From positions 51,557 to 115,556 of the forward strand of contig CAMWQW010000014.1 in assembly GCA_947176505.1 (NCBI GenBank): a DNA stretch of 64,000 nt, in the 5' to 3' direction. Both the position numbers and the translations under genes were made by a program. This document shows positions 1 to 64,000 of the stretch, in pieces. Numbering within the stretch: position 1 is the first letter of the stretch; each line of letters begins with the position of its first letter. Below the pieces are notes generated by a model, which did no database searches, had not been told where the DNA came from, and saw only the letters and a program-made list of their open reading frames with translations. This stretch comes from an uncultured Lachnospiraceae bacterium (lineage in GTDB: Bacteria > Bacillota > Clostridia > Lachnospirales > Lachnospiraceae).

Positions 1-115
1 CATTCTTCAATGTTTCCGATACGCACGCACTATACTCACTCACTTTTGCATTCTCCACCCTTCGACTGCACAGGGAAAGAGCTGCTATACTCCACAGAAT
101 GAATCCCTTTTTAAT
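1..115 (-). CDS. possible N-terminus of an exported protein running off the left edge
   Basis: On the minus strand an open frame without ATG runs from about position 115 to the window edge. It begins ATT AAA AAG and gives a basic start, then a hydrophobic stretch (GFILWSIAALSL), like a signal peptide. A ribosome-binding-like GGGAG lies 6 nt before the ATT. It may be a rare ATT start, a gene whose ATG has mutated, or chance. It follows the NlpC/P60 gene in the same direction. No family can be assigned from about 38 residues. Confidence 0.25.
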   Translation of the reverse strand, partial: MKKGFILWSIAALSLCSRRVENAKVSEYSACVSETLKN

Positions 116-175
116 TTTCCGCTCCCTTCTGCCATGACTTTTTATGGTACTACAAGTTTTGACATGGCGATCAAG

Positions 176-1453
176 TCACACAATTCTTCTTACAGTCACA
201 ATGCTCCTGTACGTAGCCGACGTAATTTTAATTCCCGTCCTCTCCGTACTGGCATGAACAATCTGCCCGTTTCCGATGTATATTCCGACATGTCCTCCAT
301 AATAAATAATATCCCCGGGCTGGGCTTCTGAATAAGATACTGCTCTGCCCACCCCTGACTGTGCATAAGAACTTCTCGGAAGCGAAATACCGAAGGCCTG
401 ATAAACCGCCATCGTGAAACCGGAGCAATCCGCTCCGTTGGTCAGGCTGGTACCGCCCGCCACATACGGATACCCGATATACTGACATGCAAAGTCGGCA
501 ATCTGCTGCCCTTTGCCGCCACCGCCGGAAGAACTGGGTGCCGGTGTACTGCTGCTACTCTGTTCACTGTTGCTGCCTGTTGTCTTACTTTCCGAATTAG
601 TATCGGATGCGTCGACGGAATCCCCCGAATCTCCCTGCGCGGCAAGCAGTGCTTCCTGCTCTGCCCTTCTTCGTTCCTCTTCTTCCCTGCGTTTACGTTC
701 TTCCTCTTCTCTTCGTCTACGCTCCTCTTCCTCCAGCTTTTTAATCTGCGCCGTTTCCTGCTTAATCCTTGCAGTATAGGCTGCTGCCTCCTGTTTTGCT
801 TTGGCAAGCATAAGACTATAATTCTCGTACTCTTCCTGCTTTTGTGCCAAAACCTCTTCCACGTAAGCCTGCTCTTCCTCCAATTCTGTCTTGGAAGTCT
901 CAAGCTCGGATTTTTCCTCCTCAAGCCGGTCCTGCAAATCCGCTACCTGCTGTACGGTAGCCTCATATTCGTCCAACAGTCTTCTGTCATACTCATACAG
1001 CTCCTCAACATAACTCGCCTTGTTAAGCATATCGCTCATGTTTTTTGAACTGAAGAGTATTTGCAGATAAGATGCCTCTCCCTGCTCATACATGAACTGT
1101 ATACGGATTTTCATGGACTCATACTGCTTATCTTTCTCTTCAACCGCAGCATCGTACTCTATCTGCGTCTGCTCGATATCCGCTTCCTTGTTCTTGATTG
1201 CTTCCTCGATCAGATTAATATCTGTCAGCAGCGCAACCATCTCCGCGTCCAACTCCTCGATTTCTTCGCTGATATCCGCCTGCGCGCCTTTGGCATCAGA
1301 AATCTGCTGGTTGACATTGTCCAACTGCGACTGGTTATTCTTAATATCCTTTTGAAGATCAGAAATAGTAGTAGCCGATACCGGATCTGCTACTAACAGA
1401 AACAATATGAATGATATTACAACACATATCGTCTGTACATATCTTTTCTTCAT
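176..1453 (-). CDS. secreted NlpC/P60 peptidoglycan hydrolase with coiled-coil N-terminal domain
   Basis: Probable cell-wall DL-endopeptidase that cuts stem peptides outside the membrane. A basic N-terminus and hydrophobic segment form a signal peptide ending near VSA. About 200 residues of heptad-rich Glu/Gln/Lys coiled coil follow, as in CwlO/PcsB-like proteins. An Arg/Glu-rich stretch and a Ser/Thr/Pro/Gly linker lead to a C-terminal NlpC/P60 domain. The catalytic Cys is in DCSGF (about residue 343) and the His residues are in GGHVGIYIG and VHAS. I start at the second ATG (1453), because GATGAGG is then 9 nt upstream; an ATG at 1468 is in frame. It lies 3' of asnS in the same direction. 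Confidence 0.9.
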   Translation of the reverse strand: MKKRYVQTICVVISFILFLLVADPVSATTISDLQKDIKNNQSQLDNVNQQISDAKGAQADISEEIEELDAEMVALLTDINLIEEAIKNKEADIEQTQIEYDAAVEEKDKQYESMKIRIQFMYEQGEASYLQILFSSKNMSDMLNKASYVEELYEYDRRLLDEYEATVQQVADLQDRLEEEKSELETSKTELEEEQAYVEEVLAQKQEEYENYSLMLAKAKQEAAAYTARIKQETAQIKKLEEEERRRREEEERKRREEEERRRAEQEALLAAQGDSGDSVDASDTNSESKTTGSNSEQSSSSTPAPSSSGGGGKGQQIADFACQYIGYPYVAGGTSLTNGADCSGFTMAVYQAFGISLPRSSYAQSGVGRAVSYSEAQPGDIIYYGGHVGIYIGNGQIVHASTERTGIKITSATYRSIVTVRRIV

Positions 1454-1546
1454 TCTTCCGTGCCTCATCTGTTATTATCATTTTTTGTCACACACATCCG
1501 CGTTTTACAGCAGTGCATACAGTCCCTTTGCCATATTGCGGTGTTT

Positions 1547-2947
1547 TTACAGTTCGCAGTTATTGACGGTTCTTGGGAATGGAACAACATCTCTGATATT
1601 TCCCATACCGGTCAGGTACATAACACATCTCTCAAATCCGAGCCCGAACCCTGCATGTCTTGCAGAGCCATATTTTCTAAGGTCGAGGTAGAACTGATAA
1701 TCGTCTTTATTCAGCCCCATCTCCTCCATTCTCTTCTCCAGTACTTCCAGATTATCTTCTCTTTGGCTGCCGCCGATAATCTCCCCAATCCCCGGCACGA
1801 GACAATCCATAGCGGCAACTGTCCTGCCATCCTCATTCAGCTTCATATAGAATGCTTTGATTTCCTTCGGATAATCCGTCACGAACACAGGACGCTTAAA
1901 TTCCTGCTCTGTCAGGTATCTTTCATGTTCGGTCTGTAAGTCGCATCCCCAAGATACCTTGTACTCAAATTCATCATTGTGCTTCTCAAGAATCTTAATC
2001 GCGTCCGTATAGGTCACATGCGCAAAATCGGAATTGAGTACATGGTTCAGTCTCTCAATCAAACCTTTATCTACAAATTGATTAAAGAAATTCATCTCCT
2101 CCGGAGCATTCTCCAGTACATATCGGATTACATGTTTAAGCATTGCTTCCGCAAGCATCATATCATCCGTCAAATCAGCAAAAGCAATCTCCGGCTCAAT
2201 CATCCAGAATTCTGCCGCGTGCCTCGTCGTATTGGAATTCTCCGCCCGGAACGTAGGACCAAAAGTATATACATTTTTGAATGCAAAAGCATATGTCTCC
2301 ACATTGAGCTGTCCGCTGACGGTCAGATTCGTGGCTTTTCCGAAGAAATCCTGACTGTAATCCACCTGTCCGTCCTCTGTCATCGGAAGATTATTCATAT
2401 CAAGCGTCGTTACTTGGAACATCTCACCTGCACCCTCGCAGTCGCTTCCCGTGATAATAGGCGTATGCACATACACAAATCCTCTCTCTTGGAAAAAGGT
2501 ATGAATCGCGTAGGCAATCAGCGAACGCACACGAAATGTTGCTTGAAAAGTATTTGTTCTCGGACGCAGATGTGAAATCGTTCTCAAATACTCAAAGCTG
2601 TGCCGCTTCTTCTGCAACGGGTAGTCTGCTGTAGACTCGCCTTCTATTATAATCTCTTCCGCCTGCATCTCGAATGCCTGCTTCGCCTGAGGTGTTGCTA
2701 TCATCTTACCCCTCGCGACAATCGCAGAGCCTACATTCAATTTGGAAATTGTATCAAAATTTCCCAGCGTATCATTATATACCACCTGAAGCGGTTCAAA
2801 AAACGTACCGTCATTGAGGACGATAAAGCCAAATGTCTTGGAATCTCTGATGCTTCTTACCCATCCGCCCACAATCACTTCCTTGTCGATATAATCTGCA
2901 GTACTCCGGTATAACTCCTTAATATCCGTCAAATTCATGCTTCCCAT
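1547..2947 (-). CDS. asnS: asparaginyl-tRNA synthetase
   Basis: Class IIb aminoacyl-tRNA synthetase that charges tRNA-Asn in the cytoplasm. An N-terminal OB-fold ([19 protein letters not shown]) is followed by a class II catalytic core with motif 2 ([21 protein letters not shown]) and motif 3 ([15 protein letters not shown]). The EFWMIEPE form and the 466-residue length fit AsnRS rather than AspRS. An AAGGAG lies 10 nt before the first ATG; a second ATG three codons on is possible. The gene is 47 nt downstream of the PPIase-like lipoprotein gene and may be cotranscribed with it. Confidence 0.97.
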
Positions 2948-2994
2948 ACTACTTTCTCTCCTTCTTTATCCCTGTTCTGTATATATTCCGATCG

Positions 2995-4101
2995 TTACTC
3001 TGCACTATCCTCCACAGTCGTTGTCTCGATATTGCCGTTTTCTTTTAAGAATTCCATGACATTCTTTTTCATGAGCTGTTCCCTGAGCATTTCCAAATCA
3101 GTATTCTTCCGGTATTCTTCCTCGGATTCGTAATTGTAGGCTTCCACCCTACTGCTGACTTCCTCTTGAATCTGCTCATCCGTCGGGTTGAGTCCCTCAG
3201 CATCAGCAATTGCCTGATACATAATATACTGCTGTGCGGCTGTCAGTGCATCTTCTTTAAATCTCGCTTCATACTCTTCTTCACTCATGCCGTAATACAT
3301 CAGCATATACTGCACCAGCGTCATACTCTGCACTGTCGCCTGTGCAGTCATGGAATCTTTCAGATTCTGATAGAAACGGTCCACCATCTGAGCTGGCGGC
3401 TCTTTAAACGTACAGCCAGCCATAATGGTATCCGTCAACGTATTCTCAATTGTGTTCTCATAAGTCTGCACTTCACTCTCATAGAAAGAATTATATAGGT
3501 AATCCTCAAACTGTTTCGTCGTTTCACATCCTTCTATGCCCAATGTTTTCACAAATTCATCCGTGTATTCCGGCATCTTCTGCCTCGTTATACTGTTGAC
3601 AGTAACCTCGAATACAACAGGTACACCTGAAAGGTCGGGATTGTTATCATATGGATCCGGGAAGGCGAGATCAAGTGAAACCGTCTCTCCGACCTTTGCA
3701 CCAATCAGACCGTCCTCAAAACCGTCAATAAACCGATGGGAACCTATCGTCAAGTCAAATCCGGCACCGGTGCCTCCTTCGAATGCTTCCCCGTCAATAT
3801 ATCCCGTAAAATCAATGTTGGCTATATCACCGGTCTCAACTGCACCGTCCGTCACATTCTCGGATGTCGCATATTGCGGCAATACATAAAGCTGGAGGTA
3901 CATGTCCACCAGACCATCCTCGACAACCGGTTCGGCTGCCGATGCCGGGATTCCGACATAATTACCCAGCGTCACATATTTTGACACCTTGATATCTTTC
4001 AGATACTCTTTACTGCCGCAGGCAGTTATCATCAAAGACGCTGCCACAGCCAACAGCAGTGCGATTCTCCGCCTGCCCATATTTTTTACCTGTTTTTTCA
4101 T
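2995..4101 (-). CDS. trigger-factor-like FKBP peptidyl-prolyl isomerase lipoprotein
   Basis: Likely extracytoplasmic foldase anchored as a lipoprotein. A type II signal peptide ends in lipobox ITAC with Cys28. An FKBP-type domain follows at about residues 85-175 (GDIANIDFTGYIDGEAFEGG, IGSHRFIDGFEDGLIGAKVGE), then a helical C-terminal region like the trigger factor C-domain (residues 180-350). It lacks the trigger factor ribosome-binding N-domain. The order FKBP then trigger factor C-domain on a lipid anchor suggests an exported chaperone, functionally analogous to PrsA. GGAGG sits just upstream of the ATG. Confidence 0.88.
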   Translation of the reverse strand: MKKQVKNMGRRRIALLLAVAASLMITACGSKEYLKDIKVSKYVTLGNYVGIPASAAEPVVEDGLVDMYLQLYVLPQYATSENVTDGAVETGDIANIDFTGYIDGEAFEGGTGAGFDLTIGSHRFIDGFEDGLIGAKVGETVSLDLAFPDPYDNNPDLSGVPVVFEVTVNSITRQKMPEYTDEFVKTLGIEGCETTKQFEDYLYNSFYESEVQTYENTIENTLTDTIMAGCTFKEPPAQMVDRFYQNLKDSMTAQATVQSMTLVQYMLMYYGMSEEEYEARFKEDALTAAQQYIMYQAIADAEGLNPTDEQIQEEVSSRVEAYNYESEEEYRKNTDLEMLREQLMKKNVMEFLKENGNIETTTVEDSAE

Positions 4102-4260
4102 AATATACCTCCGTTTATCCTGCTCCGCTTAAGAGCGTCGAACTGCCGGATTATCATCCGCTATCATTCTACGATTAGCAATGCCTAAAACCATACTTTA
4201 TTAATATATCATAATCTGCCCTTTCTTAAAAGAGTTTCTTCCGAACATTAAGAATTCTCC

Positions 4261-4289
4261 TTGCTTAAAGTCGTAATCAATGATAAAAT
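4261..4289 (+). promoter_or_regulatory. sigma-A-type promoter for the 4328 gene
   Basis: TTGCTT at 4261-4266 and TAAAAT at 4284-4289 are separated by 17 nt, about 40 nt before the chosen start codon. It lies in the divergent interval between the lipoprotein gene and the small membrane protein gene. Confidence 0.55.
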
Positions 4290-4327
4290 ATCCATTACAT
4301 GCAGTAAGTAATTTCGGAGGTATTCGG

Positions 4328-4804
4328 ATGAACACATTAACGATTGTTTTATTGGTTATTCTGGCAATTATGATTGTTGCCGTTGTCGTACTATATTTTC
4401 TGGGTAAGAAAGCTCAGAAAAAGCAGAATGAACAGCAGGCGCAAATCGATGCGATGAAGCAGACGGTCTCTATGCTGATCATAGATAAGAAACGTATGAA
4501 GCTTAAGGATGCCGGGCTTCCTCAGGCAGTTATGGAGCAGACTCCGAAGTGGCTTCGTGGTTCCAAACTTCCGGTCGTCAAAGCGAAAGTCGGACCTCAG
4601 ATTATGACTTTGATCTGTGAAGAGAAGATTTTTGATTCCGTCCCTGTAAAAAAAGAGGTCAAGGCGGTCGTCAGCGGCATCTACATAACGGATGTCAAAG
4701 GACTGCACGGCAAGCCGGTTGTCACGGAGCAGAAGAAAAAGAGCAAGTTCAAACAGTTAGTGGAACGTGCGCAGGAGAAAGCCGGCGCAAAACCGATCAA
4801 ATGA
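4328..4804 (+). CDS. small single-pass membrane protein of unknown function
   Basis: 158 residues. Residues 3-26 form one strongly hydrophobic segment, followed by a basic/Gln-rich juxtamembrane helix (KKAQKKQNEQQAQIDAMKQ) and a cytoplasmic basic domain of about 110 residues that ends in a Lys-rich tail. I do not recognise a named family. GGAGG is 7 nt before ATG 4328, so the in-frame ATG at 4280 is unlikely to be used. It is monocistronic between a promoter and a bidirectional terminator. Confidence 0.8.
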   Translation: MNTLTIVLLVILAIMIVAVVVLYFLGKKAQKKQNEQQAQIDAMKQTVSMLIIDKKRMKLKDAGLPQAVMEQTPKWLRGSKLPVVKAKVGPQIMTLICEEKIFDSVPVKKEVKAVVSGIYITDVKGLHGKPVVTEQKKKSKFKQLVERAQEKAGAKPIK

Positions 4805-4809
4805 CAATA

Positions 4810-4841
4810 CAGCAGTTTCTCAGTTGAGTGAGAAGCTGCTG
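4810..4841. terminator. bidirectional terminator overlapping the 3' end of the DUF1934 gene
   Basis: A stem pairs CAGCAG-TTCTCA with TGAGAA-CTGCTG, with one mismatched pair and a short loop, followed by TTTTCTTT on the plus strand. The stop codon of the convergent minus-strand gene (4820-4822) lies inside the stem. Confidence 0.75.
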
Positions 4842-5269
4842 TTTTCTTTGGAACATATATTGATTCTGATATGGCAGTCGGACAGAAACTCATAGTTGAC
4901 ATCCAGCGAATAATCTACATCCACTGTAATATTGTCCTCCTGCTCATCAATCCGTATTTTTTTTGTATCTATCCCGATAAGAATCTGTCCGAAAGGAGTG
5001 TTATAGTTCGTCAGATTTTTCTTGCTTTCCTGAAAAACCATATGTACGTTCACCAGCCCGTTTCTGGATAGTTCTAACATATGTTCGCTAAACTTTAATC
5101 TGTTCTTGGTGGGCTGGCTGAAGCCTTCCGTGACTTCTTCATATACCACGTAGTGCTTATCGTTCCTCTTATAGTAATCACCGACCGTCACCATTTCTAT
5201 CTTGTCGGCATCCTCTTCACGCTGGTCAAACTGCAGCCCTCGGAGCGTCAATAATACTTCCTGTGTCAT
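4820..5269 (-). CDS. DUF1934 (YwiB-like) protein
   Basis: 149 residues, matching the DUF1934/YwiB family length and its lipocalin-like beta-barrel pattern: alternating strands such as EVLLTLRG, DKHYVVYEE and VDVDYSLDVNYEFLSDCHIRI. No catalytic residues are evident and the role of the family is not established. AAGGTG lies 5 nt before the ATG. It is followed on the same strand by murI about 130 nt upstream, so it may be in that transcript. Confidence 0.8.
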   Translation of the reverse strand: MTQEVLLTLRGLQFDQREEDADKIEMVTVGDYYKRNDKHYVVYEEVTEGFSQPTKNRLKFSEHMLELSRNGLVNVHMVFQESKKNLTNYNTPFGQILIGIDTKKIRIDEQEDNITVDVDYSLDVNYEFLSDCHIRINICSKENSSFSLN

Positions 5270-5402
5270 ATATACACCTTGTTATCTTCCTGTTATATTT
5301 ATATTCTTTTTGTTACGATATATTTCTATTCATCTTCTGCCATATCCCTATTCTCTTTCTTCTGTCCGCCTGACAATTCTGCGTAACTTTGCTTAAATCC
5401 TT

Positions 5403-6236
5403 CTAATATTCATCTATATTAATAACTTTAGCGGACAAAATACCATAGGTCAGGATAGAATTGGCAAACTTCTGAAATTTATCCGCCGCATCACTGACGA
5501 AAAATCGGTACAACTCTGTTCCAAGCCCCGGTCTGTGCTCGCTCTCCAACCCTTTTTCCTGCAAAAGTCTCTTCAATGCCATCGCCGTCTCATATGCGGG
5601 ATTTACCAACGTTACGCTTTCTCCCATAATCTTTCCTATTGTAGAACGAATGATCGGATAATGCGTACATCCTAGTATTAACGTATCGATGCCCACGTCG
5701 ATAAGCCCCGTCAGGTATCTTCTTGCTATCTCGTCCGTCACCGGGTCTTCCCACAGCCCCTCTTCCACCAAAGGGACAAAAAGCGGACATGCTTTGCTGA
5801 GCACCAACGCATCGGAATCATTTTCTTTTATGTACCGGCTGTATATGCCGCTGCCGATTGTTGCCTCCGTGGCAATCACACCGATTTTATCGTTCTTTGT
5901 CGTGCCGATTGCCGTTTTCGCACCGGGTCTTACCACATCGACAATCGGAAGGTCTACCTCTTGTTCCAGTGCGTCCAAGGCGCAGGCGCTGACGCTGTTA
6001 CATGCAACTACAATTGCCTTAACTTCCTGCGTTTGTAGAAATCTTACAATCTGCTTGGAGAACTTCGTAATCGTCTCCTTCGACTTACTTCCGTATGGCA
6101 CCCTCGCCGTATCGCCAAAATATACAATCCGTTCATTAGGGAGCTGGCGCATGATTTCTCTTGCCACCGTCAGCCCGCCGACCCCCGAATCGAAAACTCC
6201 TATCGGTCTGTTACGCAATTCTTCCTGTTCGCTCAT
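5403..6236 (-). CDS. murI: glutamate racemase
   Basis: Interconverts L- and D-glutamate to supply D-Glu for peptidoglycan stem peptides. Conserved blocks are present: IGVFDSGVGGLTV with Asp16, VVACNSVSA with catalytic Cys79, and ILGCTHYP with catalytic Cys190. The 277-residue length is typical. The first Cys motif reads ACNSVS instead of the common ACNTAS, but the Cys is kept. It is 28 nt downstream of a small membrane protein gene, so the two probably form an operon. Confidence 0.96.
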   Translation of the reverse strand: MSEQEELRNRPIGVFDSGVGGLTVAREIMRQLPNERIVYFGDTARVPYGSKSKETITKFSKQIVRFLQTQEVKAIVVACNSVSACALDALEQEVDLPIVDVVRPGAKTAIGTTKNDKIGVIATEATIGSGIYSRYIKENDSDALVLSKACPLFVPLVEEGLWEDPVTDEIARRYLTGLIDVGIDTLILGCTHYPIIRSTIGKIMGESVTLVNPAYETAMALKRLLQEKGLESEHRPGLGTELYRFFVSDAADKFQKFANSILTYGILSAKVINIDEY

Positions 6237-6264
6237 AGCAATCTCTTTTCTAATTCTATTTCTT

Positions 6265-6558
6265 CTATTCCTTATTCTGCTTCTTATTCTTCTGTTGTTC
6301 CAACCATTCTAACAGTCTGCTCCTGACGATGACTTCATCTCCCGATGCACTTAAGATTCCCTGATAATCAGTCTGTTCGAGTACAATTTCCTGTCCCTGC
6401 GATATGATGACTTGCACACATGTATTCTCTGTAAAACACAACTCCGGATATAAAACTCCCCACCATGCAAGCGCCATAATACCGGCGGCTGCTGTCCGAA
6501 AGCACAAATTATTGTAAACTTTTTTTACAAAGATACAGATATTCTTTCTGTTCTGCAT
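6265..6558 (-). CDS. small hypothetical membrane-anchored protein
   Basis: 97 residues: a short basic N-terminus, one hydrophobic segment (about residues 20-37, containing AAAGIMALAWWGVL), then a small domain predicted to lie outside the membrane and a charged tail (EQQKNKKQNKE). I do not recognise a family. GGGAG precedes the ATG, and the spacing to murI suggests cotranscription. It could relate to the cell wall by context only. Confidence 0.6.
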   Translation of the reverse strand: MQNRKNICIFVKKVYNNLCFRTAAAGIMALAWWGVLYPELCFTENTCVQVIISQGQEIVLEQTDYQGILSASGDEVIVRSRLLEWLEQQKNKKQNKE

Positions 6559-6642
6559 ACCGTCACACTCCCTGCCCGGCTGCCGCTCATCTTCTATGCC
6601 GCGCCGTTATTTACGTTAGAAGTGTAACCGCTATCTGTCTCT

Positions 6643-7338
6643 TTATACATCAGACCGTGTTTTGTCCTGCTCCAACCTGATCTGCCTGATAATAGATTTC
6701 TCCTGATTGTCAATATGGAGCTTTGCAGCGCGCGCTGCGCCTTCCTTATCATGCTTCACAATGCTTTCATATATCATTCTATGCTCGTCAACCAGATTAT
6801 CATGACGGTTTTCATCTTTAATATACTCAAAACGATATCTGTACATCTGCTCCGACAGATTATTGATCAATTGAATCAGCCTCTGATTTCCAGTAGCTTT
6901 CACAATAATATCATGAAGCTCCACATCCGCCTTCGCAATGATCGTCGCATCTTTGGTCTCTGTCGCGCTCTCAAACTCCTCGCAGGCTTTCTTGAGCTGT
7001 TCTGTTGCCTCCTCGTCAATTCTGTCACAGGCAAGTTCCACGCAGAGCGCATCTAACGCACGTCGTACCTCCAGCACATCTTTCAGGCTCTTTTCCGTAA
7101 TCTGTGCCACTTCTGCGCCACGACGCGGAATCATAATCACCAGTCCTTCCAGTTCCAGCTTGCGAATTGCCTCCCGTATCGGTGTCCTGCTGACTCCGAG
7201 TCGGTTCGCCAGATGAATCTCCATCAGCCTCTCTCCCGGTTTCAGTTCTCCCGTCAGAATTGCTTTGCGCAGCGTGTTAAACACGACATCCCGAAGCGGA
7301 AGAAATTCATCCATTGTCATATCAAAGTTGTCTCCCAT
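6643..7338 (-). CDS. GntR-family regulator, FadR/FCD subfamily
   Basis: An N-terminal winged helix (residues about 8-75, with GERLMEIHLANRLGVSRTPIREAI as the recognition region) is followed by an all-helical FCD ligand-binding domain. That domain carries the metal-binding-type pattern AKADVELHDIIVKATGN and a later DEHRMI. Such proteins repress genes of organic or amino acid metabolism. The annotated start is the ATG at 7338, with AAAGG 10 nt upstream; an in-frame GTG at 7347 is too close to the SD. It lies 28 nt downstream of ispE, a neighbour pair I recall as common in clostridia, so it may simply share the transcript. Confidence 0.9.
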   Translation of the reverse strand: MGDNFDMTMDEFLPLRDVVFNTLRKAILTGELKPGERLMEIHLANRLGVSRTPIREAIRKLELEGLVIMIPRRGAEVAQITEKSLKDVLEVRRALDALCVELACDRIDEEATEQLKKACEEFESATETKDATIIAKADVELHDIIVKATGNQRLIQLINNLSEQMYRYRFEYIKDENRHDNLVDEHRMIYESIVKHDKEGAARAAKLHIDNQEKSIIRQIRLEQDKTRSDV

Positions 7339-7366
7339 ACAAGCCACACCTTTCTCTCTGTCCGCA

Positions 7367-8236
7367 TTATCTGCAAAATACGGTCACAAAAACCTGTTCC
7401 GCAAGCTCTCGTTCTCTTACGGCTTCCGCTGCTGCTTCGGCTTCTTCACGATTGGTAAAAATGCCGAATACTGTCGGACCGCTGCCGCTCATCAGTGCAT
7501 TTTCCGCCCCTTTGTTTTGTAACAATTGTTTCAATTCTTCTATCACGGGATACTCTTTCGCAGTCACAGTCTCCAGTACGTTACCGAGTCTGTCAGTAAT
7601 CCCTTGAAGATTCCCTTCCTCCAGCGCAGCCATCATACCGTCTATATCAGGATGGTACGACAGCCTGTCAGCGTGCAGGTTCCCGTACACAAAACCGGTG
7701 GACACATTAATGTCCGGTTTTGCCACCACAAGAAAACAATCCGGTGGAGCGGGCAGCGGCGTCAATATCTCCCCAATGCCCTCTGAAAGCATCGTTCCTC
7801 CCACAAGACAGTAGGGAATGTCTGCACCTAATGTTACACCAAATGCTTGTAATTCCTCTATAGAATATCCCATACCGAAAAGCTCATTCACCCCCCTCAT
7901 AGTGGCTGCCGCATCAGAGCTTCCGCCCGCCATACCCGCAGCAATGGGGATTCTCTTCGTCAGAGTTATCCTCACACCTTCCGTAATTCCCCTCTCTCTG
8001 AAAAGAAGCTCTGCTGCTTTACAAATTAAATTATCGCCATTAACGGGAAGTTCTTCATTATCTGTCTTCAACACGATTCCCGGCTGCTGCGTCTTCTCAA
8101 AAAGCAGGTCATCACAAATATCTACCGTCTGCATAATCATCCTGACCTCATGATAGCCATCGCTCCTGCGGCGAAGAACATCTAAACCAATATTAATCTT
8201 TGCATATGCCTTTTGACTGGTTTGTTCCGTTGTCAT
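7367..8236 (-). CDS. ispE: 4-diphosphocytidyl-2-C-methyl-D-erythritol kinase
   Basis: GHMP-superfamily kinase that phosphorylates CDP-ME in the MEP isoprenoid pathway. Visible motifs are the N-terminal AYAKINIGLDVLRRRSDGYHE, the ATP-binding GHMP loop PIAAGMAGGSSDAAA, and a C-terminal SGSGPTVFGIF. The 289-residue length is typical. It is transcribed toward gntR and probably drives it. Confidence 0.96.
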   Translation of the reverse strand: MTTEQTSQKAYAKINIGLDVLRRRSDGYHEVRMIMQTVDICDDLLFEKTQQPGIVLKTDNEELPVNGDNLICKAAELLFRERGITEGVRITLTKRIPIAAGMAGGSSDAAATMRGVNELFGMGYSIEELQAFGVTLGADIPYCLVGGTMLSEGIGEILTPLPAPPDCFLVVAKPDINVSTGFVYGNLHADRLSYHPDIDGMMAALEEGNLQGITDRLGNVLETVTAKEYPVIEELKQLLQNKGAENALMSGSGPTVFGIFTNREEAEAAAEAVRERELAEQVFVTVFCR

Positions 8237-8601
8237 ATCCGGTCTGCCTTTCCTTTTTCATTTTCAGATTTACAGAAATTCTACGGTATTATATTTAAGT
8301 TTTTTTCATTTTATTAAAAAATTGCACTTTGTATACAATTATTGTTCTTAATTATATACAATCCGTATCTTTTCGTCAACTGCAACACCCGTTTTCTGCT
8401 CTTTGGCATTGTTCCATCCGGCTTTCTGCTAAATATTTTCTTTATGTCATGAAACGCCATAAAATTGTTATAAAAAAATATTTTTTTTGATTTTACTCCT
8501 AATTTTTCCATACGGATGGTACGATATAGTAAGTAGAAGCGGGGACTTATCCCTGCAGGCAACCAGAAACATAAAATATTATATTCCAAGGAGGGATACC
8601 A
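8237..8601. other. intergenic region upstream of ispE and the 205-residue protein gene
   Basis: A 365-nt, very AT-rich divergent region. It contains a TATAGT (8525-8530) that could be a -10 for the plus-strand gene, though no good -35 is seen. A small GC hairpin (8539-8556, GCGGGG paired with CCCTGC) falls in its presumed 5' leader. AAGGAGGG lies 6 nt before the ATG at 8602. A 91-codon minus-strand frame here is not supported by composition or RBS. Confidence 0.4.
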
Positions 8602-9219
8602 ATGAGCGTAAACGGAGTTACAGGTGCAACAAATACTTATGATGCTGCCTATCTGGCAAATCAGACCGCTAATACGAAAGCTGCTGCGGAGAATACTTCC
8701 GAGGCTAATGCTTCTGAAAAGAAAGATGATAACGGTGTTGTCTATGAACCATCTAAGGATACTAGCACCAAGAAAACTTACACACAGAATACGAACTTAG
8801 TTAACAAGATGAAAGCAGACGCTGAAGCTCATGCACAGCAGCTTCAGAGTATTGTTGAGCAGTTAATGACCAAACAAGGTCAGACATTCAACAGTGCCAA
8901 TGGTATCTGGTCTATTCTTGCAGGCGGCAACTTAAAAGTAGATGCTGCTACACAGGCACAGGCAAAGAAAGATATTGCAGACGACGGTTACTGGGGTGTT
9001 GAACAGACATCTGACAGAATCATTGATTTTGCAACCGCATTGACAGGCGGTGACCCTGATAAGATTGAAGAAATGCGCGAAGCATTTAAGAAGGGTTACA
9101 AGCAGGCAGAGAAAACATGGGGCGGTCAGCTTCCTGATATCTCTCAGAGAACTTACGATGCTGTAATGGAAAAGTTTGACAAGATGGCAGAAGAAGCCGG
9201 TCTTACAACGTCAAACTAG
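8602..9219 (+). CDS. conserved-looking clostridial protein of unknown function
   Basis: 205 residues with no signal peptide or membrane segment. The first 60 residues are low-complexity and rich in Ala, Thr, Asn and Ser. The rest is helical, with a distinctive block (DDGYWGVEQTSDRIIDFATA, then LTGGDP and KGYKQAEKTWGGQLPDIS). I recall similar unnamed proteins in Lachnospiraceae but no assigned function. A strong SD (AAGGAGGG) and a solid terminator downstream indicate a monocistronic, probably well-expressed gene. It might be exported by a leaderless route, which is speculation. Confidence 0.8.
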   Translation: MSVNGVTGATNTYDAAYLANQTANTKAAAENTSEANASEKKDDNGVVYEPSKDTSTKKTYTQNTNLVNKMKADAEAHAQQLQSIVEQLMTKQGQTFNSANGIWSILAGGNLKVDAATQAQAKKDIADDGYWGVEQTSDRIIDFATALTGGDPDKIEEMREAFKKGYKQAEKTWGGQLPDISQRTYDAVMEKFDKMAEEAGLTTSN

Positions 9220-9252
9220 TCTGTATTATCATACTATTTTACTTAAATAAAA

Positions 9253-9278
9253 GAAGTCAGGTTCTCGAACCTGACTTC
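9253..9278. terminator. bidirectional rho-independent terminator
   Basis: A near-perfect inverted repeat, GAAGTCAGG...CCTGACTTC (extendable to 12 bp), is followed by CTTTATTTC on the plus strand and preceded by AATAAAA. It lies between convergent genes. Confidence 0.88.
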
Positions 9279-9325
9279 CTTTATTTCTATCAGTAATAAC
9301 CACCGGTCGCGTATGCATGTCTCTT

Positions 9326-10519
9326 TTACTTCCGGCTCTCCAGCGCAGAGAACACAACGTTGCGCATTCTGCGCGTATACCCCGTGATTCCGGAATCACA
9401 TCTTTGCAACATGATTAACAGCGTCATGTCATTTACCGGATCGTTCGTCATATATGTGCCCAGCCAGCCGTCCCAGCCATACTCACCTTTACTTCCTATA
9501 TACGCCGCCTCTTCCGGCACCGTCATAATCCTCATCAGATTACCGTAACTGTGTCCCGCCAGCGATTCCCATGTCTTCATTCCACGCTGCTGGTCAGAAG
9601 TTATATGTGCCGTAGTCATATATTCTACCGTTTGCGGCGACAGAATGCTTACTCCCTGATAGGTTCCATGTCCCAGCAGCATCTGTGTGAACTTAGCATA
9701 ATCATCTATTGTGGAGCACAACCCCGCCCCGCCCGATTCAAATGCCGGCGGTAGTTCCATTTTATTCTGAATGCCAAGATGACATTCCCTCTCTTCTATC
9801 AGTCCGTCCTCTGTCTCTCGATACACCTTGGCAAGACGCTCCTGTTTATCCGGCGCCACATAAAACCCTGTATCTGTCATTCCAAGCGGATCGAATATTT
9901 TTTTCGACAGAAATTCTCCAAAGCGCATTCCCGATACAACTTCCACAACAGCGCCCAGCACGTCCGCGGACAAGCCGTACTGCCAAGACTCCCCGGGCAT
10001 AAAAGCAAGAGGAATCTGTCCGATTCTGTCGGCAATCTCTAATGTGGTAAGCGCCTTATCCGTCAAAAGCTTCTGTTTAATCTCTTCGACCAGCCTTTCA
10101 CTCCTGACTTCTGCGGGATTGCTTTCACCAAGATAAACCAGCCCGGAAGTCATATTGAGCAGATTCTGTATCGTCATCGGTCTTGTGACCGGCACCGCCA
10201 CTCCGCAATCCACCACATACTGATTCCGAAAACTTGGAAGATAATCGGACACATGGTCCAATAAGTCAATTCTGCCTTCTTCGAGCAATATCATGACCGC
10301 CGCCGCCGTAATCGGCTTTGTCATGGAATACAGACGATGTATCGTGTCCCTCGTCATTTTACGCCCGGTCGAAATATCACGATACCCCGATTCATGGTAA
10401 TACTGCTCTTCACCGTGCTGTATCACCATGCAGCTTACTCCTGACACGAATCCTTTGTCAGTCATCTCCCGTGCAATTTCACCCAGTCTTTCCAGTTTTC
10501 TTCGATTCATATCCCTCAC
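9326..10519 (-). CDS. serine hydrolase of the beta-lactamase class C/EstB type
   Basis: 397 residues. The SxxK nucleophile motif SMTK sits in RLYSMTKPITAAAVMILLEEG, and a Tyr motif of the YxN/YxS type (YGLS) in ESWQYGLSADVLG. There is no signal peptide, so it is a cytoplasmic esterase/peptidase-like enzyme rather than a secreted penicillinase. The substrate is unknown. The GTG start at 10519 has AAAGGAG 8 nt upstream. It is divergent from the glycoside hydrolase operon, so it could take part in deacetylating imported glycans, but that is context only. Confidence 0.85.
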   Translation of the reverse strand: MRDMNRRKLERLGEIAREMTDKGFVSGVSCMVIQHGEEQYYHESGYRDISTGRKMTRDTIHRLYSMTKPITAAAVMILLEEGRIDLLDHVSDYLPSFRNQYVVDCGVAVPVTRPMTIQNLLNMTSGLVYLGESNPAEVRSERLVEEIKQKLLTDKALTTLEIADRIGQIPLAFMPGESWQYGLSADVLGAVVEVVSGMRFGEFLSKKIFDPLGMTDTGFYVAPDKQERLAKVYRETEDGLIEERECHLGIQNKMELPPAFESGGAGLCSTIDDYAKFTQMLLGHGTYQGVSILSPQTVEYMTTAHITSDQQRGMKTWESLAGHSYGNLMRIMTVPEEAAYIGSKGEYGWDGWLGTYMTNDPVNDMTLLIMLQRCDSGITGYTRRMRNVVFSALESRK

Positions 10520-10898
10520 ACTTCTATCTCCTTTTATATTTCCTTAATGCTCCCTCATTTTTCCTGTTCTTTCCTATTTTTCCCATGCTTTCTTATTTTC
10601 TGTACTTGCTCACACTTTACCGCCTCATCCTGCCACGCCTCTAATTGATATACATTACAATCGTAATCTACACTAAATAATATAACACATTATTGCTCTC
10701 CTGTAATTATGAAATATGCATGACTGCCGCATACTAACGATACATTGCTTTATTTACTAAAAATGCATGCACGAAATCAGCAATTTGGCAAGTAGCCATC
10801 ACATCACAAATAAGGTATACTGTGCTCATGGAAAATATTATCTGATAGAAATAATGTTGAAGCAGCACAACAAGCCAAGCTTCAGAACGGAGGTAACG
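10520..10898. other. divergent regulatory interval before the GH42-GH29 operon
   Basis: 379 nt, AT-rich. A TATACT at 10816-10821 may be the plus-strand -10, with no recognisable -35, as expected for an activator-dependent promoter. Two ATGCATG-containing elements (AATATGCATGACTGC and AAAATGCATGCACG) lie upstream and could be regulator sites. The in-frame ATG at 10767 of the GH42 reading frame lies here but has no SD. Confidence 0.35.
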
Positions 10899-12917
10899 AT
10901 GATAGAAAGCAGCAAAGTACAGAAAATCTTATACGGCGGAGATTACAATCCGGAACAATGGGCTGAGGATACATGGGAGGAGGATATGCGGCTGCTTAAA
11001 CTGGCGCATATTGATATTGTAACTCTAAATGTATTCAGCTGGGCGGCACTGCAGCCGTCTGAAGATACCTACTGCTTTGATAAATTAGATAAAATCATAG
11101 ATACGGTTACGCGGCACGGCATGAAAATCTGTCTCGCCACTTCCACGGGAGCTCATCCCGCGTGGATGGCACGGAAATATCCCGATATCCTCAGAACCGA
11201 ATTTAACGGCATGAAGCGCAAATTCGGCAGTCGCCATAATTCATGCCCTAACAGCCCTACTTATCGTAAATATTCGGTCGCTCTTGCCGCCAAATTAGCC
11301 GAACGCTACAAATCCTGCGACAATATTGTGTCATGGCACATTGCCAACGAATACGGCGGAGAATGCTACTGCGACAACTGCGAGAAAGCATTCCGCATAT
11401 GGCTGCAAAACAAATACAAGACCATTGATGCCGTCAACGAGGCATGGGATACCGCCTTCTGGGGTCACACTTTCTATGACTTTGAAGATATTGTACTGCC
11501 TAACATGCTTTCAGAGCATTTTGAAGTCAACAGAACAACTTTTCAAGGTATTTCTTTAGATTACAGAAGATTTAACTCCGAGAGTATCCTTGACTGTTTT
11601 CGGCTGGAATATGACGCCATTCATGCCATCACACCGGACATTCCGATTACCACCAATCTGATGGGTAATTATCAGCCTCTCGACTATCAGATGTGGGCAA
11701 AATATATGGACTTTATTTCATGGGACAACTATCCGGCTTACAACGCTACTTTGGAGGACACCGCTTTCAAACATGATTTGATGCGCGGCATCAAACAAGG
11801 CAAACCTTTTGCCTTAATGGAACAGACGCCCAGTGTGACCAACTGGCATCCTTACAATGCCTTGAAACGTCCGGGCGTAATGCGTCTGTGGAGCTATCAG
11901 GCAGTGGCGCACGGAGCCGATACCGTCATGTTCTTCCAGCTAAAGCGAAGTATCGGTGCCTGCGAAAAATACCACGGCGCCGTCATTGACCATGCCGGTC
12001 ATGAAAATACGCGAGTCTTCCGCGAAATCACACATCTTGGTGCGGAACTTGAGAAAATCGGCTCTCTGACACTCGGTGCCAGAACGCAGTCCAAAGCAGC
12101 CATCGTCTTTGACTGGGATAACTGGTGGGCGACCTATTACTCGGCAGGTCCAAGCGTCAACTTACAGTATTGCGATGAGATATTGAATTACTATAAAGCT
12201 TTTAATAACCTGAACATTCCCGTGGATTTCATTGGGGTGGATGACGATTTGTCCCACTACGCTTTCGTTATAGCTCCGGTTCTTTATATGGTGAAACCCG
12301 GTTATGACGAGAAAATCAGACAATTTGTCAAAGACGGCGGCAGATTCTTAACCACCTTCTTCAGCGGCTATGTGGATGACCACGATCTGGTTACCGTTGG
12401 CGGCTATCCGGGTAAACTTCGGGATATCCTAGGTATCTGGGTGGAAGAGGAGGACGCGCTTCCCGCCGAGGCATGCAACAGCTTCACCTACAAAGACATT
12501 ACCTACCCTGCTACCCTCATCTGTGATCTTTTGCATACCGAAGGCGCAAGGACGCTGTGCGAATATGAACAGGATTTCTATGCGGGTATGCCGGCGCTTA
12601 CCTGCAATAGCTTCGGCGAGGGCGCCGCATATTACGTTGCAACCCGGTCCAACGCAGATTTCTACCGCACTCTTGTAAGTGAAATCTGTGCAGATGCCGG
12701 TATTTCTCCGATTATAGACACCCCTGACTGCATCGAGGTGACAAAACGTACCAATGCAAACGGCACTTTCCTGTTCTTCTTAAACCATGACGAGAAGATA
12801 CATGATATCAAATTAAACCTTGCTGGCACAAACATTCTCAATGATGTCACCTACCGCAGCGGAGATATTCTCTCGCTGCCTGCCAAAGATGTGGCAATCA
12901 TACATGAATCGAGGTAA
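10899..12917 (+). CDS. GH42 beta-galactosidase, cytoplasmic
   Basis: 672-residue glycoside hydrolase family 42 enzyme, retaining, removing terminal beta-D-galactose. The N-terminal TIM barrel begins ILYGGDYNPEQW. The acid/base is Glu151 in WHIANEYGG and the nucleophile Glu308 in ALMEQTP. The zinc cluster Cys residues are kept: Cys116 in NSCPNSP and Cys156, 158 and 161 in CYCDNC. The trimerisation and C-terminal beta domains follow. Start ATG 10899 has GGAGG 5 nt upstream, so 44 codons of upstream open frame are excluded. It is 7 nt ahead of the GH29 gene. In this locus it would remove the galactose that caps xyloglucan side chains. Confidence 0.95.
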   Translation: MIESSKVQKILYGGDYNPEQWAEDTWEEDMRLLKLAHIDIVTLNVFSWAALQPSEDTYCFDKLDKIIDTVTRHGMKICLATSTGAHPAWMARKYPDILRTEFNGMKRKFGSRHNSCPNSPTYRKYSVALAAKLAERYKSCDNIVSWHIANEYGGECYCDNCEKAFRIWLQNKYKTIDAVNEAWDTAFWGHTFYDFEDIVLPNMLSEHFEVNRTTFQGISLDYRRFNSESILDCFRLEYDAIHAITPDIPITTNLMGNYQPLDYQMWAKYMDFISWDNYPAYNATLEDTAFKHDLMRGIKQGKPFALMEQTPSVTNWHPYNALKRPGVMRLWSYQAVAHGADTVMFFQLKRSIGACEKYHGAVIDHAGHENTRVFREITHLGAELEKIGSLTLGARTQSKAAIVFDWDNWWATYYSAGPSVNLQYCDEILNYYKAFNNLNIPVDFIGVDDDLSHYAFVIAPVLYMVKPGYDEKIRQFVKDGGRFLTTFFSGYVDDHDLVTVGGYPGKLRDILGIWVEEEDALPAEACNSFTYKDITYPATLICDLLHTEGARTLCEYEQDFYAGMPALTCNSFGEGAAYYVATRSNADFYRTLVSEICADAGISPIIDTPDCIEVTKRTNANGTFLFFLNHDEKIHDIKLNLAGTNILNDVTYRSGDILSLPAKDVAIIHESR

Positions 12918-12924
12918 ATATTTT

Positions 12925-14412
12925 ATGAAGAAAATAACAAATAAATCAGAATACCTTACACAAATCGACAAAGTTATCTCCAAAGGACCTTACCACGATA
13001 ATTGGGCATCTCTCACGAATTTCGAGATGCCGCTGTGGTATGCGAAAGCAAAGTTCGGTATCTTTGTCCACTGGGGACTTTACAGTGTTCCGGCATACGC
13101 CAACGAATGGTATTCCAGAAACATGTATATTCAAGGTTCGCCTGAATACGAACACCACATCAAAACATACGGTCCTCACAAAGATTTCGGATACAAAGAT
13201 TTTATTCCTCTTTTTAAGGCGGAAAATTTTGACCCTGATTTCTGGGCGGAGACTTTTGCTGCAGCAGGGGCAAAATATGTGGTCCCTGTAGCAGAACATC
13301 ACGATGGCTTCCAGATGTACAAAAGCGATTTATCCGTATACAATGCCGCGCAGATGGGACCATGTCGAGACATTATAGGAGAACTGAAATCTTCTTTTGA
13401 GAAAAAAGGACTGGTTTTCTGTACCTCCACGCACCGTGCGGAACACCACTGGTTTATGGGAAACGGCAAAGATTTCGACAGCGATATCAAAGAACCTTTG
13501 CACTGCGGTGATTTCTACTGGCCTTCGGAACAGCAGCAGCCCGACCATCAGGACTTATTTGCCACGCCATATCCGGACAGTGAATTTCTGGAAGACTGGC
13601 TGTGCCGCACCTGTGAAATCATTGACCGCTATCAGCCTAAAATTCTCTATTTCGACTGGTGGATCCAACACGAAGCATATAAACCCTATTTACGCAAAAT
13701 CGCAGCATACTACTATAACCGCGGTTTAGAGTGGGGATATCCCACCGCTATTTGTTACAAGCACGATGCAATGGCTTTCGGAAGCGGAATCGTAGATGTA
13801 GAACGAGGTAAATTTGCGGACACGAAACCTTACCATTGGCAGACAGACACCGCCATCGCCCGCAATTCATGGTGCCACACTACTTCTTTGGATTATAAGA
13901 GCAGTTATGAATTAATCTGCTATCTGATTGACGTCGTCAGCAAAAACGGCAATCTTCTGCTCAATGTCGGTCCCAAAGCGGATGGCACCTTTGCCAAAGA
14001 GGATGCCGCCATTTTGCGTGATATCGGAAACTGGCTTTCTGTAAACGGCGAAGCCATTTACAATACGAAACCGTGGCGCTATGCCGCCGAAGGACCTACA
14101 CTCGAAACAGAAGGACAATTCAGCGATGCTTCCTCCACCGTTTATACGTGCGAAGACTTCCGCTTTACCGCCGGAAACGGATGCATCTACGCTGCCTGTC
14201 TGTACTATCCAAATGACGGCAGAGTAACCATCCATGCTCTCTCCAAATCCAAGGATGCCAACAAGCCTAACTTCCACGGCATTATCCGAAATGTAGAGGT
14301 TCTTGGTTTTGCGGAACAGCCGGCTTATTCTATTGATGAAGAAGGAATGCATATCACGACACAGAATGTACAAAGTAATTTCCCCGTTGTATTCAAGGTG
14401 CTTGTAGAATAA
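12925..14412 (+). CDS. GH29 alpha-L-fucosidase, cytoplasmic
   Basis: 495 residues. The N-terminal (beta/alpha)8-like domain has the family signature KFGIFVHWGLYSVPAYANEW and VPVAEHHDGFQMY. The nucleophile is probably Asp244 in LYFDWWIQH. A C-terminal beta domain follows. No signal peptide. The start at 12925 has GAGG 10 nt upstream and follows the GH42 stop directly, so the genes are translationally close and cotranscribed. Known GH29 enzymes hydrolyse alpha-L-fucosides. Here the target would be fucose on galactose, a linkage more often handled by GH95, so linkage specificity is an open point. Confidence 0.94.
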   Translation: MKKITNKSEYLTQIDKVISKGPYHDNWASLTNFEMPLWYAKAKFGIFVHWGLYSVPAYANEWYSRNMYIQGSPEYEHHIKTYGPHKDFGYKDFIPLFKAENFDPDFWAETFAAAGAKYVVPVAEHHDGFQMYKSDLSVYNAAQMGPCRDIIGELKSSFEKKGLVFCTSTHRAEHHWFMGNGKDFDSDIKEPLHCGDFYWPSEQQQPDHQDLFATPYPDSEFLEDWLCRTCEIIDRYQPKILYFDWWIQHEAYKPYLRKIAAYYYNRGLEWGYPTAICYKHDAMAFGSGIVDVERGKFADTKPYHWQTDTAIARNSWCHTTSLDYKSSYELICYLIDVVSKNGNLLLNVGPKADGTFAKEDAAILRDIGNWLSVNGEAIYNTKPWRYAAEGPTLETEGQFSDASSTVYTCEDFRFTAGNGCIYAACLYYPNDGRVTIHALSKSKDANKPNFHGIIRNVEVLGFAEQPAYSIDEEGMHITTQNVQSNFPVVFKVLVE

Positions 14413-14566
14413 AACAGCCTCGCACTGGTGTATCATTCTTGCTAAATATCGCCCTTCTTGCACAAACCTATATTTCATGTTACGATATTTAAATGAACAA
14501 GTGTAGTATATAACATATTTTGATGCACCATGTCAAAAGAAGTATCGAGATGAAGGTCAGGGGAAA

Positions 14567-16210
14567 ATGATTCAGGATATGGATACCTTATTTATCGCTG
14601 ATGATGAAGCTTCCATCAGAGAAGGTCTTAAATATATTATTGACTGGGAATCACTGGGCTTTCGTCTGTGTGGCACATCTTCCAACGGAGAAGATGCGCT
14701 CGCACAGATTCTTGCTCTTAATCCCAGTCTTGTTATGCTGGATGTCAAAATGCCCAAGATGAAAGGCACGGATGTCATACGTCTTGCCAGAGAATCAGGT
14801 TATCAAGGTAAATGTATTATCTTAAGCGGTTACTCTGATTTCCAATATGCGCAGGAAGCCATCAAGAACGGCGTCAGCTTCTACGTCACCAAGCCAATTG
14901 ACGAAGAAGAACTTACTCGGGCAGTCATACAGATTAAGGCCATGTTATCCGAAGAAAGACTGCATTCTTCACATTTTACGGCATATCGGAATAAGGCAAA
15001 GCGTATTGTACTATGCGAGCTGATGACAAATACGCTGACTACGCCTCTGTCGGAAGCGGATTACGCCCATTTCCGTTTGGACGCTGATTCCTACCAAGTG
15101 GTGATTTGCGAAGATTTTCACACTCAATCTGCCGCTGCGCCTTATACTTTTGCAGAGCTGCTGAGAGTGACCAATAAAGATAATAATATTTTTGAACATT
15201 CTGAAATAGACGGACGGGATGTTGTCCTGTTAAAAGGCAGTCTTGGTCTGAACCGTCTCACGGATTTTCTGAAACGTTTTGACGAAATTACACCTCAGCC
15301 CGGAAGCCCGTTAGAATCTATGTTCTTGGCGTACGGCAGACCCGTTTTTGTACCGGAAGACATCCATTTGTCATATGAAGATGCATCTGCACTCTTAGAC
15401 CGTCGTTTTTTCTGTGCACAAGACCAACATGCGATGGGCTTTGACATGTTACCCTTTTCTACTCCTGATGCTATGACGCCTTCCGCCCGTCATGCGACGA
15501 TACATCTTGACGAAAAAACACTTCGCGATTACAGCGAGCGCTTCGTAGGCTATATTCAAACATATAACCGCTCGATGACAGTCGATGAGTTATCCATGTT
15601 GGAAGAATCTCTGTCGCACGTACCTGATCAGATTGGTGACATCAAGCTCTTTCTTACAGACTTATGCTTACAAATCAAAGGTGAAATCAAGAGAAATTAT
15701 GCTTCAGCAGAGATTCCCTTTGCCAGTAACTCCGCAATCATTGAGTTCATCGGTAATCAGAATTATTTGTATGAAATTATCCGATTTCTCTCGGAGCAAT
15801 TTGAAATTATCATGAATGCGATGGGCAATCCTTCCAGAGACACGATATTGGACGATATTCTTTATTATATTGACCATAATTTCCGGGACAATATCAAGCT
15901 CGAAACCATCGCTCCGCTTTTTGGCTATAACAGCGCCTACCTCGGTAAAATATTCACAAAATCAGTGGGCGAAAGTTTTAACTCCTATATCGATCACAAA
16001 CGCATTGACCAGTCAAAGCAGCTTTTATTGGAAAACAATCTGAAAGTATATGAGATTGCCGAGCAGGTCGGCTATAAAAACGTGGATTATTTCCACAAGA
16101 AATTCAAAAAATATGTGGGAATTAGTCCTGCAGAATTCCGCAAGGGACAGGATCCCGAATCGGCATTTGAAAAATACCCCCCCCCACAAAAAAAAGCCCC
16201 TAGAGCATAA
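14567..16210 (+). CDS. YesN-type AraC-family response regulator
   Basis: 547 residues. An N-terminal receiver domain (DDE near residues 12-14, phospho-acceptor Asp59 in MLDVKMP, YVTKPID) precedes a long middle region and a C-terminal AraC/XylS domain. Its two helix-turn-helices are near IKLETIAPLFGYNSAYLGK and VYEIAEQVGYKNVDYFHKKF. It is the expected partner of the YesM kinase at 20176-21987 on the other strand. GAAGG lies 9 nt before the ATG. The last codons cross a run of nine C and then eight A, so the C-terminus (YPPPQKKAPRA) is fragile to slippage. It probably activates the surrounding glycan operons. Confidence 0.94.
   Translation: MIQDMDTLFIADDEASIREGLKYIIDWESLGFRLCGTSSNGEDALAQILALNPSLVMLDVKMPKMKGTDVIRLARESGYQGKCIILSGYSDFQYAQEAIKNGVSFYVTKPIDEEELTRAVIQIKAMLSEERLHSSHFTAYRNKAKRIVLCELMTNTLTTPLSEADYAHFRLDADSYQVVICEDFHTQSAAAPYTFAELLRVTNKDNNIFEHSEIDGRDVVLLKGSLGLNRLTDFLKRFDEITPQPGSPLESMFLAYGRPVFVPEDIHLSYEDASALLDRRFFCAQDQHAMGFDMLPFSTPDAMTPSARHATIHLDEKTLRDYSERFVGYIQTYNRSMTVDELSMLEESLSHVPDQIGDIKLFLTDLCLQIKGEIKRNYASAEIPFASNSAIIEFIGNQNYLYEIIRFLSEQFEIIMNAMGNPSRDTILDDILYYIDHNFRDNIKLETIAPLFGYNSAYLGKIFTKSVGESFNSYIDHKRIDQSKQLLLENNLKVYEIAEQVGYKNVDYFHKKFKKYVGISPAEFRKGQDPESAFEKYPPPQKKAPRA
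16177..16195 (+). repeat. adjacent C9 and A8 homopolymer tracts inside the yesN 3' end
   Basis: Nine consecutive C (16177-16185) followed by ACAAAAAAAA, with eight A at 16188-16195. A one-base slip would move translation into another frame, which stays open to about 16310, replacing the short C-terminal tail after the HTH domain. Confidence 0.8.
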
Positions 16211-16250
16211 AGTCTCATGCAGGGTCTGCACTACCGTACATACGATACAA

Positions 16251-16284
16251 AAACTGCCATACCGGATAACCGATATGGCAGTTT
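16251..16284. terminator. bidirectional terminator between yesN and the solute-binding protein gene
   Basis: Stem AAACTGCCATA...TATGGCAGTTT with an inner CGG-ATAA-CCG, then GTTTATTATAT on the plus strand and an A-rich side on the other. The two flanking genes converge here. Confidence 0.82.
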
Positions 16285-16322
16285 GTTTATTATATAGGAA
16301 TAACGCTTAAATGATAAGATAC

Positions 16323-18050
16323 TTACTGTACAATTGCAACCTTCTCTGCAATAATGTTGGTCATCATCTCTTCTGCATCACTCATGCCCGTTGCTTCCAG
16401 TTCAGCAATCATTGCGTCATAGTTTGCATCGAATTCAGCCTCTGTGCCTGTTACGCACTTAATCAATGCTGACCATGCTACCTCATCGAGCTTATCCACG
16501 ATTTCACTAAACTCAAGCGGCATTGCATATGCCCAAAGAGGAGAATAATCAGGTGTCTCGAACTCATCCGGCTGCGGGAATACATCTACCAAAAGTTCAA
16601 CTCCCCATGCTTCACATGCTGCCTTCTCTTCTACGTTGTACTCGTTGATAACAGCATCCTTACTTGTTGTTGTATAAGTGCTTCCTGTAGGGTCTAAGAT
16701 ACCATCACCATAAGACGGGAACGGATAGTTGTGGAAACCAACACCTGTCTTCTTAGAGTAATCTGCATCTTCCTGAGAATACTTAATTTCTTCTTCTGTT
16801 CTGTAACGATGTCCTTCATCATCAACGAAGTAGTTTACACCTTCAATACCCCATTTGTTGAGTACCTGACCTTCGTCAGAGCAAAGGAAATCAATAAATT
16901 TAATTGCTGCAACGGGATCTTTACAAGAAGTTGTGATACCAACACCTGTTCCTGTTGTCAGACCCTGATACATAAGAGAAGGACACTTGATATCCGGTGA
17001 CATACCGGTCGGAAGACCTGCATAAGTAAGGTTGTACTTACCATCTGCCTTCAATACCTTCTCACCATCCTGATAATCCCAATCCTTGTCGAACAGACAT
17101 ACTACACGACCGGATGCAATCTTAGCAATGTAATCTTCATGAGTCTGCGTTGCAAATTCAGGATCAAGGATACCTTCATTGTACATACGGCATAACCACT
17201 TGAAATACTGTCTCTCATTATCGGAACGGAATTTGTAAACGCCCTTGTTGTCGTCTGTTACAATCCACTGTCCGTTATCAGGTGCACCGTCCGCGATAAA
17301 TCCGGCAGGGTTACCTAATGTGATAAGCCAATGCCAGTCAGAAGTGGACAATGTGATACCAATTTTATCAAGACCATCATCTGTCGTCGGGTTCTCGGCA
17401 ATGTAATCTTTAATCATAGTTTCCAATTCTTCCAGAGACTCAGGAATCTTGTAGTCTTTAGCCTTCAGAGCATCCCACTGAATCTGGATATTACCGCAAT
17501 CCTTAAATTTTGTACCGCCTACTACATAAGCAGATAACTGATAGATAGACGGATCGTCTGCGGACTGTTTTAATTTCTCAAATTCTTCGCCGTAAAGCTT
17601 CTTGATGTTAGGACCATACTGCTCAATCAAGTCTGTCATATCAATCATTGCGCCTGCGTCAATCATATTACCTGCAGAACCTTTTGCGAAAATGATATCC
17701 GGATAATTCTGTTCTGCAATCATCAGTGCAACTGCTTCACTTTCATCATTACCACCAACAGGACGTGTTGTCTTTAACTTAACACCGGTTGCCGCCGTGA
17801 TTGCCTCTGCAACGGGATCTGTCCAAGGATCATCCTGATTTGCATCTGCGTTAAAAAATGTCAGCTCAATCACTTCACCTGACGCTGTGCTGCCTGTATC
17901 TGCTGCCGCATCTGCATTGCTGCCACCATCAGTTGTTGTACTACCTGTATCAGCAGCCGGAGCATCACTTCCGCCGCCTCCACAGCCGGCAAGAGTACCG
18001 GCTACCATTGTCACTGCCAGTAACAATGCACAAATTTTTTTGTTTTTCAT
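16323..18050 (-). CDS. ABC sugar transporter solute-binding lipoprotein (LplA-like)
   Basis: 575 residues. Lipobox LAGC with Cys23 is followed by a Gly/Ser/Asp/Thr linker, then a large type 1 solute-binding domain of the roughly 550-residue class that pairs with LplB/YtcP permeases. It is expected to bind complex oligosaccharides at the outer face of the membrane. It is the last gene of the permease operon (19998 to 16323), with a consensus SD AAGGGAG. No ATPase gene is present, as usual for this class, which uses a shared MsmX-type ATPase. Context suggests xyloglucan oligosaccharides as ligand. Confidence 0.92.
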   Translation of the reverse strand: MKNKKICALLLAVTMVAGTLAGCGGGGSDAPAADTGSTTTDGGSNADAAADTGSTASGEVIELTFFNADANQDDPWTDPVAEAITAATGVKLKTTRPVGGNDESEAVALMIAEQNYPDIIFAKGSAGNMIDAGAMIDMTDLIEQYGPNIKKLYGEEFEKLKQSADDPSIYQLSAYVVGGTKFKDCGNIQIQWDALKAKDYKIPESLEELETMIKDYIAENPTTDDGLDKIGITLSTSDWHWLITLGNPAGFIADGAPDNGQWIVTDDNKGVYKFRSDNERQYFKWLCRMYNEGILDPEFATQTHEDYIAKIASGRVVCLFDKDWDYQDGEKVLKADGKYNLTYAGLPTGMSPDIKCPSLMYQGLTTGTGVGITTSCKDPVAAIKFIDFLCSDEGQVLNKWGIEGVNYFVDDEGHRYRTEEEIKYSQEDADYSKKTGVGFHNYPFPSYGDGILDPTGSTYTTTSKDAVINEYNVEEKAACEAWGVELLVDVFPQPDEFETPDYSPLWAYAMPLEFSEIVDKLDEVAWSALIKCVTGTEAEFDANYDAMIAELEATGMSDAEEMMTNIIAEKVAIVQ

Positions 18051-18155
18051 ACTTTTTCTCCCTTCTGTTGCTCACATTGATTACAATGCATCTTTATATT
18101 TGTATGTCGGCGCGCATATACACGCCGGCATAGAAATATCATTTCACTTAAAGAA

Positions 18156-19043
18156 TCAGTCTTTGACCGCTCCGACTGTCATACCGCCTACGAAATACTT
18201 CTGTAAGAACGGATAAACAATGATGATAGGCACAGTCGCCACAATTGTTACCGCCATTCGCACGGAAAGCGGTGATACGGCATTCTTCAACTGCTCCGCC
18301 GCATGCGGATCGATTTTAACTGTCGCCTTCTCCATAATCTCATACAATACATACTGCAAGGTCGGCAGCTCCTTCGCATACAGATATGTGTCCATGAAGG
18401 AGTTCCACTGTCCTACCGCGTAGAACAATGCTACTGTTGCCAGAACCGGTTTACACAACGGCAAAATAATCTTTGCCCAGATGATAAAATCATTAGCGCC
18501 GTCCACTCTCGCCGCTTCCTGTAACGCCATCGGAAGACCCTCGATAAACGAACGCACCAGTATCATATTGTAAACCCAGATCAAACCCGGAATGATATAA
18601 ACAAGGAAATTGTTACCCATCTTCAATGTTCTCATAAGAAGCAGGTATTCCGGAATCAGTCCGCCGCTGACATACATGGTAATAACAAACAGTGTGGTAA
18701 ATAATTTGTTAAAGTAGAAATCTTTTCTGCTAAGTACATATGCAAGCATCGCCGTACAGATTACGCCTGCTCCCGCACCGATTACCGTTCTCAAAACCGA
18801 AAGTACAAATGCCTTGCCTAAGTTATTTTCCTCAAATACATAGATATAATTGCTCCATGTAAACTTTCTCGGAATAATAAAATTGATATTGCGCATCGTA
18901 TCGATCGGATCGTTCAATGAGATTGCCAACACATTCAAAAACGGATAAACCGTGATGATAATCAAAAATATGAACACAACCAGTAGTATGTAATCTAAAA
19001 TATTATCACGACTCTTAATTCTGTTACTCTTTACATTCGCCAT
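18156..19043 (-). CDS. ABC sugar transporter permease (LplC/YtcP-like)
   Basis: 295 residues with six predicted membrane segments and the binding-protein-dependent transport signature EAARVDGANDFIIWAKIILP (EAA loop), which contacts the ATPase. The C-terminal FVGGMTVGAVKD is typical of the family. It is 13 nt downstream of the partner permease and has AAGGAGGG before its ATG. It forms the channel with the product of 19057-19998. Confidence 0.94.
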   Translation of the reverse strand: MANVKSNRIKSRDNILDYILLVVFIFLIIITVYPFLNVLAISLNDPIDTMRNINFIIPRKFTWSNYIYVFEENNLGKAFVLSVLRTVIGAGAGVICTAMLAYVLSRKDFYFNKLFTTLFVITMYVSGGLIPEYLLLMRTLKMGNNFLVYIIPGLIWVYNMILVRSFIEGLPMALQEAARVDGANDFIIWAKIILPLCKPVLATVALFYAVGQWNSFMDTYLYAKELPTLQYVLYEIMEKATVKIDPHAAEQLKNAVSPLSVRMAVTIVATVPIIIVYPFLQKYFVGGMTVGAVKD

Positions 19044-19056
19044 GGTCGTTCCCTCC

Positions 19057-19998
19057 TTATATCAGCCTGCTCTCGCCGAGTAAACCTGCAACCTTATTTG
19101 CAATAAATAGAAGTGCAATGCCGACTAGCGACTGGAACATACCGATTGCAGTACCAAGACCATAGTTGCTGTTTCCGATACCTCTGATATAAGCAAACCA
19201 TGAAAGTACCATTGCATGATCCTGTACAATACCGTTACTAAGAAGCATCTGACGCTCCATACCTACATTCAACGCACCACCGATGCTCATAATCAGCAAT
19301 ACAACTATGGTCGGTTTGATACCCGGTAATGTGATATGCCAGATTCTCTGGAGTCGATTGGCGCCGTCCACTTTTGCCGCCTCATACAATCCCTGATCTA
19401 TTCCAGCCATAGCCGAAAGATATACGATTGCGTCCCAGCCAACCTCTTTCCATGTATTAATCAGAACAACCGTAAACCAGAACAACGGTGAATTCGTACT
19501 CATAAGTCCCAGTTTTGTATGCAGCGCGGTGTCAAGCATTCCGCCGTCATTTAATACCATCTTCGCGATACTGGCGATAACCACCCATGATACGAAGTGT
19601 GGCAGATAGGAAATCGTCTGTGTTATTTTCTTGAATTTAACAAACCGTATTTCGTTTAACATCAATGCAAATACAATTGCCATAAGCGTTCCGAATGCGA
19701 TTCCGATGATACTCAGTCCGATTGTATTGAGCATTGTCTGTGCAAACATACGATCTTCAAATGCCTTGATAAAATTATCAAATCCGGCAAATGGTCTCTG
19801 CCATATCGGAAGCGTCATAGTCTTCGGCCGCACATCCTGAAATGCCATCGTCCATCCCCACAACGGAATGTACTTGAATACAATCAGCCAAACAACAAAC
19901 GGAAGTGACATCAATAGCAGATATCGCTGTTTCCACATTAGCTGCATACTGAATTTCTGCTTTATAACTTTCTCTTTCGGAGCTTTTCTAACACTCAT
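19057..19998 (-). CDS. ABC sugar transporter permease (LplB/YteP-like)
   Basis: 313 residues with six membrane segments, a cytoplasmic basic N-terminus and the EAA loop EAAKVDGANRLQRIWHITLP. It is the first gene of the three-gene uptake operon (permease, permease, binding protein), with AAAGGATG before the ATG. A hairpin at 20063-20100 lies between it and the yesM gene, so the uptake genes may have their own promoter or be fed by partial readthrough. Confidence 0.94.
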   Translation of the reverse strand: MSVRKAPKEKVIKQKFSMQLMWKQRYLLLMSLPFVVWLIVFKYIPLWGWTMAFQDVRPKTMTLPIWQRPFAGFDNFIKAFEDRMFAQTMLNTIGLSIIGIAFGTLMAIVFALMLNEIRFVKFKKITQTISYLPHFVSWVVIASIAKMVLNDGGMLDTALHTKLGLMSTNSPLFWFTVVLINTWKEVGWDAIVYLSAMAGIDQGLYEAAKVDGANRLQRIWHITLPGIKPTIVVLLIMSIGGALNVGMERQMLLSNGIVQDHAMVLSWFAYIRGIGNSNYGLGTAIGMFQSLVGIALLFIANKVAGLLGESRLI

Positions 19999-20062
19999 AT
20001 TTGCTCATCCTTTCATACATTTTTTTCATATATTTCTGTTCCAGCCTTTCCTAAAACAGAAA

Positions 20063-20100
20063 AAATGCATCACAGGAAATATCTATCCTATGATGCATTT
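20063..20100 (-). terminator. terminator or leader hairpin downstream of yesM
   Basis: On the minus strand AAATGCATCA...TGATGCATTT with inner TAGGA/TCCTG pairing is followed by TTTTTTCTGTTTT. It ends the GH74-GH31-yesM transcript, and could also act as an attenuator in front of the permease gene. Confidence 0.78.
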
Positions 20101-20175
20101 ATTATAATTTTATAAACAAAATAAAAATACTGAAAAAATTACAGAAAAAATACGGTCTTTTTTTTACCTCAACTT

Positions 20176-21987
20176 TTAATTCAACTGCATTTGGTCTATC
20201 GGAAACATTAATCTGACTCTTGTTCCCATCTGAGGTTCGGAATATACGTGGATACGGTATCCGTCTCCGTAATGCAGCTTCATTCGCTGGTTGATATTGT
20301 ATAGTCCAATGCTCTTGTTCCTGCTCATATCCCGCATCTCAATATCTTTGCGCAGCTTCTCTAATATTTCTTCGGTCATACCGCATCCGTTATCTTCAAT
20401 ATCAATGATAATAAGGTTCATCTCATCTTCCGTTTTCCTACGGACGGTGACGATAATTCTGCCGTCCTCATCCTTATCCTCCAATCCATGCATAATAGCA
20501 TTCTCTACCACTGGCTGCAGCAAAAGTGGCGGCAGATAATACTGCGACAAATCCAGTCCCGGCTCCACCTCTTTTCTATATTGGATGCGGTCATCGAAAC
20601 GCAGATGCTGTATTGTTATATACTCATCAACATGATTCAGCTCCTCTTCAAGTGTGGTCATGGCAGTTCCCATATTCTCAAGCACATACCGCATGGATTT
20701 CCCCAAAATCTTGATTGCCGTGGCTGCCTCTTTATCCCCCGCCTTTAATGCTTTCATGCGGATGGTTTCCAGTGTATTGTAGAGAAAATGGGGATTAATC
20801 TGGCTGGCAAGCATTTTAAACTCCATCTCTTGCTGCCTGATCAGCAGTTCCTGCTCTTTAAGCTGCGCCTCGTAAGCCCTCGCTTCCTGCTCCTTGATAT
20901 TCTTCACCATGACTTGTAAGTCTCCGAATGCCTCCGACAGTTCGTCGTTTCCTTGGAAGGTAGTAATCAACTCATAATCCTGATTACTCGCTTTGTGCAT
21001 TTCTTCTCTCAACACATTCACCCTTCCCGCAAAATATTTTGTGAAGAAGTGTATCATAATTCCCGGAATAATGAGGTTGAGGACAATAATAATCCCGCAT
21101 AAACACAAAATTCTTCGAATGTTTGCATAGCCCTGACCATCAAGCGCACACACATAAATCCGCGAATCGGACTGAAACATATAAAAAGTAGAAATATTAA
21201 TCAAATATTTTCTCCCATCCATTTCAGTCTGCCCCGTATACTGATATGCCGGTTCCTCAAAGTCCACCGGCAACGGCTGTGCCTTCCCGTACCGGCTCCT
21301 GTCAGAGCTATAGAAAACAGGTCCTCTGTCTACCGAGAGCGTGCATATATATTCGTCATTATCCACGCGAAGCCGTAAATCATTCTCATCCAAATGAATG
21401 ACCAGCACTGCCTGATAGGGCGAATTGATAAGCTGAATCTCCCTCACCAGACATAAACTCCAATATTCATCGTGATATCCGTATTCCCACGGAATCGCCC
21501 GCCAATGAACGCCCGGATTCGATATGGCATCCTGATACCATATGGTATTCATAATCTCTTCATCCAGTCGGACAAACTGCTTATAATTTGATATGGTCGG
21601 ATTGTCCGTGTAAATCTCAATCGCGCTAAATTCGGAATAGTTCTTTGCACATTGGTCCAGTAGCACATTCTGGTCGACGGCTTTCATATAATCTCTCGTC
21701 GATTCAAAATCTTCTGCCAATATCCTACGGATTCCGAGGTCAAAAGCAATATCCTTAGAGACATTGTAAGTATCTGTCGTCAATTCAAACAGCAGATTTC
21801 TCACACGGTGATTCTCTGATCGTAAAAGATCCGCATAGTAGTCTATCATAATGCGCCCCGTATACAATAACAGAAATGTACCGAGTAAAAGCATGGGCAC
21901 TACAATCACAGCCGTGTAAATCATATACAGCTGCCGTTTGATAGGTGCCCTATGAAAGATAGATGTAAACCGTAATTTCTTATTCAT
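20176..21987 (-). CDS. YesM-type sensor histidine kinase
   Basis: 603 residues: membrane segment near residues 20-45, an extracellular sensor region of about 240 residues, a second membrane segment near 290-315, HAMP-like linker and coiled coil. A His_kinase domain follows with phospho-acceptor His400 in INPHFLYNTLE, then a C-terminal HATPase with DIEDNGCGM. It signals to a YesN-type AraC regulator, here the one at 14567-16210. Its start overlaps the end of the upstream GH31 gene by 8 nt, so it is translationally coupled to the catabolic enzymes. Confidence 0.95.
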   Translation of the reverse strand: MNKKLRFTSIFHRAPIKRQLYMIYTAVIVVPMLLLGTFLLLYTGRIMIDYYADLLRSENHRVRNLLFELTTDTYNVSKDIAFDLGIRRILAEDFESTRDYMKAVDQNVLLDQCAKNYSEFSAIEIYTDNPTISNYKQFVRLDEEIMNTIWYQDAISNPGVHWRAIPWEYGYHDEYWSLCLVREIQLINSPYQAVLVIHLDENDLRLRVDNDEYICTLSVDRGPVFYSSDRSRYGKAQPLPVDFEEPAYQYTGQTEMDGRKYLINISTFYMFQSDSRIYVCALDGQGYANIRRILCLCGIIIVLNLIIPGIMIHFFTKYFAGRVNVLREEMHKASNQDYELITTFQGNDELSEAFGDLQVMVKNIKEQEARAYEAQLKEQELLIRQQEMEFKMLASQINPHFLYNTLETIRMKALKAGDKEAATAIKILGKSMRYVLENMGTAMTTLEEELNHVDEYITIQHLRFDDRIQYRKEVEPGLDLSQYYLPPLLLQPVVENAIMHGLEDKDEDGRIIVTVRRKTEDEMNLIIIDIEDNGCGMTEEILEKLRKDIEMRDMSRNKSIGLYNINQRMKLHYGDGYRIHVYSEPQMGTRVRLMFPIDQMQLN

Positions 21988-24049
21988 AAATATCGTACTG
22001 TTTTCCTTCTCTAATCATCACCGGAATAATATCAAGCGGCGCAGGGACGGTTATCACCTGTCCTCCTTCATATTCTTTCTTGGTATATGCGTCCGTCCAC
22101 CTACAGCCTGCAGGCAAATATACCTTTCTTTCACGCATTCCTTCTTCCATCACCGGCGCTACCAGCAGATCTGGACCAAACATATACGCATCCTCCGTCT
22201 CCCAGCACATCTTATCCTCTGGAAAGTCATAGAACATCGGGCGCATCACGGGCGCGCCTGACCCAGCCGCTTCCTCCATGCACGTTCTGATATAGAACCG
22301 AAGTTTTTCCCTGATAAAAAGATATTTAGTCAAAATCCGGTAATTGTCCTCGCCAAAACTCCATACCTCATTGTCCTGTCCGCTCGTCAGCTGCCTCACG
22401 CCGCCTATATACTCCTGCTCTCTCTCATACCACGGAGACCGCTCGCCGTGCATACGAAATACCGGACAGAATGCACCCCATGCAAACCATCGCACCAGCA
22501 GTTCCTTAAACCTATCATCTCTGATATCCCCACCCAAGAAACCACCGATGTCTGATGTCCACCACGGAATGCCTGCTATGCTCATGCTCAGTCCCGCCTG
22601 TAGTTGCTCACGCATGGAACGGAAAGACGAATGGATATCTCCCGACCATGTAAGCACTCCGTACTTCTGGCTTCCAGCCCATGCACAACGCACAAGGCTC
22701 ATGATATCCGTCTCGCCCTCGGCGCGGAGTCCCTCGTAAAATCCCTTAGCATACCCTACCGGATAGCGGTTAGAACACTGCAATGCCGTGCCTTCGTAGT
22801 AACGGTAATTATCAAAATCATAGGGTCCGTATTCCGGCTCCGCCTCGTCCAGCCAGAAACAACGAATCCCTTTCTTATAATAATTCTCCTTGCAGCGCTC
22901 CCACACATATTTCTGTGCACCGGGATGTGTCGCATCATAGAAAATCGTATTTCCCATCCATGTCATATGGTTGGAGTTACCCCTATCAGCAGTCACAAGA
23001 TAACCGTTCTCCGCCATCGGTCCGAAGTTCTCACTGCGTTCGTCAATCGTAGGCCACACAGACACCACCGTCTCTATGCCCATCTCTTTGAGTTCACGTA
23101 CCATTGCCTCAGGGTCAGGCCAGTCCCTCGGCTCGAATTTAAAGTCGCCCTGTCTTGTCCAATGGAAAAAGTCCACTACAATGGCGTCCATAGGCAGCCC
23201 GCGCTTCTTATGCTCTCTTGCTACGGCAAGAATCTCTTCCTGATTGCGATAACGCAGCTTGCACTGCCAATACCCCATACCGTACTCCGGCATCATCGGC
23301 GTCCTTCCTGTAGCCGCCGAATATTGTTCCTCGATTTGTGCCGGCGTGTCTCCCGCAGTAATAAAATAGTCCAGCTTCTTCGTGCTCATTGCCGACCATT
23401 CCGTCTTGTTGACGCCAAATACCGCCGTGCCGATTGCCGGATTATTCCAAAGAAAACCGTATCCTCTGTTGGAAATCATGAAGGGCACGCTCGCCTGCGA
23501 ATTGCGGTGTGCCAATTCCAAGATTGCACCCTTTTTATTAAGATGCTTCTCCTGATACTGCCCCATACCGAAAATCTTCTCGTCGTCAAACGCTTCAAAC
23601 CGTGCAGTCAGGAAATAATCCGTGCTGCCCTGTATCGGTTTCAACTCTCTGGCGTCAACACGCAGCGGCACACAATATCTGTTGATGCGGTTTCTGTTGC
23701 GCCAGTATTCCTCCGTCAGCAATTCTCCTTTTTGATTATAGAAGCTAATCCACCCCTCATGAGAAACCTTTGCCGTAATTTTGCCGTTGGTGAGAGATGC
23801 CTGTATACCCTTCTGGTGATACTGAGTATATTCCTCCGACTGATACCAAGGATCTGTCACATCGATTTCTTCAAAACTTATTTGAACATCCGTCTTCTCA
23901 ACCGGCTCTGTCAACGCCCAATCGTTGGCATCCATGTGCGCCTCTTTTGTCATGCGTACCCGCAGAGAATTGACGCCCCACGGTTCGATAATAACACGGG
24001 AGACTCCGTCTAAAATAAGCAGCTTGTTTCCGTCCTGTTCTAAATGCAT
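21980..24049 (-). CDS. GH31 alpha-glycosidase, probably alpha-xylosidase
   Basis: 689 residues, cytoplasmic. Retaining family 31 barrel with nucleophile Asp401 in FWLDEAEPE and acid/base Asp471 in WSGDIHSSF, plus GIPWWTSDIGGF. An N-terminal beta-sandwich and C-terminal beta domains flank it. The WLDxxEPE form resembles GH31 alpha-xylosidases and related enzymes. Substrate specificity cannot be read with certainty, but GH74 next to it supports alpha-1,6-xylose removal. The start is the ATG at 24049, with GGAGGG 10 nt upstream; an ATG at 24067 overlaps that SD. Confidence 0.9.
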   Translation of the reverse strand: MHLEQDGNKLLILDGVSRVIIEPWGVNSLRVRMTKEAHMDANDWALTEPVEKTDVQISFEEIDVTDPWYQSEEYTQYHQKGIQASLTNGKITAKVSHEGWISFYNQKGELLTEEYWRNRNRINRYCVPLRVDARELKPIQGSTDYFLTARFEAFDDEKIFGMGQYQEKHLNKKGAILELAHRNSQASVPFMISNRGYGFLWNNPAIGTAVFGVNKTEWSAMSTKKLDYFITAGDTPAQIEEQYSAATGRTPMMPEYGMGYWQCKLRYRNQEEILAVAREHKKRGLPMDAIVVDFFHWTRQGDFKFEPRDWPDPEAMVRELKEMGIETVVSVWPTIDERSENFGPMAENGYLVTADRGNSNHMTWMGNTIFYDATHPGAQKYVWERCKENYYKKGIRCFWLDEAEPEYGPYDFDNYRYYEGTALQCSNRYPVGYAKGFYEGLRAEGETDIMSLVRCAWAGSQKYGVLTWSGDIHSSFRSMREQLQAGLSMSIAGIPWWTSDIGGFLGGDIRDDRFKELLVRWFAWGAFCPVFRMHGERSPWYEREQEYIGGVRQLTSGQDNEVWSFGEDNYRILTKYLFIREKLRFYIRTCMEEAAGSGAPVMRPMFYDFPEDKMCWETEDAYMFGPDLLVAPVMEEGMRERKVYLPAGCRWTDAYTKKEYEGGQVITVPAPLDIIPVMIREGKQYDIYE

Positions 24050-24106
24050 AATTGCGTTTCCCTCCATTATAAATTGTTATCAATTGGTGTTCGGATAAAT
24101 TACTCC

Positions 24107-26584
24107 TCAAAGGATTGTTTCACTCTTCTCCACTTTACTCTGTACCGGCTCTCCGTACAGCACTCCTCTGCTGCCTGTAGCAAGATAAAATCTGCCATAT
24201 ACCCTGCTGTCACCCTCCACACTGTTAATCTCACCATACATCTGCCTGTCGGTATTTAACCGCACGAAAGATTTCCCATCATCCTCCGACCTGTAAAATC
24301 CGTACACACCGTCAATGACTGCCGCCGTATAGATTGCTTTATCCTCCTTACAATAGTCTCCACCCGGACGAAGAACCCCCAGCCCCATCCGATAGAAAAT
24401 ATCGCCGTCCCTGCTCAGTCTGACTGTTGTAATGCAGCTTGCCGATTCTCTATCCTCTACATACCTGTTATCCTTCACCCTCGTATCTGTTTCCGTCACC
24501 CCGGCAGCATTCGCAGCATTAATGTCGTACCGGAATTTCCAGAGCCCGCACGCGTCAAGCGCCATGTAGAGCACACCTTGTTTTCCGTTCTCACCCCGCA
24601 CCTCAATCTTGCTTGCGCAGTCAATCAACGCAAAATCCACCTTCGGAAAATTCTTCGGCATCTCGTGCTGCCTGAAAGTCAATCCGCCATCCAGACTGAC
24701 ATAACACTGCGACGCCTCTCCAAAGCCATAGAAAATATTGCTGTCAATGCGGTCTGAGAATACCTTCATGCCGCCCGTCGTGACTCTCTCTCCCGCCAAA
24801 TCAAATATTTTCACCTGCACAAAATGCTCCCCGCCATCCGTGCTTGCTACCACCATGCTGATCGGAAGATAATCTCCTCGTGCCACCGACCACACAATCT
24901 TACTGCAATCCGGCGATACTGCCACCCAGCCGCTGTTTACATTTGGTGTTTCTATTCGTCGAAACGCCTCGTCCAGCTCTTCCGTAATACCATAGGGCAT
25001 GGGCAGTCTGCGGAAGGTCCGACACTGATTCTCGGATATAATAAGTCCGCCTTTCGTCTTTCCTTTCCAGTTGCCCCGTGGTGTCACCACAACAAAATCC
25101 GGATTCTCATCCGAATAATCCGCATTAATACAGGTAATATAGCGATTGCCGTCCGCATCGTCAAAGGAATTGTCACACGGTTTGTCCAGTTCCCTGAAAG
25201 CAAACCCGCCCAAGTCACCCAGAATGTCAATCACTTTCACCTCTCCGGCGGGTGGACTGTAAAGATTCAAATGCACCGTCTCCTCCAGACCGTCACACCA
25301 GTCACTAAAGACTACTTGTTTTCCTGTCAGATTTCTTGTACGAAAGACACCTGTCCCTGTGTTGAACCACGCTTCCTCCTCATCAAAGGGATTCACTTTC
25401 AAATCCGACAGCCAATGGATAATTGAATGTCCGCCATTATAACACGGTTCCATATAGGAAGTACGGAATTCCATCTTCCCCTTGTCCAAATCATATAAAA
25501 TTTCTTCCCATGTCTGTCCGTAATCATAAGACCGATAGACACTGTCGCCGTTTTCCTTGCTGATCGTGGAACAGACGACAAGCCCCGGTTTCGTCACCGC
25601 CGCGCTGATTCCGCCAAATCCGTATTCGTGCCCGTAGTTCTCATACGATGCCGGACTGCCTTTCGACCCGCCCGCCGTATTTCCTTCGCTTTGTCCGCAC
25701 ACACTGCCCGGTGTAATCTCCTCGCCCTGCCCGAACCGCGTGCCGGTCTCTTTTTTAATAATAGGATATCTGACTACCCTGCCTCCGATAACACTGCCGC
25801 CGTCACAACTGTAACCCAGTTCATAAACATAGGCATTCTTACCCATCACGGCGTACGTTACATAAAGATATTTCTCATCCATGGTATATCTTTGCGCCAC
25901 CAGCCCTGCCAGCCTGACTCCTTCTATCTCACCGTCTCTCGGTTGCCACAGTTTCTCAAACGTGACACCATTGTCATATGAGACATACATGCTGTGTCCT
26001 CGCAAACGCTCACTTCGCTTCGTCACTGCACCCGCACAGCCGACAAACAATGCCGTACCGTCTTCACTCTGCCCGACCAGAGTCATATATTTTTCCAAAA
26101 TCCCCTTATTATTTTCCCATGAAACACCGCGGTCAGGACTGCACCACAACCCGGAATCCTGTGAGGCGAACCAAAGTCTGTCCTCATCTCTCTTATCTAC
26201 GATCAGACGACATCCCGTACCTCTCCCGTTCATATTGCCATGGACATGCAAAGGCATCTCATAGTATCTGAATGTCTCTCCGTAATCATCAGACACTGCC
26301 ACCTTGCCGCATGGAGATGCATCGATGCCGCAGGCAATATACAGCCGCTCCGGATGATTGTCGTCCAGTGCCACTGCCGTCGGAAATGTCTCACTCAAAT
26401 CTTCCATCGTCACATGATCGATCAAACTGACCCATCGCTGTGCATCCGCATCAAAACGGTATACACCGCCAATGTCCGTCCTTATATACAATACGTCCTT
26501 TCTCCCCGGATGATATAGGAATCCTGTCACATAACCGCCACCGGGAATCGGAAGGTTACGGTAAGTATACTGCTGTGTCTGCAT
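24107..26584 (-). CDS. GH74-like xyloglucanase without signal peptide
   Basis: 825 residues of beta-propeller (Asp-box/BNR) repeats, for example SPDRGVSWENN, SYDYGQTWEE and STDGGEHFVQ. The N-terminal signature GGGYVTGFLYHPG with YIRTDIGGVYR is that of GH74; Asp37 matches the first catalytic Asp. The second catalytic Asp fits Asp394 in HWLSDLKVNPFD. GH74 enzymes cut the beta-1,4-glucan backbone of xyloglucan, inverting. Family members are normally secreted. This one starts MQTQQYTYRN with no export signal, so it should act inside the cell on imported oligosaccharides, perhaps like an oligoxyloglucan-specific exo-enzyme. GGAGAGGGG precedes the ATG. It is the first gene of the GH74-GH31-yesM operon. 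Confidence 0.9.
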   Translation of the reverse strand: MQTQQYTYRNLPIPGGGYVTGFLYHPGRKDVLYIRTDIGGVYRFDADAQRWVSLIDHVTMEDLSETFPTAVALDDNHPERLYIACGIDASPCGKVAVSDDYGETFRYYEMPLHVHGNMNGRGTGCRLIVDKRDEDRLWFASQDSGLWCSPDRGVSWENNKGILEKYMTLVGQSEDGTALFVGCAGAVTKRSERLRGHSMYVSYDNGVTFEKLWQPRDGEIEGVRLAGLVAQRYTMDEKYLYVTYAVMGKNAYVYELGYSCDGGSVIGGRVVRYPIIKKETGTRFGQGEEITPGSVCGQSEGNTAGGSKGSPASYENYGHEYGFGGISAAVTKPGLVVCSTISKENGDSVYRSYDYGQTWEEILYDLDKGKMEFRTSYMEPCYNGGHSIIHWLSDLKVNPFDEEEAWFNTGTGVFRTRNLTGKQVVFSDWCDGLEETVHLNLYSPPAGEVKVIDILGDLGGFAFRELDKPCDNSFDDADGNRYITCINADYSDENPDFVVVTPRGNWKGKTKGGLIISENQCRTFRRLPMPYGITEELDEAFRRIETPNVNSGWVAVSPDCSKIVWSVARGDYLPISMVVASTDGGEHFVQVKIFDLAGERVTTGGMKVFSDRIDSNIFYGFGEASQCYVSLDGGLTFRQHEMPKNFPKVDFALIDCASKIEVRGENGKQGVLYMALDACGLWKFRYDINAANAAGVTETDTRVKDNRYVEDRESASCITTVRLSRDGDIFYRMGLGVLRPGGDYCKEDKAIYTAAVIDGVYGFYRSEDDGKSFVRLNTDRQMYGEINSVEGDSRVYGRFYLATGSRGVLYGEPVQSKVEKSETIL

Positions 26585-26963
26585 AGTTTGTCCCCTCTCC
26601 TATAGTGCAAGCCGCCGGGCTTGCGTCTATTGTATCATCTTAACATCTCGCGCACCAACACAATATAGCAAAAATTTGATGTATTTTACATCAAAAAATT
26701 ACACTTTTATTTTCCGTCCTCATCTTATATATTGGGAAAAATGAGCTTTACGATTTTATGTGATTTAATACCATTAATTTGTGATTTTATGCAATGCATC
26801 TTTGAAACGAATGATTTATAATCGGTACTGTTCACATCGAATCGTCAGAGCAATACAAGTGAACTATAATATCATAAAGTCAAAAGTCCCGCTGCAGGCT
26901 CGCCTGCCTCTCCGCCAGATGCGGGAAGAAACTATTATAAATTATTTAAGGAGGGTTTTTATT
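26585..26963. promoter_or_regulatory. divergent promoter region between GH74 and GH31 genes
   Basis: 379 nt, AT-rich. For the plus-strand gene a TATAAT lies at 26817-26822 with no consensus -35 17 nt upstream, which suggests an activator-dependent promoter. GATTTTATG occurs twice (near 26752 and 26782), with GATTTAATAC between the copies, a plausible AraC-type direct-repeat site for the YesN regulator. A perfect palindrome (26675-26695) lies nearer the GH74 side. The leader of about 140 nt before ATG 26964 shows no clear riboswitch. Confidence 0.45.
26675..26695. promoter_or_regulatory. perfect 9-3-9 palindrome, putative operator
   Basis: TTTGATGTA, spacer TTT, then TACATCAAA: a perfect inverted repeat placed about 90 nt before the GH74 start, between divergent operons. 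It reads as a dimeric repressor or activator site. It is not needed as a terminator, since both genes run away from it. Confidence 0.5.
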
Positions 26964-29309
26964 ATGAAATTCAACAACGGCTGCTGGTTATTTAAGGAAG
27001 GAACAGCATGTTTTTCCCCGAGTGAAGTCTACTACACCACAATCAAGGACACCGAAGTGACTCTGTGTGCACCGACTCACCCGATTAAGGAACGCGGCGA
27101 TACTCTTGGCGGAGTCAATCTCACAATCCGCATTACTTCCCCCATGCCGGATGTACTTCGTGTGCAGACCTATCATCACATGGGAACGGTGACAAAAACA
27201 CCTTCTTTTGAATTGAATCTGGATCACCCGCAGACTTTACAGGTAATGGATACCGATGACACCCTCACGATTACAAGCGGTGCCCTGTCATTAGTCATCA
27301 CAAAGAATCCGTGGTCCATGACATATATGAGCGGCGGTAAAGTGCTCACTAAGAGCGGCAGACGCGATCTCGCCCTGATGAAGACAGATTATAAAGGCGA
27401 CTGCTACGAATTAAACGGTGACCTTGAGAACACCTACATGCGCGAGCAGCTTAACATCGGTGTTGGGGAACTGCTCTACGGTACCGGAGAGCACTTCACT
27501 CCTTTTGTCAAAAACGGACAGACTGTTGAAATTTACAACGAAGACGGCGGTACAAGCACCGAACAGGCATATAAGAACATCCCTTTCTACCTTTCCAACA
27601 AGGGTTACGGCGTTTTGGTCAACCATCCGGAACGCGTCTCTTTTGAGTTTGGCACGGAAAACGTAACAAAGGCTGCTTTCAGCGTGGAAGGCGGAAGTCT
27701 GGATTACTTCTTCTTCAACGGTCCTACCATGAAAGATGTTCTGACACGCTACACCGATTTGTCCGGTAAGCCTACACTGCCTGCACCTTGGACCTTCGGC
27801 TTATGGTTGTCCACCTCTTTTACGACCAATTACGACGAAGAGACGGTTATGAGCTTTATCGACGGTATGTTAGACCGCGGCATTCCGCTTCGCACCTTCC
27901 ATTTTGACTGTTTTTGGATGAAGGGCTTCCACTGGACCGACTTTGTGTGGGATGAAAAGGTATTCCCCGATCCTGCCGGAATGCTTTCCAGAATCAAGGC
28001 TAAAGGATTAAATATTTGTGTTTGGATTAACCCTTATATCGGTCAGGAATCCGTACTTTTTGCAGAAGGTATGGAAAAAGGCTACTTCCTCAAACGTCCG
28101 AATGGCGACGTATGGCAATGGGATATGTGGCAGCCGGGCATGGCTTTAGTGGATTTCACTAACCCGGAGGCATGCAAATGGTATCAGGATAAATTGGCAG
28201 CACTGCTTGATATGGGTGTTGACTGCTTCAAGACTGATTTTGGCGAGAGAATCCCTGTCAACTGTGTTTACCACGACGGTTCCGACCCGAAGAAGATGCA
28301 CAACTTCTATACCTATCTGTACAATAAAGTGGTATTTGAATTACTGGAAGAAAAACGAGGCAAAGGAGAAGCAGTCTTGTTTGCCCGCTCCGCAACTGTA
28401 GGCGGTCAGAAATTCCCCGTACACTGGGGCGGAGACTGCTGGTCCGACTATGAATCTATGGAAGAAAGTCTGCGCGGCGGTCTGTCACTGCTCATGTCCG
28501 GATTCGGTTTCTGGGCACATGATATCGGTGGATTTGAACACACTTCCACCGCGGACGTATATAAACGTTGGGTTGCATTCGGTCTCTTGTCCTCCCACAG
28601 TCGTCTGCACGGCAGCCAATCCTACCGCGTACCGTGGTTGTATGACGAGGAAGCAGTCGATGTTGTAAGAACATTTACCCGCCTGAAAGCTGCTCTCATG
28701 CCCTACCTGTATAAAACTTCCATTGACACTTCCCGCTCCGGTATACCGACCATGCGGAGTATGGTTCTGGAATTTACAGAAGATAAAAACTGCTGCTATC
28801 TGGATAAGCAGTATATGCTGGGCGACAACCTGCTGGTTGCTCCCATCTTTAACGAAGAAAGTATCGGTTCTTTCTATCTTCCGAAAGGCACATGGACAGA
28901 CTTCTTTACCGGAGAAACATTTGACGGAGGCGTATGGATTGAGAAAGAGTATGATTATCTGCACCTGCCGCTGATGGTGCGTGCAAATTCTATCGTGGCA
29001 GTCGGATCATGTGACGATAAACCGGACTACGATTACGCTGACGGCGTTGAACTGCGCGTATACGCTTTGACAGACGGTGTTAAGACCGAAACGACAGTCT
29101 ACGGCATGGCTCAAAACGCAGAATTAAATGTGTCTGTCATTAAAGACGGCGCTAAGATTACGCTTCAAGCTGATAATACCGGCAAGAAACCATACACTGT
29201 AAAACTTGTGGGTGTACAAGCGAAATCTGCCGACGGCGCTTCCATGGATGTAATCGGAAATGATACGATGCTGACACCGAATAGCGGAACGGTTGTGATC
29301 GCACTCTAG
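26964..29309 (+). CDS. yicI: GH31 alpha-xylosidase, YicI/XylS type
   Basis: 781 residues, close to the 772 of E. coli YicI. Nucleophile Asp425 in CFKTDFGERIP and acid/base Asp491 in HWGGDCWSDY match YicI Asp416 and Asp482, with identical 66-residue spacing. It cleaves alpha-1,6-xylose from the non-reducing end of xyloglucan oligosaccharides and isoprimeverose. No signal peptide. ATG 26964 has AAGGAGGG upstream; 61 codons of upstream open frame lack an SD. It is divergent from GH74 and has its own terminator. Confidence 0.95.
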   Translation: MKFNNGCWLFKEGTACFSPSEVYYTTIKDTEVTLCAPTHPIKERGDTLGGVNLTIRITSPMPDVLRVQTYHHMGTVTKTPSFELNLDHPQTLQVMDTDDTLTITSGALSLVITKNPWSMTYMSGGKVLTKSGRRDLALMKTDYKGDCYELNGDLENTYMREQLNIGVGELLYGTGEHFTPFVKNGQTVEIYNEDGGTSTEQAYKNIPFYLSNKGYGVLVNHPERVSFEFGTENVTKAAFSVEGGSLDYFFFNGPTMKDVLTRYTDLSGKPTLPAPWTFGLWLSTSFTTNYDEETVMSFIDGMLDRGIPLRTFHFDCFWMKGFHWTDFVWDEKVFPDPAGMLSRIKAKGLNICVWINPYIGQESVLFAEGMEKGYFLKRPNGDVWQWDMWQPGMALVDFTNPEACKWYQDKLAALLDMGVDCFKTDFGERIPVNCVYHDGSDPKKMHNFYTYLYNKVVFELLEEKRGKGEAVLFARSATVGGQKFPVHWGGDCWSDYESMEESLRGGLSLLMSGFGFWAHDIGGFEHTSTADVYKRWVAFGLLSSHSRLHGSQSYRVPWLYDEEAVDVVRTFTRLKAALMPYLYKTSIDTSRSGIPTMRSMVLEFTEDKNCCYLDKQYMLGDNLLVAPIFNEESIGSFYLPKGTWTDFFTGETFDGGVWIEKEYDYLHLPLMVRANSIVAVGSCDDKPDYDYADGVELRVYALTDGVKTETTVYGMAQNAELNVSVIKDGAKITLQADNTGKKPYTVKLVGVQAKSADGASMDVIGNDTMLTPNSGTVVIAL

Positions 29310-29356
29310 AAAAATGAGCAAGCTCGTTTGCGAGATGAAATGTCCTTACGGACAGC

Positions 29357-29385
29357 GCCTCTCCTGTGGAGTAGACAGGAGAGGC
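29357..29385 (+). terminator. hairpin terminator after the alpha-xylosidase gene
   Basis: GCCTCTCCTGT, loop GGAGTAG, ACAGGAGAGGC: an 11-bp perfect stem followed by ATTTGATTG, a weak U-tract. A smaller hairpin (GTCC-TTAC-GGAC) precedes it. Confidence 0.6.
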
Positions 29386-29389
29386 ATTT

Positions 29390-29673
29390 GATTGATCATT
29401 GACTGTCGGTTTTTCCCTTCTATCAACTTCAGAAGTGATTTCTCCATCAAATGTATCAGGTCTATCCTCCGTCTCTTTTTCATACCCAGTAGCTAAATAA
29501 AGGACATCATTAACCATAACCATAGGAATCATATCTTCTTTTTTGATGTTCCACTCATATCCTGATTCGAGACCTTCGGGAATATCAGTGACATTTTTGT
29601 TTTTTCCACATGCGCACAACATAATTGAAACAAGGCTGCATAAATAAACAATACAATATAAATTCTTTTTTAT
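29390..29673 (-). pseudogene. broken small lipoprotein gene (start lost, 3' end missing)
   Basis: Reading on the minus strand, GAGAGG is followed at normal spacing by ATA AAA AAG instead of ATG. A good lipoprotein signal follows (hydrophobic stretch, then LCACGKN, Cys22). The mature part (MIPMVMVNDVLYLATGYE, EITSEVD, KPTVNDQSN) resembles a small lipoprotein type I recall from Lachnospiraceae, but homology-like sequence stops after NDQSN, where the frame runs into the alpha-xylosidase terminator and antisense of that gene. The expected C-terminal domain is absent. An ATG at 29622 falls inside the signal peptide and would not give an export signal. Confidence 0.6.
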
Positions 29674-29989
29674 GGTTGTCCTCTCTAAAAAATATGTTTT
29701 TATATCATACTATTATAGCAGACTGAGCCGGAGAATGGAAAGGCAGTACCTTGCAGATGAGGCAAAGGGAAAGACACAGGAAATACGGAGGCAGAGATGC
29801 TTGTTATTATTCATTGCGCCGCATATAATTAATCTGATAGAGAAAAAGGATGAAACGACTTAAAGTGAATTACAAAAAGCAGGTTTTTAACGTCTCTACG
29901 CTCCGTAGATATTCAAAACTCTACGTTCCGTGGGTGTTTATTACGTTGCCCGCTATTTATAATGCAGATAGAAAGGAGGAACGAAACTA
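29674..29989. other. intergenic region before the XRE regulator gene
   Basis: A 63-codon plus-strand frame (to 29863) is open here but has no SD and no recognisable family. It may be a remnant. Near 29890-29940 there is a short degenerate direct repeat (CTCTACGCTCCGTAGAT and CTCTACGTTCCGTGGGT). AAAGGAGG precedes the ATG at 29990. Confidence 0.35.
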
Positions 29990-30595
29990 ATGGATCAAAT
30001 CAAAATCGGTAGATTCATAGCCGAATCAAGAAAATCAAGGAATCTTACCCAACGGCAGCTTGCCGATGCACTTTCCATTAGCGATAAAACAATTTCCAAA
30101 TGGGAGTGTGGAAAGGGACTTCCCGAAGCATCTCTCCTGATACCATTGTGCGAGGCGTTAAATATTACTGTCAACGACCTGCTTTCGGGTGAAAAGATTT
30201 TCCCAACTGATTACCAGAAGAAAGCGGAGGAAAATATGATGAGCCTAGTGAAAGAAAATGAGGAAAACAGGAAAAGAATGATGTCATCTATCATTACCAG
30301 CATGATTACAATTATTGCAGTTTGTGCCCTCATCGTGATAGCTGCATATATCGAATTGCCCACGATTGTACGGATCGGATTGATTGCATTTTCGGTTGTA
30401 GTAGCGGTGGCGGGAATAGCGGTGGCTGCAATGCTTGATATTAAAGCCGGTTATTTTGAATGTCCACACTGTAAGGAGCTTTTTGTCCCGAATATGAAGG
30501 ACTATACGAAAAGTTATCATACTTTTACAAAACGCAGATTAACCTGTCCTAAGTGCGGGAAAACGGGAATGTGTAAACATCTTGTCGTAAGATGA
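29990..30595 (+). CDS. XRE-family regulator with two membrane segments and a C-terminal zinc ribbon
   Basis: 201 residues. A Cro/CI-type HTH at residues 5-60 (LTQRQLADALSISDKTISKWECGKGLPE), a charged linker, two adjacent hydrophobic segments at about residues 98-117 and 122-150, then a C-terminal zinc-ribbon-like domain with CPHCKELF and CPKCGKTG. This is a membrane-tethered DNA-binding architecture widespread in Firmicutes, with few studied examples. No target is evident beside it. GAAAGGAGG lies 11 nt before the ATG. Confidence 0.88.
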   Translation: MDQIKIGRFIAESRKSRNLTQRQLADALSISDKTISKWECGKGLPEASLLIPLCEALNITVNDLLSGEKIFPTDYQKKAEENMMSLVKENEENRKRMMSSIITSMITIIAVCALIVIAAYIELPTIVRIGLIAFSVVVAVAGIAVAAMLDIKAGYFECPHCKELFVPNMKDYTKSYHTFTKRRLTCPKCGKTGMCKHLVVR

Positions 30596-30705
30596 AAATT
30601 ACCAACGCTCAGAAAAATGTTAGGAGAGAATCGGTGCTGAGTCTGCTTTTTTTGTGTGCAGAATTTAACTCTTCCGATGTCAAATCACAATCGGAATTTT
30701 ATTAA

Positions 30706-31215
30706 CTAAAACAATTCATTAACAATAATATCTGCACATTCAGCTGCACTGCATAAACTTGTATCTACTCTCAACCTGTAATCTATATTTTTTGCCATTA
30801 GCTCATGTTGTTCATACGATTGACTTTCGTATCTATCTCCTCTGATAATATTTCTTTTTCTACATATATCTAACGGGCAATATACTTCAACCAAATCAAG
30901 TGGATTATTTTTCAATATTTCTATCAACTGCTGATAATGAGGAGATATTTCATCTCTTTCAACTAGTATTCCATCAATAAGAACATTTTTACCCATATCT
31001 GAATAGAGTTTGGCAGTGTGGTACATCATAATAATCACTTCACTAAGGTATTTCCAGTAATTTTCACGCAAATACTTATCTCCGACCATCTCTTGAAACA
31101 AATCATTAGCAACAACATAAAAGAATATGTCATCACGCTCCTGAATGGCTTCGACTATTGATGTTTTCCCTGCACTGGTTACTCCGTTTAAGAAAATAAT
31201 ACGCCCCTTTTCCAC
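30706..31215 (-). CDS. chloramphenicol phosphotransferase-like small-molecule kinase
   Basis: 169 residues of P-loop kinase fold. Walker A is GVTSAGKTS (residues 10-18), a DGI element is in NVLIDGILVERDE, and an Arg-rich lid follows (RKRNIIRGDRYESQS). This fits the CPT-like family (PF07931), which includes chloramphenicol 3-O-phosphotransferase, but many members have unknown substrates, so resistance should not be assumed. GTG start at 31215 with GAGGTG upstream. Monocistronic. Confidence 0.8.
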   Translation of the reverse strand: MEKGRIIFLNGVTSAGKTSIVEAIQERDDIFFYVVANDLFQEMVGDKYLRENYWKYLSEVIIMMYHTAKLYSDMGKNVLIDGILVERDEISPHYQQLIEILKNNPLDLVEVYCPLDICRKRNIIRGDRYESQSYEQHELMAKNIDYRLRVDTSLCSAAECADIIVNELF

Positions 31216-31284
31216 TTTTCCACCTCTTCTGCTCCCGATCTGTCACTCCACGCACTATCCCGGCAGCGCTCACTTATAATGATA

Positions 31285-31325
31285 AGAGCAGCACATGGCT
31301 GCAATTCACATTCATGGGCTGCTCT
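31285..31325 (-). terminator. hairpin downstream of the phosphoribosyltransferase-like gene
   Basis: AGAGCAGC-CATG...CATG-GCTGCTCT inverted repeat with a 15-nt loop. The U-tract on the minus strand is poor (TATCATTATAA), so termination efficiency is uncertain. Confidence 0.5.
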
Positions 31326-31357
31326 TCTATGTTCATTTACCTTGTTCAACCGGAAGG

Positions 31358-32002
31358 TCATCCGCTAATCTTGGAATATCCAAACGCATTGGCAAAAGCG
31401 TCAATCGGCTTCTGCTCTTTGCACAGAGCACATCCGTCCGGCTTATAAGTCTTGTAATCAGGAATATCCGCCGTAGTAAACAATGCATTAACCGGAATAC
31501 CCATAACGCTGTTCGCCGCACTGAAAACCGCACTGATACCGCTGATGGTCGCCCCGTAATAGGTAAGCGTCTGGATTGTCTTAGTGACAGTTTTACCTGT
31601 TGTCGCACTTGCCAAGAGAACTAACACGTTCTTATCTTTAATCATAGACAGATAGTTGTCTCGAAACAGCATCTGTCCTGTCGGGGAATACTCCGGTGTG
31701 ATAATGTAAATCGTCTGGTGCGCATTTCTGGAATAAATTCCTGCTCTTGTCAGTTCTTCCGCCAAGAATGCGCCTATAATTTCACAGCCGTCTATGCACA
31801 CGATTGTATCTACTATCATAGATGCCAGAATCTGTCTGCCCAATTCTCTCGCTGTCAGAGAAGCTTCACTTAGCCGCGTCTTCAACGTAGTCATATCCAA
31901 AAAATAATTGATATGAGAACTTGGTGTTACAAAATGTCCGGGGATTGCTTTCAATTCAATGTTAGGGTGGGCCTTAGAACTAATCTTAATCATTTCCTGC
32001 AT
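31358..32002 (-). CDS. orotate phosphoribosyltransferase-like protein with degenerate PRPP loop
   Basis: 214 residues with the type I phosphoribosyltransferase fold. The place of the PRPP loop holds VLVLLASATTGKTV: TTGKT resembles the normal TTGGS/T, but the two acidic residues that precede it in active enzymes are replaced by Leu/Ala. A C-terminal CALCKEQ (CxxC) is present. It may bind a nucleotide or act on an unusual substrate. It is not a convincing PyrE. Start at 32002, with AAGGAGG 7 nt upstream; the ATG at 32008 touches the SD. Confidence 0.75.
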   Translation of the reverse strand: MQEMIKISSKAHPNIELKAIPGHFVTPSSHINYFLDMTTLKTRLSEASLTARELGRQILASMIVDTIVCIDGCEIIGAFLAEELTRAGIYSRNAHQTIYIITPEYSPTGQMLFRDNYLSMIKDKNVLVLLASATTGKTVTKTIQTLTYYGATISGISAVFSAANSVMGIPVNALFTTADIPDYKTYKPDGCALCKEQKPIDAFANAFGYSKISG

Positions 32003-32104
32003 GTGCATACCTCCTTCTCATGACACAGTGATTCGTTTATAACATCTATGTCAAAACACGTTATTAATGTATTTATTATACCGCTAATGCACACTTAAAT
32101 CAAG

Positions 32105-33397
32105 TTACCCGTTCGATTCAGATAATGCATTCATAAGTTCTTCAAAGCTCATAGCACCGTCAATATATTCATACTCTCCCGCATCATAAGCAGCATATTG
32201 CTCATCTGTAATTTCCTCACCATCTATATAGCTTGCACCGTAATATCCGGCAGAATCCATCTCGTCTTCATCCGGCATTCCGTTTCCGTTGACGTCGTCA
32301 AAATTATAGGTCTTAATACTTGTAACGACATCTAAAACATGTTGATTGCTGATTGTCATATAGGTCGTATAACAAATCAGTCCCGCATAGTCATTGTTAT
32401 AATTTCTTAGCCTGTTACTCTTAGGAATGTATTCGTATCCCACATTTCCCATTGCACCATATGCCCAGTGGTCCATAAGCGTGTACACTTTTCCGTCACG
32501 ATAGGTATAAAGGCTGACCCAATAGCCGGTATGTCCGATCGCCAATTCCGGAGTGTCGTCGTCATCCACATAAATCAAATCACCGGTCAGCTCCGTTGCG
32601 TATGACAGTTCACACAGTTCAAGAAGCGCCATATATGCTTCTTGATAACTTGTAAATTCTCCATTTTTCTTATCACTCAGCAAACTGCGCAATTCTCCAA
32701 TCGTCAACGGATTCATCTTATCCGATATCGTCTCGGACAGAGTTGACTGGGAGAAAAACATCCTGTCATACTCATCCGCATCGGCGGCAAACCCATAATA
32801 AATCGCTGCAAAACTGGTATCTCCATATGTCTCAATCAATACAATATCTGTATAGCCGTCATAGTTCACATCAAAAAAAGAGACCGCATCGAGACTGGTA
32901 AACGTCTGTCCTTCCAGCCTGTCCGGGACATAAGGATAAAGCCGGGTGAGAATTTCCCCATCCTGAACAATCTGCATATCAAGCGCCTGCCCTTCTGCAC
33001 CGGGCGCATAGGGGACAAACCAAACTTTGCCGCTGTACTCGCTAAGTTCCACCTCAAAAGTCTGCTCGCTGATACAATTCTCACCAAATCGATTCTTTAT
33101 CTCGTCCGCCTGCTTATTTTCCGCCGTGCCCGTTTCTCCGCCTTCCACTCCTGCAGCTTCTTCATTGCTGTCGTCAGTCATTCCCATATCGTCAATAGAC
33201 TGTCCTTCTCCGTAATCTTCCGAAATCGTCTGTGACGCTCCCGCTCCGTTGTTGTCCTCCTGTATTGTCCCGCCTTGGCCGCTCTCCGCCTGCTGCCCCT
33301 TCCCGCACGCCGTAAGCGTACAAACCACAATCGCCGACAGTAACAGCGTGCATACCCATCTTCTGCCTGTCCGCTTCGCTAAGTCATGAAGTTTCAT
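32105..33397 (-). CDS. lipoprotein of unknown function with calcium-binding-like loops
   Basis: 430 residues. Lipobox LTAC with Cys31, then a Gly/Ser/Asp/Glu-rich linker of about 70 residues. The extracellular region has Asp-rich loops like EF-hand/FG-GAP elements (DVNYDGYTDIVLI, DDDDTPELAIG, DVNGNGMPDEDEMD). I recall similar proteins in gut clostridia but no assigned role. ATG 33397 has GGGGAG 6 nt upstream. It is divergent from the trp leader. Confidence 0.8.
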   Translation of the reverse strand: MKLHDLAKRTGRRWVCTLLLSAIVVCTLTACGKGQQAESGQGGTIQEDNNGAGASQTISEDYGEGQSIDDMGMTDDSNEEAAGVEGGETGTAENKQADEIKNRFGENCISEQTFEVELSEYSGKVWFVPYAPGAEGQALDMQIVQDGEILTRLYPYVPDRLEGQTFTSLDAVSFFDVNYDGYTDIVLIETYGDTSFAAIYYGFAADADEYDRMFFSQSTLSETISDKMNPLTIGELRSLLSDKKNGEFTSYQEAYMALLELCELSYATELTGDLIYVDDDDTPELAIGHTGYWVSLYTYRDGKVYTLMDHWAYGAMGNVGYEYIPKSNRLRNYNNDYAGLICYTTYMTISNQHVLDVVTSIKTYNFDDVNGNGMPDEDEMDSAGYYGASYIDGEEITDEQYAAYDAGEYEYIDGAMSFEELMNALSESNG

Positions 33398-33593
33398 TCG
33401 TATCTCCCCTTTTCCGTATGTCATTTACAGTCACTCCCATTGACAATGTTTTAAGTCAACGCAGCCGTTATCTTTGAAAGGAATCTCTTCCCGTTGCAAC
33501 AGTTTTCCCGCACTACAAATATTGTATATCAACTAATCACTAAATGCTATCAAAGTTTTTCTTCAAAAAATTTTTTAAAAACCGCTTGGTATA

Positions 33594-33623
33594 TTGACAT
33601 TTATTCTTGACTCGTGGTAATAT
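33594..33623 (+). promoter_or_regulatory. promoter of the trp operon
   Basis: TTGACA (33594-33599), 18-nt spacer, TAATAT (33618-33623), directly upstream of the T-box leader. Confidence 0.75.
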
Positions 33624-33639
33624 AGCAACAGTTTAATAA

Positions 33640-33930
33640 GCTAAACCGTTGAAGCGGAGATAACGGCAATGATGCCTATACAGAGAACCCGTGGCGCTGA
33701 GAATCGGGTAAGAAACAAGTTGTCAAATGGACCGCTGAGGGTGCAGTCAAATGCGTAGATATTTATATGTTACGCAAAGTATTCTGCAACGTGTGGGCAT
33801 ACGTCAGTTGCCGGGAATATGTCAGTATTCTGCTAAGCGCACGGGAAGTCCCGTGAATCAAGGTGGCACCGCGGATAGAACAATGTTTATTCGTCCTTGA
33901 CAGAAATTTTCTGTCAAGGATTTTTTTTGC
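33640..33930 (+). ncRNA. tryptophan T-box riboswitch
   Basis: Leader RNA that senses uncharged tRNA-Trp and controls transcription of trpEGDCFBA. The base of stem I pairs AGCGG (33653-33657) with CCGCT (33732-33736), and the specifier loop reads CAAATGGA with the Trp codon TGG at 33728-33730. A distal AGAGAA and GGCGCTGAG loop follow family patterns. A stem III-like hairpin (CACGGGA/TCCCGTG) precedes the conserved T-box AAGGTGGCACCGCGG (33860-33874), which pairs into the antiterminator. A terminator hairpin closes the element. Confidence 0.95.
33894..33928 (+). terminator. T-box-controlled intrinsic terminator
   Basis: TCCTTGACAGAAA paired with TTTCTGTCAAGGA, then TTTTTTTT. It is mutually exclusive with the antiterminator formed by the T-box sequence just upstream. 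Confidence 0.93.
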
Positions 33931-34002
33931 GCGAATCAGCTGATTCGTAGCATGGCATAGCTTATATGATCAATCATCATGCATGAGAAACGGAGGTACC
34001 CA

Positions 34003-35469
34003 ATGAAATTCTCACCCGATTTAAACGAAGTCAAACAAATCGCTTCCAAAGGAATCTATAAAGTATTGCCGGTCAGTTGCGAAATCCTGTCCGATATCTG
34101 TACTCCGATTGAAGCCATGAAGATTCTGAAAAATGTATCTGCCCACTGTTATATGCTGGAATCGGTTGCAGATAAAGAAAAATGGGGACGCTACACTTTC
34201 TTAGGATATGACCCCAAACTTGAAATCACCTGTATAAACGGTGAGATGAAAGCCGGAAACATTCAATTAAAGACCGACCACCCATCGAAATTCTTACGTC
34301 AGATTCTTGCCGACTACAAGAGTCCCCGCTTTGACTACCTCCCTTCTTTTACGGGCGGATTAGTCGGTTACTTTTCATACGACTATCTCTGTTACAGTGA
34401 GCCGTCAGTACGGACCGACGTAGAAGATACGGAATCTTTTAAAGACGTTGACCTGATGCTTTTTGATAAGGTGATTGCCTTCGATAATTTCCGCCAGAAG
34501 ATTATTCTGATTGTCAACATGCCTTTGGAAGATATCGAAAGCGGCTACAATAAAGCAGTCATGGAACTTAAACAACTGTGCAGCTTGCTCAGAAACGGAG
34601 AGAAAAAAAGCGAACCTGCCGGACGGCTGTTGGGAGCGGTTACGCCGCTTTTTGACAAGAAACGTTACTGCAATATGGTAGAAGAAGCAAAACGCCATAT
34701 CAGAGAGGGCGATATTTTTCAGATTGTGCTTTCTAACCGATTAAGCGCCCCATTTGACGGCAGCCTGCTTAACACATACCGCGTGCTGCGCACCATCAAT
34801 CCGTCGCCCTATATGTTCTACTTTTCCGGAACGGACGTAGAAGTAGCCGGAGCTTCGCCGGAAACCCTCGTCAAACTGGAAAATGGTGTCCTGCATACAT
34901 TTCCGCTTGCCGGAACCCGTCCCCGGGGAAAAACGGAAGCAGAGGACAGTGCACTTGAAGCCGAGCTTCTTGCCGACCGGAAAGAACTTGCGGAACACAA
35001 TATGCTGGTGGATTTAGGACGGAATGATCTTGGTAAAATCAGTAAGTTCGGCACGGTGCAGGTCGAAAAACTGCACTCCATCGAGCGTTACTCCCATGTT
35101 ATGCATATCGGTTCCACCGTCCGGGGCGAAATCCGCGAAGAATGTGACGCGCTAAATGCAATCGAAGCGGTTCTTCCCGCAGGAACACTCTCAGGCGCGC
35201 CAAAAATCCGTGCCTGTCAGCTTATCGGTGAACTGGAAAATAACAAACGCGGCATTTACGGCGGCGCAATCGGTTATATAGACTTTACGGGAAATATGGA
35301 CACCTGCATCGCCATCCGCATCGCCTATAAGAAAAACGGCAAAGTGTTTATCAGAAGCGGCGCCGGCATCGTCGCCGACTCTGTGGCAGAAAAAGAATAT
35401 GAGGAATGCATCAATAAAGCACAAGCGGTCGTTAACGCTTTGTCGCTTGCAGAGGAGGTGGACGAATGA
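34003..35469 (+). CDS. trpE: anthranilate synthase component I
   Basis: 488 residues. Converts chorismate plus ammonia to anthranilate with TrpG. The N-terminal region carries the LES element (YMLESVADKEKWGRYTFLG) tied to tryptophan feedback inhibition in this family. The C-terminal chorismate-binding domain has IFQIVLSNR, PLAGTRPRG and GAPKIRACQLI. ATG 34003 with CGGAGG 6 nt upstream; 8 codons of open frame ahead of it are excluded. First gene of the operon, overlapping trpG by 4 nt. Confidence 0.97.
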   Translation: MKFSPDLNEVKQIASKGIYKVLPVSCEILSDICTPIEAMKILKNVSAHCYMLESVADKEKWGRYTFLGYDPKLEITCINGEMKAGNIQLKTDHPSKFLRQILADYKSPRFDYLPSFTGGLVGYFSYDYLCYSEPSVRTDVEDTESFKDVDLMLFDKVIAFDNFRQKIILIVNMPLEDIESGYNKAVMELKQLCSLLRNGEKKSEPAGRLLGAVTPLFDKKRYCNMVEEAKRHIREGDIFQIVLSNRLSAPFDGSLLNTYRVLRTINPSPYMFYFSGTDVEVAGASPETLVKLENGVLHTFPLAGTRPRGKTEAEDSALEAELLADRKELAEHNMLVDLGRNDLGKISKFGTVQVEKLHSIERYSHVMHIGSTVRGEIREECDALNAIEAVLPAGTLSGAPKIRACQLIGELENNKRGIYGGAIGYIDFTGNMDTCIAIRIAYKKNGKVFIRSGAGIVADSVAEKEYEECINKAQAVVNALSLAEEVDE

Positions 35470-36038
35470 TTTTGCTCATAGATAATTATGACAGTTTTTC
35501 TTACAATCTCTATCAACTGGTCGGTGAAATAGAACCGGATATCAAAGTCATTCGCAACGATGAAATGACGATATCCGAAATCCGAGGACTTAACCCGGCA
35601 CGTATCATCCTCTCTCCCGGTCCGGGCAGACCGGAAGATGCCGGAATTATCGTGGAAGCTGCAAGGACGCTCGGTAAGGATATTCCGCTCCTTGGCGTGT
35701 GCCTCGGTCATCAGGCGATATGCACTGCCTTTGGTGCAACTGTCACCTATGCCAAAGAGTTAATGCACGGAAAACAATCCGATGTTTCGTTTAGCTCGGA
35801 CTGTCCGTTATTTACAGATTGCCCGAACATTGCACCGGTAGCGCGTTATCATTCTCTGGCTGCTGATGCGGATACGATTCCGGAAGTGCTGGAGGTTACC
35901 GCAGTTACCACGACCGGAGAAATAATGGCGGTCCAGCACAAAGAATACCCCATTTTCGGAGTGCAGTTCCATCCTGAATCCATCATGACTCCGGACGGGA
36001 AAACTATGTTGAGAAATTTTATCAACCTGCAGACATAG
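35466..36038 (+). CDS. trpG: anthranilate synthase component II (glutamine amidotransferase)
   Basis: 190 residues, class I glutamine amidotransferase that delivers ammonia to TrpE. Nucleophile Cys79 in LGVCLGHQ, His and Glu in VQFHPES, and oxyanion-loop SPGPGRPEDAG. ATGA overlap with trpE implies coupled translation and near 1:1 synthesis. It could also serve p-aminobenzoate synthase, as such subunits do in some Firmicutes. Confidence 0.96.
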   Translation: MILLIDNYDSFSYNLYQLVGEIEPDIKVIRNDEMTISEIRGLNPARIILSPGPGRPEDAGIIVEAARTLGKDIPLLGVCLGHQAICTAFGATVTYAKELMHGKQSDVSFSSDCPLFTDCPNIAPVARYHSLAADADTIPEVLEVTAVTTTGEIMAVQHKEYPIFGVQFHPESIMTPDGKTMLRNFINLQT

Positions 36039-36131
36039 CTTCAGATAGCTCATTAACCCGGCTAAACAAGCCGTAAATGAACAGATGCTATAACAAATAT
36101 AAATGACTTTTCACAAGGAGGAGACTTTACC

Positions 36132-37160
36132 ATGATTAAAGAAGCAATTGTTAAAATCGTAAACAAAGGTGATCTCACATACGACGAAGCCTATACCGTC
36201 ATGAACGAAATTATGAGCGGTGAGACAACACCGACCCAAAATGCCGCGTTCCTCGCAGCGCTTTCCGCCAAAAGTGCAAAGGCTGAAACCACTGATGAGA
36301 TTGCAGGGTGCGCCGCCGCCATGCGGGACCATGCCACCAAAGTCGAAACCGGGATGGATATTTTTGAAATTGTAGGCACCGGCGGAGACAATGCGCACAG
36401 CTTCAATATTTCTACTGCTTCCGCCCTCGTATGTGCCGCCGGCGGTATGAAAATTGCAAAACACGGAAACCGTGCGGCGTCATCCCAATGCGGAACGGCA
36501 GATTGTCTGGAAGCTCTGGGCGTTAATATACAGCAAAGTCCTGACAGATGTGTCGAATTGCTACAGGAAGTCGGTATGTGCTTCTTTTTTGCACAGAAAT
36601 ATCACACTTCCATGAAATATGTGGGCGCCATCCGCAAAGAACTCGGATTCCGTACCGTATTCAACATCCTCGGACCACTCACCAATCCCGCAAGTCCAGC
36701 CATGCAGCTTCTCGGCGTATACGATGAATATCTTGTTGAGCCGCTGGCACAAGTCTTAATCAGCCTCGGTGTCAAACGCGGTATGGTAGTCTACGGTCAG
36801 GATAAATTAGATGAAATCTCTATGAGTGCTCCGACGACTGTCTGCGAAATGAAAGACGGCTGGTTTAAATCCTATGTCATCACGCCCGAACAGTTTGGAC
36901 TTGAACGCTGCACGAAAGCCGACCTCGCGGGAGGTACGCCGGAGGAAAACGCCAATATCGTCCTTTCAATCTTAAAGGGTGAAAAAGGTCACAAGCGTAA
37001 TGCGGTTCTGATGAATGCAGGCGCGGCGCTCTATATCGGCGGCAAAGCCGAAACCATGAATGACGGTATCCGCCTCGCCGCAGAATTAATTGATTCCGGA
37101 AAGGTACTGGAAACGCTGAACAAATTTATTGAAGTAAGCAACCGCCCCGAAGGGGAATGA
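36132..37160 (+). CDS. trpD: anthranilate phosphoribosyltransferase
   Basis: 342 residues. Transfers phosphoribose from PRPP to anthranilate. Key blocks: [18 protein letters not shown] (PRPP loop GTGGD), [21 protein letters not shown], and [19 protein letters not shown] lies before the ATG. 93 nt separate it from trpG, with no terminator in the gap. Confidence 0.97.
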
Positions 37161-37202
37161 CCTTAAATCAACAATGTCATAGACATGAAAGGAAAACACA
37201 CC

Positions 37203-37994
37203 ATGACAATATTAGACCAGCTTGCCGACCATGCGAGAGAGCGTGTTGCACGGGCTAAGAAAATCATACCGCTCGAGGCACTCAGAGAACGCGCCTTGTT
37301 TAGCAATGCAGCCCCTCACGCGCAGTTCCCCTTTGAAAAGGCATTGCAAAAACCGGGAATCTCTTTCATCTGCGAATGTAAAAAAGCATCTCCCTCCAAG
37401 GGACTGATTGCACCGGACTTTCCTTATCTGCGGATTGCCAAAGATTATGAGACGGCAGGCGCAGACTGTATCTCCGTACTGACAGAACCGAAATGGTTTC
37501 TCGGAAATGACAACTACCTAAAAGAAATCGCAGACACCGTTTCCATCCCTTGTCTGCGCAAGGATTTTACCGTAGACGAATATATGCTTTACGAGGCAAA
37601 ACTGCTTGGCGCCTCTGCTGTCCTCCTAATCTGTTCTATCCTGAGCGAAGAGCAAATAGGAGAATATATCCGCATCTGCGACACACTTAATCTGTCGGCA
37701 CTGGTTGAAGCGCATGACGAAAATGAAGTGCAAGCGGCTTTGAACGCAGGAGCACGCATCATCGGCGTCAATAACCGCAACCTTAAGGATTTCTCGGTAG
37801 ATGCCGACAACAGCCGCAGACTGCGGGAATTGATACCGCAAGATGTGCTGTTCGTCTCAGAAAGCGGTATCAGCAACGCAGAAGATGTTAAAAAGCTTTG
37901 TGAAATCGGCGCAGATGCGGTACTGATTGGAGAGACGCTGATGCGTGCTCCTGACAAGGCTGCAAAACTCAAAGAACTGCGAAGCAGCGTATGA
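37203..37994 (+). CDS. trpC: indole-3-glycerol phosphate synthase
   Basis: 263 residues, TIM barrel. Conserved FICECKKASPSKGLI (catalytic Glu and Lys), CLRKDFTVDEY, GVNNRNLKDFSVD and VSESGISNAEDV. The start at ATG 37203 has AAAGGA 9 nt upstream; a further in-frame ATG at 37185 overlaps that SD. Between trpD and trpF. Confidence 0.96.
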   Translation: MTILDQLADHARERVARAKKIIPLEALRERALFSNAAPHAQFPFEKALQKPGISFICECKKASPSKGLIAPDFPYLRIAKDYETAGADCISVLTEPKWFLGNDNYLKEIADTVSIPCLRKDFTVDEYMLYEAKLLGASAVLLICSILSEEQIGEYIRICDTLNLSALVEAHDENEVQAALNAGARIIGVNNRNLKDFSVDADNSRRLRELIPQDVLFVSESGISNAEDVKKLCEIGADAVLIGETLMRAPDKAAKLKELRSSV

Positions 37995-38026
37995 CAAAAC
38001 ACTAGGCACAAGAATGAGGGATTCAT

Positions 38027-38662
38027 ATGACCAAAATCAAACTCTGCGGCTTGTCCGAATCATGTGACATCGGAGCCGTGAATGAATTACAGCCGGACTA
38101 TATCGGCTTCGTCTTCGCCCCAAAAAGTACACGGTATGTCAGCCCCGAAAAAGTCGCAACGCTTAAAGGTCTGCTTTCCCCGTCCGTCAAGACCGTCGGC
38201 GTATTTGTCCGGGAAAAACCTGAAAACGTCGCCAGACTTTTGGAAAACGGTACAATTGACATTGCCCAGCTTCACGGCGGCGAATCCGAAGATTACATCA
38301 GACAGCTTCGCGGACTTTCTGGCAAACCGTTAATCAAGGCTTTTCGTGTTGATACAAAAGAAGATGTAAAAGCCGCAAACATATGCAGTGCGGATTATGT
38401 TCTGCTCGACTCCGGTCAAGGCGGAACCGGCAAGGTATTTGACTGGGAACTGCTTGCGGAAATAAACCGACCCTACTTTCTTGCCGGCGGACTGAATGCG
38501 GACAATGTCCGAAACGCCATAGATCTGCTTCATCCCTACGCCGTCGATGTCAGTTCCGGTATCGAGACTGACGGACATAAAGATGTTGATAAAATGGCAG
38601 CATTTATGCGCGCTGCCGGAAAGAATAGACACACCCACACGAAAGGAGTATCACAAACATGA
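38027..38662 (+). CDS. trpF: phosphoribosylanthranilate isomerase
   Basis: 211 residues, TIM barrel. KIKLCGLSE with the catalytic Cys7, [32 protein letters not shown] and [15 protein letters not shown] with the catalytic Asp. It overlaps trpB by 4 nt. Confidence 0.95.
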
Positions 38663-39849
38663 CAAATCCAAACGGACGCTTCGGCAGCCACGGCGGTCAG
38701 TACATTCCTGAAACATTAATGAACGCCGTGATCGAGTTGGAAGAAGCGTATAACCATTACAAAAACGACCGTCAATTTAACCAAGAACTAACCGAATTAT
38801 TCAACGAATATGCTGGCAGACCCTCAAGGCTCTATTATGCCGAGAAAATGACTAAAGATTTAGGTGGCGCCAAAATCTATCTGAAACGTGAGGACCTAAA
38901 TCACACCGGTTCCCATAAAATCAACAACGTACTCGGTCAGGCGCTGCTTGCTAAAAAAATGGGTAAGACGCGTCTGATTGCCGAAACCGGAGCCGGTCAG
39001 CACGGTGTAGCCACAGCGACCGCCGCCGCTCTGATGGGAATGGAATGCGTTGTATTTATGGGAGAAGAAGATACTGTCCGCCAAGCGCTCAACGTATATC
39101 GAATGCGCCTGCTCGGAGCCGAAGTGATTCCCGTAAAATCAGGAACCGCCACTTTAAAAGACGCCGTCTCGGAAGCCATGCGGGAATGGACTTCCCGTAT
39201 CTCCGATACGCACTATTGCCTCGGCTCTGTTATGGGACCTCATCCTTTTCCGACCATTGTACGTGATTTCCAAGCAGTCATTTCCAAGGAAATCAAAGAA
39301 CAGCTTTACGCCAAAGAGGGGAAACTTCCCGATGCGGTAATCGCCTGTGTCGGCGGCGGCTCCAATTCCATCGGCAGCTTCTATCACTTTATTGATGACA
39401 AAGATGTGAAACTGATTGGCTGTGAAGCGGCGGGCAGAGGCATCGATACGTTTGAGACTGCCGCAACCATGAATACAGGCAGAGTCGGTATCTTTCATGG
39501 AATGAAATCTTATTTCTGTCAGGATGAGTACGGTCAGATTGCTCCGGTCTATTCCATATCAGCCGGATTAGATTACCCCGGTGTCGGACCGGAACATGCC
39601 TATCTGCACGACATTGGCAGGGCGGAGTATGTACCCGTAACCGACGATGAAGCGGTATGTGCTTTTGAATATCTGTCAAAGACTGAAGGCATCATCCCCG
39701 CCATAGAGTCAGCCCATGCCGTCGCGCACGCCATGAAAATTGCACCCAAAATGAACAAAGACCAGATTATCGTAATTACTATTTCCGGAAGAGGCGATAA
39801 GGACTGTGCCGCCATCGCCCGCTACAGAGGGGAGGATATACATGAGTAA
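38659..39849 (+). CDS. trpB: tryptophan synthase beta subunit
   Basis: 396 residues, PLP-dependent, condenses indole with serine. Lys87 in [13 protein letters not shown] binds PLP at the same number as in the Salmonella enzyme. Phosphate-binding [15 protein letters not shown] and [16 protein letters not shown] are present, so it is the TrpB1 type. Overlaps trpF by 4 nt and trpA by 8 nt. Confidence 0.98.
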
Positions 39850-40612
39850 TATTCAATCAGCTTTTGAAAACAAGAAGGCATTTATCGCTTTCATAACCTG
39901 TGGCGACCCTGATTTGGAAACCACCGCTGCCGCCGTCCGTGCCGCCGCAGAAAACGGCGCTGACTTGATCGAGCTCGGCATTCCTTTCTCCGACCCCACT
40001 GCAGAAGGTCCTGTGATTCAAGGCGCCAATGTCCGTGCCTTACAGGGCGGTGTCACCACAGACCAGATTTTTGCACTGGTAAAAGAACTGCGGAGCGATG
40101 TCAAAGTTCCTATGGTATTCATGACCTATTCCAATGTCGTCTTTTCCTATGGAACGGAACGCTTTCTCTCGACATGCCATGATATCGGCATCGATGGACT
40201 GATTCTGCCCGACCTGCCCTTCGAGGAAAAAGAAGAATTTCAGCCCGCCTGCCGGAAATATGGCGTAGACCTGATATCACTGATTGCTCCCACTTCCGAG
40301 AATCGCATTGCCATGATTGCCAAAGAAGCGGAAGGATTTCTGTACATAGTATCTTCTCTGGGCGTCACAGGAACGAGAAGCGAGATTAGCACTGACCTTG
40401 CATCAATTGTCGATATCGTCCGTCAAAATACCGATATTCCATGCGCTATCGGCTTCGGTATATCCACGCCCGAACAGGCTAAGAAAATGGCTGATATCTC
40501 CGACGGAGCAATCGTTGGCTCCGCAATTATTAAATTGTTGGAAAAATACGGGAAAGCCGCGCCGGAGTATGTCGGGGCATATGTAAAATCGATGAAGGAT
40601 GCTCTGCGTTAA
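39842..40612 (+). CDS. trpA: tryptophan synthase alpha subunit
   Basis: 256 residues, TIM barrel that releases indole from indole-3-glycerol phosphate. [32 protein letters not shown] (catalytic Glu), [11 protein letters not shown] (catalytic Asp) and [13 protein letters not shown] 39842 has GGGGAGG upstream and overlaps the trpB stop. The terminator stem begins inside its last codons. Confidence 0.97.
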
Positions 40613-40622
40613 GAGCATCCTT
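40595..40622 (+). terminator. trp operon terminator containing the trpA stop codon
   Basis: AAGGATGCTCT, loop GCGTTA, AGAGCATCCTT: an 11-bp perfect stem, with the trpA TAA (40610-40612) in the loop and start of the 3' arm. The U-tract is short (TTCCCG), so it may rely on stem strength. Confidence 0.7.
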
Positions 40623-40656
40623 CCCGATTCATATACCATCTATGAAATCTCCCTCT

Positions 40657-41862
40657 TCACTTTACCCTCACAAACATCCTCCTGATAAGCAAAAGCGCTG
40701 TAATGCTTATTACCACATACACGATTACTACCATTGCCGCATAAGAAATCACAACATTTCCCGCCGCATAGCTCACATAAAGTCCTATCATTTCCTTTAA
40801 GTTAAACGCCCTGCCCGGAAAAAGATAGTTAATATGATTCCACAAACCGCTCTCCTTACTCATAGGAAAAAACATTGGCGCAATGATAACTGCCGCGCCG
40901 ATGACCAGCGTTGCCATCGAAGAACGAAAACCTGCGGAACAGCATAAGAGCGTAAGTGCAATTGTAACCGCAATTAACAGCCCAAGCCCAAATCCTCCCA
41001 GACAAGTCTGTCCTATAGTAATATTGTATGGTATCACCGAATTCCACAACTGTACCGGTAAGTCCGCACCCGGCAGCCCCAGAAACAGCATATTCGGAAC
41101 GAGTGCAAGCAGTGCTCCCACCATCAGATATCCCACCGTGAAGAGCACGGAAACCCCGATTTTGGACCAAACTAACTTGTCTTTACCATATTTCGTCGTA
41201 AGTAACAAATACGCCGCGCCGGACTCATATTCCGAAGAAAAGACGGAGCTTGTACATATGACAACGACAAACCACAGATACGTTTCCGCGAATATGAGCT
41301 CCCATAACCGACTCATCACAGTCTTGCTGCCCCAGCGAAACGGTATATTCGTATGCTCTGCCCTTTCCAGCCAATATGCTTTCTCCGCTTCCGTATAATT
41401 ACCGTAAGAGAAATCCATATTCAGGTAATCTGTAATCTTCTCCATGCGGTGTTCATAGAACTTCGCCCCGTCTCTCAAATCGACTCTGCTTAAGGCGCTT
41501 AAATCCGTAACTGACTTCCTCATATCCGTATAATTTTTCGACACGAAATAAAACATATCATCAAGCGGTCTGATAATTTCCGCATATGCTTCATCACTTT
41601 CAAGATCCATGCCACGGCTTTGTATATCTCCGATTAATTCCGTCACATATTCTTCCGTGATTACATCCGTCTGCAACCGTGCCAATTCCTGTTCCATCCT
41701 GTATGCCTCAATCCCCTCTACATAACTGTCCGTTGCAGCATCGTAGAAGCGTTCCTGCGAGATATAGGAAAATACCACTACTCCGATCAGAAGATAGCCA
41801 GACAGCATGGCAAGCACATTCAGTCTTCTCTCAAATATTTTCTTCCACTCATACCGCATCAT
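40657..41862 (-). CDS. ABC-2 type transporter permease
   Basis: 401 residues. One N-terminal membrane segment (about 20-40), an extracellular domain of about 170 residues, then five or more C-terminal segments, the usual ABC-2 exporter layout. The start at 41862 (SD GAGGGGG, 9 nt) overlaps the ATPase gene by 14 nt, so the two are coupled. Substrate unknown. Possible roles are peptide or antimicrobial export or efflux. Confidence 0.85.
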   Translation of the reverse strand: MMRYEWKKIFERRLNVLAMLSGYLLIGVVVFSYISQERFYDAATDSYVEGIEAYRMEQELARLQTDVITEEYVTELIGDIQSRGMDLESDEAYAEIIRPLDDMFYFVSKNYTDMRKSVTDLSALSRVDLRDGAKFYEHRMEKITDYLNMDFSYGNYTEAEKAYWLERAEHTNIPFRWGSKTVMSRLWELIFAETYLWFVVVICTSSVFSSEYESGAAYLLLTTKYGKDKLVWSKIGVSVLFTVGYLMVGALLALVPNMLFLGLPGADLPVQLWNSVIPYNITIGQTCLGGFGLGLLIAVTIALTLLCCSAGFRSSMATLVIGAAVIIAPMFFPMSKESGLWNHINYLFPGRAFNLKEMIGLYVSYAAGNVVISYAAMVVIVYVVISITALLLIRRMFVRVK

Positions 41863-42613
41863 ATTTCTCTTCCCCCTCTTCAAAGTAGAACAGATAAAGT
41901 TTTTCCAAGTTAAATCTTTCCATCCCTTCAGTACCGGTCACTTCCAGATAGTGTTCTTTTAAGTCTTCCAGTGTTCCCTGCGTAATAAACTGTCCCTGCT
42001 TCATCAAAAATATCCAGTCTGCAATTTCTTCCACATCCGACACGATATGGGTAGAGAGAATAACAATCCGGTCTTTCCCCAATTCTGCAATCATATTTCG
42101 GAAACGCACACGCTCTTTCGGGTCGAGTCCCGCTGTCGGTTCATCTAAAACGAGTACCTTAGGATCGTTCAACAATGCCTGCGCAATACCAAGCCGCTGT
42201 CTCATACCGCCCGAAAAAGTCTTAATCTTATGCCGCATCTCTCCTGCCAGTCCTACTTTCTGCAAAAGAAGTTTACTTCTGTTCTTGGCATAGCTACGAT
42301 CCAAGCCTTTTAAAGAAGCGATATACAGCATAAACTCCATGGCTGTAAAATTAGGATAATAGCCGAAATCCTGAGGAAGATAGCCCAGCAGCTCCCGATA
42401 TTTTCCTCCCATCGCTTTAATATCTTCTCCTCCGAAACGAATCTCTCCACTGTTCATTTCAGCAATACCGCAAATCATTCGCATCATCGTTGTTTTGCCA
42501 GCGCCGTTTGCTCCCAGCAGACCATACACGCCTTCTTTCAAGGTTGCACTTAGCCTGTCTACGGCAATTTTATTCTTATACTGTTTTGTCACCCGGTCTA
42601 TAATTAGTTCCAT
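41849..42613 (-). CDS. ABC transporter ATP-binding protein
   Basis: 254 residues. Walker A GANGAGKTT, signature FSGGMRQRLGIAQAL, Walker B VLVLDEPTAGLD, switch His in ILSTHIV. The single-domain form is typical of ABC-2 exporters. The C-terminus is acidic (YFEEGEEKYDAV). It drives the permease at 40657-41862 and lies downstream of the sigma factor and membrane protein genes. Confidence 0.95.
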   Translation of the reverse strand: MELIIDRVTKQYKNKIAVDRLSATLKEGVYGLLGANGAGKTTMMRMICGIAEMNSGEIRFGGEDIKAMGGKYRELLGYLPQDFGYYPNFTAMEFMLYIASLKGLDRSYAKNRSKLLLQKVGLAGEMRHKIKTFSGGMRQRLGIAQALLNDPKVLVLDEPTAGLDPKERVRFRNMIAELGKDRIVILSTHIVSDVEEIADWIFLMKQGQFITQGTLEDLKEHYLEVTGTEGMERFNLEKLYLFYFEEGEEKYDAV

Positions 42614-42690
42614 CGTCTTAATCCTTTCTCAAATTCCGTTGTCTCAAATCGTCCATGTCAGAACAGTCGAATGCCGTCAAAACTTACTTC

Positions 42691-43509
42691 TTAATCCGAC
42701 CCGCACTGTACAATCATTTCATAACTTGCTAATTTCCCGTTCAGCCGGACAAATTGTCTGACGCCTGACGCAATACCAATCACACATACAATACACCACA
42801 CCTTCAAATATGCCGGCTGATACCAATTAAAACGCTCCGTACTTCCGACCATGATCAGCCCTGCCGTCAGTACATACAATCCTGCCGACGCACTCCGCAA
42901 AAGTTGCCCCTGCCAGTGCTGCATCAGCTTAAATAACAATGCTGTTATAACTGTCATGGGCGTAAAACCATACACCAGAATCCGCCCCATATTCGCCTCG
43001 ATGCCGGAATGCTGACAGAGAATACATATTACCAAAATCAGTGAGTGCATGACGCACAGCACTAACATGCGTATCATCACCGCACTCCGCAGTGAATACT
43101 TCGTTGCATACTCAATTTCCAACATACTTCTCTGATATACCTTCGTGACTTCCTCTACTGTCAGCAAAATAAGAAGCGGTGGCATAAGTGAAACTGCTGT
43201 CAAAACTGCATTTCCATTATTTTCTCCAAACAAATCGGTCACGCCATGCCGCATCATATAACAGAAAAATACAATCCATGCTATTTGCCAGATGAAACAA
43301 TATTTCCCCAGATAACCTATCTGCTCCAGTATAAAATCCCATAGAGTTCCTCTGGTGTAAGATACGGAATCCATCGCTATGGCTTTCGTCTGCAAAGACT
43401 TTTCTACTCGCAAAAGTTCCTGTATTTGGGACTCCCTATTCTCTGGTACAATTTTCCTGCATGCCGCCGCATATTGTTTCAATCTTTTCTCAGTTTTTCG
43501 TTGTCCCAT
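42691..43509 (-). CDS. polytopic membrane protein coupled to an ECF sigma factor, possible anti-sigma
   Basis: 272 residues. About 75 charged residues at the N-terminus on the cytoplasmic side (RKTEKRLKQYAAACRK), then about six hydrophobic segments. No zinc-binding HxxxCxxC motif is seen. It overlaps the 3' end of the sigma factor gene by 20 nt with its own SD (GGAAGGAGG). Position and architecture suggest a membrane anti-sigma or sensor. No named family was recognised. Confidence 0.7.
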   Translation of the reverse strand: MGQRKTEKRLKQYAAACRKIVPENRESQIQELLRVEKSLQTKAIAMDSVSYTRGTLWDFILEQIGYLGKYCFIWQIAWIVFFCYMMRHGVTDLFGENNGNAVLTAVSLMPPLLILLTVEEVTKVYQRSMLEIEYATKYSLRSAVMIRMLVLCVMHSLILVICILCQHSGIEANMGRILVYGFTPMTVITALLFKLMQHWQGQLLRSASAGLYVLTAGLIMVGSTERFNWYQPAYLKVWCIVCVIGIASGVRQFVRLNGKLASYEMIVQCGSD

Positions 43510-43960
43510 GAGCGCCTCCTTCCATAGCAGATAACAGTTCCACGCCTCTTTTTACCCTATACTTGGCAAGTGAGAGCTTAATGTTTAGAATAGCCGCAAT
43601 ATCTTTATACTGCATGTTTTGGAAATACCGCAGCATAACCGCTTCCCCTAACTCTTCCGGCAGACTCATGACCATCTGCTTTATAATTACCGATTCCTCT
43701 ATACACTTGTCCGATTCCTGTTCCGGAACATTCTCCATAAAAATTGGTGCTTTCTTCTTGTAATAGTCGCGACATTTATTCTTGGCAATGGTATAAAGGT
43801 AGTTCTTGGTCTTTCCTATGGGATGGTATTCGTCATAGTGCTCAATAAAGCTTAAGAAAGTATCCTGACACAAATCTTCCGCTAGGGAGCGGCTTTCCAC
43901 ATGGTGATAACAGTATCGAAAAATTTCGTCATAATATTTCCGTATGATTTTCTCAAGCAT
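43490..43960 (-). CDS. ECF-type RNA polymerase sigma factor
   Basis: 156 residues. Region 2 has YYDEIFRYCYHHVESRSLAEDLCQDTFL, and region 4 has LPEELGEAVMLRYFQNMQYKDIAAILNIKLSLAKYRVKRG. Expected to transcribe its own four-gene operon with the membrane protein and ABC exporter. SD AAGGAAGG before the ATG. Confidence 0.92.
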   Translation of the reverse strand: MLEKIIRKYYDEIFRYCYHHVESRSLAEDLCQDTFLSFIEHYDEYHPIGKTKNYLYTIAKNKCRDYYKKKAPIFMENVPEQESDKCIEESVIIKQMVMSLPEELGEAVMLRYFQNMQYKDIAAILNIKLSLAKYRVKRGVELLSAMEGGAHGTTKN

Positions 43961-43980
43961 ATGATCACCTTCCTTATCTT

Positions 43981-44010
43981 GTATAACGAATGATGAATTT
44001 AAAAAGTCAA
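43981..44010 (-). promoter_or_regulatory. candidate promoter of the sigma factor operon
   Basis: On the minus strand TTGACT (44010-44005) and TTATAC (43986-43981), 18 nt apart. This is vegetative-like, so an additional ECF-specific promoter cannot be excluded. Confidence 0.45.
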
Positions 44011-44086
44011 ATTTTTTATAAATTGGGGCAATATTAATTTAACATATTCTTCCCGCCTTTCCTTCACCCATTGAAGTTATCTTTCT

Positions 44087-44115
44087 TTGACTTTCACATG
44101 TGCCCGTAATATGAT
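44087..44115 (+). promoter_or_regulatory. promoter of the macrodomain gene
   Basis: TTGACT (44087-44092), 17-nt spacer, TATGAT (44110-44115), about 55 nt before the start codon. Confidence 0.65.
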
Positions 44116-44170
44116 ACGATATTATGTAAGTAAAATGAAAGCAAGCAGATTACAAGCCTAGGAGAGTCAT

Positions 44171-44992
44171 ATGAGAACAAACATCAATACAGATCTTTTC
44201 TTAGATAAATTAAAAGAAGATTCCGGCGAATACCGTAATCTTGAAACGGCACAGTATAATCCGACCGAAAAGAAAAATGTAATCCGTTCTCTCATGAATA
44301 TACGTATGCCAAGGGAAGTCTCTACGGAACTGCTAGAAGTTCAAGATGCATATTTGCAGGAAGAGCTTGCCCAAAAAGGGGTTGTGCGCTTATCGGAAAT
44401 TCCGACACTTGAAGGTCAGTATCTGAATCGTTTATCAATTTGGCAGGGAGATATTACAAGACTGGAAGTCGGTGCGATTGTAAACGCTGCTAACTCACAA
44501 ATGTTAGGATGCTTTGTACCATGCCACAGATGCATTGACAATGCCATCCACAGCGCTGCGGGTATGCAGCTTCGCGATGAGTGCAGCCGCATTATGACCC
44601 AGAAACGGATACGCTACGGAAGAAAATATGAAGAACCCACCGGAACCGCCACTCTCACGAAAGCATACAATCTGCCCTGCGACTATGTAATTCACACCGT
44701 CGGTCCGATTGTATATGGCGGGCTGAACGATTCTCTACGCCAAGATCTACGCAACTGCTATAAAAATGTTCTTACGTGCTGTGTAGAAAATAAAATCCGC
44801 ACCGTTGCTTTCTGTTGTATCTCAACGGGCGAATTTCATTTTCCTAATGATGAGGCTGCTAAAATAGCTATAGAAACCGTGATTGATTTCCTGAAAACGC
44901 ATAATAATTCCTTGGAGCGAATTATTTTTAATGTCTTTAAAGACGACGATTTGGAAATCTATCAGCAGAAAATATCATCATACAATTTTTAA
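44171..44992 (+). CDS. zinc-dependent macrodomain, protein-ADP-ribose hydrolase
   Basis: 273 residues. An N-terminal helical region of about 90 residues precedes a macrodomain (SIWQGDITRLEVGAIVNAAN, GTATLTKAYNLPCDYVIHTVGP, ISTGEFHFPNDEAA). The insertion after NAANSQMLG holds Cys114, His119 and Cys121 in CFVPCHRCIDN, the metal ligands of the Zn-macro class, which removes ADP-ribose placed by class M sirtuins in Staphylococcus and Streptococcus. Here a class M sirtuin gene lies about 9 kb away rather than next to it. SD AGGAG 6 nt before the ATG. Monocistronic. Confidence 0.92.
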   Translation: MRTNINTDLFLDKLKEDSGEYRNLETAQYNPTEKKNVIRSLMNIRMPREVSTELLEVQDAYLQEELAQKGVVRLSEIPTLEGQYLNRLSIWQGDITRLEVGAIVNAANSQMLGCFVPCHRCIDNAIHSAAGMQLRDECSRIMTQKRIRYGRKYEEPTGTATLTKAYNLPCDYVIHTVGPIVYGGLNDSLRQDLRNCYKNVLTCCVENKIRTVAFCCISTGEFHFPNDEAAKIAIETVIDFLKTHNNSLERIIFNVFKDDDLEIYQQKISSYNF

Positions 44993-45019
44993 AGAGCCGG
45001 TATAGCCTACTGTTCATAT

Positions 45020-45145
45020 TCCTTCCACAATCGTTCGCGATATTCCTTGATAAAAAGTCTGAAAGAATTCCATTCCTAATACAATCGTCCACTGCCTTCT
45101 CCACCGCTTCCGGAAAAGGTATTACCTTAGCAAATCTCCTGACAG
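45020..45145 (-). pseudogene. remnant of an Rpn/PD-(D/E)XK nuclease-type gene
   Basis: No intact ORF. One minus-strand frame between stops gives FAKVIPFPEAVEKAVDDC and then IRNGILSDFLSRN, a pattern I know from the middle of Rpn-family transposase-like nucleases in Lachnospiraceae. A different frame covers the last third (RLFIKEYRERLWKEYEQ, stop). This looks like a decayed gene with a frameshift or a fusion of two remnants. Confidence 0.45.
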
Positions 45146-45198
45146 TTCACACTACTATAGCATATGCTTGACGAAATTGTAAACATATTTTGTGAAAA

Positions 45199-45999
45199 TT
45201 ATGATTCATTGATTATAGCAAAATTACCATATCTATTTTCCAGATACTCGGCAATTCCCTCGTCATCGTTACTGCCGATTACAAGGTCAGCCTTCGCCTT
45301 CACTTCATCAATCGCGTTCCCCATAGCAATACCCTTGCCGCACAGTTCAAGCATACCGATATCGGCATAGTCGTCACCAAAAGCAATCATTTCCTCTGTA
45401 CTGACGCCGCATACTGCACTAATCTCCAGAATCGCATTTTCTTTGGTTGCCGTTTTCTTCGTAAACTTATACCAGTATCCATCCGAAAAGCGAATGCTGT
45501 CACAGCTCTGCAATTTTTCGCACAACTGCATAGCCTGTCGTTCATCAAAGATTTCCACACACATCTTAAGGGAACTCTCACCAAAATCCGCGAAATCTGT
45601 ATATACGCTGTCTCCCCAACTCTGGTCTTGTTTCTTAGGATCAACCTTATAATTCCAGTAATGGGCATCTGTCGTGTCAATCGTAATCTCACAGTCATTG
45701 CCGCATATTTCTCTGGCTGCTGTAATCATCTGTCTTGTCTCTTCACTTGAAAGTTCAGCCCGGTATATGTACTCATTATGATATTTCACTAAAGCGCCGC
45801 CACTCACAATCAGCACATCCGGTTGTAACTTTTCAACAAAAGATAAGGCGTTCTGCTCGCTTCTGGACGTAGAAACACCGATTAATATACCTTCGTCCCT
45901 ACATTTTTGTATCGCCTTTAACGTTCTTTGTGATATTGTTTTGTCGCTGCGAAGCAGCGTTCCGTCCAAGTCAAACAAAAGTAATCTGTAAGCTTTCAT
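45199..45999 (-). CDS. Cof-type HAD-superfamily phosphatase
   Basis: 266 residues. Motif I LLFDLDGTLLRSD with the nucleophile and acid Asp pair, motif II VSTSRSEQ, motif IV FGDDYADIGML, and a C2B cap in the middle. Such enzymes dephosphorylate sugar phosphates or cofactors; substrate unknown. I prefer the ATG at 45999 (AAAGG 11 nt upstream); the ATG at 46008 lies 2 nt from that SD. Divergent from the WYL regulator. Confidence 0.9.
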   Translation of the reverse strand: MKAYRLLLFDLDGTLLRSDKTISQRTLKAIQKCRDEGILIGVSTSRSEQNALSFVEKLQPDVLIVSGGALVKYHNEYIYRAELSSEETRQMITAAREICGNDCEITIDTTDAHYWNYKVDPKKQDQSWGDSVYTDFADFGESSLKMCVEIFDERQAMQLCEKLQSCDSIRFSDGYWYKFTKKTATKENAILEISAVCGVSTEEMIAFGDDYADIGMLELCGKGIAMGNAIDEVKAKADLVIGSNDDEGIAEYLENRYGNFAIINES

Positions 46000-46138
46000 G
46001 CGGTTCATGCCCTTTCAGTTTTTATGATTATCCCACATTTCCCTTTTACCTGCAATGTATTTATTCTGTGTGCTTCCAAGTACCCATTGATTCTTTGCAC
46101 ACCATCTTTTATACTGAAGCAAAAGAAAAGGAGCGCCT

Positions 46139-47053
46139 ATGAAAACAGAACGCCTGTATGCAATCACAGTATATCTTTTGAACCACGGTAAAACATCTGC
46201 AAGCAAGCTGGCTAGTCACTTTGAGGTATCACTTCGAACAATACAACGTGATGTGGACTCCCTGTGTCTGGCGGGAATCCCTGTCATTTCGACTTCCAGA
46301 GCCACAGGCGGCTATGAAATAGCCGAGCAGTACAGGTTAAATCAAGGCTTTGTGTCAGCCGATGACTATTCCAATATCCGAACTGCGCTCCAAGGTTTGG
46401 TTTCGGCGACCGGTAGCTCACAAGCTAAGCAGACTTTAGAAAAAATAGTCCACGCATCGAATCCGAATGACACTGGCGTGATTCTGCATTTTTCTGTTTT
46501 ACAGGAAGGTGGACAGAACACCTTGCAATTATTACAGTCTGCCATAAAAGAAAAGCGTACGGTTAAATTCACATATACAAACAATAACTGCGAAACGAGA
46601 ACTCATAATGTGGAACCGGTCGCTGTTATCTATAGGTGGTATGCTTGGTATCTCCTTGCCTATTCTAAAGTAAAAAGTGATTACCGTACCTACAAGCTCA
46701 TGCGAATGAGCGATTTGCAATTGACAGACATTCCTTTTACAAAAGAACATGACTCCACAGACAAAATCTTTGAAATGATCGACGAAACAGATTCCCGCCA
46801 ATATACGGAAATACTCCTTAAATGCAAGGCATCAGCAAAATCCCGCGTAATGGAATATTTAAAGGGAACTGTAACGGAAGAACTTTCCGGCAAAGATACA
46901 CTGATCAAGGCAACGGTTGTGGAGAATGAACACTTCTGGCTCGGAACACTGTTATCACTCGGCAGCAATGTTGAAGTTATTTCTCCGGAGAAAATACGGA
47001 GACAACTGCTTACGGCAGCGGAAGAAATTGTCGCCTTGTATGGAGAGACTTAG
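46139..47053 (+). CDS. YafY-type HTH/WYL-domain transcriptional regulator
   Basis: 304 residues. N-terminal winged HTH of DeoR type (KTSASKLASHFEVSLRTIQRDVDSL), then a WYL domain (VEPVAVIYRWYAWYLLAYS, YRTYKLMRMSDLQ) and a WCX C-terminal part. WYL domains bind nucleic acid or nucleotide ligands. It may regulate the divergent HAD gene. AAAGGAG 5 nt before the ATG. Confidence 0.92.
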   Translation: MKTERLYAITVYLLNHGKTSASKLASHFEVSLRTIQRDVDSLCLAGIPVISTSRATGGYEIAEQYRLNQGFVSADDYSNIRTALQGLVSATGSSQAKQTLEKIVHASNPNDTGVILHFSVLQEGGQNTLQLLQSAIKEKRTVKFTYTNNNCETRTHNVEPVAVIYRWYAWYLLAYSKVKSDYRTYKLMRMSDLQLTDIPFTKEHDSTDKIFEMIDETDSRQYTEILLKCKASAKSRVMEYLKGTVTEELSGKDTLIKATVVENEHFWLGTLLSLGSNVEVISPEKIRRQLLTAAEEIVALYGET

Positions 47054-47138
47054 TCAATTGCAGCTACTTATTTATAAAACATAGAATAACTGAATTGACC
47101 AATTCATAAACGTATTAATCAAAAAGCACGACTAACTA

Positions 47139-47753
47139 TCATATCGATAACATTCTTGGATCATACTTTTTCATTTCTTCTTCTGATGTATATCCAACAT
47201 AAGCAAATGTTCCATTTAATTTACTTGGGTCAAATCCATACACTGTCATTCTGGAATGTCCTTCAATAATTAAGTACTTTTCCTCATTGCAAGTTATCAA
47301 TATAACAGGTGGAAATGTATTGTTCTCAGAATATTCGACACCATCTAAAAAAGGCTGATTTGAAACTTCATATATTTCTTTTCCGCTTTGAATATTTTTT
47401 GCAGCTTCAACCGGTTTAGATGTTCCATTTGATAATTCATTCCAATAATCATAATCAATATAATATATACTATCTATATCACTTTCATTCAACTCCATCA
47501 ATTTCCACTCATTAATTTGAGGAAAATTCTCAAATAATTCATCATCCGGATAGCCTCTAAATAATTTCATTACTTTTAGTCTTTGGAAATTTTCTTGTTC
47601 ATTTGTTATATCACCATTATTTATTATTACTTCATCCAAATTCATGCTTGATAAAGCATCGCATATATCTTTATGAAATCTTTTAGAACTTATTTCGCCC
47701 TTTAAAAACTCTAAAATCATTTCTGCTTCATTGGATTTTCTAATCTCTTTCAT
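47139..47753 (-). CDS. hypothetical protein, AT-rich, with a ParB-like element
   Basis: 204 residues, acidic, no signal or membrane segment. A C-terminal block (VILITCNEEKYLIIEGHSRM) resembles the ExHxR region of ParB/sulfiredoxin-like folds. That is a weak similarity and no function follows. Codon use is markedly AT-rich against genes to the left, as is the next gene upstream, suggesting acquired DNA. AAAGGAT about 10 nt before the ATG. 22 nt downstream of the GNAT gene. Confidence 0.65.
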   Translation of the reverse strand: MKEIRKSNEAEMILEFLKGEISSKRFHKDICDALSSMNLDEVIINNGDITNEQENFQRLKVMKLFRGYPDDELFENFPQINEWKLMELNESDIDSIYYIDYDYWNELSNGTSKPVEAAKNIQSGKEIYEVSNQPFLDGVEYSENNTFPPVILITCNEEKYLIIEGHSRMTVYGFDPSKLNGTFAYVGYTSEEEMKKYDPRMLSI

Positions 47754-47775
47754 TTAATGCATATCCTTTATTTAC

Positions 47776-48690
47776 TTATATTTGTTTTTCTCCCATCAAA
47801 TAATATGTACTGATTTTATATCCTACAGCTCCATACATTTTATCAAGTCCGGTATATGTATAACCTAGACTTGCATTTGAAAGACCAATATCCTTTAAAT
47901 ATTTTGTTCCTAATCTAACTAAATTTGTTCCAATTCCTTGATGAGACTCTTTAAAAGATACGCAAGTACATCCAACACATCCCAAAGCTTTTCCTTCCGT
48001 TTCAACAGATACTATTAATGTACCGACAATTATACTATTTTTAACAGCAACTAAGACTTTTTGATTATAATCTGTTTCATACAATTTGGGATTTCTATAA
48101 TATACTGAAAATTTTTCTTCTTGATATTGACAAGCATCATCAGCACATTCTATGATTTCATCTAAGTCATCAATATCCGCCCATCTAAATGTAACTCCAT
48201 TTATTGTATTACCTATAGTTTCATTATTATCTTCAATATTATTTAAAGGCATTTTCATATCAAAACAATTACATTTTTTCCAAGAATGAGCATATCCTCG
48301 CTTTTCGAAAAAATTTGATGCTTTATCATTTACTTCCGGACATAAATTTTCATGAACGCTTTCAGTATATTTTTTACTGGTCGGAACACCCGGCATTAAA
48401 TAATCAAATCCCGCGCCTAAGACTATATTGTCATAACCGTTATTAATAATAGCATCTTCGCACTTTTTTAATAATTCAGAGCCCATTCCAATATTTCTGT
48501 ATTTTTCATCGACTACCAGAAGAAGTATTGCATTTTTATTAACTATCGCACATCCAATTAATTTGTTATCGGGATTTCTTTTTTCAAATATAGTATTATT
48601 TTCATTGTTTATTATATCTATCGCAGTTTTTTCTTCTCGATTAACGAATGGAAAATTTCTTTTAAACATATGATATATTTCATTATTCAT
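47776..48690 (-). CDS. tandem GNAT-domain acetyltransferase
   Basis: 304 residues with two GNAT folds. The N-terminal domain has LLLVVDEKYRNIGMGSELLKK and the C-terminal domain CTCVSFKESHQGIGTNLVRLG. Both carry acetyl-CoA pyrophosphate-loop patterns (R/Q-x-x-G-x-G). Very AT-rich. The ATG at 48690 is preferred (GAAGGAAG upstream); an in-frame TTG at 48699 is closer to the SD. Substrate unknown. Confidence 0.85.
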   Translation of the reverse strand: MNNEIYHMFKRNFPFVNREEKTAIDIINNENNTIFEKRNPDNKLIGCAIVNKNAILLLVVDEKYRNIGMGSELLKKCEDAIINNGYDNIVLGAGFDYLMPGVPTSKKYTESVHENLCPEVNDKASNFFEKRGYAHSWKKCNCFDMKMPLNNIEDNNETIGNTINGVTFRWADIDDLDEIIECADDACQYQEEKFSVYYRNPKLYETDYNQKVLVAVKNSIIVGTLIVSVETEGKALGCVGCTCVSFKESHQGIGTNLVRLGTKYLKDIGLSNASLGYTYTGLDKMYGAVGYKISTYYLMGEKQI

Positions 48691-48936
48691 TTGAAACAAC
48701 TTCCTTCATATATAATTATCATCGAAAATTTGAATTCTTTTTCATTGCTTATTATAGCAAATAGACAACTAATGTTCTACTCATATTTTCCATGTCAAAA
48801 TAGGAAAAGAAATAACAAAATGATATAAATATTTACAGGGCTTATGAGAAAATTTTCCGCTATAAATTTAATTATGACACTCTGATGTCGTATATAATAT
48901 GCTACGCTATAAAAAAAGAAAATTGGAGGTATTACA

Positions 48937-49503
48937 ATGGCAAATCCATATGAAAAATGCCCTGTATTTGAAAACGAAAACTATCTTCTAAGACTGATTG
49001 AACCCACAGACACAGAGGACCTGCTTCTCGTGTATTCTGACGAAAAGGCTGTGCCCTTCTTTAACAGCGACAACTGCGACGGTGATGATTTTCACTACAC
49101 CACTTTAGAACGTATGCAAAGCGCCGTTGAATTTTGGCAGCAGGCATATGCGGAGAAATGGTTTGTACGCTGGGCAATCATCGACAAAAAGTCGAACCAT
49201 GCCATTGGCACAATCGAATTATTTAATCGTCAGGCTGACGACTATTTTAATGACTGTGGACTTCTGCGGCTCGACCTGCGAAGCGATTATGAACAAATCG
49301 AAATCATCCATGAAATATTGTCTCTGATCATACCCGCAACCTATGAATTATTTGACTGCCGGATGATCGCCACCAAAGTTCCTCCTTTTGCCACCGAACG
49401 CATATCAGCGGTAGAAAAACTTGGGTTTGTACTGTCGGAGGAAACCTTGATTGGCGGAAATACCGGAAAAGAATATAACCATTATTATGTGTTGCAGATA
49501 TAA
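48937..49503 (+). CDS. GNAT-family acetyltransferase (RimJ-like)
   Basis: 188 residues. Acetyltransf_3-like sequence: YLLRLIEPTDTEDLLLVYSD, a central strand WAIIDKKSNHAIGTIELFN, and a C-terminal AVEKLGFVLSEE followed by YYVLQI. The canonical acetyl-CoA loop is poorly defined (LRSDYEQIEIIHEIL), so activity is uncertain. GGAGG 7 nt before the ATG. Converges with the hydrolase gene with no gap. Confidence 0.8.
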   Translation: MANPYEKCPVFENENYLLRLIEPTDTEDLLLVYSDEKAVPFFNSDNCDGDDFHYTTLERMQSAVEFWQQAYAEKWFVRWAIIDKKSNHAIGTIELFNRQADDYFNDCGLLRLDLRSDYEQIEIIHEILSLIIPATYELFDCRMIATKVPPFATERISAVEKLGFVLSEETLIGGNTGKEYNHYYVLQI

Positions 49504-50478
49504 TTATTTCAAATTCTCCGTAAAGAACTCTGTCATCTTATCAAAAGGAATCACATCGGTCCGGTCATATAGATCCGTATGAACGGCATTGGGGATAATC
49601 ATCAATTCTTTATTATCCCCTTTCAGAAGGCGATACGCATCCTTGCTGAAATAACAGGAGTGCGCCTTTTCACCATGTATCACCAACACAGCGTTACGGA
49701 TTTCTCCTGCGTACTGAAGAATTGGCATATTCATAAAGGATTGACAGCCAATTACATTCCATCCGCCATTAGAATTGAGAGAGCGGGGATGATATCCGCG
49801 CTCCGTCTTATAATATTTGTGATAGTCTTTTACAAAGAACGGTGCATCTTCCGGAAGCGGATCGACTACACCGCCGCCAAGTGTATAAGAGCCGTTTTTA
49901 TAATCTGCAATTCTCTGTGCGTTCAAAGACTTACGTTTCTCATAACGTGCTTCTTCGCTGTCCTCGGCATCAAAGTAACCCTTTGCATTTACTCTTGTCA
50001 TATCATACATGGTAGAAGAAACCGTTGCTTTAATGCGAGTATCCAATGCCGCCGCATTGATTGCCATACCACCCCAGCCGCAGATACCAATGATGCCGAT
50101 TTTTTCCGGATCAACATTATCCTGCAAAGACAGAAAATCTACCGCCGCCATAAAATCCTCTGTATTGATGTCCGGAGATGCCATATATCGTGGCTGTCCG
50201 CCACTCTCTCCCGTAAAGGACGGATCGAAAGCAATCGTCAGGAAACCTCTCTCTGCCATTGTCTGCGCGTACAATCCGGCTGCCTGCTCCTTCACAGCGC
50301 CGAATGGACCACATACCGCTATCGCAGAAAGTTTGCTATCTGCATTTCTTGGAATATACATATCAGCTGCCAATGTAATCCCATACTTGTTATGAAACGT
50401 TACTTTTCTGTGATTTACCTTCTCGCTTTTGGGAAATGTCTTATCCCATTCTGTTGTCAAAACTAACTTTTCTTCCAT
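49504..50478 (-). CDS. alpha/beta hydrolase of the dienelactone hydrolase-like group
   Basis: 324 residues, cytoplasmic. Oxyanion region AVCGPFGAVKEQ. The nucleophile elbow GICGWGG carries Cys where most hydrolases have Ser, as seen in YcjY-like and dienelactone hydrolase-type proteins. A C-terminal His in NAVHTDLYD is present, with FDPSFTGESGG earlier. Substrate unknown. AGGAGG before the ATG. Divergent from a LysR gene, the classic arrangement for a regulated target. Confidence 0.87.
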   Translation of the reverse strand: MEEKLVLTTEWDKTFPKSEKVNHRKVTFHNKYGITLAADMYIPRNADSKLSAIAVCGPFGAVKEQAAGLYAQTMAERGFLTIAFDPSFTGESGGQPRYMASPDINTEDFMAAVDFLSLQDNVDPEKIGIIGICGWGGMAINAAALDTRIKATVSSTMYDMTRVNAKGYFDAEDSEEARYEKRKSLNAQRIADYKNGSYTLGGGVVDPLPEDAPFFVKDYHKYYKTERGYHPRSLNSNGGWNVIGCQSFMNMPILQYAGEIRNAVLVIHGEKAHSCYFSKDAYRLLKGDNKELMIIPNAVHTDLYDRTDVIPFDKMTEFFTENLK

Positions 50479-50576
50479 AAGTTTATCCTCCTAAATAATA
50501 AGCTTTTTCATTTACCCTTCTTTGCTCTCTGTTTTTATTATACTTACTCCCATTTTCATGTCTAATACTTATAATC

Positions 50577-50621
50577 AATATCATGATATTCTTGACAGGA
50601 ATATCACTTGATATATATAAT
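50577..50621 (+). promoter_or_regulatory. lysR promoter with two ATATCA/TGATAT operator-like palindromes
   Basis: Palindrome AATATCATGATATT (50577-50590) abuts TTGACA (50592-50597). A second copy, ATATCA-CT-TGATAT (50601-50614), fills the spacer, and TATAAT is at 50616-50621 (18-nt spacing). The two sites are 24 bp centre to centre. Expected function: autoregulation by the LysR protein and control of the divergent hydrolase. Confidence 0.7.
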
Positions 50622-50653
50622 TAGCTTACTTTTTAAAATTGAGGAAACATCAT

Positions 50654-51529
50654 ATGGAAATACGGGTTTTGAGATATTTTTTGGCAATTGCACGAGAGGG
50701 GAATATGACAAGAGCCGCCGAGCGGCTCCATGTTACACAACCTACTCTTTCTAAACAAATGAAAGAACTGGAACAAGAACTTGGGAAAAAATTGTTCCGG
50801 CGCGGCAGTTCAAGCGTAAATCTGACAGATGAAGGAATGCTGCTCAGAAAGAGAGCTGAAGACCTCCTCGCCATGGCAGATAAAATCGAAAGCGAATTTA
50901 AAGCATTAGACGACATCACAGGCGGAGATATTTATATCGGCTGTGCCGAATCCCATCTGATCAAATATCTTGCCCTTGCAGTCAGCCGCCTCAACGAGAA
51001 ATATGCAAACATCCACTATCACATTACCAGTGGTGGTACCGAACTGGTCACGGAACATCTTGACCGTGGACTTTTAGATTTCGCATTCATTGTGGAACCA
51101 CCCGACTTATCCAAATACAATTATCTTGAAGTTCCCGAACATGATACTTGGGGCGTTCTTATGCGCAAAGACTGCCCTTTAGCAGAAAAATCTGTTATTG
51201 AAATCAACGATATTCTCCCCTATCCGGTCTTTTGTTCGGAACAGTCTGCGAAAGTCGACCTGCCGAGATGGTGTGGAGAACAGGTTGACCGACTTAATGT
51301 TATGGCTACTTTTAATCTGTCCGGCAACGCTGCCGTATTTGCAAGGGAAGGATTAGGCGTAGTGCTTACTTTTGATAAATTGATTGAAGTATCGGAAGCA
51401 GGCGATTTGTGTTTTCGACAGATTACTCCTGCTCTTCATACAAGAATGTATGTGATTTGGAAAAAATATCAGGTGTTTACTCCGGTTGCCGAACTTTTGT
51501 TGGCGGAACTCAAAAACATTTTAAAATAA
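50654..51529 (+). CDS. LysR-family transcriptional regulator
   Basis: 291 residues. N-terminal winged HTH (FLAIAREGNMTRAAERLHVTQ, PTLSKQMKELEQELGKKLF) and a C-terminal periplasmic-binding-like effector domain. ATG 50654 has GAGG 9 nt upstream; a TTG at 50639 is in frame but overlaps the SD. Likely regulates the divergent alpha/beta hydrolase. Confidence 0.94.
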   Translation: MEIRVLRYFLAIAREGNMTRAAERLHVTQPTLSKQMKELEQELGKKLFRRGSSSVNLTDEGMLLRKRAEDLLAMADKIESEFKALDDITGGDIYIGCAESHLIKYLALAVSRLNEKYANIHYHITSGGTELVTEHLDRGLLDFAFIVEPPDLSKYNYLEVPEHDTWGVLMRKDCPLAEKSVIEINDILPYPVFCSEQSAKVDLPRWCGEQVDRLNVMATFNLSGNAAVFAREGLGVVLTFDKLIEVSEAGDLCFRQITPALHTRMYVIWKKYQVFTPVAELLLAELKNILK

Positions 51530-51576
51530 GAAACCGACTGAAATGCTTTGGCAATAGATGTACTGCTCAAGTATGT

Positions 51577-52179
51577 TCATCTGTATTTGCGTTGTAATTT
51601 TTTGGAAAGTTTTTGTTTATTTTTTATTCTTGTTTTGCGGATTGCTCTTTTCTGTGAGATAAAAACATAATAACCATTTTCTTCTATTACTTTAACTCCA
51701 CCAAATACAGATTCTAACTTATTCTTATACCATTTATACCTTTTGGTAACCATAATCATACAGCCGCCATATTTCAAATGGCGGAACCCGTTTTCGATGA
51801 ACTTTTTGGGTACATTGAAGTCCGCATGATAAGGAGGGTTTGATAAGATCAAATCAAAGTCATGTTCAGTAATATTATGAAACCCGTCACTTTGGAATAT
51901 ATTGATATCTTCCAATCCGTTATATATGGCATTCTTCCTTGCCAATTCAATTGCAATGGAATTTATATCAACCATTGTAACATTCTCTGCACCTGAAAAA
52001 TGTGCTGCGTATATTCCTATTACACCATATCCGCATCCTAAATCCAATATTTTCTGTCCTGTCTGAAATTCAATTTTTGACATCATAGTCAGCGTCCCTT
52101 TATCAATACTCTTTGGTGAAAATAAAGAACTTTCCGTGTGCAGTTTAAGATATATTCCATTTATGGTACATTCTATCAT
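51577..52179 (-). CDS. RsmC-like class I SAM-dependent methyltransferase
   Basis: 200 residues. LFSPKSIDKGT and motif I ILDLGCGYGVIGIYAA, motif II VDINSIAIELARKN and motif IV ILSNPPYHADFN. NPPY marks N-methylation of a base or amide, as in RsmC (16S rRNA guanine N2) and relatives. The C-terminal tail is very basic (KTRIKNKQKLSKKLQRKYR), fitting an RNA substrate. ATGA-type 4-nt overlap with the upstream phosphotransferase-like gene. AT-rich. Confidence 0.88.
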   Translation of the reverse strand: MIECTINGIYLKLHTESSLFSPKSIDKGTLTMMSKIEFQTGQKILDLGCGYGVIGIYAAHFSGAENVTMVDINSIAIELARKNAIYNGLEDINIFQSDGFHNITEHDFDLILSNPPYHADFNVPKKFIENGFRHLKYGGCMIMVTKRYKWYKNKLESVFGGVKVIEENGYYVFISQKRAIRKTRIKNKQKLSKKLQRKYR

Positions 52180-53345
52180 ATCGTGTTTTTGATATCACTT
52201 TCACAATTCTGTATAAAACGGAACACCCTATATGCATCATTAGCATGTTTTGTGTCTTTCATACCAATGAAATACGCTACGAATAAAATTTCTATACATT
52301 CCATCACGCATGGGATTGATTTTTTCTCTTTTTCAGAAAGTCGAATGATACTTTCATAACCTCCAATAACTGATTTAGCATTTTCAAGCCATTCTTTTCT
52401 AGTAAAGGCATCATCTGTTTCTTCCGCTAACAATCCTGCCAAAAAATAGCAAACATCAAATATTCTTATATTTCTTTGGCTCAAATCGAAATCAATATAT
52501 CCTGACAAATGACCTTCAAAGAATAGAAAATTCCCAAAATGTACGTCTCTGTGAATCAGTTGTTTCGGCAGGTAATCATATACGTCTTCTAACAATTTTA
52601 CTGCCTTTGAATATTCTTCTTCGTCTAGTATGCTCCATTCATTATTTGTTAAATTTTCTCGTACCCATCCTTTCATCTCTTCTAACAGACTGTTATCCCA
52701 AAATTCAACTTCTCTTTCACATTGAACAAACGCCATATGTAACTGTGCAATTGCGCAACCCATTTCCCAAGCCATCGTTTTATTTTTAATATCGGAAATA
52801 TTACTCCCCTGCAACTTCTTTGACATGAGGAAATAAATATTTTTATGTTCAACATATTTTTCGCCTGTTCTTGTAAGAATTGTCTTCGCAACCGGAATAT
52901 TGCAGTCCAATAATATTTCTGATATTTTTATATTTCTTTCTAACTGTTTTTTGTTATCATACACTTTTATTACGTAATCATGATTAATTTCCCATGCTGA
53001 GGGATATATTTGTAATAATTGCCTGCTCTCAATTCCCCATAAAGACAAAATCTGCTCTATAATCTCTTTCATCTTCTGATATCTCACCTTTTCATTCAAA
53101 ATAATCCTTCTGATACTAGATTCCGACAAGTGATATATATTTCCAAGTTGTCCGTTAGTTCTTCCTTCAAGATGCTTTAAATATATATATTGATTGCGTT
53201 TCTCCAACTCAATCTTATAGTCAGTCTGTTGTGTTACTTCATACTGATTTTCCTTCGGTATATACAGATAGCCGCCTTGATAATATTTTTGAATAACTGA
53301 AAGTAATTCTTCCGGCAAAACATCATTTGCATTTGCATATTTCAT
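52176..53345 (-). CDS. fusion of a Mor-like/CD3324-type HTH domain and an aminoglycoside phosphotransferase-like domain
   Basis: 389 residues. Residues 1-85 (MKYANANDVLPEELLSVIQK, GRTNGQLGNIYHLSESSIRR) match the small CD3324/Mor-type HTH proteins of clostridia. The rest is an APH-like kinase: catalytic loop LIHRDVHFGNFL (HxDxxxxN) and metal Asp in GYIDFDLSQR. The P-loop region is weak. The natural substrate is unknown and resistance is not shown. The ATG at 53345 is chosen because GGTGG is 9 nt upstream. Coupled by a 4-nt overlap to the methyltransferase gene. AT-rich, likely acquired. Confidence 0.85.
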   Translation of the reverse strand: MKYANANDVLPEELLSVIQKYYQGGYLYIPKENQYEVTQQTDYKIELEKRNQYIYLKHLEGRTNGQLGNIYHLSESSIRRIILNEKVRYQKMKEIIEQILSLWGIESRQLLQIYPSAWEINHDYVIKVYDNKKQLERNIKISEILLDCNIPVAKTILTRTGEKYVEHKNIYFLMSKKLQGSNISDIKNKTMAWEMGCAIAQLHMAFVQCEREVEFWDNSLLEEMKGWVRENLTNNEWSILDEEEYSKAVKLLEDVYDYLPKQLIHRDVHFGNFLFFEGHLSGYIDFDLSQRNIRIFDVCYFLAGLLAEETDDAFTRKEWLENAKSVIGGYESIIRLSEKEKKSIPCVMECIEILFVAYFIGMKDTKHANDAYRVFRFIQNCESDIKNTI

Positions 53346-53437
53346 CGGCAGCATCCACCCCATAAGTATATTTATTTTATTATAACAGACCATTTCTGTT
53401 TATTGATGATTATATCCATTTCTGTATAAAATATAAT

Positions 53438-53465
53438 CACCGGTAGTTATTCCTAACAACCGGTG
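53438..53465 (-). terminator. terminator downstream of the class M sirtuin gene
   Basis: CACCGGT, inner GTTA-TTCC-TAAC, ACCGGTG: nearly perfect stem with one A-A mismatch. On the minus strand it is followed by ATTATATTTTATA. Confidence 0.6.
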
Positions 53466-53518
53466 TCACAGCAATCAGCCCATCCTTCCCAAGCGCTTCC
53501 AAGATTGCAATATCTACG

Positions 53519-54436
53519 TTAAATCCGCTTCAAAGTTTCCCTGATATCTCCGTCAATACAGATACTCTGCTTTTCAATTTCCAGCGGGCAGACAGCTTCC
53601 CCATAATTGATGCATGCATAAACCGCCTTCGGATTATGTGCTGTCATCTGCCAGAACGGATACTTGATAATACCCGGGGTGTTGTAGCCCACGCCCAATT
53701 CCAAGAACAACACATTCGTATTCCTATATTTTTCCAGAAATGTTTCGTATCGCTCGGCAGCTTGATACCAACCCCCGTCCTGCACAAAAGTATCATCCGC
53801 CCGGAGATTCATGCTCATAGGCTCACCACACTTTGGACAATAGGGTATTAATTCGTCCGGTACAGACATTTTGGCTGTCACACTATCCGGTAAATATAAA
53901 CGACTGTCTGCCCCGATTTGCCACCCCTGCGCTCTCACCATTTCACAAATCATATCCTCATTGTCGTAAGTCTCTTCATGACAGGGCTTGCTACATTGAA
54001 ATAAGCCGTAATCACCCTGCGTATAGTATAACCTCTTCTTATCAAATCCGGCTTTCTGAAAACAGTGATCCACATTCGTTGTTATGACAAAATAGTTTCT
54101 ATCCGCTACTAACTTATAAAGCTCCTGATACAGCGGTGTCGACGGATTCATATATCGGTTGATATAAATGTACCTGCTCCAATACGCCCAATGTTCATTT
54201 AAGGTCTTATATGGGAAAAAACCGCCTGAATACATGTCTTCAAACTGATACTTTTCCGCGAAATCATGGAAATATATCCGGAAGCGTTCTCCACTGTAAG
54301 TAAATCCGGCGGCAGTGGAAAGTCCGGCACCTGCACCGATAATGACAGCATCCGCCTGCTCCAGTCTATTCCTTAATTCCGTTAGTTTGTCTGTGTTACT
54401 TTTTATATTCTGTTTTTTTGCTTGAAAATGTAGCAT
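53519..54436 (-). CDS. class M sirtuin (SirTM-type protein ADP-ribosyltransferase)
   Basis: 305 residues of Sir2 fold. NAD-binding GAGAGLSTAAGFTYSG (from residue 34), Asn121 in TTNVDHCF and Gln140 in YTQGDYG. In canonical deacetylase sirtuins the second position is the catalytic His. Class M enzymes have Gln, and the 19-residue Asn-Gln spacing equals that of the S. aureus SirTM pair N118/Q137. A zinc ribbon is formed by CSKPC and CPKC. It should ADP-ribosylate a protein rather than deacetylate. It starts 5 nt after a 31-residue peptide gene that has the strong SD of the unit. Confidence 0.9.
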   Translation of the reverse strand: MLHFQAKKQNIKSNTDKLTELRNRLEQADAVIIGAGAGLSTAAGFTYSGERFRIYFHDFAEKYQFEDMYSGGFFPYKTLNEHWAYWSRYIYINRYMNPSTPLYQELYKLVADRNYFVITTNVDHCFQKAGFDKKRLYYTQGDYGLFQCSKPCHEETYDNEDMICEMVRAQGWQIGADSRLYLPDSVTAKMSVPDELIPYCPKCGEPMSMNLRADDTFVQDGGWYQAAERYETFLEKYRNTNVLFLELGVGYNTPGIIKYPFWQMTAHNPKAVYACINYGEAVCPLEIEKQSICIDGDIRETLKRI

Positions 54437-54441
54437 AATTA

Positions 54442-54537
54442 TCACTCTTTCTTTGCTGTGCCACAAGCTCTTGGTTTGTCACTTGCCCCGCATGCGCTCA
54501 TGTTTCCTACAAATTCTGCAACATTTGATAATGCCAT
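54442..54537 (-). CDS. 31-residue Cys-containing peptide gene ahead of the class M sirtuin
   Basis: Start ATG at 54537, with AGGAGG exactly 9 nt upstream, the best ribosome binding site in the unit; stop TGA at 54442-54444. The N-terminal half is helical-looking (MALSNVAEFVGNMS). The C-terminal half repeats an ACG-containing unit: Cys16 in ACGASDK and Cys25 in ACGTAKK, and ends KKE. No signal peptide. The sirtuin ATG follows after 5 nt, so translation is coupled. The layout (short peptide, then modifying enzyme) suggests a substrate or regulator of the sirtuin. A coupling leader ORF is the simpler alternative. Confidence 0.65.
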   Translation of the reverse strand: MALSNVAEFVGNMSACGASDKPRACGTAKKE

Positions 54538-54585
54538 GATTTCGTTCCTCCTGTCCATTGTTTCCTGTTTTCTTTCGACAAGTTT

Positions 54586-54627
54586 ATTCTAGCAGGAAGC
54601 AAAAATCTGAAAAAGTACGCACTTTTT
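54586..54627 (-). promoter_or_regulatory. promoter and inverted-repeat operator of the peptide-sirtuin unit
   Basis: On the minus strand the -10 TAGAAT (54591-54586) is 17 nt from a weak TTTTTC -35. A perfect inverted repeat AAAAAGT-ACGC-ACTTTTT (54610-54627) covers that -35. A related half-conserved copy, AAAAGT-AACC-ACTT, lies at 54644-54657 next to the HxlR fragment. HxlR-type repressors commonly bind such divergent sites. Confidence 0.5.
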
Positions 54628-54690
54628 TATTACATAGTTACAAAAAAGTAACCACTTGCATCACCAAAAAGCAGACCTATAAATTAACAT

Positions 54691-54939
54691 TGTAAACAGC
54701 AGATTCTTCTCGCCCGCCCTTGGCGGTTTAACGAACTTAAAAAAGATTTAGACGGAATCAGCCAGAAGGTCTTGACGGACTCTCTGCGGACTATGGAGGA
54801 GGACGGCATTATTACAAGAACGGTTTATCCGGAAGTGCCACCCCGCGTGGAATATGCACTGAGCGAACTGGGCGAGACCATGCGCCCGATTTTAGATGCC
54901 ATGATGCAATGGGGCATGGATTATAAGAAAAATCTCTGA
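54691..54939 (+). pseudogene. N-terminally truncated HxlR-family regulator
   Basis: An 83-codon open frame without start codon. It reads KQQILLARPWRFNELKKDLD, GISQKVLTDSLRTMEEDGII and VEYALSELGETMRPILDAM, the recognition helix, wing and C-terminal helix of an HxlR winged-HTH protein. The usual first 25-30 residues with CP and GGKW are missing and replaced by unrelated sequence, so the gene is probably dead. It faces away from the peptide-sirtuin operon, whose operator-like repeats it may once have bound. A further 67-codon frame follows at 54954 with no support. Confidence 0.75.
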
Positions 54940-55023
54940 GAAAGAGTACACATATGATTGCATTGATTGCGCCTCTTGAAAATGTCGCTATTCGCTTTGT
55001 GGGCAGAACCGATACTCCGCCCA

Positions 55024-56625
55024 CTACAGCGCATCAATCACACCCTGAACGCCCTGCTCCTCATAAATCTTCTTATAATATGCAACCTCATCCCGAATCA
55101 GCTCGTCTATCACCTGCATACCGAGAAGTTCCACCGGCGCCTTATCGTCAGTCATGATATAACCGCCCGCTTCATAGGCAGTTAAATTATCCGAAACTGC
55201 CGCCATCATCGCCGAAAGATTCTCATCCTCAATCTCTTCACGGTGAACTGCTAAATTATCGAGCATCTGCGGATTATCAGATGCAAATAATTCCCTGTTC
55301 GTGGTATTTCTCACGTCCACGGTATACACTTCACCAAATACACTGCTGATGGTATCTGCGAGATGTTGATTAATACTTCCCTCACTGCTGCCGCGCATAT
55401 TCATGTTGACCACCATCACCCCATCCTCAGTCAAGTGGTCCTTTACTAATGTAAAAAATTCCACGGAAGACATTTGAAAGGGAATCGTGATATCCTGATA
55501 CGCATCCACCATAATGACATCATATTTACCATCTATGGCATTCAGATATGCCCTGCCGTCGTAAGTAGTCACTTTCACGTCTTCCGGTAGTTCGAAATAC
55601 TCCCGTGCCAGCTTCGTAATCTTCTCATCAATCTCCACACCTTCTATTTCCATATCGCCATAATAGTTACGGCATTGATGAGCGTATGTACCCGTTCCCA
55701 TTCCGAGAATCAGCACGTTGCAATCACCGGGCTTGTCCTGTCCTGTCATCAGCGGCGCCGCCATGGCATAATCGTAATACATTCCCGTGAGCCCTTCATT
55801 TTTCATCAGAATAGATTGTACCCCGAACAAAACATTTGTCGATAATATGACACTTCTGTCACTTTCCTTTACCTGCAAATAATTATAGATGGATTCTCCT
55901 TCATAAGTTAAATCGCTCTCCCAGAAAGCAAAGCTGCCCGAATGCCCCAACATACAGCACAGAAGAAAAAGCACCGCAGATACTGTACCTTTCACCGCAC
56001 CTTTCCTGCCACTGATAAAATAGGTCAACGCCAGTGCCAGCAATATCCCCGCAAAAATCAGAAACGTAATGGAGGTTCCCACCGCCGGAATGGAAATAAA
56101 GGTCGGCACAAAAGTACCGATAATACTGCCGATAGTATTGAAAGCACCCAGTGTTCCAACAACCTTACCGCTGTCCTCAAGACTGTCCACCGAATATTTC
56201 GCCAGAGAAGGCGTCACCGTCCCCAGCAGAAATAACGGAAATACAAATATAACCATGCACGCCGCAAACGCCGCCCAGATTAAGAAATTCGTATTGACAG
56301 TAAAAATCAGCAGCGCGGAAATCCCCAGAATAATATATTTGCCTACCACCGGAATCGCCGCAATCCAAATTGCTGAAATTAAAATCCTGCCATATAGCTT
56401 GTCCGGATTCGGGTTCTTATCAGCACTCCGACCGCCGTAGATATTTCCCAACGCCATAGCGATCATAATCGTTCCTATAATAATCGTCCATACAATCTGG
56501 GAAGAACTGAAATAAGGCGCCAGAAGCCTGCTGGCGCCCAGTTCCACTGCCATCACCGACATACCCGAAAAAAACTCCGTCAGGTATAAAAACAGTTTAT
56601 TTTTTAAAATAGGTGCTGTGTTCAT
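55024..56625 (-). CDS. membrane-fused spermidine synthase-like protein
   Basis: 533 residues. About eight N-terminal membrane helices (residues 10-215) are fused to a spermidine synthase-type Rossmann domain: VLILGMGTGTYA (SAM-like binding), IEGVEIDEKITKLAREYF, VDAYQDITIPFQMSS. Polyamine synthase catalytic Asp patterns are only partly recognisable, so the product may not be spermidine. Such fusions are common in bacteria and uncharacterised in most cases. AAGGAG before the ATG. Confidence 0.88.
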   Translation of the reverse strand: MNTAPILKNKLFLYLTEFFSGMSVMAVELGASRLLAPYFSSSQIVWTIIIGTIMIAMALGNIYGGRSADKNPNPDKLYGRILISAIWIAAIPVVGKYIILGISALLIFTVNTNFLIWAAFAACMVIFVFPLFLLGTVTPSLAKYSVDSLEDSGKVVGTLGAFNTIGSIIGTFVPTFISIPAVGTSITFLIFAGILLALALTYFISGRKGAVKGTVSAVLFLLCCMLGHSGSFAFWESDLTYEGESIYNYLQVKESDRSVILSTNVLFGVQSILMKNEGLTGMYYDYAMAAPLMTGQDKPGDCNVLILGMGTGTYAHQCRNYYGDMEIEGVEIDEKITKLAREYFELPEDVKVTTYDGRAYLNAIDGKYDVIMVDAYQDITIPFQMSSVEFFTLVKDHLTEDGVMVVNMNMRGSSEGSINQHLADTISSVFGEVYTVDVRNTTNRELFASDNPQMLDNLAVHREEIEDENLSAMMAAVSDNLTAYEAGGYIMTDDKAPVELLGMQVIDELIRDEVAYYKKIYEEQGVQGVIDAL

Positions 56626-56650
56626 CTGCTACTCCTTTATCTTACGAGTT

Positions 56651-56731
56651 AGGCATTTTAATGCCTGTTTTTTCTCATACACAGAATCGCAAAGCGATTG
56701 CTGCCGAGATAGACATGTAAATGTCTATCTC
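56651..56731. repeat. cluster of three short hairpins in an intergenic region
   Basis: AGGCAT-TTTA-ATGCCT (56651-56666), AATCGC-AAA-GCGATT (56685-56699) and GAGATAGACAT-GTAA-ATGTCTATCTC (56706-56731) are consecutive. The first is followed by TGTTTTTTCTC on the plus strand; the last has no U-tract in either direction. This could be the terminator of the SPOCS gene or a structured intergenic repeat element. Confidence 0.5.
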
Positions 56732-56778
56732 ATAGTATATACAATTTTTCCCACCTTTACCACGAAAAACTTTATAAA

Positions 56779-58335
56779 CTATATACTCCCCTTCACCACC
56801 AGTATCTTATCACCGGCATTGATTTCCTCCGAAACAAGTTCATTTACTTCCTTAAGCTGTGCAATCGGCACATAGTAGCGCTTACCGATATCCCACAACG
56901 TATCTCCCTGTCCTGCAATATAGATTACCATGCCCGGCAGTTCACTCAACTTGTTCAAATCTAATTCTTCCACCTTCATGTCCGTAATCAGATTGCTTTT
57001 CCTTACCGCAAACACAATTACCTTAAACTGCAATGCCGCCTTCACGTCCAGTTCATCGTTATCGAGCATGGTCACTGTCAGCTGTTCAATGCTGTAATGC
57101 AGTTTGAAAATGCTTGTCGGCGTGATGTTTTCCGCCTCAATCACGTACTGGAACGGAATCACATTTTTGGTGGAATAAATTGACTTTGTACTGTTTCCGC
57201 ACAGATACAGAGTAACTACGCTCAACGTTCCGGTGATGGCAATGCCGTTCTCCACAATTGCCTGCTCCTCAATCTGAATCTCTCCTTCGGAATGAAGCAG
57301 CTGGTACATAGGCATTTCCGGATTCTGTATCTTGGCATGTTCCGCAATCTTACATTTGCCGCTGCCGCACAGCAACAGACTCTTAAGCTGTACTTCCGTG
57401 GTCAGCGCTTCAATTTCTTTGTCAACGCCGTAGATATCCGACAGTACCTCCATATTCTCCTCTTCATAAAGATGGATATCCAAATCCAACACCGGCTCCA
57501 CGCATAAAACACGTTCCTCACCATCAAAGTCCTGACGTACTTCCACATTGCACTGTCCGAGGCTGTATCGGATGTCCGGAATCATATTTTCTCTGCACCC
57601 GTGGCACTCGATGATTCCGCTGAAAGGCACCGTATTCTCATACCACAACGTCCTGTCGTTGTCCCCTTCTCCTTCATACAGGAAAAAGGCTTTCATCTCA
57701 CCCTGAATCGAAATCTTTTCTTCCAACGCCTTAAATTCAACATGGTCAAACGTAATATGATGCCATATCGTCTGAAATACATTAGGCAGATTTCCGGACA
57801 GCTCCATCTCCTCTTTTAGCCGGAAAATATCTTTTTTCTGTAATACAAGCTGTACTACGGGATAAACACGTTTCCTGTACTCCACCGGCTCATCATGATA
57901 AATATCCACCGCCGTATCCTGCTCGATATGTTCCTCCAGTTCCAGTCCGAAAGATACTACCGCCTGCACACTGAGTTTTCTGGAATTAATGAGTCCCACC
58001 GTCAGATCCTCTATCGTCCATTCAGTCAATATGATGTCACCGTTTGAAACGCCTTCCATATTGACTCTTTCTTCAAAGGGAATCACTGCCTCCATGCTGG
58101 CACAGGTTCCCTCCATGTCCGTCAGATACAGAATAGACACCACCAGCTTACCTCGCAGATTCACCACATTTTCACCGGCACGTATTTCCTCCATGATAAT
58201 CTCGCCCTTGCTGTTTAACAGATAGCTGGCGTCGGGTTTGTTATCTGATATATTGACATCTTCTTCCAATACGACTTGCGTGCCGGCTCTGCTGCTGATC
58301 CGATCCATATGTATCTTCTTTTTTACTAATTCCAC
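56779..58335 (-). CDS. sipL: SipL-like spore morphogenesis protein (SPOCS domains plus LysM)
   Basis: 518 residues. Three repeats of the SPOCS/DUF3794 fold (around 20-150, 170-300 and 320-450, with recurring LRGKLVVSILYL, IQGEMKAFFLYE and ITGTLSVVTLYL strands) end in a LysM domain (VIYIAGQGDTLWDIGKRYY, DKILVV). In Clostridioides difficile SipL binds SpoIVA and is needed for spore coat assembly. Its presence implies a sporulating host or descendant. GTG start with GGAGG 9 nt upstream. Confidence 0.9.
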   Translation of the reverse strand: MELVKKKIHMDRISSRAGTQVVLEEDVNISDNKPDASYLLNSKGEIIMEEIRAGENVVNLRGKLVVSILYLTDMEGTCASMEAVIPFEERVNMEGVSNGDIILTEWTIEDLTVGLINSRKLSVQAVVSFGLELEEHIEQDTAVDIYHDEPVEYRKRVYPVVQLVLQKKDIFRLKEEMELSGNLPNVFQTIWHHITFDHVEFKALEEKISIQGEMKAFFLYEGEGDNDRTLWYENTVPFSGIIECHGCRENMIPDIRYSLGQCNVEVRQDFDGEERVLCVEPVLDLDIHLYEEENMEVLSDIYGVDKEIEALTTEVQLKSLLLCGSGKCKIAEHAKIQNPEMPMYQLLHSEGEIQIEEQAIVENGIAITGTLSVVTLYLCGNSTKSIYSTKNVIPFQYVIEAENITPTSIFKLHYSIEQLTVTMLDNDELDVKAALQFKVIVFAVRKSNLITDMKVEELDLNKLSELPGMVIYIAGQGDTLWDIGKRYYVPIAQLKEVNELVSEEINAGDKILVVKGSI

Positions 58336-58448
58336 AAAAATAAACCTCCATGCGTATACTTAATATAAGTGTATGCCGCATAGAGGTTGTATATGATTTC
58401 AATTTTATAGCCGCAATTCACATTGACACCGACTTTTACATTTTATGC

Positions 58449-59441
58449 CTACCCTATCCATTTCAATAATTCTTCCGGCTTGGCGTTTTGCTTTCTGTCT
58501 GCAACTATAGAGAAATCTTCCGTATACTCTCCGGTTCTGTAGTCATGAATCAGTATATGATAAGGCTCTTCCAAAGAAATCCAGATATCCAAATTCAAAG
58601 TTGCGAAATCTCCATGCATCACCATCTGATCATTAAACCACCAATAATATGCATCGTCTCCGATCATCGTCGTCACGCTATAACAAATTCCCTCCTCCCC
58701 ATTTATGGATTCTATTCCTCTGACATAGCTCAACGCGTCCTTCTCTTCGTTAAGTTCGGGAATTCTGGAATAGATTTCCTTTTCCATTTCTGCCAGTTTC
58801 TCATAGTGATCGGTTTTCCAGTCATATATTTCCCGACGGTCATATTCCGGGCAGGCAAGATAAACAATATACCCTTTCGCATCGGGTATGATAATCTCAA
58901 ATTCTCTCTGTTCCTGTCCTGCTGGTAAAAAGGAAAGAAAGGGCACTGTCTCCGCCGTATAAACAAGAACATTCATTGCATACGGCTCGCTGTCACTCTC
59001 TTTATAGGCAACGCGTTTTACCCTCTCCCCCGATACATTTACCGTACCATGAAGTGTCAGACTCCCCGTCTCTTCATTGTAAATATAGCTCGTAATCTGC
59101 AACGGTGCGGTAGACATCGGTCTGCCGATGACGTAAACTCTTGCAAGAACCGATAAAAAGCATAGCAATAAAAGTCCCGTGACGATTCCGGTAGCTAGTT
59201 TCAACGTCCTCGTAAGCCTGTGTAACTTCTTAAATCCGTCAATCGCCGCCTGCTCCTCCGGAACTCTTCCGACACCCGGCATAAGCTCTATTTCTTCCGT
59301 CATTTCTTCATAACATTGCCAGCATACGCTGCATTCCTGCAAATGCTCTTTTACTGCGTCTTCTCCCGTCTCACTCAGGATTCCGTCAATATATCCGGGC
59401 AGCAAATCCTTAATAATATCACAGGGATATACTCTATTCAT
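58449..59441 (-). CDS. zinc-finger anti-sigma factor with extracytoplasmic domain
   Basis: 330 residues. N-terminal zf-HC2-type ZAS domain (CDIIKDLLPGYIDG, HLQECSVCWQCYEEM with HxxxCxxC), one membrane segment at about residues 85-108, and an extracellular C-terminal domain of about 210 residues. It should hold the adjacent ECF sigma factor at the membrane. Start ATG 59441 (AAGGAG 10 nt upstream) overlaps the sigma stop; an in-frame GTG at 59447 is the alternative. Confidence 0.88.
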   Translation of the reverse strand: MNRVYPCDIIKDLLPGYIDGILSETGEDAVKEHLQECSVCWQCYEEMTEEIELMPGVGRVPEEQAAIDGFKKLHRLTRTLKLATGIVTGLLLLCFLSVLARVYVIGRPMSTAPLQITSYIYNEETGSLTLHGTVNVSGERVKRVAYKESDSEPYAMNVLVYTAETVPFLSFLPAGQEQREFEIIIPDAKGYIVYLACPEYDRREIYDWKTDHYEKLAEMEKEIYSRIPELNEEKDALSYVRGIESINGEEGICYSVTTMIGDDAYYWWFNDQMVMHGDFATLNLDIWISLEEPYHILIHDYRTGEYTEDFSIVADRKQNAKPEELLKWIG

Positions 59442-59946
59442 ACGCACTTAACTCCTTTTTCATTTTCATCTTCGCCCGATAGAAGATTGTCCTACACCAG
59501 TTTTCACTTTTCCCTAAAATCTCCCCAATCTCCCTAAAGGAGAGTTCACCCGTCATGCGGTACATAACGACCTCTCGTTCCGGTTCGGATAAGTGATGGA
59601 TGGCACGATAGAGCTCTGTTCTGATCTCCCTCTGTAGCACATCACTCTCACCATCCCGCGCCGCATCGTCTTGAATATACTCTGATAGCTCTATTGTCTC
59701 TACCCGCTTCTTTTTGCGCAGTTCCTGATACAGAATATGCTTGGCGATTTGACAGAGCCATACTGAAAGCTTACAGGAACCATCATAACGATTTACAGAG
59801 GTGACTGCCCTCAAAAATGTTTCCTGCATTAACTCCTCAGACCACTGCGCATCATGGGTATGGGCATACAGAAAACGGTACACCAGCTTGGAATATTCCT
59901 GATAGACTAAGTCCATTTCTATGCTGTTTTCATCAGATTCCTGCAC
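59434..59946 (-). CDS. ECF-type RNA polymerase sigma factor
   Basis: 170 residues. Region 2 VYQEYSKLVYRFLYAHTHDAQ and ELMQETFLRAV; region 4 LSEPEREVVMYRMTGELSFREIGEILGKSENWCRTIFYRAK. GTG start with GAGGAGG 7 nt upstream. Coupled to its anti-sigma factor by overlap. Confidence 0.93.
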   Translation of the reverse strand: MQESDENSIEMDLVYQEYSKLVYRFLYAHTHDAQWSEELMQETFLRAVTSVNRYDGSCKLSVWLCQIAKHILYQELRKKKRVETIELSEYIQDDAARDGESDVLQREIRTELYRAIHHLSEPEREVVMYRMTGELSFREIGEILGKSENWCRTIFYRAKMKMKKELSAYE

Positions 59947-60060
59947 ACCCTCACCTCCTCGTCTTACCTCTTATATCCCAATTTGAGAGTTTTCGTTACA
60001 AAAAAAGAAAAATTTGCTTTGCAAACTCGAAAAACGTAAAGGACTTCCCATTGCATAAAA

Positions 60061-60093
60061 AAGCCACAAAACCTGCTTAAGATTTTGTGGCTT
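60061..60093 (-). terminator. pyrD terminator
   Basis: AAGCCACAAAA, 11-nt loop, TTTTGTGGCTT; on the minus strand it continues TTTTTTATGC. It ends the pyrK-pyrD transcript. Confidence 0.88.
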
Positions 60094-60098
60094 ACCTA

Positions 60099-61010
60099 TT
60101 ATGTGTTCTCAACTGCCCCGATTAATTCCGTTACATTCTCAATACCGTAACACTCCATATATGCTTCGATACCCTCAATGACTTCCACTGTCGTATACGG
60201 ATTTACAAAATTCATAGCGCCCACTGCCACCGCGCTGGCTCCGGCAAGTAGAAATTCTATGGCATCTTCCGCATTGGCGATACCGCCCATACCAATAATC
60301 GGAATTTTTACTGCCTGCGCCGCTTGATAGACCATACGCACTGCCACCGGCTTAATGGCAGGTCCCGAAAGACCGCCCGTCTTATTAGCAAGTGCAAATT
60401 TTCTCTTGTGAATATCAATTTTCATACCCGTAATCGTGTTAATCATGGACAGTGCATCGGCTCCTGCCGCTTCCGCTGCTTTCGCCATCTCCGCAATGTC
60501 CGTCACATTAGGACTTAACTTCATAATGACAGGCTGTTTCGCCTTCTTCTTAATCTGAGATGTAATATCATACAAACTGTCAGGTTTTTGCCCAAATGCA
60601 ATTGCCCCTTCCTTGACATTCGGACAGGATACATTAATTTCCAGCATATCCACCGGTTCATCTGCAAGACGCTCTACCACCTCAAGATAATCTTCCACCG
60701 TCTTACCGCAGACATTGACAACAATCTTCGTATCATATTGTTTCAAAAAAGGAATATCACGTTCCACGAAGACATCTATCCCCGGATTCTGTAAGCCTAT
60801 CGCATTCAGCATACCGCCATAAGTCTCCGCCACGCGCGGCGTCGGATTACCCTGCCAAGGAACGTTTGCTACCCCTTTGGTCACCACTGCACCCAACTTG
60901 TTCAAATCTACAAAATCGCTATATTCCATGCCGGAACCAAAAGTCCCGGATGCCGTCATCACCGGATTATTCAGAGTCACCCCTGCAATTGTTACTTTTG
61001 TATTAATCAT
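60099..61010 (-). CDS. pyrD: dihydroorotate dehydrogenase B, catalytic subunit
   Basis: 303 residues, FMN-binding TIM barrel that oxidises dihydroorotate in pyrimidine synthesis. NPVMTASGTFGSG, NAIGLQNPGID, INVSCPNVKEG with the catalytic Cys, IGMGGIANAEDAIEFLLAGASAV. The class 1B form uses NAD through PyrK, encoded directly upstream with a 4-nt overlap. No other pyr genes lie in the window. Confidence 0.96.
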   Translation of the reverse strand: MINTKVTIAGVTLNNPVMTASGTFGSGMEYSDFVDLNKLGAVVTKGVANVPWQGNPTPRVAETYGGMLNAIGLQNPGIDVFVERDIPFLKQYDTKIVVNVCGKTVEDYLEVVERLADEPVDMLEINVSCPNVKEGAIAFGQKPDSLYDITSQIKKKAKQPVIMKLSPNVTDIAEMAKAAEAAGADALSMINTITGMKIDIHKRKFALANKTGGLSGPAIKPVAVRMVYQAAQAVKIPIIGMGGIANAEDAIEFLLAGASAVAVGAMNFVNPYTTVEVIEGIEAYMECYGIENVTELIGAVENT

Positions 61011-61795
61011 ATTTCTACCTCTCTCGCTTCAAATACAGGTCCGTCGGTGCAGATACGGGCATTGTATACATGTGAGTGGTGATCAATTTCCTTCGTTTTG
61101 CACACACACCCCAGACAAGCGCCTACACCACACGCCATCCGTTCTTCCAAAGAGATATAAGCATCTATTCCCTGCTCCGCGGCATACTGTTTTATGGCAC
61201 GCAGCATCGGCATCGGACCGCACGCCATAATAACATCGGCATGAAGGTCATTTACCCTAATGATATCCATCACATTACCTTGTACCCCTACACTTCCATC
61301 CTCCGTGGCAATATAGACCTGTCCGTTTTCTCCTAAATCATCCTGCAAAAAGAGATCTTGGTTCCGGTAGCCGAGCAAAATATGTTTCTCCGCCTCCAGT
61401 TCCTTCGCCAGCTCCAGCATCGGCGGAATACCGATACCGCCGCCCATCAAAAATACGCGCTTGCCTCTTGCAGTCTCTGTTGGGAATCCATTCCCAAGCA
61501 CACCGAGAATCTCTAATGTATCACCCGCCCGGTATGCAGAAAATTCTGCCGTCCCTTTACCAGCAATACGATAGACCAGTCGCAATCTGCATTGTTCTCT
61601 ATCCACTTCACAGATACTGATTGGTCTTGGAAGCAGCGTTGCCGCATTCTTAGGATACACTGCGACAAACTGCCCTGCATGGGCATCCTGCGCTAACTCT
61701 GTCTCCAGCCACAAATCATATATCTGTTCTGCAATCTGTTTTTGTGACACGATTGTCGCTTTAACTTTCTTTTTTGGGGGAAATTGACCATCCAT
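61007..61795 (-). CDS. pyrK: dihydroorotate dehydrogenase B, electron transfer subunit
   Basis: 262 residues. FAD domain with LPRPISICEVD, an NAD-binding domain with VFLMGGGIGIPPMLELAKEL, and a C-terminal 2Fe-2S cluster with CGVGACLGCVCK and ICTDGPVF. It passes electrons from PyrD to NAD. The AAGGAGG lies 13 nt before ATG, a rather long spacing. Confidence 0.95.
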   Translation of the reverse strand: MDGQFPPKKKVKATIVSQKQIAEQIYDLWLETELAQDAHAGQFVAVYPKNAATLLPRPISICEVDREQCRLRLVYRIAGKGTAEFSAYRAGDTLEILGVLGNGFPTETARGKRVFLMGGGIGIPPMLELAKELEAEKHILLGYRNQDLFLQDDLGENGQVYIATEDGSVGVQGNVMDIIRVNDLHADVIMACGPMPMLRAIKQYAAEQGIDAYISLEERMACGVGACLGCVCKTKEIDHHSHVYNARICTDGPVFEAREVEI

Positions 61796-61898
61796 TTTCT
61801 AATGAATACCTCCTTGGTTTGTTATCACATTCATTATCTTCTATTTGCTCTAAAAAAGCAAATTATTATCACATTATTTCTTCTTATCCGAAAAACTC

Positions 61899-61936
61899 TT
61901 GACATTTATACTATATAGTATTATCCTATATAGTAT
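61899..61936 (+). promoter_or_regulatory. marR promoter with two CTATATAG operator copies
   Basis: TTGACA (61899-61904) and TATCCT (61922-61927) are 17 nt apart. CTATATAGTAT occurs at 61911 in the spacer and again at 61926 across the end of the -10, exactly 15 bp apart. The first lies in a TACTATATAGTA palindrome. This fits autorepression by the MarR protein. Confidence 0.75.
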
Positions 61937-61955
61937 AAATAAGAGGTATCTACTT

Positions 61956-62414
61956 ATGCTTGATCAGACAAACGGTGGTATTCTAATCACTAAAATTAAA
62001 CAACTTCAGGGGCGAATATTTGAAAAACTGCTGACGGCTCACAACATCAGCGAATTCAACGGCGCACAGGGACGAATCCTGTTCGTTCTGTGGGAGAAGG
62101 ATGACATTCCTATCAGTGAACTCGCCAAACAAACCGGGCTTGCCAAGACAACACTGACAAGTATGTTAGACCGCATGGAAAAACAAGAGTTGATTGAGCG
62201 AATCTATTCTCCTGCCGATCGCAGAACCGTAAGAATACGGCTGACAAAAACTGCCTCTTCATTTAAAGAACAGTATGAGCAAGTATCCGATGAAATGAAT
62301 CAAATATTTTATAAAGGATTTAGCGATGAAGAAATACTCACCTTGGAAACAGGTCTTAGGAAAGTGCTTAAAAATCTTACGGAAAAGGAGAATTATCATG
62401 AAAAAGAACATTAA
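61956..62414 (+). CDS. MarR-family transcriptional regulator
   Basis: 152 residues. Winged HTH with IPISELAKQTGLAKTTLTSM and wing IYSPADRRTVRIRLT, dimerising helices at both ends. ATG 61956 is chosen (GAGG upstream); the in-frame ATG at 61899 is the promoter -35 region. It overlaps the next gene by 17 nt and likely represses this two-gene operon. Confidence 0.92.
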   Translation: MLDQTNGGILITKIKQLQGRIFEKLLTAHNISEFNGAQGRILFVLWEKDDIPISELAKQTGLAKTTLTSMLDRMEKQELIERIYSPADRRTVRIRLTKTASSFKEQYEQVSDEMNQIFYKGFSDEEILTLETGLRKVLKNLTEKENYHEKEH

Positions 62415-62829
62415 ATCGGGAATACGTGCACTTCGTGAAAACGCTCAGGTTGCCTATGTTGCTTCCGTGAATGAAGAAGGTTTCCCTCAGATTAAAGGAA
62501 TGCTCGTATTAGAACATGAGAGTATGAAGACTCATTATTTCTCTACCAACACCAGCTCCAAGCGGGTAGGTCAGTTCCTAAAAAATCCTAAAGCATCGGT
62601 ATACTACGTGGATGATACTAAAGATCAGTATAAAGGTGCACTGTTTACCGGAACAATGGAAGTCTGCACCGACCACGACACAAAAGCATTCCTTTGGCGG
62701 GACGGCTTTGAGATATATTATCCGAAAGGCGTGGACGATGAAGACTATTGCGTATATAAATTTACTGCTGAAACAGTGAATTATTATTATGGTCTGAGTA
62801 ACGAAACAATGTCAGCGGATGAGCTCTAA
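62398..62829 (+). CDS. pyridoxamine 5'-phosphate oxidase-like flavin-binding protein
   Basis: 143 residues, split-barrel fold: VAYVASVNEEGFPQIKGMLV, YFSTNTSSKRVGQFLKNPKA, GALFTGTMEV. Members bind FMN or F420-like cofactors and often act as general stress or reductase proteins, not in vitamin B6 synthesis. ATG 62398 with AAAGGAG 8 nt upstream. Cotranscribed with marR. Confidence 0.88.
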   Translation: MKKNIKSGIRALRENAQVAYVASVNEEGFPQIKGMLVLEHESMKTHYFSTNTSSKRVGQFLKNPKASVYYVDDTKDQYKGALFTGTMEVCTDHDTKAFLWRDGFEIYYPKGVDDEDYCVYKFTAETVNYYYGLSNETMSADEL

Positions 62830-62881
62830 ATCCTCTCAGCTTCTAAGCTCTAGCCATTTCTGCTGTTTTAAAGCTATATGG

Positions 62882-63574
62882 CTAATCCGTCATCAGCCGA
62901 ACCAGCTTGTTGATGTGAATGTCCATGATGTCCAGACAATCTACAGGGCAGTTATTTGCACTTAATAGGAGTGGAAGTTCCGTGCATCCTAAAATAACTG
63001 CCTCAATTCCCTGCTGTTCTTTCATCCTCGCAATAATGCCAATCAGTTCCTCTCTAGTTGAGTCTTTTACAATCCCATACTCCAATTCTTTGGAAATTCT
63101 CTCGTTTACAAGCAGCATGTCTTCGTCAGACGGAGTAACTATATCTATTCCCTTTTCTGAAAAAGCTTTCTTAAAGAAGTCGTTGCGCATCGTAAATATC
63201 GTACCCAAAAGACCAACTTTATTATAGTTGTGCAAAACCGCCTCTTCACTCACCGCGTCCGGAATACTGATAAACGGAACGTGTACCTTATCTTTTAATT
63301 CGTCGTATACAACATGCATGGTTCCGGCTGTTAAGGCAACTACCTCGGCTCCACCGTTTACAAGATTATTAATTGCATCTAACAGATATCGGCTTAGCTC
63401 TTCATACCTTTCATCTGAGACATATCCCAATGCTCTATACAAATTCACGCTTTCAATAGAAATCTCCGGAAATGCCTTCCCGTTTGTCCTCATATTCATC
63501 AATCGATTAATTTCTCTGTAATATACAAGTGTTGATTCCGGTCCTGTTCCTCCGACCAATCCTAATTTTTTCAC
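62882..63574 (-). CDS. aspartate/glutamate racemase family protein with altered catalytic site
   Basis: 230 residues. LGLVGGTGPESTLVYYREIN and the second catalytic Cys motif AVILGCTELPLLL are present. The first site, normally a Cys (CNT) or Thr as in E. coli YgeA, reads ALTAGTMHVV, with Ala at the catalytic position. It may have reduced, one-sided or altered activity. GTG start with AGGAAGAG upstream. Monocistronic. Confidence 0.88.
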   Translation of the reverse strand: MKKLGLVGGTGPESTLVYYREINRLMNMRTNGKAFPEISIESVNLYRALGYVSDERYEELSRYLLDAINNLVNGGAEVVALTAGTMHVVYDELKDKVHVPFISIPDAVSEEAVLHNYNKVGLLGTIFTMRNDFFKKAFSEKGIDIVTPSDEDMLLVNERISKELEYGIVKDSTREELIGIIARMKEQQGIEAVILGCTELPLLLSANNCPVDCLDIMDIHINKLVRLMTD

Positions 63575-63608
63575 TTCTACTCTTCCTTTCCTCCCCGAAA
63601 AGTTTCTT

Positions 63609-64000
63609 CTAACTTTCTTTCCAGTATTTCTCTACCAATTTCCCAGCTTCGTCGGCATATTCCGGAAACTTGATTTGAAGTTTGGAGGCAGCGCTTTCTT
63701 TCGTTTCATGATACTCCTGAAACATCTCGATGACAGTTCTAACATTCTGCTCCTGCGCCTCTCTTGTCACCTTTTTCGTGACCCCTCTTGTTACTTCCTC
63801 TGTCACCCACTCCGTTACCTCTGCTCTTACTTCCTCCGTTATTTTTTCTCTTACCTCTTTTTTTACTTCCTCCGCTATTTTCTCCCTTACTTCTTTTTTT
63901 ACTTCCTCCGCTATTTTCTCCCTTACTTCTGCTTTTACTTCCTCTCTTACCGCTTCCTTTACTTCTTCTTTTACCTCATCCCTTACCGCTTCCTTTACTT
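63609..64000 (-). CDS. C-terminal part of a repeat-rich protein continuing beyond the right edge, Rpn-nuclease-like tail
   Basis: The frame stays open to the window end. It starts with a 12-residue repeat (EVREKIAEEVKK, and variants) in which Val/Ile recurs every fourth residue, giving a long charged helix, then a C-terminal helix-loop (NVRTVIEMFQEYHET, KLVEKYWKES). Such Glu/Lys/Val repeat tails are common on Rpn-family PD-(D/E)XK transposase-like nucleases in clostridia, but the catalytic part is outside the window. A GTG inside the repeat (63806) is not a likely start. Confidence 0.6.
   Translation of the reverse strand, partial: VKEAVRDEVKEEVKEAVREEVKAEVREKIAEEVKKEVREKIAEEVKKEVREKITEEVRAEVTEWVTEEVTRGVTKKVTREAQEQNVRTVIEMFQEYHETKESAASKLQIKFPEYADEAGKLVEKYWKES
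63829..63936 (-). repeat. 36-bp in-frame tandem repeat
   Basis: ACTTCCTCCG begins at 63829, 63865 and 63901, exactly 36 nt apart; the last two units are nearly identical. Shorter 12-nt echoes (TTACTTCCTC, TTACCGCTTCC) continue to the window end. The period of 36 nt equals the 12-residue protein repeat, so unit number can change without breaking the frame. Confidence 0.85.

Follow-up and report, generated by a model that had tools for sequence, protein, structure and literature searches.

A shortened ACGX-repeat peptide gene before a class M sirtuin in a Lachnospiraceae genome, most likely the relic of a radical SAM peptide operon

In the genome of an uncultured Lachnospiraceae bacterium, a gene of 31 codons stands immediately in front of a gene for a class M sirtuin (SirTM). 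The stretch analysed, called the window here, comprises 64,000 nucleotides. The arrangement raises the question of whether the two genes form a functional pair, with the peptide as acceptor, scaffold or toxin-like target of the sirtuin, as had been proposed from a sequence-only reading, or whether they came to be neighbors in some other way.

The peptide gene and its sirtuin neighbor

The peptide gene (54442..54537, minus strand) runs from an ATG at 54537 to a TGA stop at 54444-54442 and encodes MALSNVAEFVGNMSACGASDKPRACGTAKKE. A Shine-Dalgarno sequence, AGGAGG, is located 9 nt ahead of the ATG (54547..54552, minus strand), and a gap of 5 nt separates the stop from the sirtuin ATG at 54436. 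The gene, its ribosome site, its duplicated ACG unit and its distance from the sirtuin had all been described correctly in the sequence-only reading. An alternative start at 54558, which would give an ORF of 38 aa, was rejected because the peptides of relatives begin at MALSN.

Among the NCBIfam models, the peptide matches TIGR04341 (target_ACGX, the ACGX-repeat peptide) with 21.6 bits and an E value of 0.00025; it misses the curated cut-off of 28 bits, which the orthologues in L168 (59.3) and L227 (51.8) pass. The MALSN leader of these orthologues is present and is followed by two ACG units. In tblastn searches, orthologues with 80% identity were found in four genomes of the same genus (E ~5e-12), and among 77 same-genus genomes, orthologues of 55-71 aa with 73-80% identity are present in G351, G309, G310, G317, G315, and G313. 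In 38 leader-bearing peptides, the window included, position 6 is always L, I or V and position 9 always W or F, and the window peptide, with V6 and F9, lies inside this range. This comparison is confined to peptides that fit the search pattern, with the MSNLENV and MGLKN types left out, and the L3 and N5 found in 38 of 38 carry no weight, as the pattern imposed them. Because of the same-genus orthologues and the constraint at positions 6 and 9, the window gene is, as far as comparison of sequences can tell, more than a chance ORF. A weak match to an AgrD-type signal peptide (E 0.083; 13.1 bits against a cut-off of 19) was discarded, and another MALSN-type frame, at 59651-59761 of the window (minus strand), which has one CG and overlaps a longer same-strand ORF (59434-59946), was taken as chance.

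The sirtuin gene (53519..54436, minus strand) is uninterrupted and encodes 305 aa. Its match to the Pfam SIR2 model is below the cut-off (21 bits against 24); its best match in the PDB is 5a3a (E 8.9e-67), and in the alignment YYTQGDYG corresponds to FHIQGEYG of 5a3a, with QG in place of the catalytic HG. This replacement is given as the mark of class M sirtuins in PMC4518038, and the earlier assignment to class M is borne out. The QG motif is found in 149 of the 151 sirtuins of our tree set and in 56 of 56 ACGX-linked SirTMs; it is no special sign of an ACGX link, because it is equally common in unlinked SirTMs. The earlier statement that a carrier and a lipoate ligase are missing also holds, and for the whole window genome: GcvH (PF01597) and lipoate ligase (TIGR00545) each gave 0 matches. 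At 52176-53393 (minus strand), a CD3324-family region (NF040785) is joined to an APH/homoserine-kinase-like phosphotransferase domain in one protein.

A macrodomain gene adjacent to the sirtuin in the same operon was not found. A zinc-type macrodomain protein-ADP-ribose hydrolase of 273 aa (44171..44992, plus strand; NF003163 307.6 bits, cut-off 272) is encoded 8.5 kb away on the opposite strand. It is 67% identical to the SirTM-near macrodomain of L175 and 66% identical to that of L176, which suggests that writer and eraser have probably both been kept in the window despite the decay of the peptide unit. Its CFVPCHRC region, the residues of which we take to be zinc ligands, is common to seven relatives with small changes. 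This macrodomain is likely the eraser partner of the sirtuin.

Complete operons in relatives and the junction in the window

Close relatives have a precursor of 53-73 aa, which is followed by the radical SAM/SPASM enzyme rSAM_ACGX (TIGR04340), then by a nitroreductase and/or a PNPOx/4Fe-4S protein, with the sirtuin last (protein names of the operon parts are from Pfam). The same-genus loci L166-L171 contain precursor, rSAM_ACGX, nitroreductase, and SirTM; a PNPOx/4Fe-4S gene precedes the SirTM in L166 and L168 and has no match in L167, L169, L170, and L171. The named relatives L227, L228, and L229 contain precursor, rSAM_ACGX, PNPOx/4Fe-4S gene, and SirTM, with a nitroreductase in L227 only. 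A divergent HxlR gene is located upstream in most of these intact loci (L166-L171, L227-L229). At the window locus, no rSAM_ACGX gene stands beside the peptide, and models of rSAM, nitroreductase and PNPOx/4Fe-4S proteins gave no match within 48001-61000. In the whole window genome no rSAM_ACGX exceeds the cut-off, the best match being 49.7 bits against 400.

The upstream side of the operon is partly preserved. The promoter region (54586..54653, minus strand) is kept in intact relatives and contains a GGTTACTTTTTTGTAACTATGTAATAAAA..GTGCGTACTTTT block and a -10-like TAGAAT; the block GGTTAC(C/T)TTTTTGTAAC..GTGCGTACTT is common to the window and most intact relatives. The GGTTACTTTTTTGTAACTATGTAATAAAA..GTGCGTACTTTT block may be regarded as a candidate HxlR operator. 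The HxlR gene itself is a relic (54691..54939, plus strand), in which HMM positions 31-106 of 108 match 54706-54933; about the first 30 residues are missing, and no stop interrupts the frame from at least 54691 onwards.

On the downstream side, the tail of the peptide gene (54437..54457, minus strand), which comprises the last codons, TGA-TAA, and the spacer, matches the end of the PNPOx/4Fe-4S gene found in relatives ahead of the sirtuin. In L227, L228, and L229 that gene ends in ..SRKG, followed by TGA TGA, AT, and the sirtuin ATG, and the window peptide ends in ..AKKE, followed by TGA TAA, TT, and the sirtuin ATG; the window reads AAAGAAAGAGTGATAATT-ATG and the junction of the relatives AGAAAAGGGTGATGAAT-ATG. 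Over the 21 nt before the sirtuin ATG, identity of the window is 15/21 to L227, 15/21 to L228, and 14/21 to L229. As a control, the other 1,028 ATG sites in the four loci were compared, and all of them reach 13 matches or fewer, against 14-15 of 21 at the three matching sites. In L226 the gap is one base shorter, and ungapped identity to the window is only 8/20. The peptide end, the stop and the 5-nt gap match the end of another gene; therefore, an in-frame deletion probably made the present ORF. Its last codons, stop and gap most likely come from the PNPOx/4Fe-4S gene and would have been attached behind the second ACG unit without a change of frame, so that the leader and two ACG units would be followed by about 3-4 codons of a lost gene. 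The homology, the absence of the genes and the match at the junction are read directly from the DNA, and the deletion event is what we infer from them.

The following history is proposed. The ancestral order would have been a divergent HxlR gene, ACGX precursor, rSAM_ACGX, perhaps a nitroreductase, PNPOx/4Fe-4S gene, and SirTM. One in-frame deletion would have begun in the precursor, at its second repeat unit, and reached into the last codons of the PNPOx/4Fe-4S gene, and a separate deletion would have removed the start of HxlR. The promoter region, ribosome site and leader of the precursor would then have been left running directly into the uninterrupted SirTM gene. The peptide is probably still translated; since the radical SAM enzyme has been lost, it presumably stays unmatured, and its present effect is most likely limited to bringing translation up to the sirtuin gene. 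The sirtuin, whose activity is likewise presumed, probably continues to act together with the macrodomain encoded 8.5 kb away and has its target elsewhere than in this locus. The window peptide is thus most probably an ACGX-repeat precursor shortened by a deletion, and most likely a relic. The same-genus loci L166-L171 and the named loci L226-L229, in which the precursor is followed by rSAM_ACGX, then by one redox gene or both, and lastly by SirTM, support the deletion, as does the tree, in which the window sirtuin belongs to a supported set of 15 rows where 12 of the 14 others are ACGX-linked.

Several observations weigh against this history. The homology at the junction spans only 21 nt, and the locus of L169, whose sirtuin is nearest to that of the window on the tree, gives no PNPOx/4Fe-4S match. 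Neither a stop nor a frameshift interrupts the ORF, and its leader is well preserved; therefore the ORF may still be under selection, and the deletion may perhaps be too young to tell. Another SPASM enzyme of the window genome, where four weak matches were found, might also act on the peptide. The strong Shine-Dalgarno sequence, the 5-nt gap and the conserved promoter region would further suit a functional leader peptide that controls the sirtuin by translational coupling or attenuation. This explanation appears rather improbable, as the gap was probably inherited from another gene pair, and no terminator-like site was found in the window at 54400-54800. The tight coupling, which had been read as design, is most likely a deletion scar, because the stop codon and the 5-nt gap match those of the lost upstream gene. 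As a caution, two closely spaced genes may be such a scar even when the ribosome site is a good one.

Similar losses can be observed elsewhere. L225 (G344, same genus; 3966-5518) contains HxlR, a shortened ACGX peptide, and SirTM, with the radical SAM block gone, and no rSAM_ACGX was found in the G344 genome (85% complete). Its peptide has no TIGR04341 match and is of the MSNLENVAAFA subtype, and because it belongs to another subtype, the loss looks independent of that in the window. Two independent deletions that both keep leader and sirtuin could mean that the pair was kept for a reason. In L047 (G091; 2420-2657), a 39-aa ACGX peptide directly precedes a PNPOx/4Fe-4S fragment; no rSAM gene is present on this 4.6-kb contig, G091 does not appear among the family genomes with rSAM_ACGX, and its sirtuin is on a different contig. 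In two close relatives the rSAM_ACGX gene is split by a frameshift or stop, at L170:6706-7735 (with ambiguous bases) and L229:1075-2106, so several lineages may be in the course of losing this operon. Shortness alone is no proof of decay, because very short precursors adjoin full-length rSAM_ACGX genes in L053:9652-9735 (28 aa) and L304:2897-2986 (30 aa).

A toxin, scaffold or dedicated acceptor that arose together with this sirtuin would constitute a new two-gene system, and the present gene order is the one feature that favors it. The orthologues show that the peptide descends from an ACGX precursor, and the two-gene arrangement is not conserved in relatives; such a system is therefore highly implausible and was rejected, and no result points to a toxin. 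A search for the peptide beside other class M sirtuin genes had been suggested as a check. In the best 80 of at least 590 named loci, no credible ACGX peptide occurs without a radical SAM gene, and in a set of 100 loci, the pair without rSAM was found once, in L225. Upstream of 38 SirTM genes, the ORFs of 12-130 aa that lie within 400 nt and are preceded by an SD-like site include none with the ACGX leader. A 24-aa ORF with CGAACG before the SirTM of L080 forms the end of a longer frame that begins further upstream, and it was dismissed as chance. The peptide gene noticed earlier is real, and its design appears to have been misread; it matters chiefly as a clue to the complete operon.

Recurrence of the association with class M sirtuins

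SirTM relatives were found in 147 of 299 genomes of the family and rSAM_ACGX in 37 of 299, at 38 places. At a distance of up to 5 kb, on either strand, SirTM was found at 22 of them, HxlR at 31, PNPOx/4Fe-4S at 20, nitroreductase at 19, and a Zn-type macrodomain at 13. An ACG peptide lies within the same distance at 30 of 38 places by a strict count, which needs at least three [AST]CG units and so leaves out the 28-aa peptide of L053, and at 31 by a looser one, in which the G109 match is chance; HMM matches below 60 bits were dropped. The proximity of SirTM (22/38) corresponds to p 5e-41 if a 0.5% chance per place is assumed. By hand count, 33 of the 37 rSAM_ACGX genomes also have a SirTM (Fisher p 8e-8, kinship ignored). 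No SirTM lies within 5 kb at 16 of the 38 places; some places, such as those in G130, G260, and G065, are near contig ends, so that the lack of a sirtuin at these is uncertain.

The same association was found in narrower and wider samples. In the genus, rSAM_ACGX is present in 21 of 77 genomes (two under the cut-off), and 18 of the 21, compared by hand, have a SirTM within 5 kb on the same contig. In a phylum sample of 398 genomes, 10 match rSAM_ACGX and 8 exceed the cut-off; an ACG peptide is present at all 8 of these places and a SirTM in the surrounding stretch at 4, one of them cut by a contig end, whereas neither gene was found at the two places with lower scores. Of the 80 best named SirTM loci (of at least 590), 23 contain an rSAM_ACGX-type gene, whole or in part; in this set, peptide matches by regular expression alone in L276, L287, L300, and L302, and the second such match in L238, were judged to be chance. 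Three SirTM-like genes in tandem were observed in L082:5753-8714. These sequence data point to a recurrent link between a radical SAM peptide system and the ADP-ribosylating type of sirtuin, a link that was not found in print in the open PMC literature; the word "radical" is absent from the main text of the SirTM papers PMC4518038 and PMC11490716.

What the link means can be explained in two ways. The SirTM/Zn-Macro and ACGX modules may merely share a neighborhood under the same HxlR, co-regulated and with no enzyme-substrate relation. HxlR is present in 43 of 81 SirTM loci and rSAM_ACGX in 37 of 81, in a sample partly chosen for peptide or rSAM, and HxlR stands beside SirTM without rSAM_ACGX in L057, L245, and L275, among others. 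On the tree, from which truncated, stop- or X-containing and identical rows were dropped, ACGX-linked SirTMs are scattered, and a dedicated ACGX-type clade was not found. Their 37 label changes compare with a shuffled mean of 45 (3 of 500 shuffles as low), so the modules appear to join and part often, with the link gained and lost repeatedly. The order of peptide, rSAM, redox proteins and sirtuin in one direction, across genera and other families, is tighter than loose co-regulation needs; in L192 and L198, both family loci, the sirtuin has the opposite orientation. Co-regulation without a substrate relation has a little less than an even chance of being correct.

Alternatively, the ACGX peptide of complete operons may be a ribosomal redox carrier, a counterpart of lipoyl-GcvH-L. 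The rSAM_ACGX enzyme would modify the Cys/Asp repeats, the flavin and 4Fe-4S proteins would use the peptide, SirTM would ADP-ribosylate Cys or Asp, and Zn-Macro would reverse the modification; the window peptide would then be a reduced but usable acceptor. The counts of SirTM near rSAM_ACGX in family, genus and phylum, the QG motif of all ACGX-linked SirTMs and a role-by-role match to the extended SirTM operon (PMC4518038, PMC11490716) favor this explanation. Against it, SirTM occurs without ACGX in most genomes, many rSAM_ACGX places have no SirTM nearby, Zn-Macro is near at only 13 of 38, the linked SirTMs are not one clade, and QG does not distinguish them. As a whole, the redox-carrier explanation is possible but somewhat unlikely.

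ACGX repeats contain both Cys and Asp, and the frequent CGASDK and CGAGDK units give a C-x3-D spacing. C-x3-D is the motif of the ranthipeptide maturase PapB, to whose model rSAM_ACGX shows a weak match (67.4 bits, cut-off 340). According to PMC11490716, SpyGcvH-L carries its modification on Asp27, and no hydrolases of Cys-ADP-ribose other than Zn-Macros are known; the ACG repeats are rich in both Cys and Asp. In the same paper (2024), GcvH-L is named as the sole known target of SirTM, and what other SirTM/Zn-Macro systems act on is described as unknown. By analogy, intact ACGX peptides are candidate SirTM targets. The earlier proposal that the peptide is an ADP-ribosyl acceptor thus survives in part, as it would be a fair hypothesis for complete rSAM operons, which often include a SirTM, with or without a Zn-Macro, and would apply much less to the truncated window peptide.

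In its broadest form, the proposal is of a new SirTM branch in Clostridia, in which a ribosomal, radical-SAM-matured Cys/Asp repeat peptide (ACGX) would replace lipoyl-GcvH-L as the ADP-ribosylated redox carrier; Zn-Macro would be the eraser in those loci that have one, and the window locus would be a stripped-down derivative. This proposal is tentative and, on balance, unlikely. The recurrent operon of SirTM and radical SAM peptide names a concrete candidate substrate that can be tested in E. coli. No paper on the function of ACGX peptides was found in the open PMC literature, and the proposal would be a first functional hypothesis for them.

Relation to known systems

With the ACGX system of NCBIfam (TIGR04341 and TIGR04340), the window shares the MALSN leader, the ACG units and the promoter region; it differs in having a peptide of two units only with a score under the cut-off, a C-terminus apparently from another gene, and no rSAM_ACGX in the genome. 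The C-x3-D spacing common to ACGX repeats also recalls the ranthipeptide maturase PapB (PMC9413430); rSAM_ACGX, however, is a family of its own, and PapB-like chemistry for it is only a guess.

On the sirtuin side, the window resembles the SirTM/Zn-Macro pair (PMC4518038) in its QG motif, its best match to 5a3a and the presence of a Zn-type macrodomain gene in the window. It departs from that pair in the distance of 8.5 kb to the macrodomain and in a locus that descended from an operon with a radical SAM peptide unit. The extended SirTM operon, as described in PMC4518038 and PMC11490716, comprises GcvH-L, LplA2, SirTM, Zn-Macro, OYE, and LLM, whereas the window genome has no match to GcvH or lipoate ligase. 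Complete ACGX operons may nevertheless contain counterparts of its carrier, carrier modifier, SirTM, Zn-Macro and oxidoreductases; the carrier would be a repeat peptide, and the modifier a radical SAM enzyme.
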